NCBI GenBank assembly: GCA_902514625.1
Contig: CABXRK010000012.1
Span: forward strand, 1 to 46,087
From: an uncultured Bacteroidota bacterium
Lineage (GTDB): Bacteria > Bacteroidota > Bacteroidia > Flavobacteriales > Flavobacteriaceae
Direction of reading: 5' to 3'
DNA length: 46,087 nt
A program made the position numbers and the translations under genes. The notes under the pieces were generated by a model. That model saw nothing but the letters and a program-made list of their open reading frames with translations, did not search any database and was not told the origin of the DNA. Of this stretch, positions 1 through 46,087 are shown piece by piece; position 1 is the first letter of the stretch; every line of letters starts with the position of its first letter.

Positions 1-62
1 AAATTGATTTATAAATAGCATCTATAATTTTCATGTCTTTTAATCCTTCCTCACCGTAAATA
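1..62 (-). pseudogene. Out-of-frame C-terminal tail of the Gfo/Idh/MocA gene, cut by window edge
   Basis: The minus strand below position 62 reads IYGEEGLKDMKIIDAIYKS in the frame displaced by one base from the upstream gene. It matches the expected C-terminal helix of this oxidoreductase family, and no stop occurs before the window edge. Removing one base from the seven-base A run (63-69 on the plus strand) joins it to the upstream frame as TKAKNIYGEEG. Seen in sequence; whether it is mutation, slippage or sequencing error cannot be told here. Confidence 0.7.
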
Positions 63-1097
63 TTTTTTTGCTTTAGTGCCACTTAATATACTATATGCAA
101 TACCATCCATATGTAATTGCTGTTGATTAACTTCTTCGAAATTCATAGGTTCTCTTTTAATACTTCCTTTAATTGAACCATATGAGTACGCTGGACTTAA
201 TTCTACATAACCATTTTCAGCAGCGACATATAATCGCTCAATATAAGAAGAATAAGTAGTAATACAACTTGATACTGCGCCAGAGGGAAATTCCATTTGC
301 CAAAAAATAGTTTCATCAACTTCACTAAATTTAATATTATCTGTTTTATACTCTTGAGCTGTAAGAGCTATAGGATCTTGTCCAATACTGTATCTGGCAG
401 CTTGAATTGCATATATTCCTACATCCATTAATGCCCCTCCTCCAGACAAACTATGTTTTAATCTCCATTGAGATGGATCACCAATTTTAAAACCAAAACT
501 CCCTTCAAAAATTTTAACCTTACCATAAACCTCTTTTTGCCCTATTCTTGCAGCTTCTATATTATGTGGCTCATAGTGAAGTCTATAACCAATAAAAAGT
601 TGTTTTTTTACAGCTGAAACAGCATCTATCATCTCTTGGGCTTCCAAAGCATTAACTGCCATCGGTTTTTCACATATAACATGTTTCCTGGCTTTAGCTG
701 CTCTTATGGTATATTCCTTATGCATTGAATTAGGAAGAACTATATAAACTATATCAATTTCAGAATTATTGACAATAGAATCAAAATTTTCATAATTATA
801 GATATTTTTTGGCGAAAGATTATATTTTTTTTTCCATTTAACTGCCTTTGAAGGAGTTCCTGTTACAATACCTTTTAATTCACAAAATTGTGAAATTTCT
901 AAAGCAGGCGCTAATTGGTAGGTGGAATAGCGGCCTAGACCTACTAAAGCAATTCCTAATTTTTTTTTATTAGTCATTGCATAATTATTCAAGACTTCTC
1001 TACTAAATACAGGAGTCCCAATTGCTATAGCTCCTAACCCTCCTATCAACTGTTTTGAAAAATTTCTTCTACTTCTAAAGTTATTTTTATCTCCCAT
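51..1097 (-). CDS. Exported Gfo/Idh/MocA family oxidoreductase, C-terminus frameshifted
   Basis: NAD(P)-dependent sugar oxidoreductase of the Gfo/Idh/MocA family (glucose-fructose oxidoreductase-like). The N-terminus carries a twin-arginine signal (SRRNFSKQ, residues 9-16, then a hydrophobic GGLGAIAIGTPVF), so export in folded form is likely. The Rossmann part begins at about residue 47 (GIALVGLGRYS), and the conserved EKP motif (VICEKPMAVN) sits near residue 144. The frame stops at TGA 51-53, just after GTKAKKYLR. Past a run of seven T at 63-69 the +1 frame continues with IYGEEGLKDMKIIDAIYKS, the usual family ending, and leaves the window at base 1. The real gene is therefore longer, and is either frameshifted or miscalled by one base. 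Substrate unknown. The DoxX gene lies just upstream on the same strand. Confidence 0.85.
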   Translation of the reverse strand: MGDKNNFRSRRNFSKQLIGGLGAIAIGTPVFSREVLNNYAMTNKKKLGIALVGLGRYSTYQLAPALEISQFCELKGIVTGTPSKAVKWKKKYNLSPKNIYNYENFDSIVNNSEIDIVYIVLPNSMHKEYTIRAAKARKHVICEKPMAVNALEAQEMIDAVSAVKKQLFIGYRLHYEPHNIEAARIGQKEVYGKVKIFEGSFGFKIGDPSQWRLKHSLSGGGALMDVGIYAIQAARYSIGQDPIALTAQEYKTDNIKFSEVDETIFWQMEFPSGAVSSCITTYSSYIERLYVAAENGYVELSPAYSYGSIKGSIKREPMNFEEVNQQQLHMDGIAYSILSGTKAKKYLR

Positions 1098-1144
1098 AAA
1101 TGATTATTTAATTTTAAAGTTAAAAAATAAGATCAATTTTCAAA

Positions 1145-1540
1145 TTAATAATATTTTTTCTTTGAAAAAAAATAGTCTAGTGAAATCTTGCCAGGTCCAC
1201 TTATTAAAATAATAGTAAATCCAGTTAAAAATAAAATAGCTGGTTCCATTTTTCTAAATGGATCTGCTGAATGAACAATAAAAGCAGCAATAAACATTGT
1301 AACAATAGGGAAAAGAGATAATACCCTAGTTTTATATCCAATAATTATAAAAAAAGGAACTATTAATTCAGAAAAAACAGTTAAATAAAGAGAAAGTTCT
1401 TTGCCTAATCCAATAGGATCTGCAAATCTAATTTTATCCTCAAAAAGCCTGTTAAATTTTGGTAGTCCATGTGTCATTAATAAAATCGAAAAAACAACCC
1501 TGGCTATAAATATTGAAATATCATTTAAAGATGTTTTCAT
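1145..1540 (-). CDS. DoxX family membrane protein
   Basis: 131-residue integral membrane protein with four hydrophobic segments (roughly residues 9-25, 50-68, 74-90 and 100-117). The N-terminal helix holds the DoxX-type signature RVVFSILLMTHGLPKF, and the second holds PFFIIIGYKTR. DoxX proteins are small quinone-linked or redox-associated membrane proteins whose role is often unclear. It lies 47 bp upstream of the Gfo/Idh/MocA oxidoreductase on the same strand, so co-expression with that exported redox enzyme is plausible. Family assignment is fairly sure; function is not. Confidence 0.75.
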   Translation of the reverse strand: MKTSLNDISIFIARVVFSILLMTHGLPKFNRLFEDKIRFADPIGLGKELSLYLTVFSELIVPFFIIIGYKTRVLSLFPIVTMFIAAFIVHSADPFRKMEPAILFLTGFTIILISGPGKISLDYFFSKKKYY

Positions 1541-1560
1541 TAAAAAAATTTAATATAAAT

Positions 1561-4500
1561 TTATTTTTTTATTACTAATTCAGAAGTTTTAACTGTACTA
1601 GAACCCGTAACTTTAACTATGTAAGAGCCTTGTTTGGCTTGATCTAAATGTATAGAAATAATTCTATTAGATTTAGAAAGAATATGATCTGACATATGAA
1701 TCAATCTTCCATCAGAGGCAAAAATTTCAACAATTATATCTCTATCTTCACCATCTACATAAATTGAAATATCCTGATTAAATGGATTTGGTGTTATTTT
1801 AATTTTATGAGAATTAAAGTAAGTCTCTTCAAATATTCCTTGACATTCAATCCCTGTTGTTATTTTAACATGATTGTATCCCTTGTCCATTTCTAATGTT
1901 ACAATTTCTTCATTTGTTTGTTTTGTCTTCCCGTTATGAGTAATATTATAAACATCCCCTCCCGATAATTGATAAGTCTTTTTAGTTTTAGAACTAGCAG
2001 ATTTATTTGTTACTGATAATGGTTGAGGTTCATTAATATTAACTTCGTAACATCTTTCATATTCAGATGATGGTACCCCTTCAACGGTAAAGCACAATGA
2101 ATAAGCTCCGGCAGATAATCCCTCTAAGCTAAATGTTCTATCAGTAATCACTTGCGTTGAATTGGAAGCCCCCGTAATAGTTAAATTATAAGTATGTGTT
2201 ATATCTCCAAAAGTGCATATAATTTCATTATTTCCTATACATTTTTCCTTTTTCTGAACCGTTATATTTTCTGAAGGTAGATAGAAAATCGTACACCCTT
2301 GTAAATCAACAATTTTTCCTAAATCAGTGTTTGGGCAAGAATCTGAAGGATTCCAAACTCCATCATGATCTTGATCATCTGAAACATCTCCAACTCCATC
2401 ACCGTCACTATCTGCCTGATCAGGATTCGACGTGAATGGGCTATTATCATCCACATCATTTATTCCGTCTCCATCAGAGTCATTTAAAGAGCTGACTGAA
2501 ACAGTTTGAATTTGAACTGCAGTTGAAGCTCCTTCAGGAACAGTTATTTGAGTTTGATTTACAACTACAGGTACATTTGGATCTCCATCGCTAACATTCG
2601 TATTGGTAACTTCAACCTCATAGATATTATCTCTATTATGATCTAATGGATTTTCGAAATCAGGAGGAGATAAAAAGTCTAAATAATCATCAGACTCCGT
2701 GCTTCCAGTACTGTCACCGTCTCCTGGGCCTCTATTTTGAGCTCCCCTTTGACGAATTGTAAATAAATCTTTATCCGCACCACCAGTAATTTCTTTTTTA
2801 ATTTTCCATTTTCCTACGCCACCTTTATCTTTAACATTAGGGTTATAATAACGTGTATGATACCCCTTATCAGTTTGATTATTTTCAGCATTTGTTGGAA
2901 CATTAAATACAGATATAGAAAAAGAAGTTATCGAAAAAGTATTAGGGACATCTATAACCTGAATTATTAATGGTTTGGTAACCTCTTTTATGCCATTACT
3001 TGCGGTAATGTCAATAGTATGTGATTTTTTATCTTCATAATCTAAAGGGGTAACAAGATATAGATCATTTCCATTTCTAAGCTCAACTAAATTTTTATCT
3101 TTTCCTCCTATTGAAATAGTGTAACTTAATTCCTGAGGATCAACAATATCTAAAGCTAAAATCAATGTTTCAACCTCTACACCTTCAGATAATAGTAAAA
3201 GAGGTAATTTAATTCTTGGAGGTTTAATGGCACAACCCTTTTCATTTACAGGTTCACCACTTTTAGTTTTTGGACATTCATCTTCTTCATATAAAACTCC
3301 ATCTAAATCTAGATCCAAATCTCTAATAGAACATCCTTCTTCATTTACTTTTTCACCAATTAAAGTGTTACGACATTTATCTTTTTTATTTGGAACACCA
3401 TCCTGGTCGGTGTCGTTCTGTAACTTTGAACATCCGTTTTCATCAACCTCCTCGCCAAAGGGAGTCCCAGGACATTGATCTCTATTATTTAGAACGCCAT
3501 CTTCATCATCATCTTTTTGTGCAAAACCACATCCATTTTCATCAACCCCATAAGTGTAATCTGCGGGTGTATTAGGACATAAATCATCTCTATCTAAAAC
3601 ACCATCACCATCCTGATCAGGCAATAAAAGAGTTGTCTTAGTAAGTCTTGATGAATTCCCTTTAGAATCATAAATTAAAGCCGTAGAACTAACTGTTATG
3701 TTTTGTTCCGAACCTTCGGCATTATTTACGCCAAAAGTTAGAGTATATTTCAATCCCCCAATAGACTTCACAATATTTGAAGGAGTAGAACTTACAAGTG
3801 TTCCAGAGCCTGTACCTGATAAAGAAAGTCCAAAAGAACTTGCTTGTAAGCTTCCTGAGGCAGTTCCTGTTGTAAAGACTTGTTCATTTAATTTTACTTC
3901 TATAGTCGAGGTACTCAATAGTGTTAATTCGGTAATTATCGGACCTGATCTATCCTTTAATGTGATTTGTTGAAATGCTGTAGTGGCTGGATTCCCATAT
4001 ATATCAAAAATAGAATTCTGTGCAGGCTGTATATTTAAAAGTTCATTCCCATAAGCAGTTGGAGAAGCATTTAAACTCACTCCTACTATGTATCTTGTAG
4101 AGGTTGATCTAGCACTGTTATTTAAAGGAGTTCCATCTAACCAGTACCAACCCCCCGCACCCTCAGAATAATCTGAAGCAGATGAATTTTGAAGAATCCC
4201 TATCCAAGTAGAACTAATGCTATTTCTTATAGAATACAAGTAATTATATTCTTCAGTAGAATTAATTATCAAAAGATTTCCTCCAGCATTTTGTGCAGCC
4301 TGTTTGGCATTTGCAAAATTTGATGAAGATGTTGATTTAAAATATGCTGTTCCATAAAAATTACCAACGTAATTGTATCCTGATGGAGTAGCCGTAGCTG
4401 AGGGAATCTCCAAAACATGAGCTCGAGAACTATTTTCTCCAAGATCATTTAATTTACCACCGACGAATTCTCCATGATTTTCTCCAGAGGATCCATTTGG

Positions 4501-7500
4501 TTCGCCACTGCTCCAATGTTGACTAAAATCAAAATTATTTAACTTAATTATACTTGATGGGGTAGTAGAGGCAAGAGTTGCTTGTCCTCCACTTAAATAA
4601 AGATCTAAATCATTTGCAGCTAAAGTAGAAGTAGAACCTGAAGATCCTCCATAAACAGTTTCATTGAATGAAATAGTTATTGAACTATTATCTGAATTAA
4701 TACTATCAATTGAAATAATGGAAGGTGCAGAATTATCTATACTAAAAGTAATGCTGTTTGATCCGCTATAAGCATTCCCAGATAAATCAGAACCTGAAAA
4801 CGTAACTATAGCATCTCCATTATACGTATCAGGCACATCCCAATTATAATACCATGTTGTTCCTGTAACAGAAGAACTTGAATTAGTAGTAGAGGCAGTC
4901 ATTGAACCATTAGACAAAATTCCACCTGAAATATTAATTTTAGGACTATTAGCAGCCATTGGTTCACTAAAGGTTACCGTTATTGAAACTGTGGAAGATC
5001 CAGATAAAAGATGATCCTCATCATTATCATTTATGCTAACAATTGTAGGGGGGAAAGAATCTGGTAATAATAATTCTGAAGCTGATAATTCCCTATTATA
5101 ATACTTAATAGTAGATATGTGACCATAAAAAGAACGATTACTTGGACCAGGTTGTACTCCTTGTGAAGCAGCTTCAGAAGTAGTCCCTACCCATCCAAAT
5201 CTAGGAGTTTCACCATCAGTATGATTTGAAATTGGTTCAAACGTATTAGTAACGGTATGAACAAGAGCTCCATCAATATAATATTTTAATCCCCCCGCTT
5301 GATTGGCTTTAAAAGTTACAGCGACATCATGCCAATTATTATCTCTAAGATCCCCAGAATACGTTCCAGCAGCATCAGTATCTTTAGTTCCTTGGCTATT
5401 AGTAAAATGAAAAGATGGTTTTCCTGCCGAATTACTAAGTCCTGATTCACTATTTGTAGATCCTATCGTGTACCTCCAAACAGCACTTCTGTCAAAAGAG
5501 ATAATTGAATTTTCTAAATCATTATTATGATTAGGAATTTTAATCCTTGCTATAATACTTAATTCATTAAGCTGATCTGAAGGACCTGAAACATAATTTA
5601 ATCCTGTAATATATACTCCATCATTTACAGTAGCATCACTAGGGAAATAAATTGCTTTCTCCTCAGAATCATATGACATTTTGGATCCACTAAATACTCC
5701 TGTATATCCATTTCCACTTAAATCATTTACAGTATTAGTGGAGTTTTGAGAATTATAAGAACTCGAACTATTAAAGTCATAATAAAGCAATAAATTATTA
5801 TTCAAGCTGACCGTATTAGAACTTTGAATTGATGGGGCAGGATTCCCGATAGGATCATAAATAGAATTCGATACAGGATTTATAGTTAACACTTCGGAAC
5901 CATTAGCAACTCCAACTAGTGGAATTCCTAAAGTAATCGTATGGGTTGCTTGGCTAGAATTATTAAGTGGTGTTCCATCAGCCCAATACCATCCTCCAGA
6001 TGGTTCAGAATAATCTGCAGCAGATGCATTTTGTTCTAACCCTATCCATGTGTTGTTAGCATTATCTACGTTAGTCCCATTAAATGAGGGGTAAATCGAA
6101 AATAAAAAATCATACTCTGCTTGAGAGTTAATAACTAATAAATACCCCCCGGCAGATGCCGCATTAGATTTCGCTTGAGTATAGTTAGTGTTTGAATTAC
6201 TTAAGAAATAAGTATGACCATAAAAAGATCCTAGAAGGGTATAGTTAGAAACAGAAGTAACTCCATTTTCAAGTTCAAGAATAGATTTTATTGATAAATT
6301 ATCATTATTATCGCTAACGATAAATTTTCCAAATTCAACTGCTGAATACCCTCCTAAATGAGCAAAATTTTCTCCACCATTACTATTTGATGGATTGTTT
6401 TGTTGCCATGTTAGCCTATTATCTAACTGCTCATTAAAATTGGTTACTCTAACATTTCCCGAATGTGAAATTGAAGTAGGAATAGTGCTTGAAAGTGTTG
6501 CAGTACCACCACTAATGGAAAGACTAAAATCATTTACATTTAATTGCGTTGTTGTTCCAGAAGATGTCCCTGATAAAATTTCATTAAAATTAACCTTAAC
6601 AGTGGTGTTATCAGGATTATAGATTTGTGATGAAATTATATTGGGTCCAGATTCATCTAGCTGATCTCTAACCCTAGTTCTTAAAGTAATTGTTTCACTT
6701 GCAGAATTACTATAAGCAAATCTAATATCCACCTCATATATATTATCTTCATTACTATCTTGAGGATTTTCAAAATCTCTTGGGGTAAGTGATAATTGAA
6801 TGCTTCCTGTATGGGATGAAATAGTGCTCGATGATAAAGTATAATATTGCGCATCAGGGCCAGAAATAGAATATGTTATAGGCTTATCATCCATTACATG
6901 GATTGCTGCATCTTTTAAAGTATTTGTTGAAGCAGATGAAATATTTTCATAAATAACCATAGTCTGAGTTACATTTTCATTAGTTGCAAAAGCAGTTATT
7001 TCTAATAAATGTTTATAAGGATCTGTTTTAGTCTCATCGGTCCATACATTGCTTTGCGAGCTAAACTGACTTCCAGAGCTAGAAGGATCTTTAGTGAATA
7101 AAACCCCATTTTGATTAGACCCAGATGGCTGATCACTTCTCCATGGAAGATAAGTTTGGGTAACTCCATCGGTTGATGTAATCCATGGTGCACTGTCGTT
7201 TGCTTGAGAAACCCCAATCCAGACTTCATTCAAAGAACTAGAAGCAAGCATACTTCCCACTGCTTGATTTTCCTGTTGATTTGAAATTACAGTCAATCCA
7301 CCAAAAGCATCAATCGAATTAATTGCAGCGGTAGCTGAAGCATTTGCACTATCCCATCCTGTGGCATTATTAGATATAAAATACAACTTGTCATTTAAAG
7401 TTCCTAAAAACATATAACCATCCAGAACTGGTTCTATTACATTAGGAGATTCTGAATCCCATAATTGAGTAGTATTTGAAGTTTGATTTGTCCCCGCAGG

Positions 7501-8628
7501 ATTTCCATCAATATCATATATAGCATTTGCGTTTACTCCCACTGTTATTGTCTCTTGACCATTTGCTGCTGTAGCTAAATCAAAACCTATTTCATAATTA
7601 GTATTTTTCAAGCTATTATATACTTTCAAATTCTTCCAGAATCCTTTAAATACCTCTCCATTAGAATAATTAGTATTGGTAAGTACCTCATCGAAAGTTG
7701 CGCCTTGACCCTCAGCGGTAAATGTTACTGTATCAGATGTAGATCCAACTGTTTTAACAAGATTATTATCTATGTATAATTTAATAACCCCAAAATCATA
7801 CTCAATTTTTCCTTTGTACCATCTATTTACCACTAAATGGGTACTGGTATCGTAGCTAGTACTAGCGTTATTATATAAAATTCCGGGATTACCAGAACTA
7901 TTAACATCAATTCCTAACCATCTATAACTAGTTCCTGCAATAATAACAGGCCTATTAACGTTGTTCTCCATTCTAAATTCTAACTCTATGGCAAAACTTT
8001 TTGTTCTGTCAACGTTAATACTAGGAGTCTTAAGTGGTCCTGTTCCAGCAGATGAATTATGATATAACCCATCGCTATAAACTCCATTATAACTATAATA
8101 ATTTGTGGTTGAATTTGTAGTTGAGTCTGTAAGATTAGCATGATTTCCTGTTATATCATTATAAAAAGTTGCCGAAGAATTATTATTCACAAAAGGGTAA
8201 TGAGCTAATAAATTTCCCGTTTTTAAATCCACATAACTAGGAGTAGTACTTGCCAATGAAGCTGTTCCACCACTAATGGATAAAGTAAAATCTGAAGGGT
8301 TAAGTGTGCCAGAAACTACTCCAGAAGAAGGGTTACTCGAGGTAAAAACCTCTTCACTAAAGGTCACCAATACCGATCCATTATCATTATGATTTAAAAT
8401 CGTTGAAGTAATAAAAGGAGGTGTAGAATCAGAGGTAAGAAATCCTCTATATAAAGTCATGGAATTCACCTGATTTCCTAAAAGGGTTTCCCCGAGGGAA
8501 TAATTCAATGACATATTATTGGCTAGAACTATTTCATTACCAGCACTATTAATAACAGATTTAAACTTCTGCTGAGAGATCAGCAAAAGAGGAAAGAAAA
8601 TCAATAAAATTAATAGTCTGTTTTTCAA
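1561..8628 (-). CDS. Giant T9SS-secreted multidomain adhesin (Ig-like, LamG, C-type lectin, TSP3)
   Basis: A 2355-residue surface protein. The start is TTG at 8626-8628: a TAA lies just upstream in frame and the next Met is residue 39, so only TTG keeps the signal peptide (residues 1-19, LILLIFFPLLLISQ). Order: four copies of a bacterial Ig-like domain (about 70-385, 660-940, 1300-1560, 1565-1665), the first split by a LamG-like domain and the second and third split by C-type-lectin-like sequence; a canonical C-type-lectin domain (about 401-548); a cadherin-like stretch (550-655); a second LamG (945-1184); another Ig-like domain (1190-1298); thrombospondin type 3 calcium repeats (1668-1800, 2046-2116; DxDxDG, CPxT, VDENGC); and a T9SS type A sorting domain (about 2275-2355, ITPNPF to YIVKV). 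Probably cell-surface attached, binding glycans or particles. It follows the repeat protein by 26 bp. Ligand unknown. Confidence 0.9.
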   Translation of the reverse strand: MKNRLLILLIFFPLLLISQQKFKSVINSAGNEIVLANNMSLNYSLGETLLGNQVNSMTLYRGFLTSDSTPPFITSTILNHNDNGSVLVTFSEEVFTSSNPSSGVVSGTLNPSDFTLSISGGTASLASTTPSYVDLKTGNLLAHYPFVNNNSSATFYNDITGNHANLTDSTTNSTTNYYSYNGVYSDGLYHNSSAGTGPLKTPSINVDRTKSFAIELEFRMENNVNRPVIIAGTSYRWLGIDVNSSGNPGILYNNASTSYDTSTHLVVNRWYKGKIEYDFGVIKLYIDNNLVKTVGSTSDTVTFTAEGQGATFDEVLTNTNYSNGEVFKGFWKNLKVYNSLKNTNYEIGFDLATAANGQETITVGVNANAIYDIDGNPAGTNQTSNTTQLWDSESPNVIEPVLDGYMFLGTLNDKLYFISNNATGWDSANASATAAINSIDAFGGLTVISNQQENQAVGSMLASSSLNEVWIGVSQANDSAPWITSTDGVTQTYLPWRSDQPSGSNQNGVLFTKDPSSSGSQFSSQSNVWTDETKTDPYKHLLEITAFATNENVTQTMVIYENISSASTNTLKDAAIHVMDDKPITYSISGPDAQYYTLSSSTISSHTGSIQLSLTPRDFENPQDSNEDNIYEVDIRFAYSNSASETITLRTRVRDQLDESGPNIISSQIYNPDNTTVKVNFNEILSGTSSGTTTQLNVNDFSLSISGGTATLSSTIPTSISHSGNVRVTNFNEQLDNRLTWQQNNPSNSNGGENFAHLGGYSAVEFGKFIVSDNNDNLSIKSILELENGVTSVSNYTLLGSFYGHTYFLSNSNTNYTQAKSNAASAGGYLLVINSQAEYDFLFSIYPSFNGTNVDNANNTWIGLEQNASAADYSEPSGGWYWADGTPLNNSSQATHTITLGIPLVGVANGSEVLTINPVSNSIYDPIGNPAPSIQSSNTVSLNNNLLLYYDFNSSSSYNSQNSTNTVNDLSGNGYTGVFSGSKMSYDSEEKAIYFPSDATVNDGVYITGLNYVSGPSDQLNELSIIARIKIPNHNNDLENSIISFDRSAVWRYTIGSTNSESGLSNSAGKPSFHFTNSQGTKDTDAAGTYSGDLRDNNWHDVAVTFKANQAGGLKYYIDGALVHTVTNTFEPISNHTDGETPRFGWVGTTSEAASQGVQPGPSNRSFYGHISTIKYYNRELSASELLLPDSFPPTIVSINDNDEDHLLSGSSTVSITVTFSEPMAANSPKINISGGILSNGSMTASTTNSSSSVTGTTWYYNWDVPDTYNGDAIVTFSGSDLSGNAYSGSNSITFSIDNSAPSIISIDSINSDNSSITISFNETVYGGSSGSTSTLAANDLDLYLSGGQATLASTTPSSIIKLNNFDFSQHWSSGEPNGSSGENHGEFVGGKLNDLGENSSRAHVLEIPSATATPSGYNYVGNFYGTAYFKSTSSSNFANAKQAAQNAGGNLLIINSTEEYNYLYSIRNSISSTWIGILQNSSASDYSEGAGGWYWLDGTPLNNSARSTSTRYIVGVSLNASPTAYGNELLNIQPAQNSIFDIYGNPATTAFQQITLKDRSGPIITELTLLSTSTIEVKLNEQVFTTGTASGSLQASSFGLSLSGTGSGTLVSSTPSNIVKSIGGLKYTLTFGVNNAEGSEQNITVSSTALIYDSKGNSSRLTKTTLLLPDQDGDGVLDRDDLCPNTPADYTYGVDENGCGFAQKDDDEDGVLNNRDQCPGTPFGEEVDENGCSKLQNDTDQDGVPNKKDKCRNTLIGEKVNEEGCSIRDLDLDLDGVLYEEDECPKTKSGEPVNEKGCAIKPPRIKLPLLLLSEGVEVETLILALDIVDPQELSYTISIGGKDKNLVELRNGNDLYLVTPLDYEDKKSHTIDITASNGIKEVTKPLIIQVIDVPNTFSITSFSISVFNVPTNAENNQTDKGYHTRYYNPNVKDKGGVGKWKIKKEITGGADKDLFTIRQRGAQNRGPGDGDSTGSTESDDYLDFLSPPDFENPLDHNRDNIYEVEVTNTNVSDGDPNVPVVVNQTQITVPEGASTAVQIQTVSVSSLNDSDGDGINDVDDNSPFTSNPDQADSDGDGVGDVSDDQDHDGVWNPSDSCPNTDLGKIVDLQGCTIFYLPSENITVQKKEKCIGNNEIICTFGDITHTYNLTITGASNSTQVITDRTFSLEGLSAGAYSLCFTVEGVPSSEYERCYEVNINEPQPLSVTNKSASSKTKKTYQLSGGDVYNITHNGKTKQTNEEIVTLEMDKGYNHVKITTGIECQGIFEETYFNSHKIKITPNPFNQDISIYVDGEDRDIIVEIFASDGRLIHMSDHILSKSNRIISIHLDQAKQGSYIVKVTGSSTVKTSELVIKK

Positions 8629-8654
8629 AATACTTTAATCTTTATTGTTCTATG

Positions 8655-11603
8655 TTAATTTGTTCCATATCCTATTTTGATACCATGAACATACATAATA
8701 CCGGTGTTTGTATCTCCATATGTTTGAGGTTGATAATCATATCTAGCAAATTTTACAATAACTAATCCATCATCAGGAGAATTACTACTACTATAGTCTG
8801 CAACAGTTAATGAAAAAGTATGTTTATAAAGTTTGTATGCTGTTGCTGGAGTTACATATTTGCCTCCTGAAGCAGAAGCAATATTTACGTCCCCTTGACC
8901 ATATCTTTTAGCCCCCGCTTCAAAGTTGATTTGACCATCCGCTGCAGTGGCACTATAATAAAGTGAAACGGTTAAATTTCCGCGATTCCAATTTGAAGGC
9001 ATCATAAGAGAAAATAATACATACCCTTCATTAGCGCCCCCTCCATTTCCAAATGGTATAAGTTTAATCGTATAACCTGGTGGATAAGATACATCAACAC
9101 TTGTTTGTACCATATGCGGATGAATTAAAATTTCACTAAGTCTTGCTGTTGTTGATGCTGATAAAGTGGAAGGTAAATTGGTAAGCCCTGCACCAGAACC
9201 TACAAATTTAGTTGCCGTAACTGTACCAGCTACAGCTAATCCAGTTGAAGAAACTACCCCTGAGGTTTCTACCAAGGTAACTGCAGAACTACCCAATTGA
9301 ATAGAATTACTAGCTATAGCAATTGAATTAGCTCCAATAGCCGTGGCATTAGTAAGATTATTTGCACTAACATCGGCAGACGTACCTATGGCAGTATTGT
9401 AAGATCCGGTTGTATTTAGATCAAGGGCATCATCACCTACCCCTGTATTAAAAGATCCGGTTGTATTATTACCCAAAGAAAATTGTCCCAACCCTGTATT
9501 AGAAATCCCAGTGGTATTTTCTTTTAAGGCATGAAATCCAAAAGCAGAATTGTTAACAGCATCTATATTATCTTGAAGGGCAGCAAACCCAAAAGCGGCA
9601 TTATTTGACCCAATTGTATTATATTGTAAACTATTAAAGCCTAATCCCGTATTTGCACCTCCAGTTGTATTATGACCTAAAGCTAAATCTCCCATACCAA
9701 CATTATGATCTCCGGTAGTATTATCTTTAAGAGAATGGCGCCCAATACCAACATTTTGCGTCCCATTTGTATTATTTGTAAGTACTTTTTCTCCAATTGC
9801 TATATTATGGGTTCCCCCCTGAGAATTAGTTCTTAAAGCTTGATATCCAATTGCAATGTTCATACTGCCATTACCACCTCCTGGCGAACCATCAGCTGCA
9901 TTTTCCATAGCTTGATAACCGATAGCAATGTTGTTATCTGCAAAATTGGCAGTTTTTAATGCATTATAACCCATGGCAACATTATTTGTTCCTGTAGTAT
10001 TGGCTGTTAAAGCATTTTCACCAATGGCAACATTTTTTGATCCTGCTGTATTAGCTCTAAGGGCTCTTGTTCCAACCGCAACATTATTGCTAGCAGTGGT
10101 ATTCGCCTCTAAAGCGCCATATCCTATTGAGGTATTGTTGTCTCCAGTGGTATTTTGTTGAAGGGCATGATTTCCAAGTCCCACATTAAACTCCCCTGTC
10201 GTATTTCCTGCAAGGGCAGCATAGCCAAAAGCTACATTTTCAATTCCTGTAGTATTGGCTGTTAAAGCATTATATCCAACAGCATTATTTTGATCTCCAG
10301 TGGTATTGGAATTTAAAGCATTTGCACCAATAGCAACTCCAGATGTTCCAGAAACATTTGCTGAAAGAGCAGTTCCAATAACTACATTATTTTTAGAATC
10401 TAAAAGTCCTGTTCCTAAAGAAGTACCAAGATTTGTAAGTCCAGAACCATCACCAGTAAATCCACTGGCAGATACTACTCCAGAGGTTTCTACCAAGGTA
10501 ACTGCAGAGTTCCCAAGTTGAATAGAGTTATCAGCTGGAGCTTGTGCACCGTGACCAATAGATGTAGAATTAGCAATGCCCGCATTAGCTGGACCAGCAT
10601 AACCACCAATAGCTGTATTATAACTTTCGTTAGTATTTAAAAATAGAGCATTCACCCCTACTCCCGTATTTCCGGCTCCCGTAGTATTTGAAACAAGAGC
10701 GCTAAGTCCTACTGCTGTATTTCCGGCTCCCGTAGTATTTGAAACAAGAGCGCTATTTCCTACTGCTGTATTTCCGTTTCCCGTAGTGGTATCATACAAA
10801 GACCAATTACCAAGAGCAACATTTGCGCCTCCTGTAGTATTTTTATAAAGAGCACTATATCCTAAGCCTACATTATTTGCCCCAGTTGTATTTGATCTTA
10901 CTGCGAATGGTCCAATTCCGACATTATTCGATCCAGTAGTATTTGAATGAAGCGCATTATGTCCAAAACCACTATTCATACTTCCAGTAGTATTTACTTG
11001 AAGAGCCCCATGGCCCAGAGCAGCATTAGAGCTACCTGTTGTGTTGTTGCGAAGAGCTTTTGAGCCAATAGCAGTATTTGCCTGCCCTCCTGCTTGATTA
11101 TTACGTAAGGCCTCTTCCCCATAGGCAGTGGAATGAGTGGTTGGTGAGCCAGTAGTTGCCAAAAAATTATCAAATTGTTTAGAAATTGATAATACTGGAT
11201 TAACTACTGTTAAAGCTGATATAGCAAAAGGAACATGATTTAATTTATCCGTTCCAAAACTGGTAGTAGTTCCAGCAATAGTTACTAAAGTGGTTAAATA
11301 TATACCCTGTTGAGTCCAATCTAAATCAATGGCTAATTGACCGTCATTCCCTCTATTACCTGTCCCAATTAAAAGATTTATTTGTCCAGAGGAGGTTGTT
11401 GTAGTGGTATGAGTCTCTGAATAAAGATAATTTGAACCATTACTATAAAATCCAATACGAAATTCCACTCCAATAGAGGTATTAGAATATACATTGCCTT
11501 GTGCATCTTTAATTATTGCCTGATAATTAATTGTTGGACTAGCATTTTGACTAAAAGCATTTAGAAAAAAGCTACATGCTATAATTGTTAATAATTTTTT
11601 CAT
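8655..11603 (-). CDS. Repeat-rich surface protein with YadA-head-like 17-residue repeats
   Basis: 982 residues from ATG at 11601-11603; a GTG sits directly upstream but is not needed. The signal peptide is MKKLLTIIACSFFLNAFS. An N-terminal domain (about 20-150; NYQAIIKDAQGNVYSN) is typical of Bacteroidota surface proteins. Two arrays of 17-residue repeats follow (about 164-340 and 411-755), with consensus NTTGxxNxAxGxxALxx, roughly 28 copies, resembling the left-handed beta-roll head repeats of YadA/Hep_Hag trimeric adhesins. Each array ends in the same module (NSIQLGxSAVTLVETSGVVS). A unique C-terminal domain (about 820-982) carries neither a T9SS sorting signal nor an S74 chaperone motif that I can see. 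It probably forms a stalk or fibre working with the downstream giant adhesin. Structural class likely; function inferred. Confidence 0.8.
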   Translation of the reverse strand: MKKLLTIIACSFFLNAFSQNASPTINYQAIIKDAQGNVYSNTSIGVEFRIGFYSNGSNYLYSETHTTTTTSSGQINLLIGTGNRGNDGQLAIDLDWTQQGIYLTTLVTIAGTTTSFGTDKLNHVPFAISALTVVNPVLSISKQFDNFLATTGSPTTHSTAYGEEALRNNQAGGQANTAIGSKALRNNTTGSSNAALGHGALQVNTTGSMNSGFGHNALHSNTTGSNNVGIGPFAVRSNTTGANNVGLGYSALYKNTTGGANVALGNWSLYDTTTGNGNTAVGNSALVSNTTGAGNTAVGLSALVSNTTGAGNTGVGVNALFLNTNESYNTAIGGYAGPANAGIANSTSIGHGAQAPADNSIQLGNSAVTLVETSGVVSASGFTGDGSGLTNLGTSLGTGLLDSKNNVVIGTALSANVSGTSGVAIGANALNSNTTGDQNNAVGYNALTANTTGIENVAFGYAALAGNTTGEFNVGLGNHALQQNTTGDNNTSIGYGALEANTTASNNVAVGTRALRANTAGSKNVAIGENALTANTTGTNNVAMGYNALKTANFADNNIAIGYQAMENAADGSPGGGNGSMNIAIGYQALRTNSQGGTHNIAIGEKVLTNNTNGTQNVGIGRHSLKDNTTGDHNVGMGDLALGHNTTGGANTGLGFNSLQYNTIGSNNAAFGFAALQDNIDAVNNSAFGFHALKENTTGISNTGLGQFSLGNNTTGSFNTGVGDDALDLNTTGSYNTAIGTSADVSANNLTNATAIGANSIAIASNSIQLGSSAVTLVETSGVVSSTGLAVAGTVTATKFVGSGAGLTNLPSTLSASTTARLSEILIHPHMVQTSVDVSYPPGYTIKLIPFGNGGGANEGYVLFSLMMPSNWNRGNLTVSLYYSATAADGQINFEAGAKRYGQGDVNIASASGGKYVTPATAYKLYKHTFSLTVADYSSSNSPDDGLVIVKFARYDYQPQTYGDTNTGIMYVHGIKIGYGTN
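9340..10372 (-). repeat. 51-bp tandem repeat array, long block (about 18 units)
   Basis: Coding tandem repeats with a 51-bp period (17 codons, NTTG-N-x-G-x-AL). Most copies have diverged at DNA level, but the codon pattern and the sites equivalent to the Asn-Thr-Thr-Gly turn persist. One unit is expanded by a Gly/Ser-rich insert (SPGGGNGS, near 9880-9895). Confidence 0.85.
10590..11113 (-). repeat. 51-bp tandem repeat array, short block (about 10 units)
   Basis: Same 17-codon unit as the longer block. Two neighbouring units are almost unchanged at DNA level: 10666-10704 and 10717-10755 are identical over 39 bp at an offset of 51 bp. That indicates recent duplication and a site able to expand or contract. 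Confidence 0.85.
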
Positions 11604-11606
11604 CAC

Positions 11607-11833
11607 TTTGTGTATTAATATTTTATTTCATCTGAACTATACCGCGTAATTTTAGTACTAAAATTACGAATTTAATTAGTTATTTATCTTAAAATCAACA
11701 AATTGAATATTTGATCTTAATTCTATTTCTAAAAAAATAGACTAAAAAGTATTGACTTAAATAAATTAAATCAATTTAAAATCAGAAAAAAATCAATTTT
11801 TTTTTAGAATCAAATTGGAATTTGATTTCAGAA
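11607..11833. promoter_or_regulatory. AT-rich leader region of the surface-protein pair
   Basis: A gene-free stretch between the repeat-protein start and the end of the ParB-like gene. It holds a perfect 24-bp palindrome (annotated separately) and a short AT inverted repeat, ATCAAATT-GG-AATTTGAT, at about 11809-11826 just past the ParB-like stop. I found no convincing Bacteroidota -33/-7 promoter match. Confidence 0.4.
11645..11668. promoter_or_regulatory. Perfect 24-bp palindrome upstream of surface-protein operon
   Basis: The half-site CGTAATTTTAGT is followed directly by its reverse complement, with no mismatch and no spacer. It lies 42-65 bp upstream of the ATG of the repeat protein. It is more GC-bearing at its ends than the surrounding AT sequence. 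It could be an operator for a dimeric regulator, or a leader hairpin if transcribed. Confidence 0.5.
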
Positions 11834-12574
11834 CTATTTTTTAGGTTTGTATTTCTGTTCCGCTTCCAAATAAATATCTTTTAAATATTCTAATTGATCG
11901 TTCTCTTTATTGAAATTTTGAACATAATTATCCGTACACATTATTGCAATTACTTCTTCATCTAAATCATCATAATCATAATTCATGATTTTAATGGCTC
12001 TAGCAATTTTAGCAGAAAAAGGACTTGCCTTCATTTTATGTTTACTCATCTCATTTAATGAATCATAAACTTGTTCCCCTCTTGTTCTATCTAATTTATA
12101 GGTAAGGTTTTTTAATTTTTTTAGCAATCCCGCATGAGATCTTCCCTCCATTAATATTTCAAGAGCAGTAGTTGGACGAAGTTTTTTTGCTGTTTGCTGT
12201 TCCCATCTATTAGCTATTTTTATAGCCTCAAGAACATCGAGATTTCCACTCTCAGCAGCATAATTAGCAAAATCCATTGCGTTCCATTTAGAACCTGTAT
12301 TATTAATTTCAATGGTATGTTTATCATCCTTCCAAGTTTTACTTATTATATAAGGGATTTTATACCCTAATCTATTTAAAGCCCAGAACCGATGCTGTCC
12401 ATCAACAATTTGTTTCTTTTGATTAACAATAATTGGTATTTGAACCCCATTATCACGAATACTTTTTTCAAGTTTTTTAACAATTCTCTCGTTAGGCTCC
12501 CTATTGGTGTCTAAAAATTTGAATGATTTATAATCATCAGTAACATCAACTTTAAATTCGTTCTTTAAATCCAT
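11834..12574 (-). CDS. ParB-like N-terminal domain protein (orphan)
   Basis: 246 residues. The ParB/Srx-type nucleotide-binding fold is at about residues 18-105, with DTNREPNERIVKKLEKSI, IVNQKKQIVDGQHR (GQHR at 59-62) and FWALNRLG. The remaining two thirds are alpha-helical and Lys-rich, without a clear helix-turn-helix that I recognise. Stand-alone ParB-domain proteins of this kind are common in phages, plasmids and accessory islands and may be CTPases, nucleases or DNA-binding proteins. No ParA partner is present, so a partition role is unlikely. Three 11-bp repeats lie 53-85 bp upstream of the start. Function unknown. Confidence 0.7.
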   Translation of the reverse strand: MDLKNEFKVDVTDDYKSFKFLDTNREPNERIVKKLEKSIRDNGVQIPIIVNQKKQIVDGQHRFWALNRLGYKIPYIISKTWKDDKHTIEINNTGSKWNAMDFANYAAESGNLDVLEAIKIANRWEQQTAKKLRPTTALEILMEGRSHAGLLKKLKNLTYKLDRTRGEQVYDSLNEMSKHKMKASPFSAKIARAIKIMNYDYDDLDEEVIAIMCTDNYVQNFNKENDQLEYLKDIYLEAEQKYKPKK

Positions 12575-12626
12575 TTTTTAATCTATTTTTAAAAATATGA
12601 TGTAAATATATAAAATATTATTTTAA

Positions 12627-12659
12627 TTTTCCAATTATTTTCCAATTATTTTCCAAATT
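12627..12659. repeat. Three 11-bp tandem repeats upstream of ParB-like gene
   Basis: Unit TTTTCCAATTA is repeated twice exactly (12627-12637, 12638-12648), then once imperfectly (12649-12659, TTTTCCAAATT). The 11-bp spacing is close to one helical turn, so the copies face the same side of the DNA. They lie 53-85 bp before the ParB-like start. Possible binding sites for that protein or another regulator. Confidence 0.5.
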
Positions 12660-12768
12660 TTTTCTAAATCAATATTATTTATATTATTTTTTTTTCTATT
12701 ATTTTTCAAAAATTGCAAGAAAAAGGGGGAGAGAAAAGCTGTTTACACACCAAAAAAAAAAGGAGTAT

Positions 12769-13719
12769 TTACCAGGCTTTTAAGCCTAAAAGCTTTTCTC
12801 CTAATAAACTTAAATCAGCAGTTTTATATTTTAATTTTTCCAAATTTCTGGGATCACCAGGAAAGGCATAACCCTCTGGAGCTATTCTATTTTTCCAAGA
12901 ATTAATTCTCCAATTTCTTAAATCAATATTTTCTTCCTGAGAAGGCATCATTGAAATGTACTGCGCTATTCTTACCTTATCCTCACTAATATTAGGTCTA
13001 ATCCCATGAGGTTCTAAGCTATTAAAAATAAGCAAATCCCCTGCCTCAAGACCCACTTTAACAATCTTATCCTCCAAACCAGTAACATCAGGAATAAATG
13101 GATCATGATCATTTTTTTGAGTTTTTATCCATTGATCAAAATTTCTATAAAGCCAAGGAATACATTGAAACCCCCCCATATTTTGATCCATTTGATCTGA
13201 AAGAGCTAAAACGCCTTGTACGTTTTGAGGTTTTGTTTTAGGATCGTAATCCCAATGAATAAAACCCTTATATTCAAAACCAGGCCTTAATGGAAAATTT
13301 AAATTTGCCCTATCGATTGAAACCCATAATTTTTCAGACCCCCATATATCAACAAAAGCATCATATATTTTCTGATTTTGCCGATTTTCCCATAATAATT
13401 GATGGTTATAAACCTCAACCATACCAGTTCCTGCAAGCTCTTTCATTTTCATTTCAGCTCTGGGAGGAGTATACCATGAATCTTTATTTATAGGATTTTT
13501 TTCCTCGAATTCCCATAAAAATGAAGCTGTTTTATCAGCTTGTTCTTTCGAAATAACATTTTTAATTACAACATAACCATTATAAATCCAAAAATCCCAC
13601 TGCTCTTCAGTCAAACACCTTAGGGGCTCTTCATTTAATCTTTTATTAAGAGTTTTTTTGCTTGTTTTTGCAGTAGATGGATTACCAGGAATATCTTTAT
13701 GATCATTATAAGGAGTCAT
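12769..13719 (-). CDS. Phytanoyl-CoA dioxygenase (PhyH) family protein
   Basis: A 316-residue Fe(II)/2-oxoglutarate oxygenase of the PhyH family. The double-stranded beta-helix metal motif is GFIHWDYDP (His155, Asp157). The distal His is in EPHGIRPN (about His238), and an Arg in KVRIAQY probably binds 2-oxoglutarate. It has no signal peptide, so it is cytoplasmic. Its ATG abuts the stop of the upstream esterase (13719/13720), implying one transcript and coupled translation. PhyH enzymes hydroxylate many small molecules; the substrate here is unknown. A role in a demethylation-like or deoxygenation step of an unusual sugar is only a guess from context. A second, unrelated-looking PhyH gene sits at the other end of the island. 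Confidence 0.8.
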   Translation of the reverse strand: MTPYNDHKDIPGNPSTAKTSKKTLNKRLNEEPLRCLTEEQWDFWIYNGYVVIKNVISKEQADKTASFLWEFEEKNPINKDSWYTPPRAEMKMKELAGTGMVEVYNHQLLWENRQNQKIYDAFVDIWGSEKLWVSIDRANLNFPLRPGFEYKGFIHWDYDPKTKPQNVQGVLALSDQMDQNMGGFQCIPWLYRNFDQWIKTQKNDHDPFIPDVTGLEDKIVKVGLEAGDLLIFNSLEPHGIRPNISEDKVRIAQYISMMPSQEENIDLRNWRINSWKNRIAPEGYAFPGDPRNLEKLKYKTADLSLLGEKLLGLKAW

Positions 13720-14589
13720 TTACTCAAGATTTAGTATCCAATCTACCAATAAGTCCGACCAACTATCAACAGGAAGATTCTTAGGAAACATTCCGAATCC
13801 ATGCCCTCCCTTCTCAAACATATGAAGATCTGCCCTGGCTCCAACTGAAATCCATTCTTGATAAATTTTTACACTTGGAGCAGCTAACAATAGGGGATCA
13901 TCATTAGCACAAGCAATAAATGCAGGAGGTTTACTTTTAGGGACTTTCTGATCTTCAACTATCGCCATCCATGGATATATTGGAGCAATAAAGTTTGGCT
14001 CATTAGTGATGTCTGACTTATAAGTAGCCTCCATTGTAACAGCTCCTCCAGCAGAAAAACCCATTAACCCGATTTTATTACCATTCACACCGTATTTTGT
14101 GGAATTTGATCTAATATGCGCAATTGCATCTAAAGCATCCTTAGAAGAATATGGCAAAATTGTTTTTGCACTGTCTTGGACCATTTTAGGATTTTCCCAT
14201 TTATCAGAAATCCATTTAATAACAGAACCTTCTCTAGGATACAATCGATACTTTAACACTATTGCATTGATTCCATTTTCACTTAATTTTTCAGCCAACT
14301 TAGTGCCTTCCTTTTCATAAGCACTAAAAAAAAGTCCTCCACCAGGACAAATTATCATAGTCTTATCAGAAATAGAAGCTCCTTTAGCCCTGTATAATAA
14401 CATTTCGGGAACTGATATATTTTCAATGAAAAGGCCTTCACTCTCCCATGTATAACTATTCTCTGGATAAGATTTAAAGTCCCATTTTTGATAATCAAAT
14501 AAAATCTTTTCCTGATCTATATCATTTTTTAATTCATTAGAATTGCAAGAAAAGAGAAGTGCTAAGAATAAATAAAAGTAATTTTTCAT
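13720..14589 (-). CDS. Lipoprotein alpha/beta hydrolase, acetyl-esterase-like
   Basis: 289 residues with a lipoprotein signal (LALLFSCNS, Cys15). Alpha/beta-hydrolase features are the oxyanion segment MIICPGGGLFF, VLKYRLYPR and the nucleophile elbow GFSAGG. A C-terminal Asp (ACANDDPLL) and His (KGGHGFGM) complete the triad. This set resembles xylan/sugar acetylesterases and the polysaccharide-deacetylating hydrolases of Bacteroidota. It probably removes acyl groups from an imported or surface-bound glycan in the envelope. It lies between the PhyH gene and the symporter, all on the minus strand. Family sure; substrate inferred. Confidence 0.8.
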   Translation of the reverse strand: MKNYFYLFLALLFSCNSNELKNDIDQEKILFDYQKWDFKSYPENSYTWESEGLFIENISVPEMLLYRAKGASISDKTMIICPGGGLFFSAYEKEGTKLAEKLSENGINAIVLKYRLYPREGSVIKWISDKWENPKMVQDSAKTILPYSSKDALDAIAHIRSNSTKYGVNGNKIGLMGFSAGGAVTMEATYKSDITNEPNFIAPIYPWMAIVEDQKVPKSKPPAFIACANDDPLLLAAPSVKIYQEWISVGARADLHMFEKGGHGFGMFPKNLPVDSWSDLLVDWILNLE

Positions 14590-14630
14590 GATCGGATATC
14601 GTTTTATTACAATATAGCAAAATAGAATTA

Positions 14631-16103
14631 TTATTTTTCTCCTTTGAAAATAAAAATCCCTAAAAACCCAACAAAAAATATAGTCCCCGTTCCTATTACT
14701 ATAGTCAAGTAGGAATGAAATGGATTTTGAAAACCAAAGACCTGATCAAAAGCATTAGGAATACTTAAAAGTAAAATAACCAATACCCCCATTATAGTTC
14801 CAATTATTGGAGTTATTTTACTATTTAATTTTGGAACTAATCCGATCAAAAATAGACCAAGCATTCCTCCACTGAAAACTGAAGCTAATTCCCACCATGC
14901 ATCTAGAGCACTTTTAACATTAATCATAGCCAATGCAATCAGTATTCCAGAAAAAGAGATCAAAATTGTAGAAAAATACAATACTCTCATTTGCGTTTTT
15001 TCATCTCCAAGATTTTTAAAAAACCGATTATAATAATCGATTAAAATAACGGTAGCAGAACTATTATAACTAGTTGAAAGAGTGCTCATTCCAGCAGAAA
15101 AAATTGAAGCAATCAATATTCCCGTCAATCCTTGAGGTAAAACATTTACAATAAAATAAGGGAAAACCTTATCTGGGGATCCAATTATAGATGAAGGTAA
15201 AAGTCCCGTATTACTATAATAACTATAAAGAGCAGTTCCTATAAATAAAAAAAGAGCGGATACTGGAACATAAATTAATCCCCCTAGAAGAGCAGAAATC
15301 TTTGCTTTTTTTTCAGAATCTGTCAACAGATATCTTTGGATATAATTTTGATCTATACCAAAATTCTGAAGGTTTATAAAAAGACCATAAACCAAAACTA
15401 CCCAAAAAGTCGGTGATGATAGTTCAATCCCAAAGCTTCCTAGGCTAAATTTATCATCATCTAAAGCTATTTCCATTATTTCTTTTGCTCCTAAATCAGA
15501 GCCTAAAAGGATATATAAGAGGCATATTACTGCTCCAATAATTAAAATAATACCTTGAATTGCATCTGTCCATACGACTGCTTGAATGCCTCCAAAAACA
15601 GAATAAACCGCAACAATTAATCCAGTCAAAATTATTACAGCAGATAAATTAAACCCCATAAAAGTATTCAAAGTAAGACCCAATAAATAAAGAATCGTCC
15701 CGATCCTCATCACTTGAGTCAACAGATAACAAAACGATACATATATCCTTGCCCATGTTCCAAATTTTTGTTCCATATAGGCATATGCAGAAGCACTATT
15801 TATCCTTCTATAAAGGGGAACAAAATATTTTACTGCTATTAAAGAAGCAATTGGAAGAGACAAACTAAAAACAAAGGCGTTCCAATTCGAACCGTAAGCA
15901 CTTCCAGGAAGAGCCAAATAACTTATACTGCTAACAAAAGTTGCAAAAATTGAAAAAGAAACTACCCAACTAGGAATTCTACCACCAGCCAGAATAAACA
16001 TTTTTGAAGTTTTATTTTTGTTAAAAAAAGAAACTCCAAAAAAACAAATTCCAGCCACATAAGTGAAAAAAATAATAACATCAATTGTTGCAATAGATCC
16101 CAT
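14631..16103 (-). CDS. Sodium:solute symporter (SSS family)
   Basis: 490 residues from ATG at 16101-16103; an in-frame TTG directly upstream is an alternative. About 13 hydrophobic segments are visible. SSS features include the N-terminal DVIIFFTYVAGICFFG, GGRIPSWVVSFSIFATFVSSISYLALPG, and IVAVYSVFGGIQAVVWTDAIQG, the last typical of sialic-acid/galactose/inositol-type SSS carriers in catabolic islands. It is an inner-membrane Na+-coupled importer, probably for the mono- or disaccharide released by the neighbouring enzymes. Eight bp (16104-16110 region) separate it from the sulfatase upstream, so the two are co-transcribed. Confidence 0.9.
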   Translation of the reverse strand: MGSIATIDVIIFFTYVAGICFFGVSFFNKNKTSKMFILAGGRIPSWVVSFSIFATFVSSISYLALPGSAYGSNWNAFVFSLSLPIASLIAVKYFVPLYRRINSASAYAYMEQKFGTWARIYVSFCYLLTQVMRIGTILYLLGLTLNTFMGFNLSAVIILTGLIVAVYSVFGGIQAVVWTDAIQGIILIIGAVICLLYILLGSDLGAKEIMEIALDDDKFSLGSFGIELSSPTFWVVLVYGLFINLQNFGIDQNYIQRYLLTDSEKKAKISALLGGLIYVPVSALFLFIGTALYSYYSNTGLLPSSIIGSPDKVFPYFIVNVLPQGLTGILIASIFSAGMSTLSTSYNSSATVILIDYYNRFFKNLGDEKTQMRVLYFSTILISFSGILIALAMINVKSALDAWWELASVFSGGMLGLFLIGLVPKLNSKITPIIGTIMGVLVILLLSIPNAFDQVFGFQNPFHSYLTIVIGTGTIFFVGFLGIFIFKGEK

Positions 16104-16110
16104 CAAAATT

Positions 16111-17913
16111 TTATATTCTTTTTAACATTAACAATCTGAAATCCATCAATTCTTCTCCCTTCTTTTTTAAACCTTTTAATACTAATTTTCCCTTCCCTTT
16201 CTTCAAATTTATAGTTCCCATTTCTAAAGGAATAAAATCTTTAACATAAGACTCAATCCTTGGAGACCTATCCTTTTCAGATCCATATTCTTTAGGATCA
16301 TAGTATTCATTAATGCTGTTTTTTAATCTGGAATCCAAAAAACTCAGTTCGATCTCAGAACCGATAGCATCCTTAGAACATGTGTAATACAAACTTACTT
16401 GGAAATTGCCTTCCTCAATCACTTCAGCTTCCCATGTAATTGAATCATCTATATTGATCCAATTGGTCATATAACTACAATTTGGATAATAATTAGATCT
16501 TTTTATTGCTCCATTTGGCGTCGCATCTCTAGCTGGAATCTGCGTATATTTCATTTTAGGGTGCCCAATAATAAATGATCTTTTAGCTGAATTATCTAAT
16601 TCACTCAAAACTTCATCTTCCCATTTAATTTTAGCTTCATTCATTTTATTATAAACCTCTGGGTGTTCTTTAGAAACATCTTTTAACTGAAATGGATCCT
16701 CTTTCATATTAAAAAGAAGTCCTTTATTATCTAGCCTGAAATTTTGACTTCTTACACTCAATTTTTTTCTCCAATAATTATAAATATATCTGTCCTCCCA
16801 TGCTAGATCATTTTCATAAATTAATTTTTTTAAACTTATTCCATCTAATTCATTTTTAGGTTCTGATTTTATGCCTATTAAGTCTTTTAGTGTAGGTAAT
16901 AAATCAATTCCGCTAGCAATTTTTTTTACTGTTTTACCATTAGGCATATTCCCTTCCCAATAAAAAATCATTGGAGATCTGACTCCGCCCTCATCAGTAG
17001 ATCCTTTAATCCCTTTCATGTTTCCATTCCATCTATGACCATTTGGTCCATTATCGGATAAAAAAATAATAATAGTATTTTTTTCTATTTCTAAAGACTT
17101 TAAAGCATCAACTATTCTTCCAATGTTCCAATCGATATTCTCACACATTGCAAGAGCTGCTCTTGTATGATCTAAACCTTTTTTTAAATTTATCCCTGAG
17201 TACTTGTCGTTAGAAGGTTTTGAAAATGTCCCCTCTTGAGATATCTCTTTATTTTTAAATTTATCCCAAAAGCGATCAGGGACCTGCATAGGGCTGTGTG
17301 GAGTATTAAATGGTAAAAAAAGAAAAAAAGGTTTGTTTTGATTCTTTTTTATGAAATCTATCCCATGATCAGTAAAATCATCTATAACAAATCCTTTACC
17401 CTTTACTAATTTACCATTATGCTCAAGAACTGGATCAAAATAATTTCCCCAATGACCAGAACAAAAACCATAAAAATCGTCGAATCCTCTAGTATTTGGA
17501 TGGTAAGGAGCTTGCATCCCATTATGCCATTTGCCGTAAGCAGCAGTTTGATATCCGGATTTTTTTAAAACATTTGCAATAGTCTCCTCATCTAAATTTA
17601 TTCTTTCTCCACCCTTAGAAACATCATAAACTCCTGTTCTAACATGATGTCGCCCTGTTAAAATTTCCGCTCTAGTTGGAGAACAAACTGGACTCACAAA
17701 AAAACGATCAAATTTTACACCATTAACTGCTAAATAGTCAATGTTTGGAGTTCCTAGATCTCTGTTACCGTTAACGCTTAAATCTCCCCAACCCTGATCA
17801 TCAGTTAAAATCAAAATAACATTAGGCTTTTCAATATTTTTTTTAATGTTACATGAAAATAAAATAAAAAATGCCGTGCTAATTAATAACTTGAAAATTA
17901 GGTTCGTTCTCAT
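16111..17913 (-). CDS. Sulfatase lipoprotein with C-terminal beta-sandwich (S1 family)
   Basis: A 600-residue formylglycine sulfatase. The lipobox is LFSC (Cys21). Metal ligands are LTDDQGWGD (Asp38, Asp39), and the signature is VCSPTRAEILTGR with catalytic Cys77 (C-x-P-T-R). A distal SDNGPNGH (Asp287, Asn288) is present. Residues about 470-600 form an extra beta-rich, carbohydrate-binding-like domain (WEAEVIEEGNFQVSLYYTC, KGKGKLVLKG). The enzyme should hydrolyse sulfate esters of a polysaccharide at the cell envelope. Cys must be converted to formylglycine by a maturase that is not in this window. It is first gene of a minus-strand operon with the symporter, and is divergent from nagA across 46 bp. 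Confidence 0.92.
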   Translation of the reverse strand: MRTNLIFKLLISTAFFILFSCNIKKNIEKPNVILILTDDQGWGDLSVNGNRDLGTPNIDYLAVNGVKFDRFFVSPVCSPTRAEILTGRHHVRTGVYDVSKGGERINLDEETIANVLKKSGYQTAAYGKWHNGMQAPYHPNTRGFDDFYGFCSGHWGNYFDPVLEHNGKLVKGKGFVIDDFTDHGIDFIKKNQNKPFFLFLPFNTPHSPMQVPDRFWDKFKNKEISQEGTFSKPSNDKYSGINLKKGLDHTRAALAMCENIDWNIGRIVDALKSLEIEKNTIIIFLSDNGPNGHRWNGNMKGIKGSTDEGGVRSPMIFYWEGNMPNGKTVKKIASGIDLLPTLKDLIGIKSEPKNELDGISLKKLIYENDLAWEDRYIYNYWRKKLSVRSQNFRLDNKGLLFNMKEDPFQLKDVSKEHPEVYNKMNEAKIKWEDEVLSELDNSAKRSFIIGHPKMKYTQIPARDATPNGAIKRSNYYPNCSYMTNWINIDDSITWEAEVIEEGNFQVSLYYTCSKDAIGSEIELSFLDSRLKNSINEYYDPKEYGSEKDRSPRIESYVKDFIPLEMGTINLKKGKGKLVLKGLKKKGEELMDFRLLMLKRI

Positions 17914-17959
17914 TGATTTATTTATAAAAACTTAAATTTAAAATAATTTTAAAAAATTT
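17914..17959. promoter_or_regulatory. Short divergent intergenic region, sulfatase / nagA
   Basis: Only 46 bp separate the sulfatase start (minus) from the nagA start (plus). Promoters for both must overlap here or lie inside the genes, so coordinated regulation is likely. The sequence is nearly pure A/T with no site I can name. Confidence 0.4.
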
Positions 17960-19042
17960 ATGGAAATTAGTTATCATATTAAAAAACTTCATACTGGCGA
18001 AAAAATTATTAATAATGTTTGCGTTAAAACTACTAATTCCAAAATTACTAATTTAGATTTTGAATCTTTTGAAGAAAAAAAATCCTATGAATATATGATT
18101 CCGGGATTTATAGATCTTCAAATTTATGGTGCCGATGGCTCTCTATTAATGGAGGAGAGTAATGCAAAAACTATAAAGAAAATACATTTACATAATCTTA
18201 AAAGCGGGACCTTCTTTTTTCAACCCACTATTGCTTCCATTTCTTTTAGTAAAATTATTGAATGTATTAATGCAGTTAAAGATTATAAATCAAAAGGGGG
18301 TGAAGGTTGTATTGGCCTCCATGTTGAAGGACCATGGATTAATCCTAAAAAAAATGGAGCTCATTCATTAAAACACATTCATTCTCCTAAAATAAAAGAA
18401 GTTGAAAAAATATTATCTCATGCTAATGGAAACATAAGTATGATTACATTGGCTCCAGAGGTTGTAAATGATGAAATTATTGATTTAATTCAAAGTGAAG
18501 GAATCATAATCTCTATTGGACATTCAAATTTAGATTTCAAAACTGCAAAAAAATATATTAATAGAGGACTTAATGCTGCAACTCATTTATTTAATGCTAT
18601 GCCGAGCTTTCACCACAGAAATCCTGGATTAGTATTAGCGATTTTGAATAACAAAAAAATCTATTCTAGTATTATTTGTGATGGTCACCATGTTGATTTT
18701 AAAATGATAAAGCATGCCTTCTCTTTAAAAAAAGATAAACTTTTCTCAATAACAGATGCCGTTACAGAATCTTCAAAAGGAGAATATACTCATAAACTTA
18801 AAGGTGAAATATATCAAAACAATGGCATTTTATCAGGCTCATCGATCACAATGCATGAGAGTTTTAAAAATCTAATTCAAAAAGTTGGTTTATCTTTTAA
18901 TGATGCAGTAAATATGTGTTGTTCAACACCTTCAAAAATTATAAGAAAGAAAATTCTAATACCCCCTTTGGATAAAAAAAATAATTATTCTTATAACATT
19001 TTAGATAAAGATTATAATTTGATCAAAAATTCTTTCAATTAA
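17960..19042 (+). CDS. nagA: N-acetylglucosamine-6-phosphate deacetylase
   Basis: A 360-residue amidohydrolase that removes acetate from GlcNAc-6-P to give GlcN-6-P. Motifs: GFIDLQIYGADG (no HxH, like E. coli NagA with its QLNG), LHVEGPWINPKKNGAH (Glu123 metal ligand), IGHSNL (His188), ATHLFNAM (His209), CDGHHVD (241-246) and SITDAV (Asp266 catalytic). It therefore looks like the single-metal E. coli type and all key residues are present. No signal peptide; cytoplasmic. It is the only plus-strand gene in this part of the island and shares the short divergent region with a sulfatase. Its presence suggests that an N-acetylated hexosamine is part of the substrate. NagB is not in the window. Confidence 0.88.
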   Translation: MEISYHIKKLHTGEKIINNVCVKTTNSKITNLDFESFEEKKSYEYMIPGFIDLQIYGADGSLLMEESNAKTIKKIHLHNLKSGTFFFQPTIASISFSKIIECINAVKDYKSKGGEGCIGLHVEGPWINPKKNGAHSLKHIHSPKIKEVEKILSHANGNISMITLAPEVVNDEIIDLIQSEGIIISIGHSNLDFKTAKKYINRGLNAATHLFNAMPSFHHRNPGLVLAILNNKKIYSSIICDGHHVDFKMIKHAFSLKKDKLFSITDAVTESSKGEYTHKLKGEIYQNNGILSGSSITMHESFKNLIQKVGLSFNDAVNMCCSTPSKIIRKKILIPPLDKKNNYSYNILDKDYNLIKNSFN

Positions 19043-19274
19043 AAAATCTTTCAAAAAAAAGATCTCCTAAAAAACAACTTATTCCTAATAAAAAAGGATA
19101 CAAAACAAAAAGCCAAAAAATATCAAAGAAAGATAAAAGTTCTTTTATAGGGGTTTTAAGAGATAATCCTTGAAGAAAATCATACCAAGTTTTTAATCCT
19201 ATATAACTTGCAATTCCATTAATTAAAATTGCAAAAATTAAAATTATAATTCCTAAAAAATAAATTCTTAACAT
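19035..19274 (-). CDS. Small membrane protein, unknown function
   Basis: 79 residues with two clear hydrophobic stretches (about 2-25 and 50-70), flanking a polar loop with KTWYDFLQGLSLKTPIKELL. No family recognised. Its stop overlaps the end of convergent nagA by 8 bp. It lies 25 bp downstream of the sulfatase at 19300, on the same strand. A membrane accessory to the sulfatase operon, or an unrelated small gene, are both possible. Confidence 0.6.
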   Translation of the reverse strand: MLRIYFLGIIILIFAILINGIASYIGLKTWYDFLQGLSLKTPIKELLSFFDIFWLFVLYPFLLGISCFLGDLFFERFFN

Positions 19275-19299
19275 AAATAATTCTTAAAAAATAAAATAA

Positions 19300-20622
19300 C
19301 TACAAAGATTTTTCCCACTTAATTTTTTTATATACTTCTAATCCGGCCATTAACTCATTATAGTTTTTTGTTTGGGAATCATCTAATTCATTTTTATTTA
19401 GAGGAGTTTTTTCATGAAAATCATTTTTAACATTAAAGAACCTGCCATCTCCATATAATTTATAAGATTCATTTCTTGTCCATTCAATCGGGTTATTATC
19501 TTCAACCTTTATATAGGGCCTGGGAAAATACCAGGAGTAAATAAATTTTTTATTTGATTGATTTTTACCAAGAATTTGAGGTAAAAAACTAACTCCATCA
19601 ACATAACTTTCTTTTGGAAAATCGGTCCCAGTTGCTTCGCAGATAGTAGGCAAGAAATCACTAAAATCAACTAGACTAGAATTCACTGATCCTTCTTTTA
19701 CTTTTCCTTTCCAAGAAGCAATAAGAGGCACATGAGTCCCATTATCAGTTGTTCTGCCTTTACCCCATATAATTTCACCATTTATAGTTTCAGAAACAAT
19801 TGGTGAATCGGTTCCATTATCCCCAGTAAAAATAATTAAAGTGTCCTCTCGAAGCTTAAGATTATCTAATTCCTGGACTATTCTTCCTATGGAATGATCC
19901 ATATAAGAAACCATATCAGGAAAGTATTTTGCATCGCCTTTATAAGTCTTAGATCCCATGTCACTTGGATCCCAATCACTTGAATGAGGCGTCGGATCAA
20001 AAGGACAGTGTGTGAGTATCATCGGATAATAAACTAAAAATGGTTGTTCTTTATTTCGACTCATAAAATCATTAATATAGTCAACTATTAAATCTGTAGA
20101 ATACTTTCCTTCATTTTCCTCATATTTTTCCCCGTTTATTTCTAATTCAGGATTAACATAACGTTTATCTAATCCAGTGGAATCCCTTCCTTTTGTCTTA
20201 ACCTGCCACAAGATATGTTCATCAAATCCAAAATGTTTTGGCAAATCAGGAGTTTTGTCTAACTGCAACTGCCATTTTCCAGCGATTAAAGTTTTATACC
20301 CATTCTTCTTTAATAATTGACTAAAAACAACTTCTTTTTTATCTAAAATTCCAAAGTCAACATAATTTTTTTTATTAGTCTTACCAGTCATTATTCTTAC
20401 TCTAGATGGAGTACATATTGGTTGCGAATGACAATTTTCAAACCTTATTCCATTCAAAGCTAATTTATCAAGATTAGGAGTCTGATATTTACCTCCATTT
20501 ACATTTAAACATTCATAGCCTAGATCATCGGCCATAATTAAAATTATATTTGGCTTAGACCTTTCTTGAGAGCAAGAAAAATTAAATAAAAGAAAGATTA
20601 ATAAAATTAATAATCTTACCAT
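19300..20622 (-). CDS. Sulfatase lipoprotein, short form
   Basis: A 440-residue formylglycine sulfatase. The lipobox ends NFSC (Cys17). Metal site MADDLGYE (Asp32, Asp33); signature PICTPSRVRIMTGK with catalytic Cys70 (C-T-P-S-R74). A distal FTGDNGTDSP supplies Asp/Asn. It is shorter than its two neighbours and lacks a C-terminal sandwich, so its specificity probably differs. It follows the third sulfatase with a 5-bp gap, indicating one transcript. Substrate position is not deducible by eye. Confidence 0.9.
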   Translation of the reverse strand: MVRLLILLIFLLFNFSCSQERSKPNIILIMADDLGYECLNVNGGKYQTPNLDKLALNGIRFENCHSQPICTPSRVRIMTGKTNKKNYVDFGILDKKEVVFSQLLKKNGYKTLIAGKWQLQLDKTPDLPKHFGFDEHILWQVKTKGRDSTGLDKRYVNPELEINGEKYEENEGKYSTDLIVDYINDFMSRNKEQPFLVYYPMILTHCPFDPTPHSSDWDPSDMGSKTYKGDAKYFPDMVSYMDHSIGRIVQELDNLKLREDTLIIFTGDNGTDSPIVSETINGEIIWGKGRTTDNGTHVPLIASWKGKVKEGSVNSSLVDFSDFLPTICEATGTDFPKESYVDGVSFLPQILGKNQSNKKFIYSWYFPRPYIKVEDNNPIEWTRNESYKLYGDGRFFNVKNDFHEKTPLNKNELDDSQTKNYNELMAGLEVYKKIKWEKSL

Positions 20623-20627
20623 AAAAA

Positions 20628-22409
20628 TTAATTTGGCCTGGGAATTGCTCCTGTTTTTCTAGCCCATTCCATCCACATTTGAGACATTACTTTAACCTTT
20701 TCAGGATGCTTATTGGAAATATCGTTTGTCTCAGTTCTATCAATTTCCATATCAAATAACTCCCATAGCTCCTGGTCTAATTTATCAATTTTATCCCATT
20801 GGCCAGTCATTTTCAAATCTTTACCTGCTTTTGAAACTAATTTCCACTTACCCATTCTCACTGCTCTATTCCCTGAGTGTTCCCAATAAAGAGCTTCTCT
20901 ATTTAAGTTACTATTAGTAAAAGCAGGAACTAAACTTTTCCCTTCCATTGGTGTTATTGTATTTCCTTTATAATTTCTTGGATATTTTGAGCCACTAACT
21001 TCAACACACGTAGCCATTATGTCAATAAGATGAGAAGGCTGCCTTCTAAAATCTCCATTTGCTTTTATAGTATTTGGCCAATGTACAATTAAAGGAGTGG
21101 CTATTCCTCCTTCATGAACATAATGTTTATATTCTCTAAATGGAGTATTGCTGGCGTTTGCCCATGAAGGGCCATATGCAGAATAACTTTCAGGCCCTCC
21201 TGCCAAAGCATTTTTCATTAATCTTACAGGTTCCCCCTCACGAGTAATTGTTGGGATCATTTTAGTTTGAATTGCCAATGGATCCATTGGTTTTTGACTA
21301 ACATCAGGAACTTGTCTGTCTTTGATCCAATCCAATTCTTCTGAACAGGCTCCATTATCTTGCAAATAAAATATTAAAGTATTTTCATACTCTCCCTTTT
21401 CTTTAAGACTATTAATAATTTTACCTATTCCATTATCCATTCTATCAATCATGGCAGCATATACTTCCATATTTCTAATCTCCCAATCTCTATCTTCTAT
21501 CTCTTCAGACCAATCTTTTACATTTATGTCTCTAGAGGTAAGTTCCCACTGATCTTTAATTATTCCCATCTCCTTCATTCTTGAAAATCTTTCTTTCCTA
21601 ATTTGGTCCCATCCCTTATCATATTTTCCTTTATATTTTTCAATATCTTCGGATAGAGCATGAAGCGGCCAATGTGGAGCAGTATAAGCCACATACATAA
21701 AAAAAGGGTTTTTATTTGAGTTTTGGTTAATGAACTTTACGGCATAATCCGTTACTTTATCTGTAAAATAAAAATCTTTTGTTGGCGCGATATATTCATT
21801 ATCAATTGCCAATGATCTAGGATCAAAAAAACTTCCAGCCCCAGAAATCATTCCAAAAAATTTATCAAATCCTCTTTGAACAGGCCAATTTGATTTATTT
21901 GGGTTTTTAATTCCTTCCGGAGAATCATCATATGGGGTAATATGCCATTTTCCAGATAAATATGTAGAATATCCTGATTCCTTTAAGACTTCAGCAATAG
22001 TTACAGCGTTGTTGCTTAAATCTCCTCTGAAAGCTGGAGTTCCCCTATCTCCACTATCTGCCATACCTCCCATTCCAGCTTGATGAGCGTAAAGCCCTGT
22101 AAGTAAAGATGCTCTAGTAGGACAACATCTTGATGTGTTATAAAACTGAGTAAATCTCAATCCTTTCATCGCTAAATCATCAATATTAGGAGTGCTGATT
22201 TCTCCTCCATAAGAAGAAATATCTGAATACCCCATGTCATCTGACATTATCAAAATAATGTTAGGTTTATCTATGAATTGATTAGATGAACAATAAAAAA
22301 ATACTGAACAACTTACTAGAACAAAAATTAATTTTATAATTTTTAAAATAACTACGGTTTTTATTAAACCTAAATTTAATAAAATTTTTCTAAAACTAGA
22401 GTTGTTCAT
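20628..22409 (-). CDS. Arylsulfatase-type sulfatase lipoprotein
   Basis: A 593-residue sulfatase of the arylsulfatase A-like group. The N-terminus is long, and a lipobox VFFYC (Cys40) follows a hydrophobic segment. Metal site MSDDMGYSD (Asp57, Asp58); signature SRCCPTRASLLTGLY with formylglycine precursor Cys95 and a second Cys at the x position (C-C-P-T-R99). The C-terminus has the EHSGNRAVRMGKWKLV block typical of large arylsulfatases. It acts in the envelope on sulfated glycans. The first 14 bp overlap the end of the ADP-ribosylglycohydrolase-like gene upstream, so the two are translationally linked. Confidence 0.92.
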   Translation of the reverse strand: MNNSSFRKILLNLGLIKTVVILKIIKLIFVLVSCSVFFYCSSNQFIDKPNIILIMSDDMGYSDISSYGGEISTPNIDDLAMKGLRFTQFYNTSRCCPTRASLLTGLYAHQAGMGGMADSGDRGTPAFRGDLSNNAVTIAEVLKESGYSTYLSGKWHITPYDDSPEGIKNPNKSNWPVQRGFDKFFGMISGAGSFFDPRSLAIDNEYIAPTKDFYFTDKVTDYAVKFINQNSNKNPFFMYVAYTAPHWPLHALSEDIEKYKGKYDKGWDQIRKERFSRMKEMGIIKDQWELTSRDINVKDWSEEIEDRDWEIRNMEVYAAMIDRMDNGIGKIINSLKEKGEYENTLIFYLQDNGACSEELDWIKDRQVPDVSQKPMDPLAIQTKMIPTITREGEPVRLMKNALAGGPESYSAYGPSWANASNTPFREYKHYVHEGGIATPLIVHWPNTIKANGDFRRQPSHLIDIMATCVEVSGSKYPRNYKGNTITPMEGKSLVPAFTNSNLNREALYWEHSGNRAVRMGKWKLVSKAGKDLKMTGQWDKIDKLDQELWELFDMEIDRTETNDISNKHPEKVKVMSQMWMEWARKTGAIPRPN

Positions 22410-24411
22410 ATATCTCTAACTCAGTAATACTAGTAAAAAAAACATTTTTACTGCCATGATGATAATGATCAACCCCTCCGGCATCTCCTATGATTCTTAT
22501 CCCGCTTGTTTTAACTTCATCAAATTGAATTCGATAACTCATAAAATGAGCTTTATTGATGAAATTGTTTGAAAAATCAAATTTTGGTAGAATCTGAATA
22601 GGTGTTTTTATTTTTTCCCAAACCCCTTTTTTATTAATAATTTCAACTTTTAAATTTTTGAACCATCCACCATTTTCTTCCATACTTCCTGTTGTAAAAA
22701 CAATATTTCCAATATTAACAGGGGTTTCCCACTTATATCCATAGTAATCTTCATGAGGAGTTTTAGCGTTATCGATACTATAAAAAACAGATCTATCACC
22801 ACCTATTTTGCCATCATTTATTATTGAGATATTATCAGAAAAAAGATTTTTGCCAACCGTAATCCACATATTATCCCTTCTAACTTTATCTGTTTTATAA
22901 ACGGATGAAATTATAATATTTTTTTCTTGAGCTAAATTTTTTTCAAAAACAATAAAATTAAAAATAGTTGATTTTTCTTGATTCTTATAAATTGCTTTAA
23001 CATTAACTGAAAACTCTCCACTTTTAGTAGGTATACCATTAAAAACTCCTTTCTCAAAAGTAATTCCATCCGGAAGGGCTTTAGAGTCAATCTCCCATTT
23101 TATTAATCTATTTGAATATGAACTAGTAATTGAATATGAATTCGCCTTTCCTTTATTTAAAATTACATAAGGGATTTTGGCGATCTCTAAATTAGGCTCA
23201 AATTCAGCTGATTTTTTTATTTTATAAAAAACTTTATCTTCTTTTTTGATAATTTCACCTCCTTTAGATAAAATGATTTTTTCAGCTTGTAATATAGTCT
23301 TTTTAATAATTTCCGAAATCTTAACATCCGGAAGATCATATCTGGAAATATTTTTGTAATAATCATTAAAGGGCAATTCCCACCCAGAATTTTTGATTGG
23401 AAATAATAACCTTTTAGGTATTCCTTTAGTTCCATTTATTATACCTAAAAGCCCTGACATAGTTGCTGTTTGATTATCAGCATCAAATCCTAATCCAGAA
23501 GCTATATCTAAAGTGGTTAAAAAATCTCCATTTCCATATAAAAGTGCCAAAATACCGCAAGCCCCATTTAAATTGGCATTCCAAATAGTTTTAGTTTCAA
23601 TTGATTCATTAACATAAAACTTATTTGATAATTCTAATCTAGCTTTTTTCCAATCTTTAATATTTGGGAATTTGTTATATATGTTTTGAACCTCTATTAT
23701 GGTTTTATAAAAAACCCCATCTTTAGGTAAAGCATTTAATCCAATTTTTATTAATTCATTAATATCTTTTTCAAAAAAGGCAGCTGAATACATTGCCGCA
23801 TAATGAATTGTCGGTTCGACACCCCAATCATCATTTGTTATTTTTGCAGCCCATTTTGATTTTTCACATGCATAATTTATCATGCCAGGAGATGTAACAG
23901 CCCATATTTCATTAACTAATTGAGGGTCAATTTGAAACCAGTGAGGATTATACTTTTTCGAACCAGACAATGGAGGTGATATTCCATTTTTCATAGCGGC
24001 TAATGCTGCTCTATTAGCAAGCCAAACCCTATCTCTTATGTGATAAGTCCAAGCTTTTGATAATTCCAAATAAGTTGGTTCAATTCCAAATTTTTCCATC
24101 TGTAAAAGATACATATATTCAATATCTGTATCATCATCTGAAAAGGCTCCGTTAATTTCTTCCATTAATTTTAAATGATAACTTCCATATTCCAAATTCA
24201 TTAAACTATCTGGTCTTGGATTATCTACATATTGATTTTCATGGGGAAGTCCATAAATATTACCAACAAGTTGTCCAAGCCATGAAGCGTATACCATATC
24301 ACTGTAGTCAGATTTTGATAATAAAAAATATTCATCATGATTAAATTCTTTGCAAGAACCTAAAAAATTAAAAACAAAAAGAACAATACTTATGTTGAAA
24401 ATTTTTTTCAT
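22396..24411 (-). CDS. ADP-ribosylglycohydrolase-fold lipoprotein with Ig and discoidin-like tails
   Basis: 671 residues. The lipobox is FLGSC (Cys20). Residues 35-345 are an ADP-ribosylglycohydrolase-type all-alpha domain: WLGQLVGNIYGLPHE, the acidic metal motif GAFSDDDTDIEY (Asp92-94, Asp96), and the second motif GFDADNQTATMSGLLG (Asp310, Asp312), which bind two divalent ions in the family. Residues about 405-490 look like a putative Ig domain (LPDGITFEKGVFNGIP), and 495-671 like a discoidin/F5-8-type domain (GGWFKNLKVEI, SGIRIIGDAGG). A lipoprotein with glycan-binding-like tails, sandwiched between fucosidase and sulfatase, argues for an extracytoplasmic glycosidase rather than reversal of protein ADP-ribosylation. 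That function is inference. Confidence 0.8.
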   Translation of the reverse strand: MKKIFNISIVLFVFNFLGSCKEFNHDEYFLLSKSDYSDMVYASWLGQLVGNIYGLPHENQYVDNPRPDSLMNLEYGSYHLKLMEEINGAFSDDDTDIEYMYLLQMEKFGIEPTYLELSKAWTYHIRDRVWLANRAALAAMKNGISPPLSGSKKYNPHWFQIDPQLVNEIWAVTSPGMINYACEKSKWAAKITNDDWGVEPTIHYAAMYSAAFFEKDINELIKIGLNALPKDGVFYKTIIEVQNIYNKFPNIKDWKKARLELSNKFYVNESIETKTIWNANLNGACGILALLYGNGDFLTTLDIASGLGFDADNQTATMSGLLGIINGTKGIPKRLLFPIKNSGWELPFNDYYKNISRYDLPDVKISEIIKKTILQAEKIILSKGGEIIKKEDKVFYKIKKSAEFEPNLEIAKIPYVILNKGKANSYSITSSYSNRLIKWEIDSKALPDGITFEKGVFNGIPTKSGEFSVNVKAIYKNQEKSTIFNFIVFEKNLAQEKNIIISSVYKTDKVRRDNMWITVGKNLFSDNISIINDGKIGGDRSVFYSIDNAKTPHEDYYGYKWETPVNIGNIVFTTGSMEENGGWFKNLKVEIINKKGVWEKIKTPIQILPKFDFSNNFINKAHFMSYRIQFDEVKTSGIRIIGDAGGVDHYHHGSKNVFFTSITELEIYEQL

Positions 24412-24424
24412 TATTTAAATTTTT

Positions 24425-26230
24425 CTAATCATTGTAACCCAACCACAACCACTGCCAACTAACAGGGTTTTTAGAATTAGTTTTTAAATCAACACTGACT
24501 TTATAAATTCCAGACTCTCCAAATTCAATTTCTCCTATTCTATGAGACTTGAAATTTTTAATTTCCCAATTTTGTAATGGTTCTCCAACTGTTTTACCTG
24601 TAGGTTTAAATTTCTTTTTAATAGACTTTCCGTCAACATTTATTTCTAAACTCCCCACTTCATGATTAGATTGATTACTATAGGATGAGTCAAAATAATA
24701 TTTTCCGGGTTTGTCTATATAAATCTTCCAATTAATTTTTTCTTGATTTTGAATTAATATGTTCTTTGGAATGGTTCCATATCTAGACTTTTTATTAACT
24801 ATTTTTTTATTTGAAAAATTTGAATAATTTTCAAGATTAAGTGAATAACCTTGTTCAAAATTTTTACCAACAAGTCCTTTTTCTGATTTAGGGGGCTGAT
24901 TATATTCCATAACTATTACAGAAATATAATTATTAAATGGTTCTCTTGGAATATTAATTTTAGTCATTACATCCTGATGATAAAATAATAACGGCTCTTT
25001 TGATTTGTCTGATAAAGAATAAATTTTATCAGGTTTTGATTTAATTCCATATACTTTTATTTCATTATTTAAAGGCCATTTATATACATGAAGAAATATT
25101 TTATTATTGTTTGGACTTTTTTTATAAGTCATTTGTCCCCAACTATGAATGTTTGAACTTAAATCATATGCACCGCTCCCATATATAGAAGCACCATTAA
25201 TCTTTAACCAATCACCAATATCATTTAATCTTGATTCTGACTCATACCGAATACTCCCATCAAGCCTTGGACCAATATTTAACATTAAATTGCCGTTTAA
25301 ACTGACATTGCCTATAAGAGCCTTTAATATAGAAGTTGTTGATTTCCACTTACTCTCATTTAAGTTAAATCCCCAGGAATGAGCAATTGTAGCTGGTGTT
25401 TGCCAAGGGTATTCAAATTTTTCTTTGCCAAGTTGATTATCTTGTAAAGTTCTAAAATCAACATCACTATCTTCATCAATAGATAATCCTAATCTTGAAT
25501 TAATTAAACACTTAGGTTGAAGTTTTCTGATCAGATTTTTTAGTTGAAAAAGTTGATCTTTTGTGACTACAGTTTTTGAGTGATGAATCCACATGTCAAA
25601 CCAAATAATTGATATTTCTCCATAGTTCGTTAATAGCTCAGTCATTTGAGGAATTACTTTTTCCTGCCAATACTGATCAAATAATTTAGGGTTTAGTCCA
25701 TAAATTTCTTTAGTATGATCCCAAGATTTTGGATCATGCCAATCAATCCAATGAGAATAATACAATCCTAATTTAATGCCATGCTTTTTACATGCAATTG
25801 CTAATTCTTTAACAATATCTCTATTCTTTTTTGATTTATTGTAAATATTATAATCACTAGTTTGACTATTCCACAAAGCAAACCCGTCATGATGTTTAGC
25901 AGTTAAAGTGATATACTTCATGCCAGATTCTTTGGCTAACAAAACCCATTCTTCAGGATTTATATTTTCCCAATCAAACCTGTCTAATAGATTTAAATAT
26001 TCTTCAGTTGGTATCCTATTTCTATATTGGATCCATTCTGCATATTGATTATTATTTCTCAACTCCTCCCCTTTCCATACTCCCTCAGCTGAACTATACA
26101 ATCCCCAATGAATGAACATTCCAAATCTGTCATTTACAAACCATTGTGCTCTTTCTCCAGTATTTTTTTGAGCTGAAACAAATAGGTTTAATAGCATTGT
26201 CAACACTATAAAAATAACTCTCTTTATCAT
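24425..26230 (-). CDS. Alpha-L-fucosidase (GH29)
   Basis: 601 residues with a signal peptide (1-20, ending LFVSAQ). GH29 landmarks: RFGMFIHWGLYS (36-46), the AKHHDGFALWNS block (111-122, His113/His114), LGLYYSHWIDW, and the nucleophile segment IIWFDMWIHH with Asp212. The C-terminal 200 residues are beta-rich, probably a carbohydrate-binding sandwich. It removes alpha-L-fucose from glycans in the periplasm or at the surface. It leads the minus-strand run fucosidase, ADP-ribosylglycohydrolase-like, sulfatase, sulfatase, with gaps of 13 bp or overlaps, so fucose-containing sulfated glycans are the likely target. Confidence 0.92.
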   Translation of the reverse strand: MIKRVIFIVLTMLLNLFVSAQKNTGERAQWFVNDRFGMFIHWGLYSSAEGVWKGEELRNNNQYAEWIQYRNRIPTEEYLNLLDRFDWENINPEEWVLLAKESGMKYITLTAKHHDGFALWNSQTSDYNIYNKSKKNRDIVKELAIACKKHGIKLGLYYSHWIDWHDPKSWDHTKEIYGLNPKLFDQYWQEKVIPQMTELLTNYGEISIIWFDMWIHHSKTVVTKDQLFQLKNLIRKLQPKCLINSRLGLSIDEDSDVDFRTLQDNQLGKEKFEYPWQTPATIAHSWGFNLNESKWKSTTSILKALIGNVSLNGNLMLNIGPRLDGSIRYESESRLNDIGDWLKINGASIYGSGAYDLSSNIHSWGQMTYKKSPNNNKIFLHVYKWPLNNEIKVYGIKSKPDKIYSLSDKSKEPLLFYHQDVMTKINIPREPFNNYISVIVMEYNQPPKSEKGLVGKNFEQGYSLNLENYSNFSNKKIVNKKSRYGTIPKNILIQNQEKINWKIYIDKPGKYYFDSSYSNQSNHEVGSLEINVDGKSIKKKFKPTGKTVGEPLQNWEIKNFKSHRIGEIEFGESGIYKVSVDLKTNSKNPVSWQWLWLGYND

Positions 26231-26323
26231 ATTTTTTTAAATTTAAATTTATTTGAAAGAATTTAGTTTTATTTTTTTTGAACACATTTTTTTTATAAAT
26301 TCCAAGTCTAAATATATACTATA
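26231..26323. promoter_or_regulatory. Divergent intergenic region, fucosidase / oxidoreductase
   Basis: 93 bp of A/T-rich DNA between two divergent starts; it must hold the promoters of both arms of the island. Runs of eight T at two places are visible, but no clear -33 TTTG / -7 TAnnTTTG match and no operator palindrome. Confidence 0.4.
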
Positions 26324-27790
26324 ATGAAATTCAAAAAAAATCAATTCAAAAATTCTTCAAGAAGAAGCTTCATTAAAAAAGGAATAATTGCTTCATCATT
26401 CTTTATAATACCTAGAAATGTTTTGGGTGGAAAAGGTTATACAGCCCCAAGTGATCAATTAAATCTTGCTGCAATTGGTTCCGGAGGAAAAGGTCATAGT
26501 GATATTATTAATGCTTCAGTTAATGGAAGAGAAAAAGTTTCAGCATTATGTGATGTTGATTTTTCAGGAAGTGCCTCAAAAACAATTACAAAGTTTCCTA
26601 AAGCTAAGCTTTATTCTGATTTTAGAAAGATGCTAGATAAAGAAAAAAATCTTGATGCAATAACTATTTCTACTCCCGATCATATTCATGGTCCGGCAGG
26701 AGTTTATGCAATGGAAAGAGGTAAACATGTATATATTCAAAAACCTATAACCCATAATATTCGTGAGGCGAGATTACTTACCGAAATGGCAAGAGAAAAA
26801 AAGGTTGTCACTCAAATGGGTAATCAAGGTGGGTCTAATCCCTTGCTTGAAATGGTTCAGAAATGGGTGGATTCTGGAATAATTGGAAAAATCTCTAAAG
26901 TTAATGTATGGACAAATCGCCCAGTTTGGCCTCAAGGAATTAAAATCCCCAATTCAAATGCTAGTTTAAAACCTAATGCCTTAAATTGGGATCTATGGCT
27001 AGGCCCTGCTAAAGAAAAACCATTTACTCCTAACATGCATCCATTTAATTGGAGAGGTTGGTGGGAATATGGAACTGGTGCACTTGGCGACGTAGGATGC
27101 CATTTAATAGATATCCCTTTCAGAACTTTAAATCTCCATTACCCAAAAGATGCCGAATGTAGCGTTGGAAGTGTATATACTAAAATGTGGACTCCAGAAT
27201 ATATCCCTGAAGGGTGCCCCCCTTCTTCATTAATTACTCTCCACTTTAAAGAAACCTCAAAAAGTAAATCCCCGATTGAATTAACTTGGAGTGATGGTGG
27301 TATTAGACCTCCACGTCCTGAAATAATTCCTGCAAATTCAGATATTGGAGGGCCAAATAGCCAAAATGGTGTTTTAATGATTGGTGAAAAAGGAATTATT
27401 TCTACAAACATTAATGATAGTTCCCCTCTAACTCCAAAACTTTATCTCAACGATGGTTCATATGAGTTTGGTCCTGAAATAGAAAATAATCCTGAACCAG
27501 AATATGGTCATCAAAGAAAATGGGTTGATGCTTGTAAAGCTGGTTTTAATAGTAAAGAGCATTTGTCTTTGACCTCCTCTTTCGATTATGCAGGTCCAAT
27601 GACTGAAACTGTTTTAATGGGTAATCTAGCTATCAGAAGTTATATGCTTAGAAAACTTAACAAGAAAAATAGATATGAATTCTTTGCTAGAAAAAAATTG
27701 CTTTGGGATGGAAGTAATATGAAAATAACAAATATAGAAGAAGCAAATCAATTTGTTACTAGACAATATAGAGAAGGTTGGGAAATATGA
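26324..27790 (+). CDS. Tat-exported Gfo/Idh/MocA family oxidoreductase
   Basis: 488 residues. A twin-arginine signal (SSRRSFIKKG, residues 11-20, then IIASSFFIIP) points to export of the folded, cofactor-bound protein. The Rossmann fold starts at LAAIGSGGKGHSDI. The lysine motif appears as IQKPITHN in place of the more common EKP. C-terminal segments such as WDLWLGPAKEKPF and GALGDVGCHLID match the large periplasmic subgroup found in polysaccharide islands of Bacteroidota and Planctomycetota, several of which act as glycosidases or 3-keto-sugar enzymes. It leads a two-gene unit with the TIM-barrel protein 10 bp downstream. Confidence 0.88.
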   Translation: MKFKKNQFKNSSRRSFIKKGIIASSFFIIPRNVLGGKGYTAPSDQLNLAAIGSGGKGHSDIINASVNGREKVSALCDVDFSGSASKTITKFPKAKLYSDFRKMLDKEKNLDAITISTPDHIHGPAGVYAMERGKHVYIQKPITHNIREARLLTEMAREKKVVTQMGNQGGSNPLLEMVQKWVDSGIIGKISKVNVWTNRPVWPQGIKIPNSNASLKPNALNWDLWLGPAKEKPFTPNMHPFNWRGWWEYGTGALGDVGCHLIDIPFRTLNLHYPKDAECSVGSVYTKMWTPEYIPEGCPPSSLITLHFKETSKSKSPIELTWSDGGIRPPRPEIIPANSDIGGPNSQNGVLMIGEKGIISTNINDSSPLTPKLYLNDGSYEFGPEIENNPEPEYGHQRKWVDACKAGFNSKEHLSLTSSFDYAGPMTETVLMGNLAIRSYMLRKLNKKNRYEFFARKKLLWDGSNMKITNIEEANQFVTRQYREGWEI

Positions 27791-27800
27791 GACTTTATTT

Positions 27801-28832
27801 ATGAAAAGAAGAACTTTTATTAAGAAAGCAGGATTAGGTTTAACTTCAATTCCTATTTTGAATTCCAACTTAATAAATACTTCCATACTTTCTGCTGATT
27901 CTATTTTTTTTAAACTCTCTTTAGCTCAATTTTCATTATTTCAATCTATAATGTCAAAAAAAATTGAAGTCTATGACTTTGCAAGAATCTCAAGAGAAGA
28001 AGGATTTGAAGGTCTAGAATATGTTACTGCTTTATATAAAGGAGGGTTTTTTAATTTAGGGAAAAATAAATTTGGATTAAAAGAGGCTAAAGAATTTGCT
28101 AAAAAATCTAATTCGAAAGCTAATGAATTTGGTCAAGAGAATCTTCTCCTAATGGTCGACTCTGAAGGTAATTTATCAAACAGTGATGCGAAAGAAAGTA
28201 AAATCTCAATTGAAAACCATCATAAATGGATTGACGCTGCTTCTGAGATGAATTGCCATTCAATAAGAGTAAATCTTTATGGTAGTCCGGACCCTAAAAT
28301 CTGGAAAGAAAGTTCTATTAAAAATTTAAATTCATTATGCGAATACGCAAAAGATTATAAAATTAATATCTTAATTGAAAACCATAATAATTTATCTTCT
28401 AATGCTGATCTATTAATTGAAGTAATTAAAAATATAGAATATGATAATTTTGGAACCCTTCCTGATTTTGGTGGGTGGTGTCTTGAGTTTGATGATGAAA
28501 TTATGAAAAAGGTTTACAGTAAGTATAGAGGTGGAAGGAATAAAGACAATTCAGGCCCTACTTCAATAGCAGATGCATGTAAGACTTTATATGATAGATA
28601 TGAAGGAATGAAAAAAATTCTTCCATACGCTAAAGGTGTAAGTGCTAAATCTCATGCATTTGATAGTAGCGGAAATAATACAACTTTTGACTATAAAAGA
28701 ATGTTAAAATTAGTGAAAGATTCTGGTTACTCAGGGTTTATAGGTGTAGAATATGGTGGGTTTGGAATTGACCCAATTCAAGGTGTAAGATCCACAAGAA
28801 AATTATTGCTTGAATCTGCTAAAAATCTATAG
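27801..28832 (+). CDS. Exported TIM-barrel sugar epimerase/isomerase family protein
   Basis: 343 residues from ATG at 27801, chosen because MKRRTFIKKAGLGLTSIPI is a twin-arginine-type signal. An upstream in-frame start at 27753 would overlap the previous gene and bury this signal. The body matches the xylose-isomerase-like TIM-barrel family (sugar phosphate isomerase/epimerase): FEGLEYV near the N-terminus, ILIENHNN, LPDFGGW, GVSAKSHAF and GFIGVEYGG carry the Glu/His/Asp residues that bind metal. These proteins often pair with exported Gfo/Idh/MocA enzymes in glycan catabolism. It converges on the PHP gene, with ends overlapping by 6 bp. Confidence 0.85.
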   Translation: MKRRTFIKKAGLGLTSIPILNSNLINTSILSADSIFFKLSLAQFSLFQSIMSKKIEVYDFARISREEGFEGLEYVTALYKGGFFNLGKNKFGLKEAKEFAKKSNSKANEFGQENLLLMVDSEGNLSNSDAKESKISIENHHKWIDAASEMNCHSIRVNLYGSPDPKIWKESSIKNLNSLCEYAKDYKINILIENHNNLSSNADLLIEVIKNIEYDNFGTLPDFGGWCLEFDDEIMKKVYSKYRGGRNKDNSGPTSIADACKTLYDRYEGMKKILPYAKGVSAKSHAFDSSGNNTTFDYKRMLKLVKDSGYSGFIGVEYGGFGIDPIQGVRSTRKLLLESAKNL

Positions 28833-30005
28833 TTTTATTTTAATTATAATTTCAGGATTTTTTTTTGGTCCAATAAAACAATTCAAAACCCTAAACGGAA
28901 GTTCAATTTCTTCTTCTAAATTAATTGTCTTAACTAGCAAGTAAATACTTTGATTAGCTGATACTTCAAGAAATTTAGAAAAATGATGAAATGAATACTT
29001 GCCAAGGTACTGAAGATTAAACTTCATATTACTTTTATTTTCAATTTTAATTTTAACTGTTTTATAATCCTTTATATAGCCCTCAGAATTAAATTCTAAA
29101 TTAGAATAAATCACTGGAAGAAGATTTTCATTTTTACCAATAAGTAAATTATCTAACCATACAAAAGTCTTACCTAAAAAAAGCGATTTCTTTATTTCAT
29201 TTATACTTTTATCAGGACTAATAACAAAAGTCATAGGTCTATGACCTCCTTCTTCCAAATCATATGACCAGTTTGTTAATCCGTGAATATCAGAAGTCCC
29301 CAAAACTGTAAGATTGTTTTCTAAAGCTATAGAAAATGCTTCCTCAGAAAAAGTATTATCATTAACTACTTCTATTCCATGAAGCAATTTGTTTTTAATT
29401 AAACTTTTATGCATTTCTCCTAACCTTGCAATTCCATTATCTCTTTGGGACCACATTGGATGGTTCCAAAAAACAAATGCACCTTGTTTATTTGCTGTTT
29501 TAATTGCCTTCAAAGAGTCTTTTTGTAAAATTTTATTTGCGTCTTTAATAAATACCGCATTTATATGACCTGGATTAGGAGTGGCTCTGGTTATTTCAAC
29601 TCCCGGAACTACCTTTAATTTTTCATCTGGAATTACGAAATCTATATATGATTTTTCATTCAATTCCGCATTAAACATTTTAGCAATTTCATAAGATCTA
29701 TTTTTATTTTTATTTGGTATGTCTTCTTTATGTGGTTGGTACTCTAGGTGATCCGTAATTGCTATTAGTTCTATACCCTCTTTGTACGCCTCTTGAACTC
29801 TTATTGATGGCCAGACTAAACCATCAGAAAAAACGGTATGTATATGTAAATCCGTACTTATTAGCTCAACCCCTTTAGGAGGCTCAAAAAAACTATTTTT
29901 ATTTTGAGCCATCATTAAAAATGGTACAACAAAAATCCCCAATAAAAGCTTTTTAAAATTAAATAATCCTCGTTTATTTGTAAATAACATTTCTAGACAA
30001 TCCAT
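28827..30005 (-). CDS. Secreted PHP-domain phosphoesterase
   Basis: 392 residues. The start could be ATG at 30005 or the Met six codons later (29990); both keep the signal peptide (LLLGIFVVPFLMMAQ). PHP metal-binding motifs: TDLHIHTVFSDG (His54, His56, Asp61) and ITDHLEYQPH (Asp85, His86), then NHPMW and GTSDIHG further on. The C-terminal 100 residues form a beta-rich extension. The family hydrolyses phosphate esters using three metals; exported versions are common in sulfatase-rich islands, with substrates unproven. Divergent from the sugar kinase gene across 66 bp. Confidence 0.85.
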   Translation of the reverse strand: MDCLEMLFTNKRGLFNFKKLLLGIFVVPFLMMAQNKNSFFEPPKGVELISTDLHIHTVFSDGLVWPSIRVQEAYKEGIELIAITDHLEYQPHKEDIPNKNKNRSYEIAKMFNAELNEKSYIDFVIPDEKLKVVPGVEITRATPNPGHINAVFIKDANKILQKDSLKAIKTANKQGAFVFWNHPMWSQRDNGIARLGEMHKSLIKNKLLHGIEVVNDNTFSEEAFSIALENNLTVLGTSDIHGLTNWSYDLEEGGHRPMTFVISPDKSINEIKKSLFLGKTFVWLDNLLIGKNENLLPVIYSNLEFNSEGYIKDYKTVKIKIENKSNMKFNLQYLGKYSFHHFSKFLEVSANQSIYLLVKTINLEEEIELPFRVLNCFIGPKKNPEIIIKIKL

Positions 30006-30071
30006 ATTTATATTTTTTAATTTAATATGCTTATTTAAATTTAATTAATTTATGCCAATAAGATAACCCCA

Positions 30072-31145
30072 ATGGAAATTAAATCAAATGCTCCAGCAAG
30101 AATTTGTCTATTTGGTGATCACCAAGATTATTTAAATCTCCCTGTAATAGCTTGTGCAATAAATAGATTCATGAAAATTAAAGCCAAGCCTAATAATTCT
30201 AAAATCTTTAAAATCTTTAAAACTGATCTTAATGAAATTGATCAAATTTCAATTAATGATTCACTAAAAATCGTTAAAAAAGAGGACTATTTTAGATTAG
30301 CTCTTAAAGTTGTTAAAAAATATGGGTGTAATCCTACAGAAGGATATGATTTACATATATCCAGTGATATTCCTATAAAAGCAGGTTTATCAAGTTCTTC
30401 ATCATTAGTTATAGCTTGGATTCAATTTTTAGTATCAACTTTCAAAATTGATCTAGAAATTTCTCCTTTAATAATTGCAAAATTAGCTTTTGAGGCTGAA
30501 GTTATAGAACAAGGATCCTCTGGTGGGAAAATGGATCAATATACAATTTGCAATGGGAATATGATTTACTTAGATCCTTCAGATGACAATATTCAAATAC
30601 TAAAAAATCCAATAAATACTCTTATTGTTGGTGATTCTGGAGAATCAAAAGACACTTTAGGAATGTTAGCTTTTTTAAAAAAAAAATCCTGGGAAAGTAT
30701 AAATAAAGTAAAATCGCGATTTCCCGAATTCAACATAAAAAAAGTGGATTTAAAAGATTTGAATTTATACTATGATTTATTGGGTGGAAACTTAAGCCCT
30801 TTTTTTGAAGCAGCAGTAATGAATTATAAAATAACTCAAAAAGCACTAAATGAATTAAGTAAAAATAAAATACTAAATAAAAAATATATTGGTAGACTCA
30901 TTACTGAACATCATTTATTATTAAAAAATAATCTGAAAATTACAACTGAGAAAATTGATTCTATGATAGAATCTTCAATTGAATCAGGAGCATATGGTGC
31001 AAAAATAATTGGTTCTGGTGGCGGTGGATGTATAGTTGCTTTAGCAGATAAAAATAATGCTAATAAAATAATAACTAAAATGAAAAATGCAGGAGCTAAA
31101 GATGCATTTGAAGTGGAAATCAGTAAAGGCCCTTCAATCTCTTAG
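30072..31145 (+). CDS. GHMP-family sugar kinase
   Basis: A 357-residue cytoplasmic kinase of the galactokinase / mevalonate kinase superfamily. The N-terminal sugar-kinase-like motif APARICLFGDHQDY (7-20) parallels galactokinase GRVNLIGEHTDY. The ATP loop is KAGLSSSSSLV (103-113), followed by GSSGGKMDQYTI, and the C-terminal GHMP motif KIIGSGGGGC is near 318. It should phosphorylate a sugar at C1. The nucleotidyltransferase 60 bp downstream could then activate that sugar-1-phosphate. Fucose, galactose-type or heptose substrates are all possible; the fucosidase nearby makes fucose attractive but does not prove it. Confidence 0.85.
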   Translation: MEIKSNAPARICLFGDHQDYLNLPVIACAINRFMKIKAKPNNSKIFKIFKTDLNEIDQISINDSLKIVKKEDYFRLALKVVKKYGCNPTEGYDLHISSDIPIKAGLSSSSSLVIAWIQFLVSTFKIDLEISPLIIAKLAFEAEVIEQGSSGGKMDQYTICNGNMIYLDPSDDNIQILKNPINTLIVGDSGESKDTLGMLAFLKKKSWESINKVKSRFPEFNIKKVDLKDLNLYYDLLGGNLSPFFEAAVMNYKITQKALNELSKNKILNKKYIGRLITEHHLLLKNNLKITTEKIDSMIESSIESGAYGAKIIGSGGGGCIVALADKNNANKIITKMKNAGAKDAFEVEISKGPSIS

Positions 31146-31205
31146 AAATTGATTATATAAAATCTTATAAGTATCTTGGAAAACTTTTTAATTTTTATAC
31201 TTTAA

Positions 31206-32114
31206 ATGAATCAATCTAAACCCACATTAGTAATTTTAGCTGCTGGTATTGGAAGTAGATATGGCGGTTTAAAACAATTAGACACGTTTTCTGCAGAGGG
31301 AGATACTATCCTCGACTTTTCTCTCTTTGATGCTGTTAAAGCTGGATTTAAAAAAGTCGTTTTCATAATTAGAAAAAAACTTCACAAAGAATTTATAGAG
31401 GTTTTTAATCATAAGCTTTCTGGATTAATAGAAGTTGAGTATGCTTTTCAAGAAATTAATAATGTTCCAGAACAATATAAAAATATTGGTAGAACTAAAC
31501 CATGGGGAACGGGTCATGCACTTTTAATGGCAAAAAATTTAATTTCTGAAAATTTTGCCGTAATTAATGCTGATGATTTTTATGGTGCTAAAGCATTCAA
31601 ATCTATGGCCGATTCTTTAAAGCTAGTTGAGAAAACTTCATTAAAATTTTTTATGATTGGCTATATATTAAAAAATACCATTTCGGATCATGGATTTGTT
31701 TCAAGAGGAGAATGTGAGGCTGATAATCAAAATTATTTAACTGAAATTAATGAAAGAACACATATTCAAAAAATAAATGATAAAATCTTTAGAAAAGATG
31801 TCCTTGATAACCTAATCGAAATTGATGAAAATTCAATAGTATCAATGAATTTTTTCGGTTTTACTCCAGAATATTTTAAAATTTCTAAAAAATTATTTGA
31901 TAAATTCTTATATGATAATTCATCAAATTTAAAAGCAGAATTCTTCATACCAATAGTTGTAAACAATATAATCCATAATACTAATGCTAAACTTAAAGTT
32001 TTAGAATCTAAAAGTAAATGGTTTGGCGTAACCTACCCTGATGATAAAAAATTAGTGCAAAAAGAAATTTTAAAACTTAAAGAAAATAATATTTATCCAA
32101 AAAAACTTTGGTAA
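31206..32114 (+). CDS. Sugar-phosphate nucleotidyltransferase
   Basis: A 302-residue protein with the Rossmann-like NTP-transferase signature LAAGIGSRYGGLKQL (11-25), a nucleotide-binding GTGHALL segment and the metal Asp pair in NADDFYG. It transfers a nucleotide from an NTP to a sugar-1-phosphate (or a related phosphate) to give NDP-sugar. Directly after the GHMP kinase and 31 bp before the PhyH gene, it suggests a three-gene sugar salvage unit. The exact sugar and nucleotide are not visible. Confidence 0.85.
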   Translation: MNQSKPTLVILAAGIGSRYGGLKQLDTFSAEGDTILDFSLFDAVKAGFKKVVFIIRKKLHKEFIEVFNHKLSGLIEVEYAFQEINNVPEQYKNIGRTKPWGTGHALLMAKNLISENFAVINADDFYGAKAFKSMADSLKLVEKTSLKFFMIGYILKNTISDHGFVSRGECEADNQNYLTEINERTHIQKINDKIFRKDVLDNLIEIDENSIVSMNFFGFTPEYFKISKKLFDKFLYDNSSNLKAEFFIPIVVNNIIHNTNAKLKVLESKSKWFGVTYPDDKKLVQKEILKLKENNIYPKKLW

Positions 32115-32145
32115 ATTTATATATTAAACAAACTCACTATTGCAT

Positions 32146-33000
32146 ATGTCAATTAACCAAATTAAAAATTCAAGAAGAAAAGGAGCTGCTTTTTCAATTA
32201 ATAAACTTGAAATTGAACAATTTTATAAACAAGGATATTTAGTTTTAAAAAATGTTTTAACTGAAAAGGAATTAAAATCTATTGATCCAGTTTTTGACCA
32301 TTTTATTTCTGGTAAAGAAAAAAAAAGAATGAAAAAAGACTTTTGTGATATGTCTCAGCCATATGGAACCCCTTATGAAAAATTTCAATTAATTAATGCA
32401 ATGTTACCTGCCAAATATATGCCTACTTTTAACAATAATATTTTTCATAAAATTACTCAAAATATTTCCAATCAATTATATACTAATGGTAAAGCAGAAA
32501 TAGATTATGAACAATTTTTAGCTAAAAAACCTTCAGAAAAAGGTGCTGAATTTACGATGCATCAAGATTTAGGATATTGGCCAAAAACTAAAAATACATG
32601 GACTGCAACTTTTTCACTAGCTCTTACTGATGCTGACATTGTAAATGGTTGTTTATATGTAATCCCAGGGTCTAATAATGAGACTGAACTTAGAAAACAT
32701 AAACCAAAAAATTATTCGGAAAATGAAAAAGAATCTAATTCCGGTCGTGAAGATTCACATACTCTAGTTATGGAATCGAATCCTAATGATAAAAATCTTT
32801 TTCTGCCCGTTAAAAGAGGTGATATTACCATTCATGATGAGAGAATTGTTCATGGATCTGGTGGCAATAATTCAAAAGATTGGAGGAAAACATATATAGT
32901 CGCATTTAGAGACTCTGAAACAATTAAAAAAGAAAGATCTATTGGATTCACTCATTCTCATAATGATAAAGTGGATTGGGAAAAAGTCATTTCTATCTAA
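32146..33000 (+). CDS. Phytanoyl-CoA dioxygenase (PhyH) family protein, second copy
   Basis: 284 residues from ATG at 32146; the in-frame TTG six bases upstream is a less likely start. The Fe(II) facial triad is FTMHQDLGYWP (His139, Asp141) and ERIVHGSGG (His236), with Arg247 in DWRKTY likely to bind 2-oxoglutarate. The beta-helix blocks GYLVLKNVLTEKEL and GCLYVIPGSNNETEL are typical. It follows the kinase and nucleotidyltransferase on the same strand. Apart from the fold it shares little obvious sequence with the PhyH protein at 12769, so the two are not a recent duplication. Its end overlaps the convergent CvfB-like gene by 8 bp. Confidence 0.85.
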   Translation: MSINQIKNSRRKGAAFSINKLEIEQFYKQGYLVLKNVLTEKELKSIDPVFDHFISGKEKKRMKKDFCDMSQPYGTPYEKFQLINAMLPAKYMPTFNNNIFHKITQNISNQLYTNGKAEIDYEQFLAKKPSEKGAEFTMHQDLGYWPKTKNTWTATFSLALTDADIVNGCLYVIPGSNNETELRKHKPKNYSENEKESNSGREDSHTLVMESNPNDKNLFLPVKRGDITIHDERIVHGSGGNNSKDWRKTYIVAFRDSETIKKERSIGFTHSHNDKVDWEKVISI

Positions 33001-33406
33001 TTAATTCAATTTGATTTTTTCCAATTTTAATTTTTTTCCTTTTATATAAAACCCCTATTGACTTTTTAAAAGCTTTCTTACTCATTTTTAATTTTGATCT
33101 AATCTCTTCCGGCGAGCTTTTATCAGATAATCTTATACTCCCTTTTAACTTTAATTGATTAGTAATAAATTCACAATAATGATCAATTGAATTTTTAAAC
33201 CCTTGAGGTGTTAACGATAAATCAATTTTACCATCTTCTCTTACTTTTTTAATATATGCAGTTATTTTTTGGTTCTTTTTAAGTACTCGAAACACCTCAT
33301 TTTTATATATTAAACCTTCAAACTTATCTTCGATTCTAGCAACAAGTCCTATTTTAATTTCTCTTTCAATTTTAATATCTACCTTATCCCCCTCTTTAAA
33401 TTCCAT
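32993..33406 (-). CDS. Short CvfB-like S1 RNA-binding protein
   Basis: 137 residues. An S1-type OB fold comes first (about 5-60: GDKVDIKIEREIKIGLVARIED, FEGLIYKNEVFR, KVREDGKIDLSL), and a winged-helix-like end follows (SPEEIRSKLKMSKKAFKKSIGVLYKR, then IKIGKNQIELI). This is the C-terminal half of CvfB/YitL proteins, which usually run to about 280 residues with more S1 domains. The protein is thus half-length but has intact ends. Its ATG overlaps the stop of the HAD gene (TAATG), so translation is coupled. RNA binding is likely; target unknown. Confidence 0.75.
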   Translation of the reverse strand: MEFKEGDKVDIKIEREIKIGLVARIEDKFEGLIYKNEVFRVLKKNQKITAYIKKVREDGKIDLSLTPQGFKNSIDHYCEFITNQLKLKGSIRLSDKSSPEEIRSKLKMSKKAFKKSIGVLYKRKKIKIGKNQIELIR

Positions 33407-34188
33407 TATTTGACCATTAAATTATTTTCTTCAATAAAATTAGGAAGAACCGCAATTGATTTAATACAAAAATCTGGATTTATTAAAGAGTTCTTAAAAA
33501 TATTCTCTCTATATTTTCCTGTTTTTACTAAAAATGTTTTAAATCCCATGTTATTCCCCCCTTGGATGTCATTTATTAAATCATCCCCTATCATAGCTAT
33601 TTCATCTGATAAACATGAAAAACTTTGTATTGCCATTTCAAAAAATGTAGAATTAGGTTTCCCTACAACAATTGAATTTGTTTCAGTAGCATGTTCTAAC
33701 CCAGCAATAAAAGCTCCAATATCTATAGTTAATCCATTATTTGTCTGAAAATATCTTCCTTTATGTAGAGCAATTAATTTTGAACCTTCTAATATTTGAT
33801 TCATTAAATCATTCATTAAATCATAACTCCAACAATCACCAATATCTCCAATAATAATAGCTTCAGGATTAAAATTTGTTATATTAAATTGCAGATAATC
33901 ATCCATCCCCTCCCTAGAAAGAATTAATCTACACGATTTTAATCCCATTTTCTTTATTAATAATACCCCTGCATAATTCGCGCTAATAAATTCTTCTTCT
34001 TTAACGTCTAACCCAATCTTTTTCATTTTTATTGCCAATTTCCTTCTTGAAAGAGTCGTATTATTAGTGATAAATTTATATTTTACTTTATTCTTCTTTA
34101 ACCAATAGATTGTTTCATTAGCACCATCTATTAATTTATTTTTTACATAAAAAACTCCATCCAAATCAAATAGAAATGCCTTAATCAT
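33406..34188 (-). CDS. HAD-IIA (NagD-like) sugar/nucleotide phosphatase
   Basis: A 260-residue HAD-superfamily hydrolase, subfamily IIA. Motif I FLFDLDGVFY (nucleophile Asp8, acid Asp10), motif II ITNNTTLSRR, motif III Lys in VVGKPNSTFF and motif IV MIGDDLINDI are all intact. The C2-type cap between motifs II and III identifies the NagD/phosphoglycolate-phosphatase-like branch. It dephosphorylates small phosphates in the cytoplasm, substrate undetermined. It is the first gene of a pair with the CvfB-like gene and is divergent from the serine hydrolase. Confidence 0.85.
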   Translation of the reverse strand: MIKAFLFDLDGVFYVKNKLIDGANETIYWLKKNKVKYKFITNNTTLSRRKLAIKMKKIGLDVKEEEFISANYAGVLLIKKMGLKSCRLILSREGMDDYLQFNITNFNPEAIIIGDIGDCWSYDLMNDLMNQILEGSKLIALHKGRYFQTNNGLTIDIGAFIAGLEHATETNSIVVGKPNSTFFEMAIQSFSCLSDEIAMIGDDLINDIQGGNNMGFKTFLVKTGKYRENIFKNSLINPDFCIKSIAVLPNFIEENNLMVK

Positions 34189-34312
34189 TTTTTTATTTAT
34201 TTAATAAAATAAAATTTATAAATATCCTTAGTTGATGTAAAATTAATCTTTAATTTTAATCTAATTTTTTATCAGAAATAAATTATATCCAAATTCATTC
34301 ATTTTATAGCAT

Positions 34313-35869
34313 ATGAAAAAAAAATACTTGCTCCTTTTACTTTTAATATCTTATGGGCTTTTTTCTCAAGACAATAAAAAAATAAAATCATCATCTGGGT
34401 TTTTTGAACAAAGCTTACCTGAAAATGAAGGAGTTCAATCTGAGAATATTTTAAATTTTATTTCAGAAATAGAATCAACAGTAGATGAATTACATAGTTT
34501 TATTATTTTAAAAAACAATAAAAATATTGCTAGTGGCTGGTGGTCACCTTATGCTCCAGAAATTCCTCACATAATGCATTCCCTAAGCAAAAGTTTTACT
34601 TCTAGCGCTATTGGGATAGCTGTTGATGAAGAATTACTTGAATTAAATGACAGGGTAATTTCTTTTTTCCCAGAATATAATTCCAATGAAATTGATGAAA
34701 ACTTTAAAGAAATGCGAATAAGGGATCTCCTTACTATGACAACCGGTCAAAAAAATGAAATCAATCCATCAGGTAAAAATCAAAATAATTGGATCGAATT
34801 ATTTATTAATGCAAAATTAGATTTTTTGCCAGGCAACCATTTTAAATATAATAGTTACGCAACTTATATGCTTTCTGCTATATTAAATAAAATAACAGGG
34901 GAAAATTTGGTCGATTATCTTTATCCAAGATTATTTTTGCCTCTTGAAATTGAAAAGCCTAAATGGGAAAAATGTCCAAAAGGGATTACAGTTGGAGGTT
35001 GGGGATTAAAAATTAAAACTCAAGATATAGCAAAATTCGGTCAACTTTATCTTCAAAATGGATTATGGAAGGGAAAACAAATTATATCCAAAGATTGGAT
35101 TAAAATGGCATCATCCAAACAAGTAGATAATTCTAACTCTCAATGGGAAATTGATTGGAAACAAGGGTATGGATTTCAATTTTGGAAAAATAGATATAAT
35201 AGCTATAGAGGAGATGGAGCCTTTGGACAATATTGTATAGTATTGCCTGAACATGAAATGGTAGTTGCTATAACTGGAAGTGTTAAAAGTATGCAAGCAG
35301 TCTTAGATATTTTCTGGAAAGAAATTTTTTCTAAAATTCAATTAGATGTAATGGCAGAAATAAATTTTAATGCTCAACAAAGATTAATTAAAAAACTTTT
35401 AACTCTTAAAATATCTCCTCATAATAGTAAAGGATTAAAAATAAAGCCTAAAGTTAATTTAGAAAAAATTTACTATATAAATGATAATGTTTTTGGAATA
35501 AAATCAGTACAATTAAATAAGAAGAATAATATTTATGAATTAAAAATAAATTCAGATTCTGGATCTGAAAAAATACTTATTGGAAAAGATAAATATATAG
35601 TTGGTTCATTATCAAAATTCAATATAATTGATAATTATAATAATGGTTCTTTAGATTACTTCAAAAAAAGTATTACTAGTACCCCTGTCGCTGCAAATGG
35701 ATTTTGGTCAGAAAAAAACATCTATTCATTAAAAATACTTTTCCTTGACAACACCGCATCTTCAAATATTGATTTATCGTTTGACAATAATGAAATTGAA
35801 ATTGAAATTTCACTAAAAGGTGTATTTGGGTTAAAAAGAAAATTTAAATTATCCGGTGGTGCTATTTAA
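34313..35869 (+). CDS. Secreted serine hydrolase, beta-lactamase/class C fold
   Basis: 518 residues with a signal peptide (MKKKYLLLLLLISYGLFS). The catalytic S-x-x-K is HSLSKSF (Ser90, Lys93). The second motif is FKYNSYATYML (Tyr179), where the YNS order replaces the common YSN, a variant found in one branch of these hydrolases. The GDGAFGQYC segment (about 305) stands for the KTG-like strand. The last 170 residues form an extra beta-rich domain. Such enzymes are esterases or D-aminopeptidases in the envelope, and a glycan esterase role is possible. The stop is directly adjacent to the convergent DoxX gene with no spacer. Confidence 0.85.
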   Translation: MKKKYLLLLLLISYGLFSQDNKKIKSSSGFFEQSLPENEGVQSENILNFISEIESTVDELHSFIILKNNKNIASGWWSPYAPEIPHIMHSLSKSFTSSAIGIAVDEELLELNDRVISFFPEYNSNEIDENFKEMRIRDLLTMTTGQKNEINPSGKNQNNWIELFINAKLDFLPGNHFKYNSYATYMLSAILNKITGENLVDYLYPRLFLPLEIEKPKWEKCPKGITVGGWGLKIKTQDIAKFGQLYLQNGLWKGKQIISKDWIKMASSKQVDNSNSQWEIDWKQGYGFQFWKNRYNSYRGDGAFGQYCIVLPEHEMVVAITGSVKSMQAVLDIFWKEIFSKIQLDVMAEINFNAQQRLIKKLLTLKISPHNSKGLKIKPKVNLEKIYYINDNVFGIKSVQLNKKNNIYELKINSDSGSEKILIGKDKYIVGSLSKFNIIDNYNNGSLDYFKKSITSTPVAANGFWSEKNIYSLKILFLDNTASSNIDLSFDNNEIEIEISLKGVFGLKRKFKLSGGAI

Positions 35870-36232
35870 TTAATCTTTTGAATGCCAATAAGCTAATAAA
35901 ATAAAAACCAACTGAAAAGGTAATCTTATAATCGCAGCTTCTCTTGATACATTTATCGCATTTTGAGCTTCTTCACTAATGACCAAATGAATATTTGCCG
36001 GAAAAACGGCTATCAATAAAAAAATTAAACCCAAGGCGGAATACTTTCTATATTTAGTTAAAAGACCTATTCCTAAAATAATTTCAAAAACTCCACTTAT
36101 ATATACCAACTCTAAATGCCATTTTAAATAAGGGGGCATTATTGCTAAAAAATAATCTGGATTTAAAAAATGTCTAACTCCAATCCATACATATCCAAAT
36201 GAGATTAAATATATAGTTATTTTCTTTAACAT
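35870..36232 (-). CDS. DoxX-like small membrane protein
   Basis: 120 residues with four predicted membrane helices (about 5-22, 40-58, 64-82, 100-117). The N-terminus YVWIGVRHFLNPDYFLAIMPPYL is typical of the DoxX-like group near MauE/DoxX proteins, and VSGVFEIILGIGLLTKYRKYS marks the second and third helices. It lies 9 bp downstream of the M81 peptidase, which suggests one transcript. Function not established. Confidence 0.75.
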   Translation of the reverse strand: MLKKITIYLISFGYVWIGVRHFLNPDYFLAIMPPYLKWHLELVYISGVFEIILGIGLLTKYRKYSALGLIFLLIAVFPANIHLVISEEAQNAINVSREAAIIRLPFQLVFILLAYWHSKD

Positions 36233-36241
36233 CTTACAAAG

Positions 36242-37807
36242 TTACAAATCAGAAGATGGAACAAATTTAGCTGAAAGATCAGGAGTTGGCATATTTCTAT
36301 CCAATGGAAACATAGGTCTTTTTATTCTCTTATAATCTAATCTTTTTAAATCTTGGTCAACTCCCCCAGGAGTTAAAGCCATTATCCAATCTCCTCTTAA
36401 ATTATATAATTCAGGAACTAAATATCCTATTTTAACAATTAAAATGTCAATTTTTCTGGGATCAAGACCTAAACTTGTAAAATCTTTTTCATAATGATAA
36501 GGTTTTCTCTTTTTTGTGACTATAACATTAACACTTCCAGTTTGAATAACAACTTCAGTTTCAGCATGTTTATCTCCATGTTTAATAGACTTTACTATTC
36601 CTGATAGTAATATTGGTGGAGAATATCTGTCGTCAACTTGAGCTCCTACATATTCTTTAATTTTTGATCCAACTCCATCTTTTATTGCTTTTTCTACTAA
36701 TTTAGGGCCAGGTATAGAAGCATAAATTAAAGAAGGTCCACTAGACTTTTTAAACTCATCTCTATTAAGTATTTCTCTTAAAGTCCATGTTACATCTCCA
36801 GCTCCTCCTGCTGTAGGATTATCACCCATATCACTAATTACATATGGGTTTTTGTCGCTTTTTATTGCATTATCTAAACTTTCTTTTAAAGAAGCTGTAG
36901 GTGCAACAAAAACAAATTCGTTTCTAACATCCCAAAAAGAATGAGCTAAATTTTCTACAGTTTTTTTAACCATCTCTTTATCATCACCTGTAACCATTAC
37001 TACAGCATGATTTCTAGGTTCATCTGCCCAAGCGTAACCAACCCAAATCGCAGCATCAATAATCCCTTCACTTTTTGTTGCAGGAGCAACCTTAGCATAT
37101 AAACTTTTTGCAGGTTCAATTCTGGTGCTAGTTTTTTCTCCAGGCAATAAAATTGGAACACGAATCCACGCTTTATAAAGGGGTTTACCTTTTCTTTCAT
37201 TTAATCGTTTAGTTAAATTTTTAAAAGCTCTTTTATTTGATTCTGTTGCATCTTCATGAGGGGCCATTCTATAACAAGTTATTAAATCTGAATTTTTTGC
37301 AAGCTTCCATGAAACATTGCCATGTAAATCCATTGTAGTTGAAATTAAAGTCTTTTTACCAACAACCTTTCTAATCCTTTCAATATAATCTCCCTCAGGA
37401 TCATCAATACCTTCAACACTCATGGCTCCATGAATGTCAAATAAAATTCCATCATATGGAGCATCATTTTTTAATAATGAAAGTGATTTTTCTACTAAAG
37501 AATTATATGCTTTTTTCGTAACAATTCCTCCCGGAAGAGCATATCCCACAAGAGTTGGAATCCACTTTGCACTTTTCCTCATTAGTGAATCTTTAGATAA
37601 AAAAGGGTACCACGAAAAAATTTCTTTTCCAGTTTTTACGATAAAATCTTCCTCTTTTGTTATTGCAGGTGAAAAAGTGCTTGATTCAATGCCTAATCCA
37701 ATAATGGCAATTTTTGGCACTTTTAATTCATTTGATTTAGTCTTTATTTGGGTACATGAGCTTATTAAAGCTATTATTAAAATTTTATATAAAAAGAGCT
37801 TTATCAT
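36242..37807 (-). CDS. M81 family metallopeptidase (MlrC-like) lipoprotein
   Basis: 521 residues. Signal with lipobox ALISSC (Cys18). M81/MlrC features: GIESSTFSPAIT (start of the fold), LFDIHGAMSVEG, STTMDLHGNVSWK (metal His), SDMGDNPTAGGAGDVTWTLRE (about 326-346) and VKIGYLVPELYNLRGD near the end. The family includes MlrC, which cleaves linear microcystin peptides, so peptide or amide cleavage in the envelope is a reasonable guess. The start codon sits inside a 17-bp-stem inverted repeat (37799-37837). Followed by DoxX after 9 bp. Confidence 0.85.
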   Translation of the reverse strand: MIKLFLYKILIIALISSCTQIKTKSNELKVPKIAIIGLGIESSTFSPAITKEEDFIVKTGKEIFSWYPFLSKDSLMRKSAKWIPTLVGYALPGGIVTKKAYNSLVEKSLSLLKNDAPYDGILFDIHGAMSVEGIDDPEGDYIERIRKVVGKKTLISTTMDLHGNVSWKLAKNSDLITCYRMAPHEDATESNKRAFKNLTKRLNERKGKPLYKAWIRVPILLPGEKTSTRIEPAKSLYAKVAPATKSEGIIDAAIWVGYAWADEPRNHAVVMVTGDDKEMVKKTVENLAHSFWDVRNEFVFVAPTASLKESLDNAIKSDKNPYVISDMGDNPTAGGAGDVTWTLREILNRDEFKKSSGPSLIYASIPGPKLVEKAIKDGVGSKIKEYVGAQVDDRYSPPILLSGIVKSIKHGDKHAETEVVIQTGSVNVIVTKKRKPYHYEKDFTSLGLDPRKIDILIVKIGYLVPELYNLRGDWIMALTPGGVDQDLKRLDYKRIKRPMFPLDRNMPTPDLSAKFVPSSDL

Positions 37808-37837
37808 TAAAATTTATTTTAAATTTTAATGATAAAG
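37799..37837 (-). promoter_or_regulatory. 17-bp-stem inverted repeat covering the M81 start codon
   Basis: CTTTATCATTAAAATTT at 37799-37815 is matched perfectly by its reverse complement at 37821-37837, with a 5-base loop. The M81 start codon (37805-37807) lies within one arm. In the mRNA the AUG would be paired, so the hairpin could limit initiation or act as an operator at DNA level. Confidence 0.6.
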
Positions 37838-37840
37838 ATA

Positions 37841-37875
37841 AAAAAGAATTTTGGGGTTAAAATAATTCCCCAAAA
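37841..37875 (-). terminator. Rho-independent terminator after the 74-residue membrane protein
   Basis: On the minus strand TTTTGGGG (37868-37875 complement) pairs with CCCCAAAA (37849-37856 complement), with an 11-base loop, and a U-rich run (complement of the A run at 37840-37846) follows. It lies 49 bp after the stop at 37924 and just before the M81 hairpin, separating the two units. Confidence 0.7.
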
Positions 37876-37923
37876 ACTACTTGAAGTCATTCATTTAGAT
37901 ATAAAAATAACGAATTGAATAAT

Positions 37924-38148
37924 TTATAAATCTACAGTAGCAATTAAATAACCAATAGCAAGACCTAAGACAAACATAATAATAACTCTTCCGCTAAAAA
38001 GCCATTTGAAATTCTTCTCCCAACTATCAGGGATATAGTTTTGGTTTTCATCTTCAGTAAGCCCTTGTTTTGTAGCATATATTGCATAAGCATAAACGGC
38101 ACCTAACAAAACTGCTGTAAAAATTAAAGTATATAAAATTTCTTTCAT
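37924..38148 (-). CDS. Small two-helix membrane protein, unknown function
   Basis: 74 residues with hydrophobic helices at about 5-23 and 52-72, the second ending GRVIIMFVLGLAIGYLIA. Between them is an acidic loop with ATKQGLTEDENQNYIPDSWEKNF, which resembles small conserved membrane proteins of Flavobacteriia. No named family recognised. A terminator follows its stop. Confidence 0.65.
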   Translation of the reverse strand: MKEILYTLIFTAVLLGAVYAYAIYATKQGLTEDENQNYIPDSWEKNFKWLFSGRVIIMFVLGLAIGYLIATVDL

Positions 38149-38179
38149 TAGAGTTTAAATTAATTTAAAATTCAAAAAC

Positions 38180-38205
38180 CTAAAACAACAAAAACTTCGT
38201 TTTAG
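38180..38205 (-). terminator. Weak hairpin downstream of the 53-residue gene
   Basis: CTAAAAC (38180-38186) and GTTTTAG (38199-38205) can pair across 12 bases, and the minus strand continues GTTTTTG. It lies 53 bp past the stop of the small basic protein. Possible weak terminator only. Confidence 0.3.
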
Positions 38206-38258
38206 CTTATTAAATTACAAAAAAATAATAAAACTTGAAAATTATTAAATATATTTGA

Positions 38259-38420
38259 TTACGCTCTAGATAAAGGATGCTTTTTAAATCTTCCACTACC
38301 ATCTCTAAATTTATCTCGTTTTTTAGCGTCATTAAATTGCTTCTTTGTATAAAGTCTTCCATTAACAAATATTGTTTTAATACCTTCTGGGAAATCAATA
38401 TCATTTAATTTTCTATACAT
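38259..38420 (-). CDS. Small basic protein, 53 residues, unknown
   Basis: ATG at 38418-38420 opens a 53-codon frame starting MYRKLNDIDFPEGIKTIFV, with NGRLYTKKQF in the middle and GRFKKHPLSRA at the end. It has a natural mix of residues and strong basic character (about 14 Lys/Arg), unlike the 64-codon frame that shares the same DNA, which is rich in Ile/Leu and lacks sense. A small nucleic-acid- or ribosome-associated protein is possible, but no family is recognised. Confidence 0.5.
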   Translation of the reverse strand: MYRKLNDIDFPEGIKTIFVNGRLYTKKQFNDAKKRDKFRDGSGRFKKHPLSRA

Positions 38421-38508
38421 CTTAAAAAAATAAGGGTTGTAAATTTAGTAAAAAAAATTTTTATTTCAAACGACTATAATATACATATTATTATATACGG
38501 TTTTTATT

Positions 38509-39129
38509 TTACCAATTTGTATCTATAATTTCTGTGGATCCAAACAATTGTCCTATAAATTTTGAAAAAATTGGTCTACTTGAAGTTTTATTTCCATTTT
38601 CTTTTTCAAATAACTGAAAAGAAACATACTTTATAATTTTCTTATTATGAAATCTTAATAATAATTTATCACCCTCATTTTTTCCCCCAGCTAAAACCTC
38701 AGAAATATCAGCGTATTTTATCCTTTTTACAATTGCATGTGCTCTAAACTCTTTGTATCCGTTTACCATCAATTCATTGAGTCGATTAAATTTTTCTTCA
38801 TCTGCAAGATGAAAACTTGAAATCTTTGCTGTTGGATTTTCAACCCCATATTGTGTTAATTCTGTATCAAACCCAATCATAAAAGCACTTACAAAAAAAA
38901 TTGTATATGAGCCATCTTCATTCAATTCACTTTGAGTTAAATATACATCCGACATGCCTCCTGATATCTTAGACATCGCCTTGCCTAGTTGACAACATTT
39001 TCCAATTGTTCGAGAAGTTTTTCTTAATGGCACAAGCTCTTCACTTGAATCAAATAATTTAACTTGACCTTGCTCTATTTGAGCTTGAAGAAATATTGGA
39101 ACCAATATTAATAAAATTAATTTTTTCAT
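38509..39129 (-). CDS. Secreted protein of unknown function
   Basis: 206 residues with a signal peptide (MKKLILLILVPIFLQA, cut before QIEQ). The mature part is mixed alpha/beta with no recognised family. Notable stretches are GKCCQLGKAMSKISGGMSDV, with adjacent cysteines that could bind metal or form a disulfide, and LLLRFHNKKIIKYVSFQLFEKENG. It stands alone, ending 380 bp from the M81 region genes, and starts 74 bp before the tRNA on the other strand. Confidence 0.7.
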   Translation of the reverse strand: MKKLILLILVPIFLQAQIEQGQVKLFDSSEELVPLRKTSRTIGKCCQLGKAMSKISGGMSDVYLTQSELNEDGSYTIFFVSAFMIGFDTELTQYGVENPTAKISSFHLADEEKFNRLNELMVNGYKEFRAHAIVKRIKYADISEVLAGGKNEGDKLLLRFHNKKIIKYVSFQLFEKENGNKTSSRPIFSKFIGQLFGSTEIIDTNW

Positions 39130-39203
39130 TTTTTATTCTTTGAATTTCAACTAAGATAAATAAATTACTACTTTTAAAAAATTATGATAATTATTTTTAC
39201 AAT

Positions 39204-39277
39204 GGGGATGTAGCTCAGTTGGCTAGAGCGCTTGACTGGCAGTCAAGAGGTCGTCGGTTCGAATCCGATCTTCTCCA
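39204..39277 (+). tRNA. tRNA-Ala (anticodon GGC)
   Basis: 74 nt cloverleaf read by eye. Acceptor GGGGATG pairs with CTTCTCC, including the G3-U70 wobble that is the alanine identity element. D-stem GCTC/GAGC; anticodon stem CTTGA/TCAAG with loop CTGGCAG, giving anticodon GGC; T-loop TTCGAAT. Pair 6-67 is a T-T mismatch, where related tRNAs normally pair. CCA is not encoded. The 32 bases upstream are also found before the decayed copy at 40957. Confidence 0.92.
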
Positions 39278-39368
39278 CGGAGTCATTTTCAAACTTATAA
39301 TGCTAAGGTATTTAATTTAGGGATAAAAATGACATACAAATACACTATAACTAATATGGAGATAAATG

Positions 39369-40373
39369 TCAACTTCCACACTTTTTACCTTTTAACATAT
39401 CAATGAACAAATCTAACTGACTTTGATCCAAATTTCTACTTGTCCACCAAGTTGCATGTTCATTTATATCACGCTGGTCATCAATAGTTAATCCCCACAT
39501 TGGTGCAATCTTATTTGGGATCATTGAGTAACGTACATCTGTAACAATATTTTTTTCATTATCATAGCCCAAATAATCTTGAGAAAACCAACGAAATCTC
39601 TCGATATCCTTTTTTTGCTGACTCTCTTTGTCAAGACCCGGAAGATGATATTTATAATCAAAAACCCTTATAGTTTCTCCTAAACACCAAGTAGATGATT
39701 GTGCTGTTCGAATTGCATCAACATAAAAAGTTTCTTTATGTTTATAAATGGACTTCCATAAAATCAAATTTCCAAATGATGGCTTAAGAGTCAGACGCTC
39801 AGGGTTATGCCCCCTCATAGTCGCTAGTTCGATTGCAGCTGATAAAGCTCTTTCATATTGAACAAAACCTATAGATAGATAAAAAATAATCCATCCAATT
39901 CCAAAAAAACTATATATCTTTTTTTTAGTTTTTATTGCAATTCCAAGAAATATTAATATTGGAATTGTAAAGATTGGATCAACAATAGATATATTATTCC
40001 AACTAACCCGTTCGTTAGAAAAAGGCCAAAAAAGTTGAGTCCCGTATGAAGTGCATGCATCAAGAAATCCATGAGTTCCATATCCCAATAAACTTGCAAA
40101 ATAGACAGTCTTTAAACTCAATGAGCTTTTAACTAAAGGAAAAATTAGTAAAGCAAAAATTAAAGAACCGAAGGGAATAAAAAAAAGTGAGTGTGTAAAC
40201 TGTCTGTGATATTCAAGAGATAAAATTGGATCAGTTGATGACTGAATTAGAACATCTAAATCAGGTGTCAATCCTGCAAGGAAACCAATTAAACCGATCT
40301 TGAAAATATTATTTTTATTGGCAACAGACTGCGCAAAAGCTGCGCCAACTGTTCCTTGAGATAGTGGATCCAT
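39369..40373 (-). CDS. YdjM-like (DUF457) membrane metal-dependent hydrolase
   Basis: 334 residues. The N-terminal two thirds carry several membrane helices and the family motifs MDPLSQGTVGAAFAQS, AGLTPDLDVLI, YHRQFTHSLFFIPFG and GTHGFLDACTSYGTQLFWPF, whose His/Asp residues are the proposed metal site. The soluble C-terminal part (about 180-334) is aqueous-facing. Family members are inner-membrane proteins of poorly known role; an E. coli relative is LexA-regulated. It lies between an intact tRNA-Ala and its relic. Confidence 0.8.
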   Translation of the reverse strand: MDPLSQGTVGAAFAQSVANKNNIFKIGLIGFLAGLTPDLDVLIQSSTDPILSLEYHRQFTHSLFFIPFGSLIFALLIFPLVKSSLSLKTVYFASLLGYGTHGFLDACTSYGTQLFWPFSNERVSWNNISIVDPIFTIPILIFLGIAIKTKKKIYSFFGIGWIIFYLSIGFVQYERALSAAIELATMRGHNPERLTLKPSFGNLILWKSIYKHKETFYVDAIRTAQSSTWCLGETIRVFDYKYHLPGLDKESQQKKDIERFRWFSQDYLGYDNEKNIVTDVRYSMIPNKIAPMWGLTIDDQRDINEHATWWTSRNLDQSQLDLFIDMLKGKKCGS

Positions 40374-40501
40374 ATAAATTTATTTAAAAATTATTCCCAA
40401 TCAATACAACAATCCTATGGGTTATAAGTTTGAATTAGGGTTAGCACAAAAATGCTTCTTAACCCCTACATAAATGAGGAGTTTGATTTTTTAGTGATGG
40501 T

Positions 40502-40879
40502 TCAACTTTTAGGCTTCAAGTATGTAAATAGAGCCAATCCGCACATCACAATATCAGGAATAAAATCTGGAATGCCAACATTCGTTAATGGAGATGCTGA
40601 TAAGTTATAGAATCCTATAAAAGCAGGAACATATGCAATAAGAAAAGCCAATAATAAATTTTTTGCTGTTTTTAAATCAGTATTTCGAGATAAAAAAAGC
40701 ATCAATCCAACCATAAAAAACATTGGAGCTACTGCAATTTGAAATAAAATTAAAACGTTTTTAGCTTCCTCACCAACATTGAACATCATTTCAACTGCGA
40801 TGTCAGAAAATAAAGGATAAGCTATAGATTGAATTATCATTATAATTCCAATAATAGTAAAGGTCAATTTTGTTTTCAT
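40502..40879 (-). CDS. Small four-helix membrane protein, unknown
   Basis: 125 residues from ATG at 40877-40879. An in-frame start 13 codons upstream would add MYNCVILIVNKFN and overlap AT-rich leader, so the internal Met with its clean basic-plus-hydrophobic N-terminus (MKTKLTFTIIGIIMII) is preferred. Four hydrophobic stretches (about 5-20, 45-62, 70-88, 105-120) are separated by polar loops. No family recognised. Confidence 0.65.
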   Translation of the reverse strand: MKTKLTFTIIGIIMIIQSIAYPLFSDIAVEMMFNVGEEAKNVLILFQIAVAPMFFMVGLMLFLSRNTDLKTAKNLLLAFLIAYVPAFIGFYNLSASPLTNVGIPDFIPDIVMCGLALFTYLKPKS

Positions 40880-40918
40880 GTTAAATTTATTTACAATTAA
40901 TATGACACAATTATACAA

Positions 40919-41198
40919 AATAATTTTAAAGAAATTATGATAATTATTTTTTTAAAGAGGCTCTAAATCAGTTGGCTCTAGCCCCAAACTGACAGTCAAG
41001 AAGCAGGCAAGTCAAATTAACTCTTATCCACTAGTTTTCCTGTGACATTTACAATTAAAAAACAGTTACAGTGTGAAGTTTTTCAATTTCTTAGAACTTA
41101 TTTTGGCGCTAATTTTTGTTACATTTAGGATATGAAAAGTCAATATAGACTTACATTTTTTTGATGCTTATTACGGGTACAAACCATCTTTTTCATCT
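40919..41198. other. Gene-free 280 bp containing the tRNA relic
   Basis: The first 113 bp hold a copy of the tRNA-Ala upstream flank (40924-40956) and a decayed tRNA body (40957-41031). The rest, 41032-41198, shows no coding sequence above a few codons and no obvious terminator. Confidence 0.5.
40957..41031 (+). pseudogene. Decayed tRNA-Ala(GGC) copy
   Basis: Aligns without a gap over 75 positions with 39204-39278, at 50 identities (67%). The stretch ATCAGTTGGCT and the ends (TCCAC) are most like the intact gene. The 5' flank (40924-40956) is nearly identical to 39172-39203. The acceptor and anticodon stems are broken by mismatches, and the loop would read GAC. A functional tRNA is ruled out. 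Confidence 0.75.
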
Positions 41199-42206
41199 CT
41201 ACTCTAATTTAAGTAACTTATCTAAAATGTTTTGATTTACCTTAAATATACTTCCGTGTAAAGCATTTTCAGGATAATTAATTTGATCTGAGATGTCAAT
41301 CCAATTTTTTAAATCTTTAGATTTCACAGCTCCCATTCTATTTCCTGTAGTCAAATATTTATCAAAATAAACATGCCAATAATCTCCAATTTTTATTGAC
41401 GAAGGCCCTTCAGCCCAGTAATCTCCTGTTATAGGATCTGATACTGGCTCAAAATTATCAAATAAAGATTTGCTTGTTGTTATTCTTATGTTTTTTTGGG
41501 GAGGATATCTGGTTTCATCTTTAAGAAAAAGCAAATAATCTCCCTCTGATTTGTTTATTGATCCATCTATAACGTTAAATCCTTGATCAAAAAACAATTT
41601 AGTTTCACTAAAATCCTTAAAATTTTTAGTAGTCACATAGTAAAGGCGATGATTATATGTTAGTATTAAATCTGTCTTTCCTTTTAATCTGGAAGGTGTA
41701 TGATCCCATCCTTTTCCCTGAAGAAAGTCACCAGTACTATCTGTTTCTTTAAATCGTTCAGGAATGGTAGTTGACCAAAATATTACATAACTTTTTGAAG
41801 GTGAATCATAATAAATTTCTGGCGCCCAACAATTAAGAGCAGTTTCTTCATGAGCCATCACAGGAATTTCTAATTGTTTTGACCAATTAATTAGATCTGG
41901 TGAAGAAGTATACCCAATACTTCTTTCATTCCAACTAACTGTATAAACCATGTGAAATTTTTTGTCAGGACCAAATATAATGCATGGGTCTCTCATCAAT
42001 TTATCATTTCCAATAGTTGGAATAAGAAAAGATTTATTATTTTTTAATGTTTTCCAATTATAACCATCTAAACTATATGCTAAATGAAGACCATCAGCCC
42101 CATTATTTATAAAATAGCTATAGAGATATACGTCTTTGTTTTGAGAAAAAGTTTTTGGAACTGTAATTATCAAAAAGATAATTATAATTAATATTCTATA
42201 ATACAT
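41199..42206 (-). CDS. GH43-like beta-propeller glycoside hydrolase
   Basis: 335 residues with a signal peptide (ILIIIIFLIITVPKTFS). The five-bladed-propeller pattern is visible: MRDPCIIFGPDKKFHMVYT with the base-type Asp (MRDP), NCWAPEIYYD, and the general-acid-type Glu in YWAEGPSSIKI. SWNERSIGYTSSPDLINWS is a blade-typical strand. It is probably an arabinosidase/galactosidase-like enzyme, or a related propeller glycosidase, acting in the periplasm. It lies 112 bp downstream of the amidotransferase start region, on the same strand, away from the main island. Confidence 0.8.
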   Translation of the reverse strand: MYYRILIIIIFLIITVPKTFSQNKDVYLYSYFINNGADGLHLAYSLDGYNWKTLKNNKSFLIPTIGNDKLMRDPCIIFGPDKKFHMVYTVSWNERSIGYTSSPDLINWSKQLEIPVMAHEETALNCWAPEIYYDSPSKSYVIFWSTTIPERFKETDSTGDFLQGKGWDHTPSRLKGKTDLILTYNHRLYYVTTKNFKDFSETKLFFDQGFNVIDGSINKSEGDYLLFLKDETRYPPQKNIRITTSKSLFDNFEPVSDPITGDYWAEGPSSIKIGDYWHVYFDKYLTTGNRMGAVKSKDLKNWIDISDQINYPENALHGSIFKVNQNILDKLLKLE

Positions 42207-42323
42207 TTTATTTTTTTTATAAAGTGGAGATTGTAATTTATTTAAATAAAGAGTTCTAAAGATATAAAAACAAAATTCATTAAAACTAAATGGCTAATTA
42301 ATATTTAAGTTGTATGAAGAAAA

Positions 42324-43019
42324 TTAATAGAAATTATTTAAAATACTAACTAAATAATTATTTGAGTTTTCATAAAACCGCAACTCATTTAAAATCTTTT
42401 TTTCATTTTGAACGAAATCATCTGCTATTAACTCCTTATTTAAATTTTCAACCATTCCTTTTAATGCTTTAGGGGTTATCTCCAAATGAAATTGAATGCC
42501 TAAAACCAAATCCCTATATAAAAATGCTTGATTTAAGCAATTCTCACTTTTAAATAAATTAACAGCACCTTTTGGTAAATCAAATGTGTCACCATGCCAA
42601 TGAAAACTTACAAATTTTTCTGGCATATTTCCAACTATAGAATTCTTTTTTGAGTCTTCTGTTTTTGTCAATTCAAACCATCCTATCTCTTTTTTTATAT
42701 TTTGATAAACTTTTGCGCCTAAAGCTGCTGCAATAAGCTGAGCCCCCAGACAAATTCCAATAACAACTTTATTTGCCTTAATAGCTTTGGATATAAATTC
42801 TTTCTCTTTTAAAAGCCAAGGAAATTTTTTATAATCATAAACTCCCATAGGTCCACCCATAATAATTAGCCAATCAAAATTAGATAATTTGGGCAACTTA
42901 AAAGGTTCATGAAATTTTGTTGAACTTAATTTATGATTATGATTATTCACCCATGTTTTTATATATCCCAACCCTTCATAGGGTACATGTTCAAAATAAT
43001 GAATTCTAAATTTTTTCAT
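42324..43019 (-). CDS. Class I glutamine amidotransferase-like protein
   Basis: 231 residues with the GATase1 core: DWLIIMGGPMGVYDY, the nucleophile elbow GICLGAQLIAAALGA (Cys90) and the His-Glu pair in GIQFHLEITPKAL. HWHGDTFDLP is the substrate-side motif typical of GuaA-like stand-alone proteins. No synthetase domain is fused. It may hydrolyse gamma-glutamyl amides or serve an unlinked partner. It sits 18 bp after the recombinase and shares its strand. Confidence 0.85.
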   Translation of the reverse strand: MKKFRIHYFEHVPYEGLGYIKTWVNNHNHKLSSTKFHEPFKLPKLSNFDWLIIMGGPMGVYDYKKFPWLLKEKEFISKAIKANKVVIGICLGAQLIAAALGAKVYQNIKKEIGWFELTKTEDSKKNSIVGNMPEKFVSFHWHGDTFDLPKGAVNLFKSENCLNQAFLYRDLVLGIQFHLEITPKALKGMVENLNKELIADDFVQNEKKILNELRFYENSNNYLVSILNNFY

Positions 43020-43036
43020 TTTATCTTTTACTTTTT

Positions 43037-44350
43037 TTAAAATTCTAATGCTTTTTGAACATCATCTTCAAATTGAATTTCTATACTATTTAAATAATTT
43101 TCTGTAACTATTGTCGAGCTATGACCAAATGATTCCGAAATTAATCTAATAGGCATACCCTTTCTATTTAAAATTGTTCCAAATGAATGTCTTGCCCATC
43201 CACTAGAAATGGACTTGTTTATTTTTATATCTTCAGCTAAAGCTTTTATATGAGTATTTACAAATCTTGTAAATGCTTGATACTGACTTCTTATTTTTTT
43301 AGGATTATTGTCAGTTATAATATCAAATACGAAATCTCCATCACCATCGTATTTTTTCATTATTTCTTTCATGTTTTTGTTTATTAATACCCTTATAAGA
43401 CGTTTCTTTTTAAGATTATTTATTCTTCTTTCTCTACTATATTCAAAATAAGATTCTTCTCTTTTTACTAGGTTCCCATTAGAATCTTCCCTAGTTCTTG
43501 TTTGAGTTCTAAAATCATCATTCTTTAATAAAGCTATATCCTTACAGTTCATGCCTTTGGCATAATAACTAAACATAAAAAAATCTCTTGCTCTTTCTTT
43601 ATTGTAATTATTAGGAATGCATTGTGATAACTTTTTTAATTCTTCAGGAAGCAAAGCCCTGTTTTTTTTCTTTCCAACATTTGGGATATTATATCCTTTT
43701 CTTCCAAATGGATAAATACTTTTAGGAATAATTTTATTAAAAATAGCATCATTAAAAACACTCCTAATATTTCGCAAATCAATTCCAATACTTCCTCTTG
43801 AATATCCTTCTTTAATTTGAATTTTTTCAAACTTATTAAACCATTTTTTATTAATATCATAAAAACTAATTGTCTTATTATTATTTACAAGTTTAACTTT
43901 ACTAATTGTAGAAGAATAACTTTCTGCAGAACCATAACGTTCTTCTTTATATAATTGCTCTTTTTTAAATTTAAGATAATCTAATAAATCATCTGTTTTT
44001 CTGATAGATTCCTTTTTTAATTCTTTTTTTATTTGGTCAAAAGTGTGAATTGTTTGATCATTTAAAATGGATTTAACTTTAGTCTCAAAGCGAACTAAAA
44101 ACTTTCTCAAATCTTTATTATATGAAGAGACAACATAAATAAAATCACCATTATTATCTCTAGTCCATATTCTTTTAAAATCATTTTTACTTGATCTAGG
44201 ATCAACACTGACCTCTTTAGATTTAATTACTAAACGAATATCTTTTTTTTGTCTTTTTGAATAAATAAATAATTGAAAAGGGTATTTACCATCATTATGA
44301 ATTCTTCTTACATCAAGTCTTATGTGAAAACTGAAATTTTCCTTTTCCAT
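43037..44350 (-). CDS. Tyrosine recombinase / integrase
   Basis: 437 residues. An N-terminal arm (about 1-110) is followed by a SAM-like core-binding domain (about 115-220) and a catalytic domain. The box I position reads YYAKGMNCKDIALL, with Asn where Arg normally stands; related Bacteroidota integrases such as IntDOT also lack this Arg. Box II is SGWARHSFGTIL (Arg387, His388), then FGHSST (His410) and the nucleophile in ENYLNS (Tyr419). It should cut and rejoin DNA. No other mobile-element genes surround it, so it may be the remnant driver of an integrated island. A related partial gene lies at 45854. Confidence 0.85.
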   Translation of the reverse strand: MEKENFSFHIRLDVRRIHNDGKYPFQLFIYSKRQKKDIRLVIKSKEVSVDPRSSKNDFKRIWTRDNNGDFIYVVSSYNKDLRKFLVRFETKVKSILNDQTIHTFDQIKKELKKESIRKTDDLLDYLKFKKEQLYKEERYGSAESYSSTISKVKLVNNNKTISFYDINKKWFNKFEKIQIKEGYSRGSIGIDLRNIRSVFNDAIFNKIIPKSIYPFGRKGYNIPNVGKKKNRALLPEELKKLSQCIPNNYNKERARDFFMFSYYAKGMNCKDIALLKNDDFRTQTRTREDSNGNLVKREESYFEYSRERRINNLKKKRLIRVLINKNMKEIMKKYDGDGDFVFDIITDNNPKKIRSQYQAFTRFVNTHIKALAEDIKINKSISSGWARHSFGTILNRKGMPIRLISESFGHSSTIVTENYLNSIEIQFEDDVQKALEF

Positions 44351-44514
44351 GTTTCAAAGTTATTAAATTGAAGAATTAAGCTAACTATAAAAATTAATTA
44401 AAATTTGAGAATAAGTATAAGCGCAAAAAATATAATTAAAAACTTAATTTTATGTAAAATCTAACCTTGTTAAATAATTTATTTACTTTTATTTTAAATA
44501 AAATAAAAGATAAA

Positions 44515-45798
44515 ATGAGACACTTTAAATATTATTTTTTAATCATTTTTATTTTCACCAGTTGTGAATTAGAAAATCCCCCATTTCAAAAAATAGATAC
44601 TCTATTTCTTGAGGGAGTAAAAAATAATAAAATTTCAGGAGTAAATGCATTAATATATAAAGATGGAAAAATTGTCTATAATAAATCCTTTGGCACTAAA
44701 AATCCTATTACAAAAGAAAAATACAAATCCGATGATATTTTTAGAATTGCATCAATGACTAAGGCGGTAACTTCTCTTGGTATTCTAATTTTATGGGAAA
44801 GAGGCCTGTTAAAAATTGATGATCCCATTGAAAAATATATTAAGGAATTCAAGGGTATAGGGATATTAGATAAATTTTATGAAAAAGACTCAACCTATTC
44901 AATAAAACCTACAAAGAAATTAATTACTATTAAACATTTACTTACCCATACCTCAGGATTAGGTTATGGATTTATTGATGAAAACTCAGCAATTCGGGCA
45001 ATTTTTTATAAAGAAAAAAGCTCTTTTATGAAAAATGGAGTTGTAGGCTTTTCTTCTGATAATGTAACAATTGGAGAGACCATAAAAAATCTAGCTAAAC
45101 TCCCCCTCCACCATGAACCTGGTGAAAAATGGACTTATGGAATTGGAATTGATGTATTAGGTTATTTAATTGAAATACTTACTAAAAAATCATTAAATAA
45201 TTTTTTTATTGATGAAATATTTAAACCTATAGAGATGAACGATACTTATTTTTATTTACCTGCAGATAAAAAAAATAAATTAGTCCCAGTTTTAACAAAA
45301 ATAAATAATGAATGGACATTTTTAAAAGAAAATAGATTTGATATAGATTATCCTATAAAAGGATCGAAAGTTTTTTATTCTGGAGGGGGTGGACTCTCAA
45401 GTACAATTGAAGATTATTGTAAATTTTTATCTATATTTTTAAATGAAGGACGCTTTAAAAAAAATCAAATAATTCAAAAAAATACTATAAAGCTAGTTAC
45501 AGAAGATAAATTAAATGGTATTCTAAAAAACACAAGCTGGTTTAGTGATCTTGGACATAGTCTTGCTTTCGAAGTCCTTAGGCCGCAAGATATTGACAAA
45601 AATATTGGTGGTAGTGCTGGAACAATATCATGGGGAGGATATTTTAACACAAAATTTTTTGCTGACCCCAAAAAAAATATAATTGGTATATTATACAAAC
45701 AGAGTAACTCAACTCAAGGGATAAAAAATGACTCTTTAGAAGTACATGATAATTTTATAAATAAAAAATTTAGGGAGCTTGTTTTTAACGCATTTTAA
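44515..45798 (+). CDS. Serine hydrolase lipoprotein, beta-lactamase/class C fold
   Basis: 427 residues from ATG at 44515. An upstream TTG would add 16 residues and spoil the signal, while MRHFKYYFLIIFIFTSCELEN gives a clear lipoprotein signal (Cys17). Catalytic S-x-x-K is RIASMTKAV (Ser80, Lys83); the Tyr motif is WTYGIGIDVLGYLIE; the third motif is GGSAGTISWGGYFNT. These match the EstB/beta-lactamase-like esterases. It acts in the envelope on an ester or amide, substrate unknown. It is unlike the 518-residue serine hydrolase at 34313. It lies between two recombinase genes. Confidence 0.85.
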   Translation: MRHFKYYFLIIFIFTSCELENPPFQKIDTLFLEGVKNNKISGVNALIYKDGKIVYNKSFGTKNPITKEKYKSDDIFRIASMTKAVTSLGILILWERGLLKIDDPIEKYIKEFKGIGILDKFYEKDSTYSIKPTKKLITIKHLLTHTSGLGYGFIDENSAIRAIFYKEKSSFMKNGVVGFSSDNVTIGETIKNLAKLPLHHEPGEKWTYGIGIDVLGYLIEILTKKSLNNFFIDEIFKPIEMNDTYFYLPADKKNKLVPVLTKINNEWTFLKENRFDIDYPIKGSKVFYSGGGGLSSTIEDYCKFLSIFLNEGRFKKNQIIQKNTIKLVTEDKLNGILKNTSWFSDLGHSLAFEVLRPQDIDKNIGGSAGTISWGGYFNTKFFADPKKNIIGILYKQSNSTQGIKNDSLEVHDNFINKKFRELVFNAF

Positions 45799-45853
45799 TC
45801 AATGAAATTTGAAATCAACTATTTATGAGGATTGGTTAAATAATTAGTTGAAA

Positions 45854-46087
45854 CTATAATTTAATTGCTTTCTCTAAATCATCTTCAAATTGATTTTCTA
45901 TTTTTCTTAAATATATATTAGTTTCTTCGACAGAACTATGATTTAGGATCTTAGCAAGATGCTCTATAGAGAATTTCTTTTTAAATAAAAGCGAAATTAA
46001 AGTTTTTTTGGCTGAACTACTTGAAATATTTTCAGTTAAGCCAATATCTTTGGCTAAACTTGTAAGATGTTGATTTATATATCTAAC
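45854..46087 (-). CDS. C-terminal fragment of a second, altered tyrosine recombinase (cut by window edge)
   Basis: The minus strand from the window edge to TAG at 45854-45856 reads 78 codons, starting VRYINQHLTSLAKDIGLT and ending EDDLEKAIKL. It aligns along its whole length with the C-terminus of the recombinase at 43037. Box II Arg-His (ARHSF) is replaced by AKKTL, and FGHSS by LNHSS, while the His of NHSS and the Tyr of NIYLRK remain. The catalytic Arg is therefore missing, and activity is doubtful. The start lies outside the window. Confidence 0.75.
   Translation of the reverse strand, partial: VRYINQHLTSLAKDIGLTENISSSSAKKTLISLLFKKKFSIEHLAKILNHSSVEETNIYLRKIENQFEDDLEKAIKL

What the first reader, a model, noticed from the sequence alone, without database searches (positions are those of the whole stretch)
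22396..24411. ADP-ribosylglycohydrolase-fold lipoprotein with glycan-binding-like tails inside a fucosidase-sulfatase operon
The protein keeps the acidic metal motifs of ADP-ribosylglycohydrolases, but it is lipid-anchored, carries Ig and discoidin-like domains, and is overlapped by a sulfatase gene and preceded by a fucosidase gene. Its second metal motif (DADNQT) is a variant of the usual DADT. Protein ADP-ribose removal outside the cytoplasm makes little sense here; an unrecognised glycosidase class on this fold is a strong possibility.
Basis: partly seen in the sequence, partly recalled or inferred. Interest (0 to 1): 0.75.

Follow-up and report, generated by a model that had tools for sequence, protein, structure and literature searches.

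The report
Exported ribosidase-like enzyme beside sulfatases
A marine bacterium appears to export an enzyme built like those that strip ADP-ribose from proteins, but its relatives and gene neighbours suggest it instead trims a sugar, most likely ribose, from a sulfated, fucose-bearing glycan.

Summary
The gene is real: 671 aa, minus strand, 22396-24411. It has a lipobox, a complete ADP-ribosylglycohydrolase (ARH) domain, an Ig-like domain and a galactose-binding-type C-terminal sandwich. It lies between a GH29 fucosidase and three sulfatases; the association recurs in 4 of 4 genomes of its genus. All five metal/catalytic acids are invariant in 27 relatives. 'DADNQT' is a subfamily signature, not an oddity. 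The main clue lay outside the finding. Six of nine close relatives with readable context outside the genus sit in ribose-type loci (ribokinase and/or RusT-like transporter, SusC/D). Three of four genomes of the genus carry a transporter-ribokinase pair on another contig, beside a formylglycine-generating enzyme (3 of 3) and L-fucose catabolism genes (2 of 3). Best reading: an exported metal-dependent ribosidase working in a fucose-sulfate glycan locus. Against it: the window's own 63%-complete genome lacks the pair (also at the syntenic site) and FucP; three other relatives sit beside GH13-type genes, without that transporter in their genomes; and a tree with those three leaves the direction of the move open. 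No activity is shown.

The parts
22396..24411 (-). Gene of the ARH-fold lipoprotein, 671 aa
24352..24363 (-). Lipobox LGSC, residues 17-20
23242..24333 (-). ARH-fold catalytic domain, residues about 27-390
   Evidence: Z 26.2 to ARH3 6g1q, 300 residues, rmsd 3.3
24238..24240 (-). Glu58, aligned with the catalytic Glu of the ARHs; invariant in 27 of 27
24130..24135 (-). Asp93-Asp94 (first metal motif, S-D-D-D-T); invariant in 27 of 27
23476..23484 (-). Asp310-x-Asp312 (second metal motif, D-A-D-N-Q-T); both Asp invariant in 27 of 27
22942..23202 (-). Ig-like domain, residues about 404-490
22399..22941 (-). C-terminal galactose-binding-type beta sandwich, residues 491-671
   Evidence: Z 11.2 to BgaA carbohydrate-binding modules; part of it at low pLDDT
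24425..26230 (-). GH29 alpha-L-fucosidase, 13 bp upstream
20628..22409 (-). Sulfatase 1 (nearest solved chain 7all, arylsulfatase, E 1.2e-116)
19300..20622 (-). Sulfatase 2
16111..17913 (-). Sulfatase 3
17960..19042 (+). N-acetylglucosamine-6-phosphate deacetylase (NagA)
   Evidence: TIGR00221 over its cut-off
14631..16106 (-). Sodium:solute symporter
26324..27790 (+). Gfo/Idh/MocA-type oxidoreductase next to the fucosidase gene, also in L002, L007 and L057

Best explanation
The protein is an exported, metal-dependent glycosidase of the ARH fold, most likely a ribosidase. It would remove ribose residues from a fucosylated, sulfated glycan at the cell surface, while the neighbouring GH29 enzyme removes fucose and the sulfatases remove sulfate. 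The Ig-like and galactose-binding-type tail would hold it on the polymer. It shares a clade with ARH proteins of ribose-type loci and probably came from such a locus. In three of the four genomes of the genus the released ribose could be imported by a RusT-like transporter and phosphorylated by ribokinase, both encoded on another contig. Shown by computation: fold, invariant acids, export-type N-terminus, locus association, shared clade, and the separate ribose-fucose-FGE cluster in three congeners. Inferred: the catalytic activity, the sugar, the linkage, the polymer, the substrate of the transporter and the direction of the gene's move.
For: (1) Fold and metal centre: AlphaFold2 model pTM 0.78, Z 26.2 to ARH3; E58, D93, D94, D310, D312 invariant in 27 of 27. 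(2) Six of nine close relatives with readable context outside the genus lie in loci with ribokinase and/or the RusT-like transporter, and all six have SusC/D (L003, L004, L005, L008, L039, L050; of the ARH in L008 only the first 209 aa are on the contig). (3) Trees: these proteins and the window's form one supported clade (9 rows 99/99; 12 rows 97/99). (4) In 299 genomes of the window's family the transporter (E <= 1e-50) occurs in 21, but in 9 of the 11 with an ARH match at E <= 1e-30; the two without it are 63% and 83% complete (Fisher p 3e-10, uncorrected for relatedness). It lies beside ribokinase in 19 of 21 loci. (5) Three of four genomes of the genus have the transporter-ribokinase pair, with a formylglycine-generating enzyme gene beside it and a mutarotase gene on the other side in 3 of 3, and an L-fucose gene set in 2 of 3. 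No FGE or FucP match was found around the pair in 20 other loci of the family. (6) Stretches around the metal motifs agree between the window and ribose-locus proteins at 0.65-0.76 mean identity, against 0.20 (Ig) and 0.33 (C-terminal) for the tail; five fixed differences in the ARH domain (three genus rows against five ribose rows). (7) Residues aligned with the pyrophosphate binders of ARH1/ARH3 differ. (8) YegU-type ARHs sit beside a transporter and/or a sugar kinase in 6 of 7 records looked at.
Against: The window's own genome has no match to the RusT-like transporter, only a distant ribokinase-family match (24% identity), and no FucP. Where its congener G686 has FGE - ribokinase - transporter - mutarotase, it has FGE - a 137-aa ORF - mutarotase. 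The genome is 63% complete, so the genes may lie elsewhere. Three close relatives (G879, G955, G962, one genus) have no ribose gene in the stretch held; two of them were shown to have GH13-type neighbours, and none of the three genomes has the transporter. With these three in the tree, the window's genus, the Flammeovirga ribose-locus protein and a group holding the other ribose-locus and the GH13-side proteins form an unresolved fork, so the tree alone does not show that a ribose locus was the source; the smaller tree had put Flammeovirga next to the genus at 84/84. The transporter's substrate is inferred: Pfam scores it best as Ureide_permease (71.0 bits) and also as Sugar_transport (38.6), both over cut-off; NCBIfam has no match over cut-off. 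NagA points to an amino sugar. No sulfated glycan with both fucose and ribose was confirmed in what I read; one review puts high ribose in diatom wall fractions down to intracellular contamination. Only 4 of the 20 other transporter loci have any ARH gene nearby.
Confidence: 0.45

Rival explanations
1. An exported ARH-fold glycosidase that acts on a sugar other than ribose (another furanose, or a fucose or amino-sugar unit of the sulfated glycan).
For: The immediate neighbours are a fucosidase, sulfatases and NagA. The window organism lacks the ribose pair. Three other close relatives have no ribose genes nearby and no such transporter.
Against: Stretches around the metal motifs are highly conserved with ribose-locus relatives. 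Congeners keep ribose-type uptake and kinase genes next to FGE and fucose genes.
Confidence: 0.3
2. An exported enzyme that splits ADP-ribose conjugates or other nucleotide-derived ribosides for ribose scavenging; its place beside sulfatases is incidental.
For: ARH fold. Nucleoside hydrolase genes occur in or near several ribokinase-transporter loci (annotated in L040; by similarity in L054, L105, L108, L111, L116, L121). YegU-type ARHs sit with nucleoside or cytosine permeases.
Against: Residues aligned with the pyrophosphate binders differ. A carbohydrate-binding-type tail is present. The gene is in the fucosidase-sulfatase cluster in 4 of 4 genomes.
Confidence: 0.16
3. A non-catalytic glycan-binding lipoprotein that keeps the fold only.
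For: Two accessory domains and no shown activity.
Against: All five acidic positions are invariant across 27 relatives.
Confidence: 0.09

Closest known systems
Rus ribose-utilisation loci of Bacteroidota (B. thetaiotaomicron BT2803-2809; passages of PMC12596196, and of PMC10434189)
   Same: Close relatives sit in loci of this gene grammar: ribokinase and/or RusT-like transporter with SusC/D. That some Rus loci hold ADP-ribosylglycohydrolase genes is recalled.
   Different: Here the ARH gene lies in a GH29-sulfatase locus without SusC/D or ribokinase; the transporter-kinase pair is on another contig in three congeners and not found in the window's own genome. The B. thetaiotaomicron list seen names ribokinase, SusC/D, a DUF4969 protein, a nucleoside hydrolase and a DMT permease, and no ARH.
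ARH1/ARH3/DraG ADP-ribosylhydrolases (PF03747)
   Same: Fold (Z 26.2 to ARH3) and the catalytic Glu plus the D-D and D-x-D acids.
   Different: Export-type N-terminus and extra domains; D-x-D-N in place of D-T-D-T or D-S-D-S; residues aligned with the pyrophosphate-binding Gly and His differ, on a remote alignment.
E. coli yegTUV (transporter - ARH - sugar kinase)
   Same: An ARH gene grouped with a transporter and a sugar kinase; seen also in Pantoea, Paraburkholderia, Rhizobium and Mesorhizobium records in varied order.
   Different: No leader or tail seen (the domain starts at the N-terminus); distant in sequence; substrate unknown to me.
Fucose-sulfate glycan loci (GH29 plus sulfatases) of marine Flavobacteriia (recalled as a type)
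   Same: GH29, three sulfatases, and in the same genus FGE and an L-fucose gene set.
   Different: An ARH-fold gene is part of the association; no SusC/D was found in the window.

Membership tests
PF03747 ADP-ribosylglycohydrolase superfamily | Sequence profile match over the whole domain | tested here: met
   93.2 bits against cut-off 26.2, model 1-287 of 287
PF03747 ADP-ribosylglycohydrolase superfamily | ARH fold | tested here: met
   Z 26.2, 300 residues, rmsd 3.3 to 6g1q
PF03747 ADP-ribosylglycohydrolase superfamily | Catalytic Glu and acidic ligands of the two-metal centre | tested here: met
   E58, D93, D94, D310, D312 invariant in 27 of 27
ADP-ribosyl-protein hydrolase (ARH1/ARH3/DraG function) | Pyrophosphate-coordinating Gly and His, reported as conserved in ARH1 and ARH3 | tested here: inconclusive
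   The His of the T-H motif aligns with N193, and the residues at the G-N-G motif with Y154-N155-P156. The alignment is remote (15% identity), P156 lies in a low-pLDDT stretch, and which Gly the paper means was not checked against the ARH1 sequence
ADP-ribosyl-protein hydrolase (ARH1/ARH3/DraG function) | Thr (ARH3) or Ser (ARH1) after the second D-x-D | tested here: not met
   Asn313 here; Asn in 20 and Cys in 7 of 27
ADP-ribosyl-protein hydrolase (ARH1/ARH3/DraG function) | Hydrolysis of ADP-ribose conjugates | not testable with these tools
   needs enzyme assays
Rus-type ribose-utilisation locus | Ribokinase and RusT-like transporter in the same locus | tested here: not met
   No family match in the window and not found in its 63%-complete genome; present on another contig in 3 of 3 congeners
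Rus-type ribose-utilisation locus | ARH component in one clade with those of such loci | tested here: met
   99/99 with 9 rows, 97/99 with 12 rows; three rows of that clade are not from ribose loci
Glycosidase acting on a glycan | Release of sugar from a glycan | not testable with these tools
   needs enzyme assays

The most novel reading that the evidence does not exclude
The ARH fold has given rise to an exported exo-ribosidase of complex glycans, and marine sulfated fucose-containing glycans carry ribose branches that are degraded by a GH29-ARH-sulfatase locus together with a separate ribose and fucose uptake cluster. Ribose reported in algal polysaccharide fractions would then be partly genuine and not contamination from cell contents.
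Probability: 0.28. Interest if true: 0.75.

Novelty: new variant of a known kind. Interest (0 to 1): 0.55.

Why it matters
ARH-fold proteins are named for ADP-ribose removal. The evidence here suggests that members with export-type leaders in Bacteroidota work in sugar harvest, so the name misleads. If the ribosidase reading holds, it would add a glycosidase type on this fold, predict a ribose-bearing sulfated fucose glycan in the sea, and explain why ribose-type uptake, fucose breakdown and sulfatase maturation genes are clustered in congeners. It can be tested with a few recombinant proteins and defined substrates.

Tried and rejected
phmmer of the protein against PDB chains gave only chance proteasome matches; the ARH relation needed profile and fold comparison. 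hhalign of the subfamily against YegU alone aligned only the C-terminal motif; a seven-sequence profile aligned the whole domain. Two scans of viral contigs found no relative. The idea that DADNQT is a private change was rejected. The idea of a classical SusC/D locus was not borne out: Pfam scans of the 28 window ORFs of at least 150 aa gave no SusC or SusD family, nor did the phmmer comparison; the 983-aa ORF at 8655-11606 had no family match at all and stays uncharacterised.

Papers. What I saw of searches were listings with titles and starts of abstracts: 1 of 1 paper; none; 20 of 22; 20 of 180; none; 30 of 33; 1 of 1; 15 of 57,695. None listed reports an ARH-fold enzyme acting on a glycan. 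The library lacks most subscription journals, so this is weak evidence of novelty. Searches for glycans with ribose, fucose and sulfate (20 of 22 listed, 3 of 3) led to passages only: PMC4584364 (ribose attributed to contamination), PMC12555021 (some cyanobacterial EPS can contain ribose and fucose), PMC6388578 (two strains that degrade sulfated polysaccharides did not grow on D-ribose). Passages only were also seen of PMC11992087 (nothing on ARH), PMC6309922, PMC12596196 and PMC10434189 (there an ADP-ribosylglycohydrolase gene is part of a hemin-uptake locus of Prevotella intermedia, a context unlike the one proposed here). Recalled and from no call: details of Glowacki 2020, the chemistry of poly(ADP-ribose) cleavage, and the general picture of marine fucose-sulfate loci.

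Rows set aside: L006 (3 kb contig) from the context count; L008 (ARH cut at 209 aa) from both trees; G879, G955 and G962 were not in the tree and were added, which used 28 rows, dropping nine of the 34. L109 (3.3 kb) was kept in the count of 20 although too short to show neighbours. The cross-table assumes that searches drew the same 299 genomes (same number, same handles). For the YegU-type records I looked at E. coli and at 6 of 88 plasmid records (25 were listed); one (L147) has no annotation and is the 1 of 7 not counted.
Full report
WHAT IS THERE. The reported ORF exists at the stated coordinates. Its product has a lipobox, a full-length ADP-ribosylglycohydrolase domain (Pfam 93.2 bits, cut-off 26.2), an Ig-like domain and a C-terminal beta sandwich. 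The AlphaFold2 model (12 sequences, mean pLDDT 76.9, pTM 0.78) aligns over residues 30-380 with ARH3 of Latimeria (Z 26.2, rmsd 3.3, 300 residues). Residues 405-490 align with Ig-like modules (Z 11.8) and 489-671 with carbohydrate-binding modules of the streptococcal beta-galactosidase BgaA (Z 11.2). Stretches 125-130, 148-152, 156-161 and parts of the C-terminal domain are at low confidence. The lipobox pattern was found in 3 of 9 long ARH proteins; the N-termini of the rest are hydrophobic by eye.

METAL CENTRE. In an alignment of 27 related ARHs from several subgroups, E58, D93, D94, D310 and D312 are invariant. Profile alignments to MJ1187 and DraG place them on the known motifs. A structural paper gives these as E...SDDT...DSDS (ARH1) and E...[TS]DDT...DTDT (ARH3) and names a Gly and a His, conserved in both, that bind the pyrophosphate (passages of PMC6309922). 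Here the second motif is D-x-D-N with no inserted residue; Asn occurs in 20 and Cys in 7 of 27. The T-H motif of ARH3 and YegU aligns with T192-N193, and their G-N-G or N-G motif with Y154-N155-P156. Position 193 varies in the family (N 11, A 8, S 5, H 1, C 1, I 1). The alignment is at 15% identity, so this is a hint against ADP-ribose as ligand and no more.

THE LOCUS. GH29 - ARH - sulfatase - sulfatase, with NagA, a third sulfatase and a sodium:solute symporter beyond, is seen in the window and in L007. L002 has the same set with a kelch-type gene between GH29 and ARH and a BNR-type gene before the symporter. In the fourth genome (G685) the set is spread over two contigs: one has GH29, a gene of similar size to the kelch gene, ARH and sulfatases; the other begins inside a second, diverged ARH copy and goes on to the symporter. 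So 4 of 4 genomes of the genus hold the association. The family is taken as Flavobacteriaceae from the titles of L002 and L007.

OUTSIDE THE GENUS. Full-length relatives are rare. (299 genomes of the family) has three full-length matches: own, G183, G047. (395 of the class, E <= 1e-40) has only the own one; two more matches cover the ARH domain only. (395 of the phylum, E <= 1e-60) has own, G879, G955 and G962, plus one domain-only match. Contexts could be read for nine outside the genus. Six are ribose-type: L003 and L008 (ribokinase, transporter, SusC/D), L004 (ribokinase, SusC/D), L005 (transporter, SusC/D), L050 = G047 (all), and L039 of Flammeovirga kamogawensis (annotated rbsK, GRP family sugar transporter, SusC/D). 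Two cautions: of the L008 protein only 209 aa are on the contig, and the proteins of L004 and L005 lack the Ig-like part. L003, L004, L005 and L050 carry two further ARH genes in tandem. The other three (G879, G955, G962, one genus) show no ribose gene in the stretch held; GH13-type neighbours were seen for G879 and G955, GH77 for G879, and the G962 stretch is only 6.9 kb; their genomes have no match to the transporter.

TREES. In a tree of 34 ARH domains the long proteins form a clade (9 rows, 99/99), with the window's genus beside the Flammeovirga protein at 84/84. That tree left out the three GH13-side proteins. With them (28 rows) the clade stands (12 rows, 97/99), but its base is an unresolved fork of Flammeovirga, the window's genus, and a group of the other ribose-locus proteins plus the GH13-side ones (85/76). 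So the window's protein is in one clade with ribose-locus proteins, two of the three branches hold ribose-locus members, and a ribose-locus origin is the simplest history, but it is not proven.

CO-OCCURRENCE. The transporter looks like the counterpart of RusT, the putative ribose transporter of the B. thetaiotaomicron Rus locus BT2803-2809 (passages of PMC12596196; a DMT permease in PMC10434189). Equating them is my inference from gene grammar; RefSeq calls the Flammeovirga and Parabacteroides proteins GRP family sugar transporters, Pfam scores the G183 one as Ureide_permease and Sugar_transport, and NCBIfam has no match over cut-off. The ribokinase of G183 is over the cut-off of TIGR02152. 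The transporter lies beside ribokinase in 19 of 21 loci; of the other two, one ends at a contig end and one has ribokinase farther off in the same locus. It occurs in 21 of 299 genomes of the family, but in 9 of 11 with an ARH match at E <= 1e-30 (p 3e-10), 14 of 33 at E <= 1e-20, 5 of 7 at E <= 1e-70, and 5 of 22 with weak matches only (p 0.01). The tests ignore relatedness and genome size. Only 4 of the 20 loci outside the genus have an ARH gene nearby (L050, L054, L056, L106).

THE SEPARATE CLUSTER. Three of the four genomes of the genus carry the transporter-ribokinase pair, on other contigs than the ARH gene. In all three the pair has a formylglycine-generating enzyme gene beside it and a mutarotase gene on the other side; the FGE-type R-G-G-S-F-L-C-x4-C motif is present in all four genomes. 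In two of three, L-fucose genes lie between mutarotase and transporter. For G183 the L-fucose dehydrogenase (NF052481) and FucP (TIGR00885) are over their cut-offs and the fuconolactonase and diketo-acid hydrolase matches are below theirs; those of G685 were identified by similarity to G183. The third genome (G686) has a fucose gene set on another contig. No FGE or FucP match was found around the pair in 20 other loci of the family, one of them only 3.3 kb long. So in this genus ribose-type uptake, fucose breakdown and sulfatase maturation are grouped, while GH29, ARH and sulfatases are grouped elsewhere. That is the main reason to think that one glycan supplies all three.

AGAINST. The window's own genome (63% complete) has no match to the transporter, only a 24%-identity ribokinase-family match, and no FucP. 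Its FGE and mutarotase are present, and where G686 has FGE - ribokinase - transporter - mutarotase it has only a 137-aa ORF between them. Loss, relocation to the missing part, or release of ribose for other cells are all possible; I cannot tell them apart. NagA suggests an amino sugar in the substrate. I found no defined glycan with sulfate, fucose and ribose; a review of diatom glycans attributes ribose to contamination.

MECHANISM. By analogy with ARH3, where the distal ribose hydroxyls contact the two metals, the sugar next to the scissile bond would be held at the metals, with E58 as the key catalytic acid. This is inference. The stretches around the motifs agree with the ribose-locus proteins at 0.65-0.76 mean identity, against 0.54 for the whole ARH domain, 0.20 for the Ig part and 0.33 for the C-terminal domain, with five fixed differences in the ARH domain (three genus rows against five ribose rows). 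That suggests the sugar at the metals is the same while the glycan-binding parts have diverged; catalytic stretches are generally conserved, so it is not proof.

WIDER PATTERN. YegU-type ARHs also sit with transporters and sugar kinases: E. coli yegTUV, Pantoea, Paraburkholderia, Rhizobium and Mesorhizobium have both; the L. plantarum stretch shows a permease only; one Vibrio record has no annotation. ARH as a sugar-salvage enzyme may be widespread.

VERDICT. Observation confirmed. Interpretation partly supported: glycan-related and probably a glycosidase, but most likely ribose-directed and akin to ARH proteins of a known type of ribose locus. No activity has been shown.

Noticed in passing
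L065 (G685:C39) 1-12869 and L057 (G685:C7): One genome of the genus carries a second, diverged ARH - sulfatase - sulfatase - NagA - sulfatase - symporter block, cut inside ARH by the contig end.
   Followed up: partly
L002:18337-19374, L065:8175-9209: A BNR_2 (sialidase-like) gene lies between the third sulfatase and the symporter in two congeners; none is at that place in the window.
   Followed up: partly
L002:8837-9817, L057:7115: A kelch-type gene (L002) lies between GH29 and ARH; a gene of the same length is at that place in L057.
   Followed up: no
window:1561-8628: A 2355-aa protein with C-type lectin matches and, at or below cut-off level, thrombospondin type 3 and type IX secretion tail matches lies near the locus.
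   Followed up: no
L106:9591-12902 (G238): Transporter, ribokinase and an ARH of another subgroup (about 450 aa) are adjacent, so the ribose link is not limited to the long clade.
   Followed up: partly
L121 (G094:C9:38500-58400): A nucleoside hydrolase - ribokinase - transporter group is directly followed by a sulfatase-like gene, with more sulfatase-like genes upstream: another possible ribose-sulfate link without an ARH gene seen.
   Followed up: no
window:43037-44350: A phage-integrase-type tyrosine recombinase gene lies about 9 kb beyond the last gene shared with the congeners (HAD gene, 33406-34188).
   Followed up: no
window:26324-28832: A MocA-type oxidoreductase (below the cut-off of a glycoside 3-dehydrogenase family) and a xylose-isomerase-like gene beside the fucosidase, also present in L002, L007 and L057; they may act on the same glycan.
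   Followed up: no
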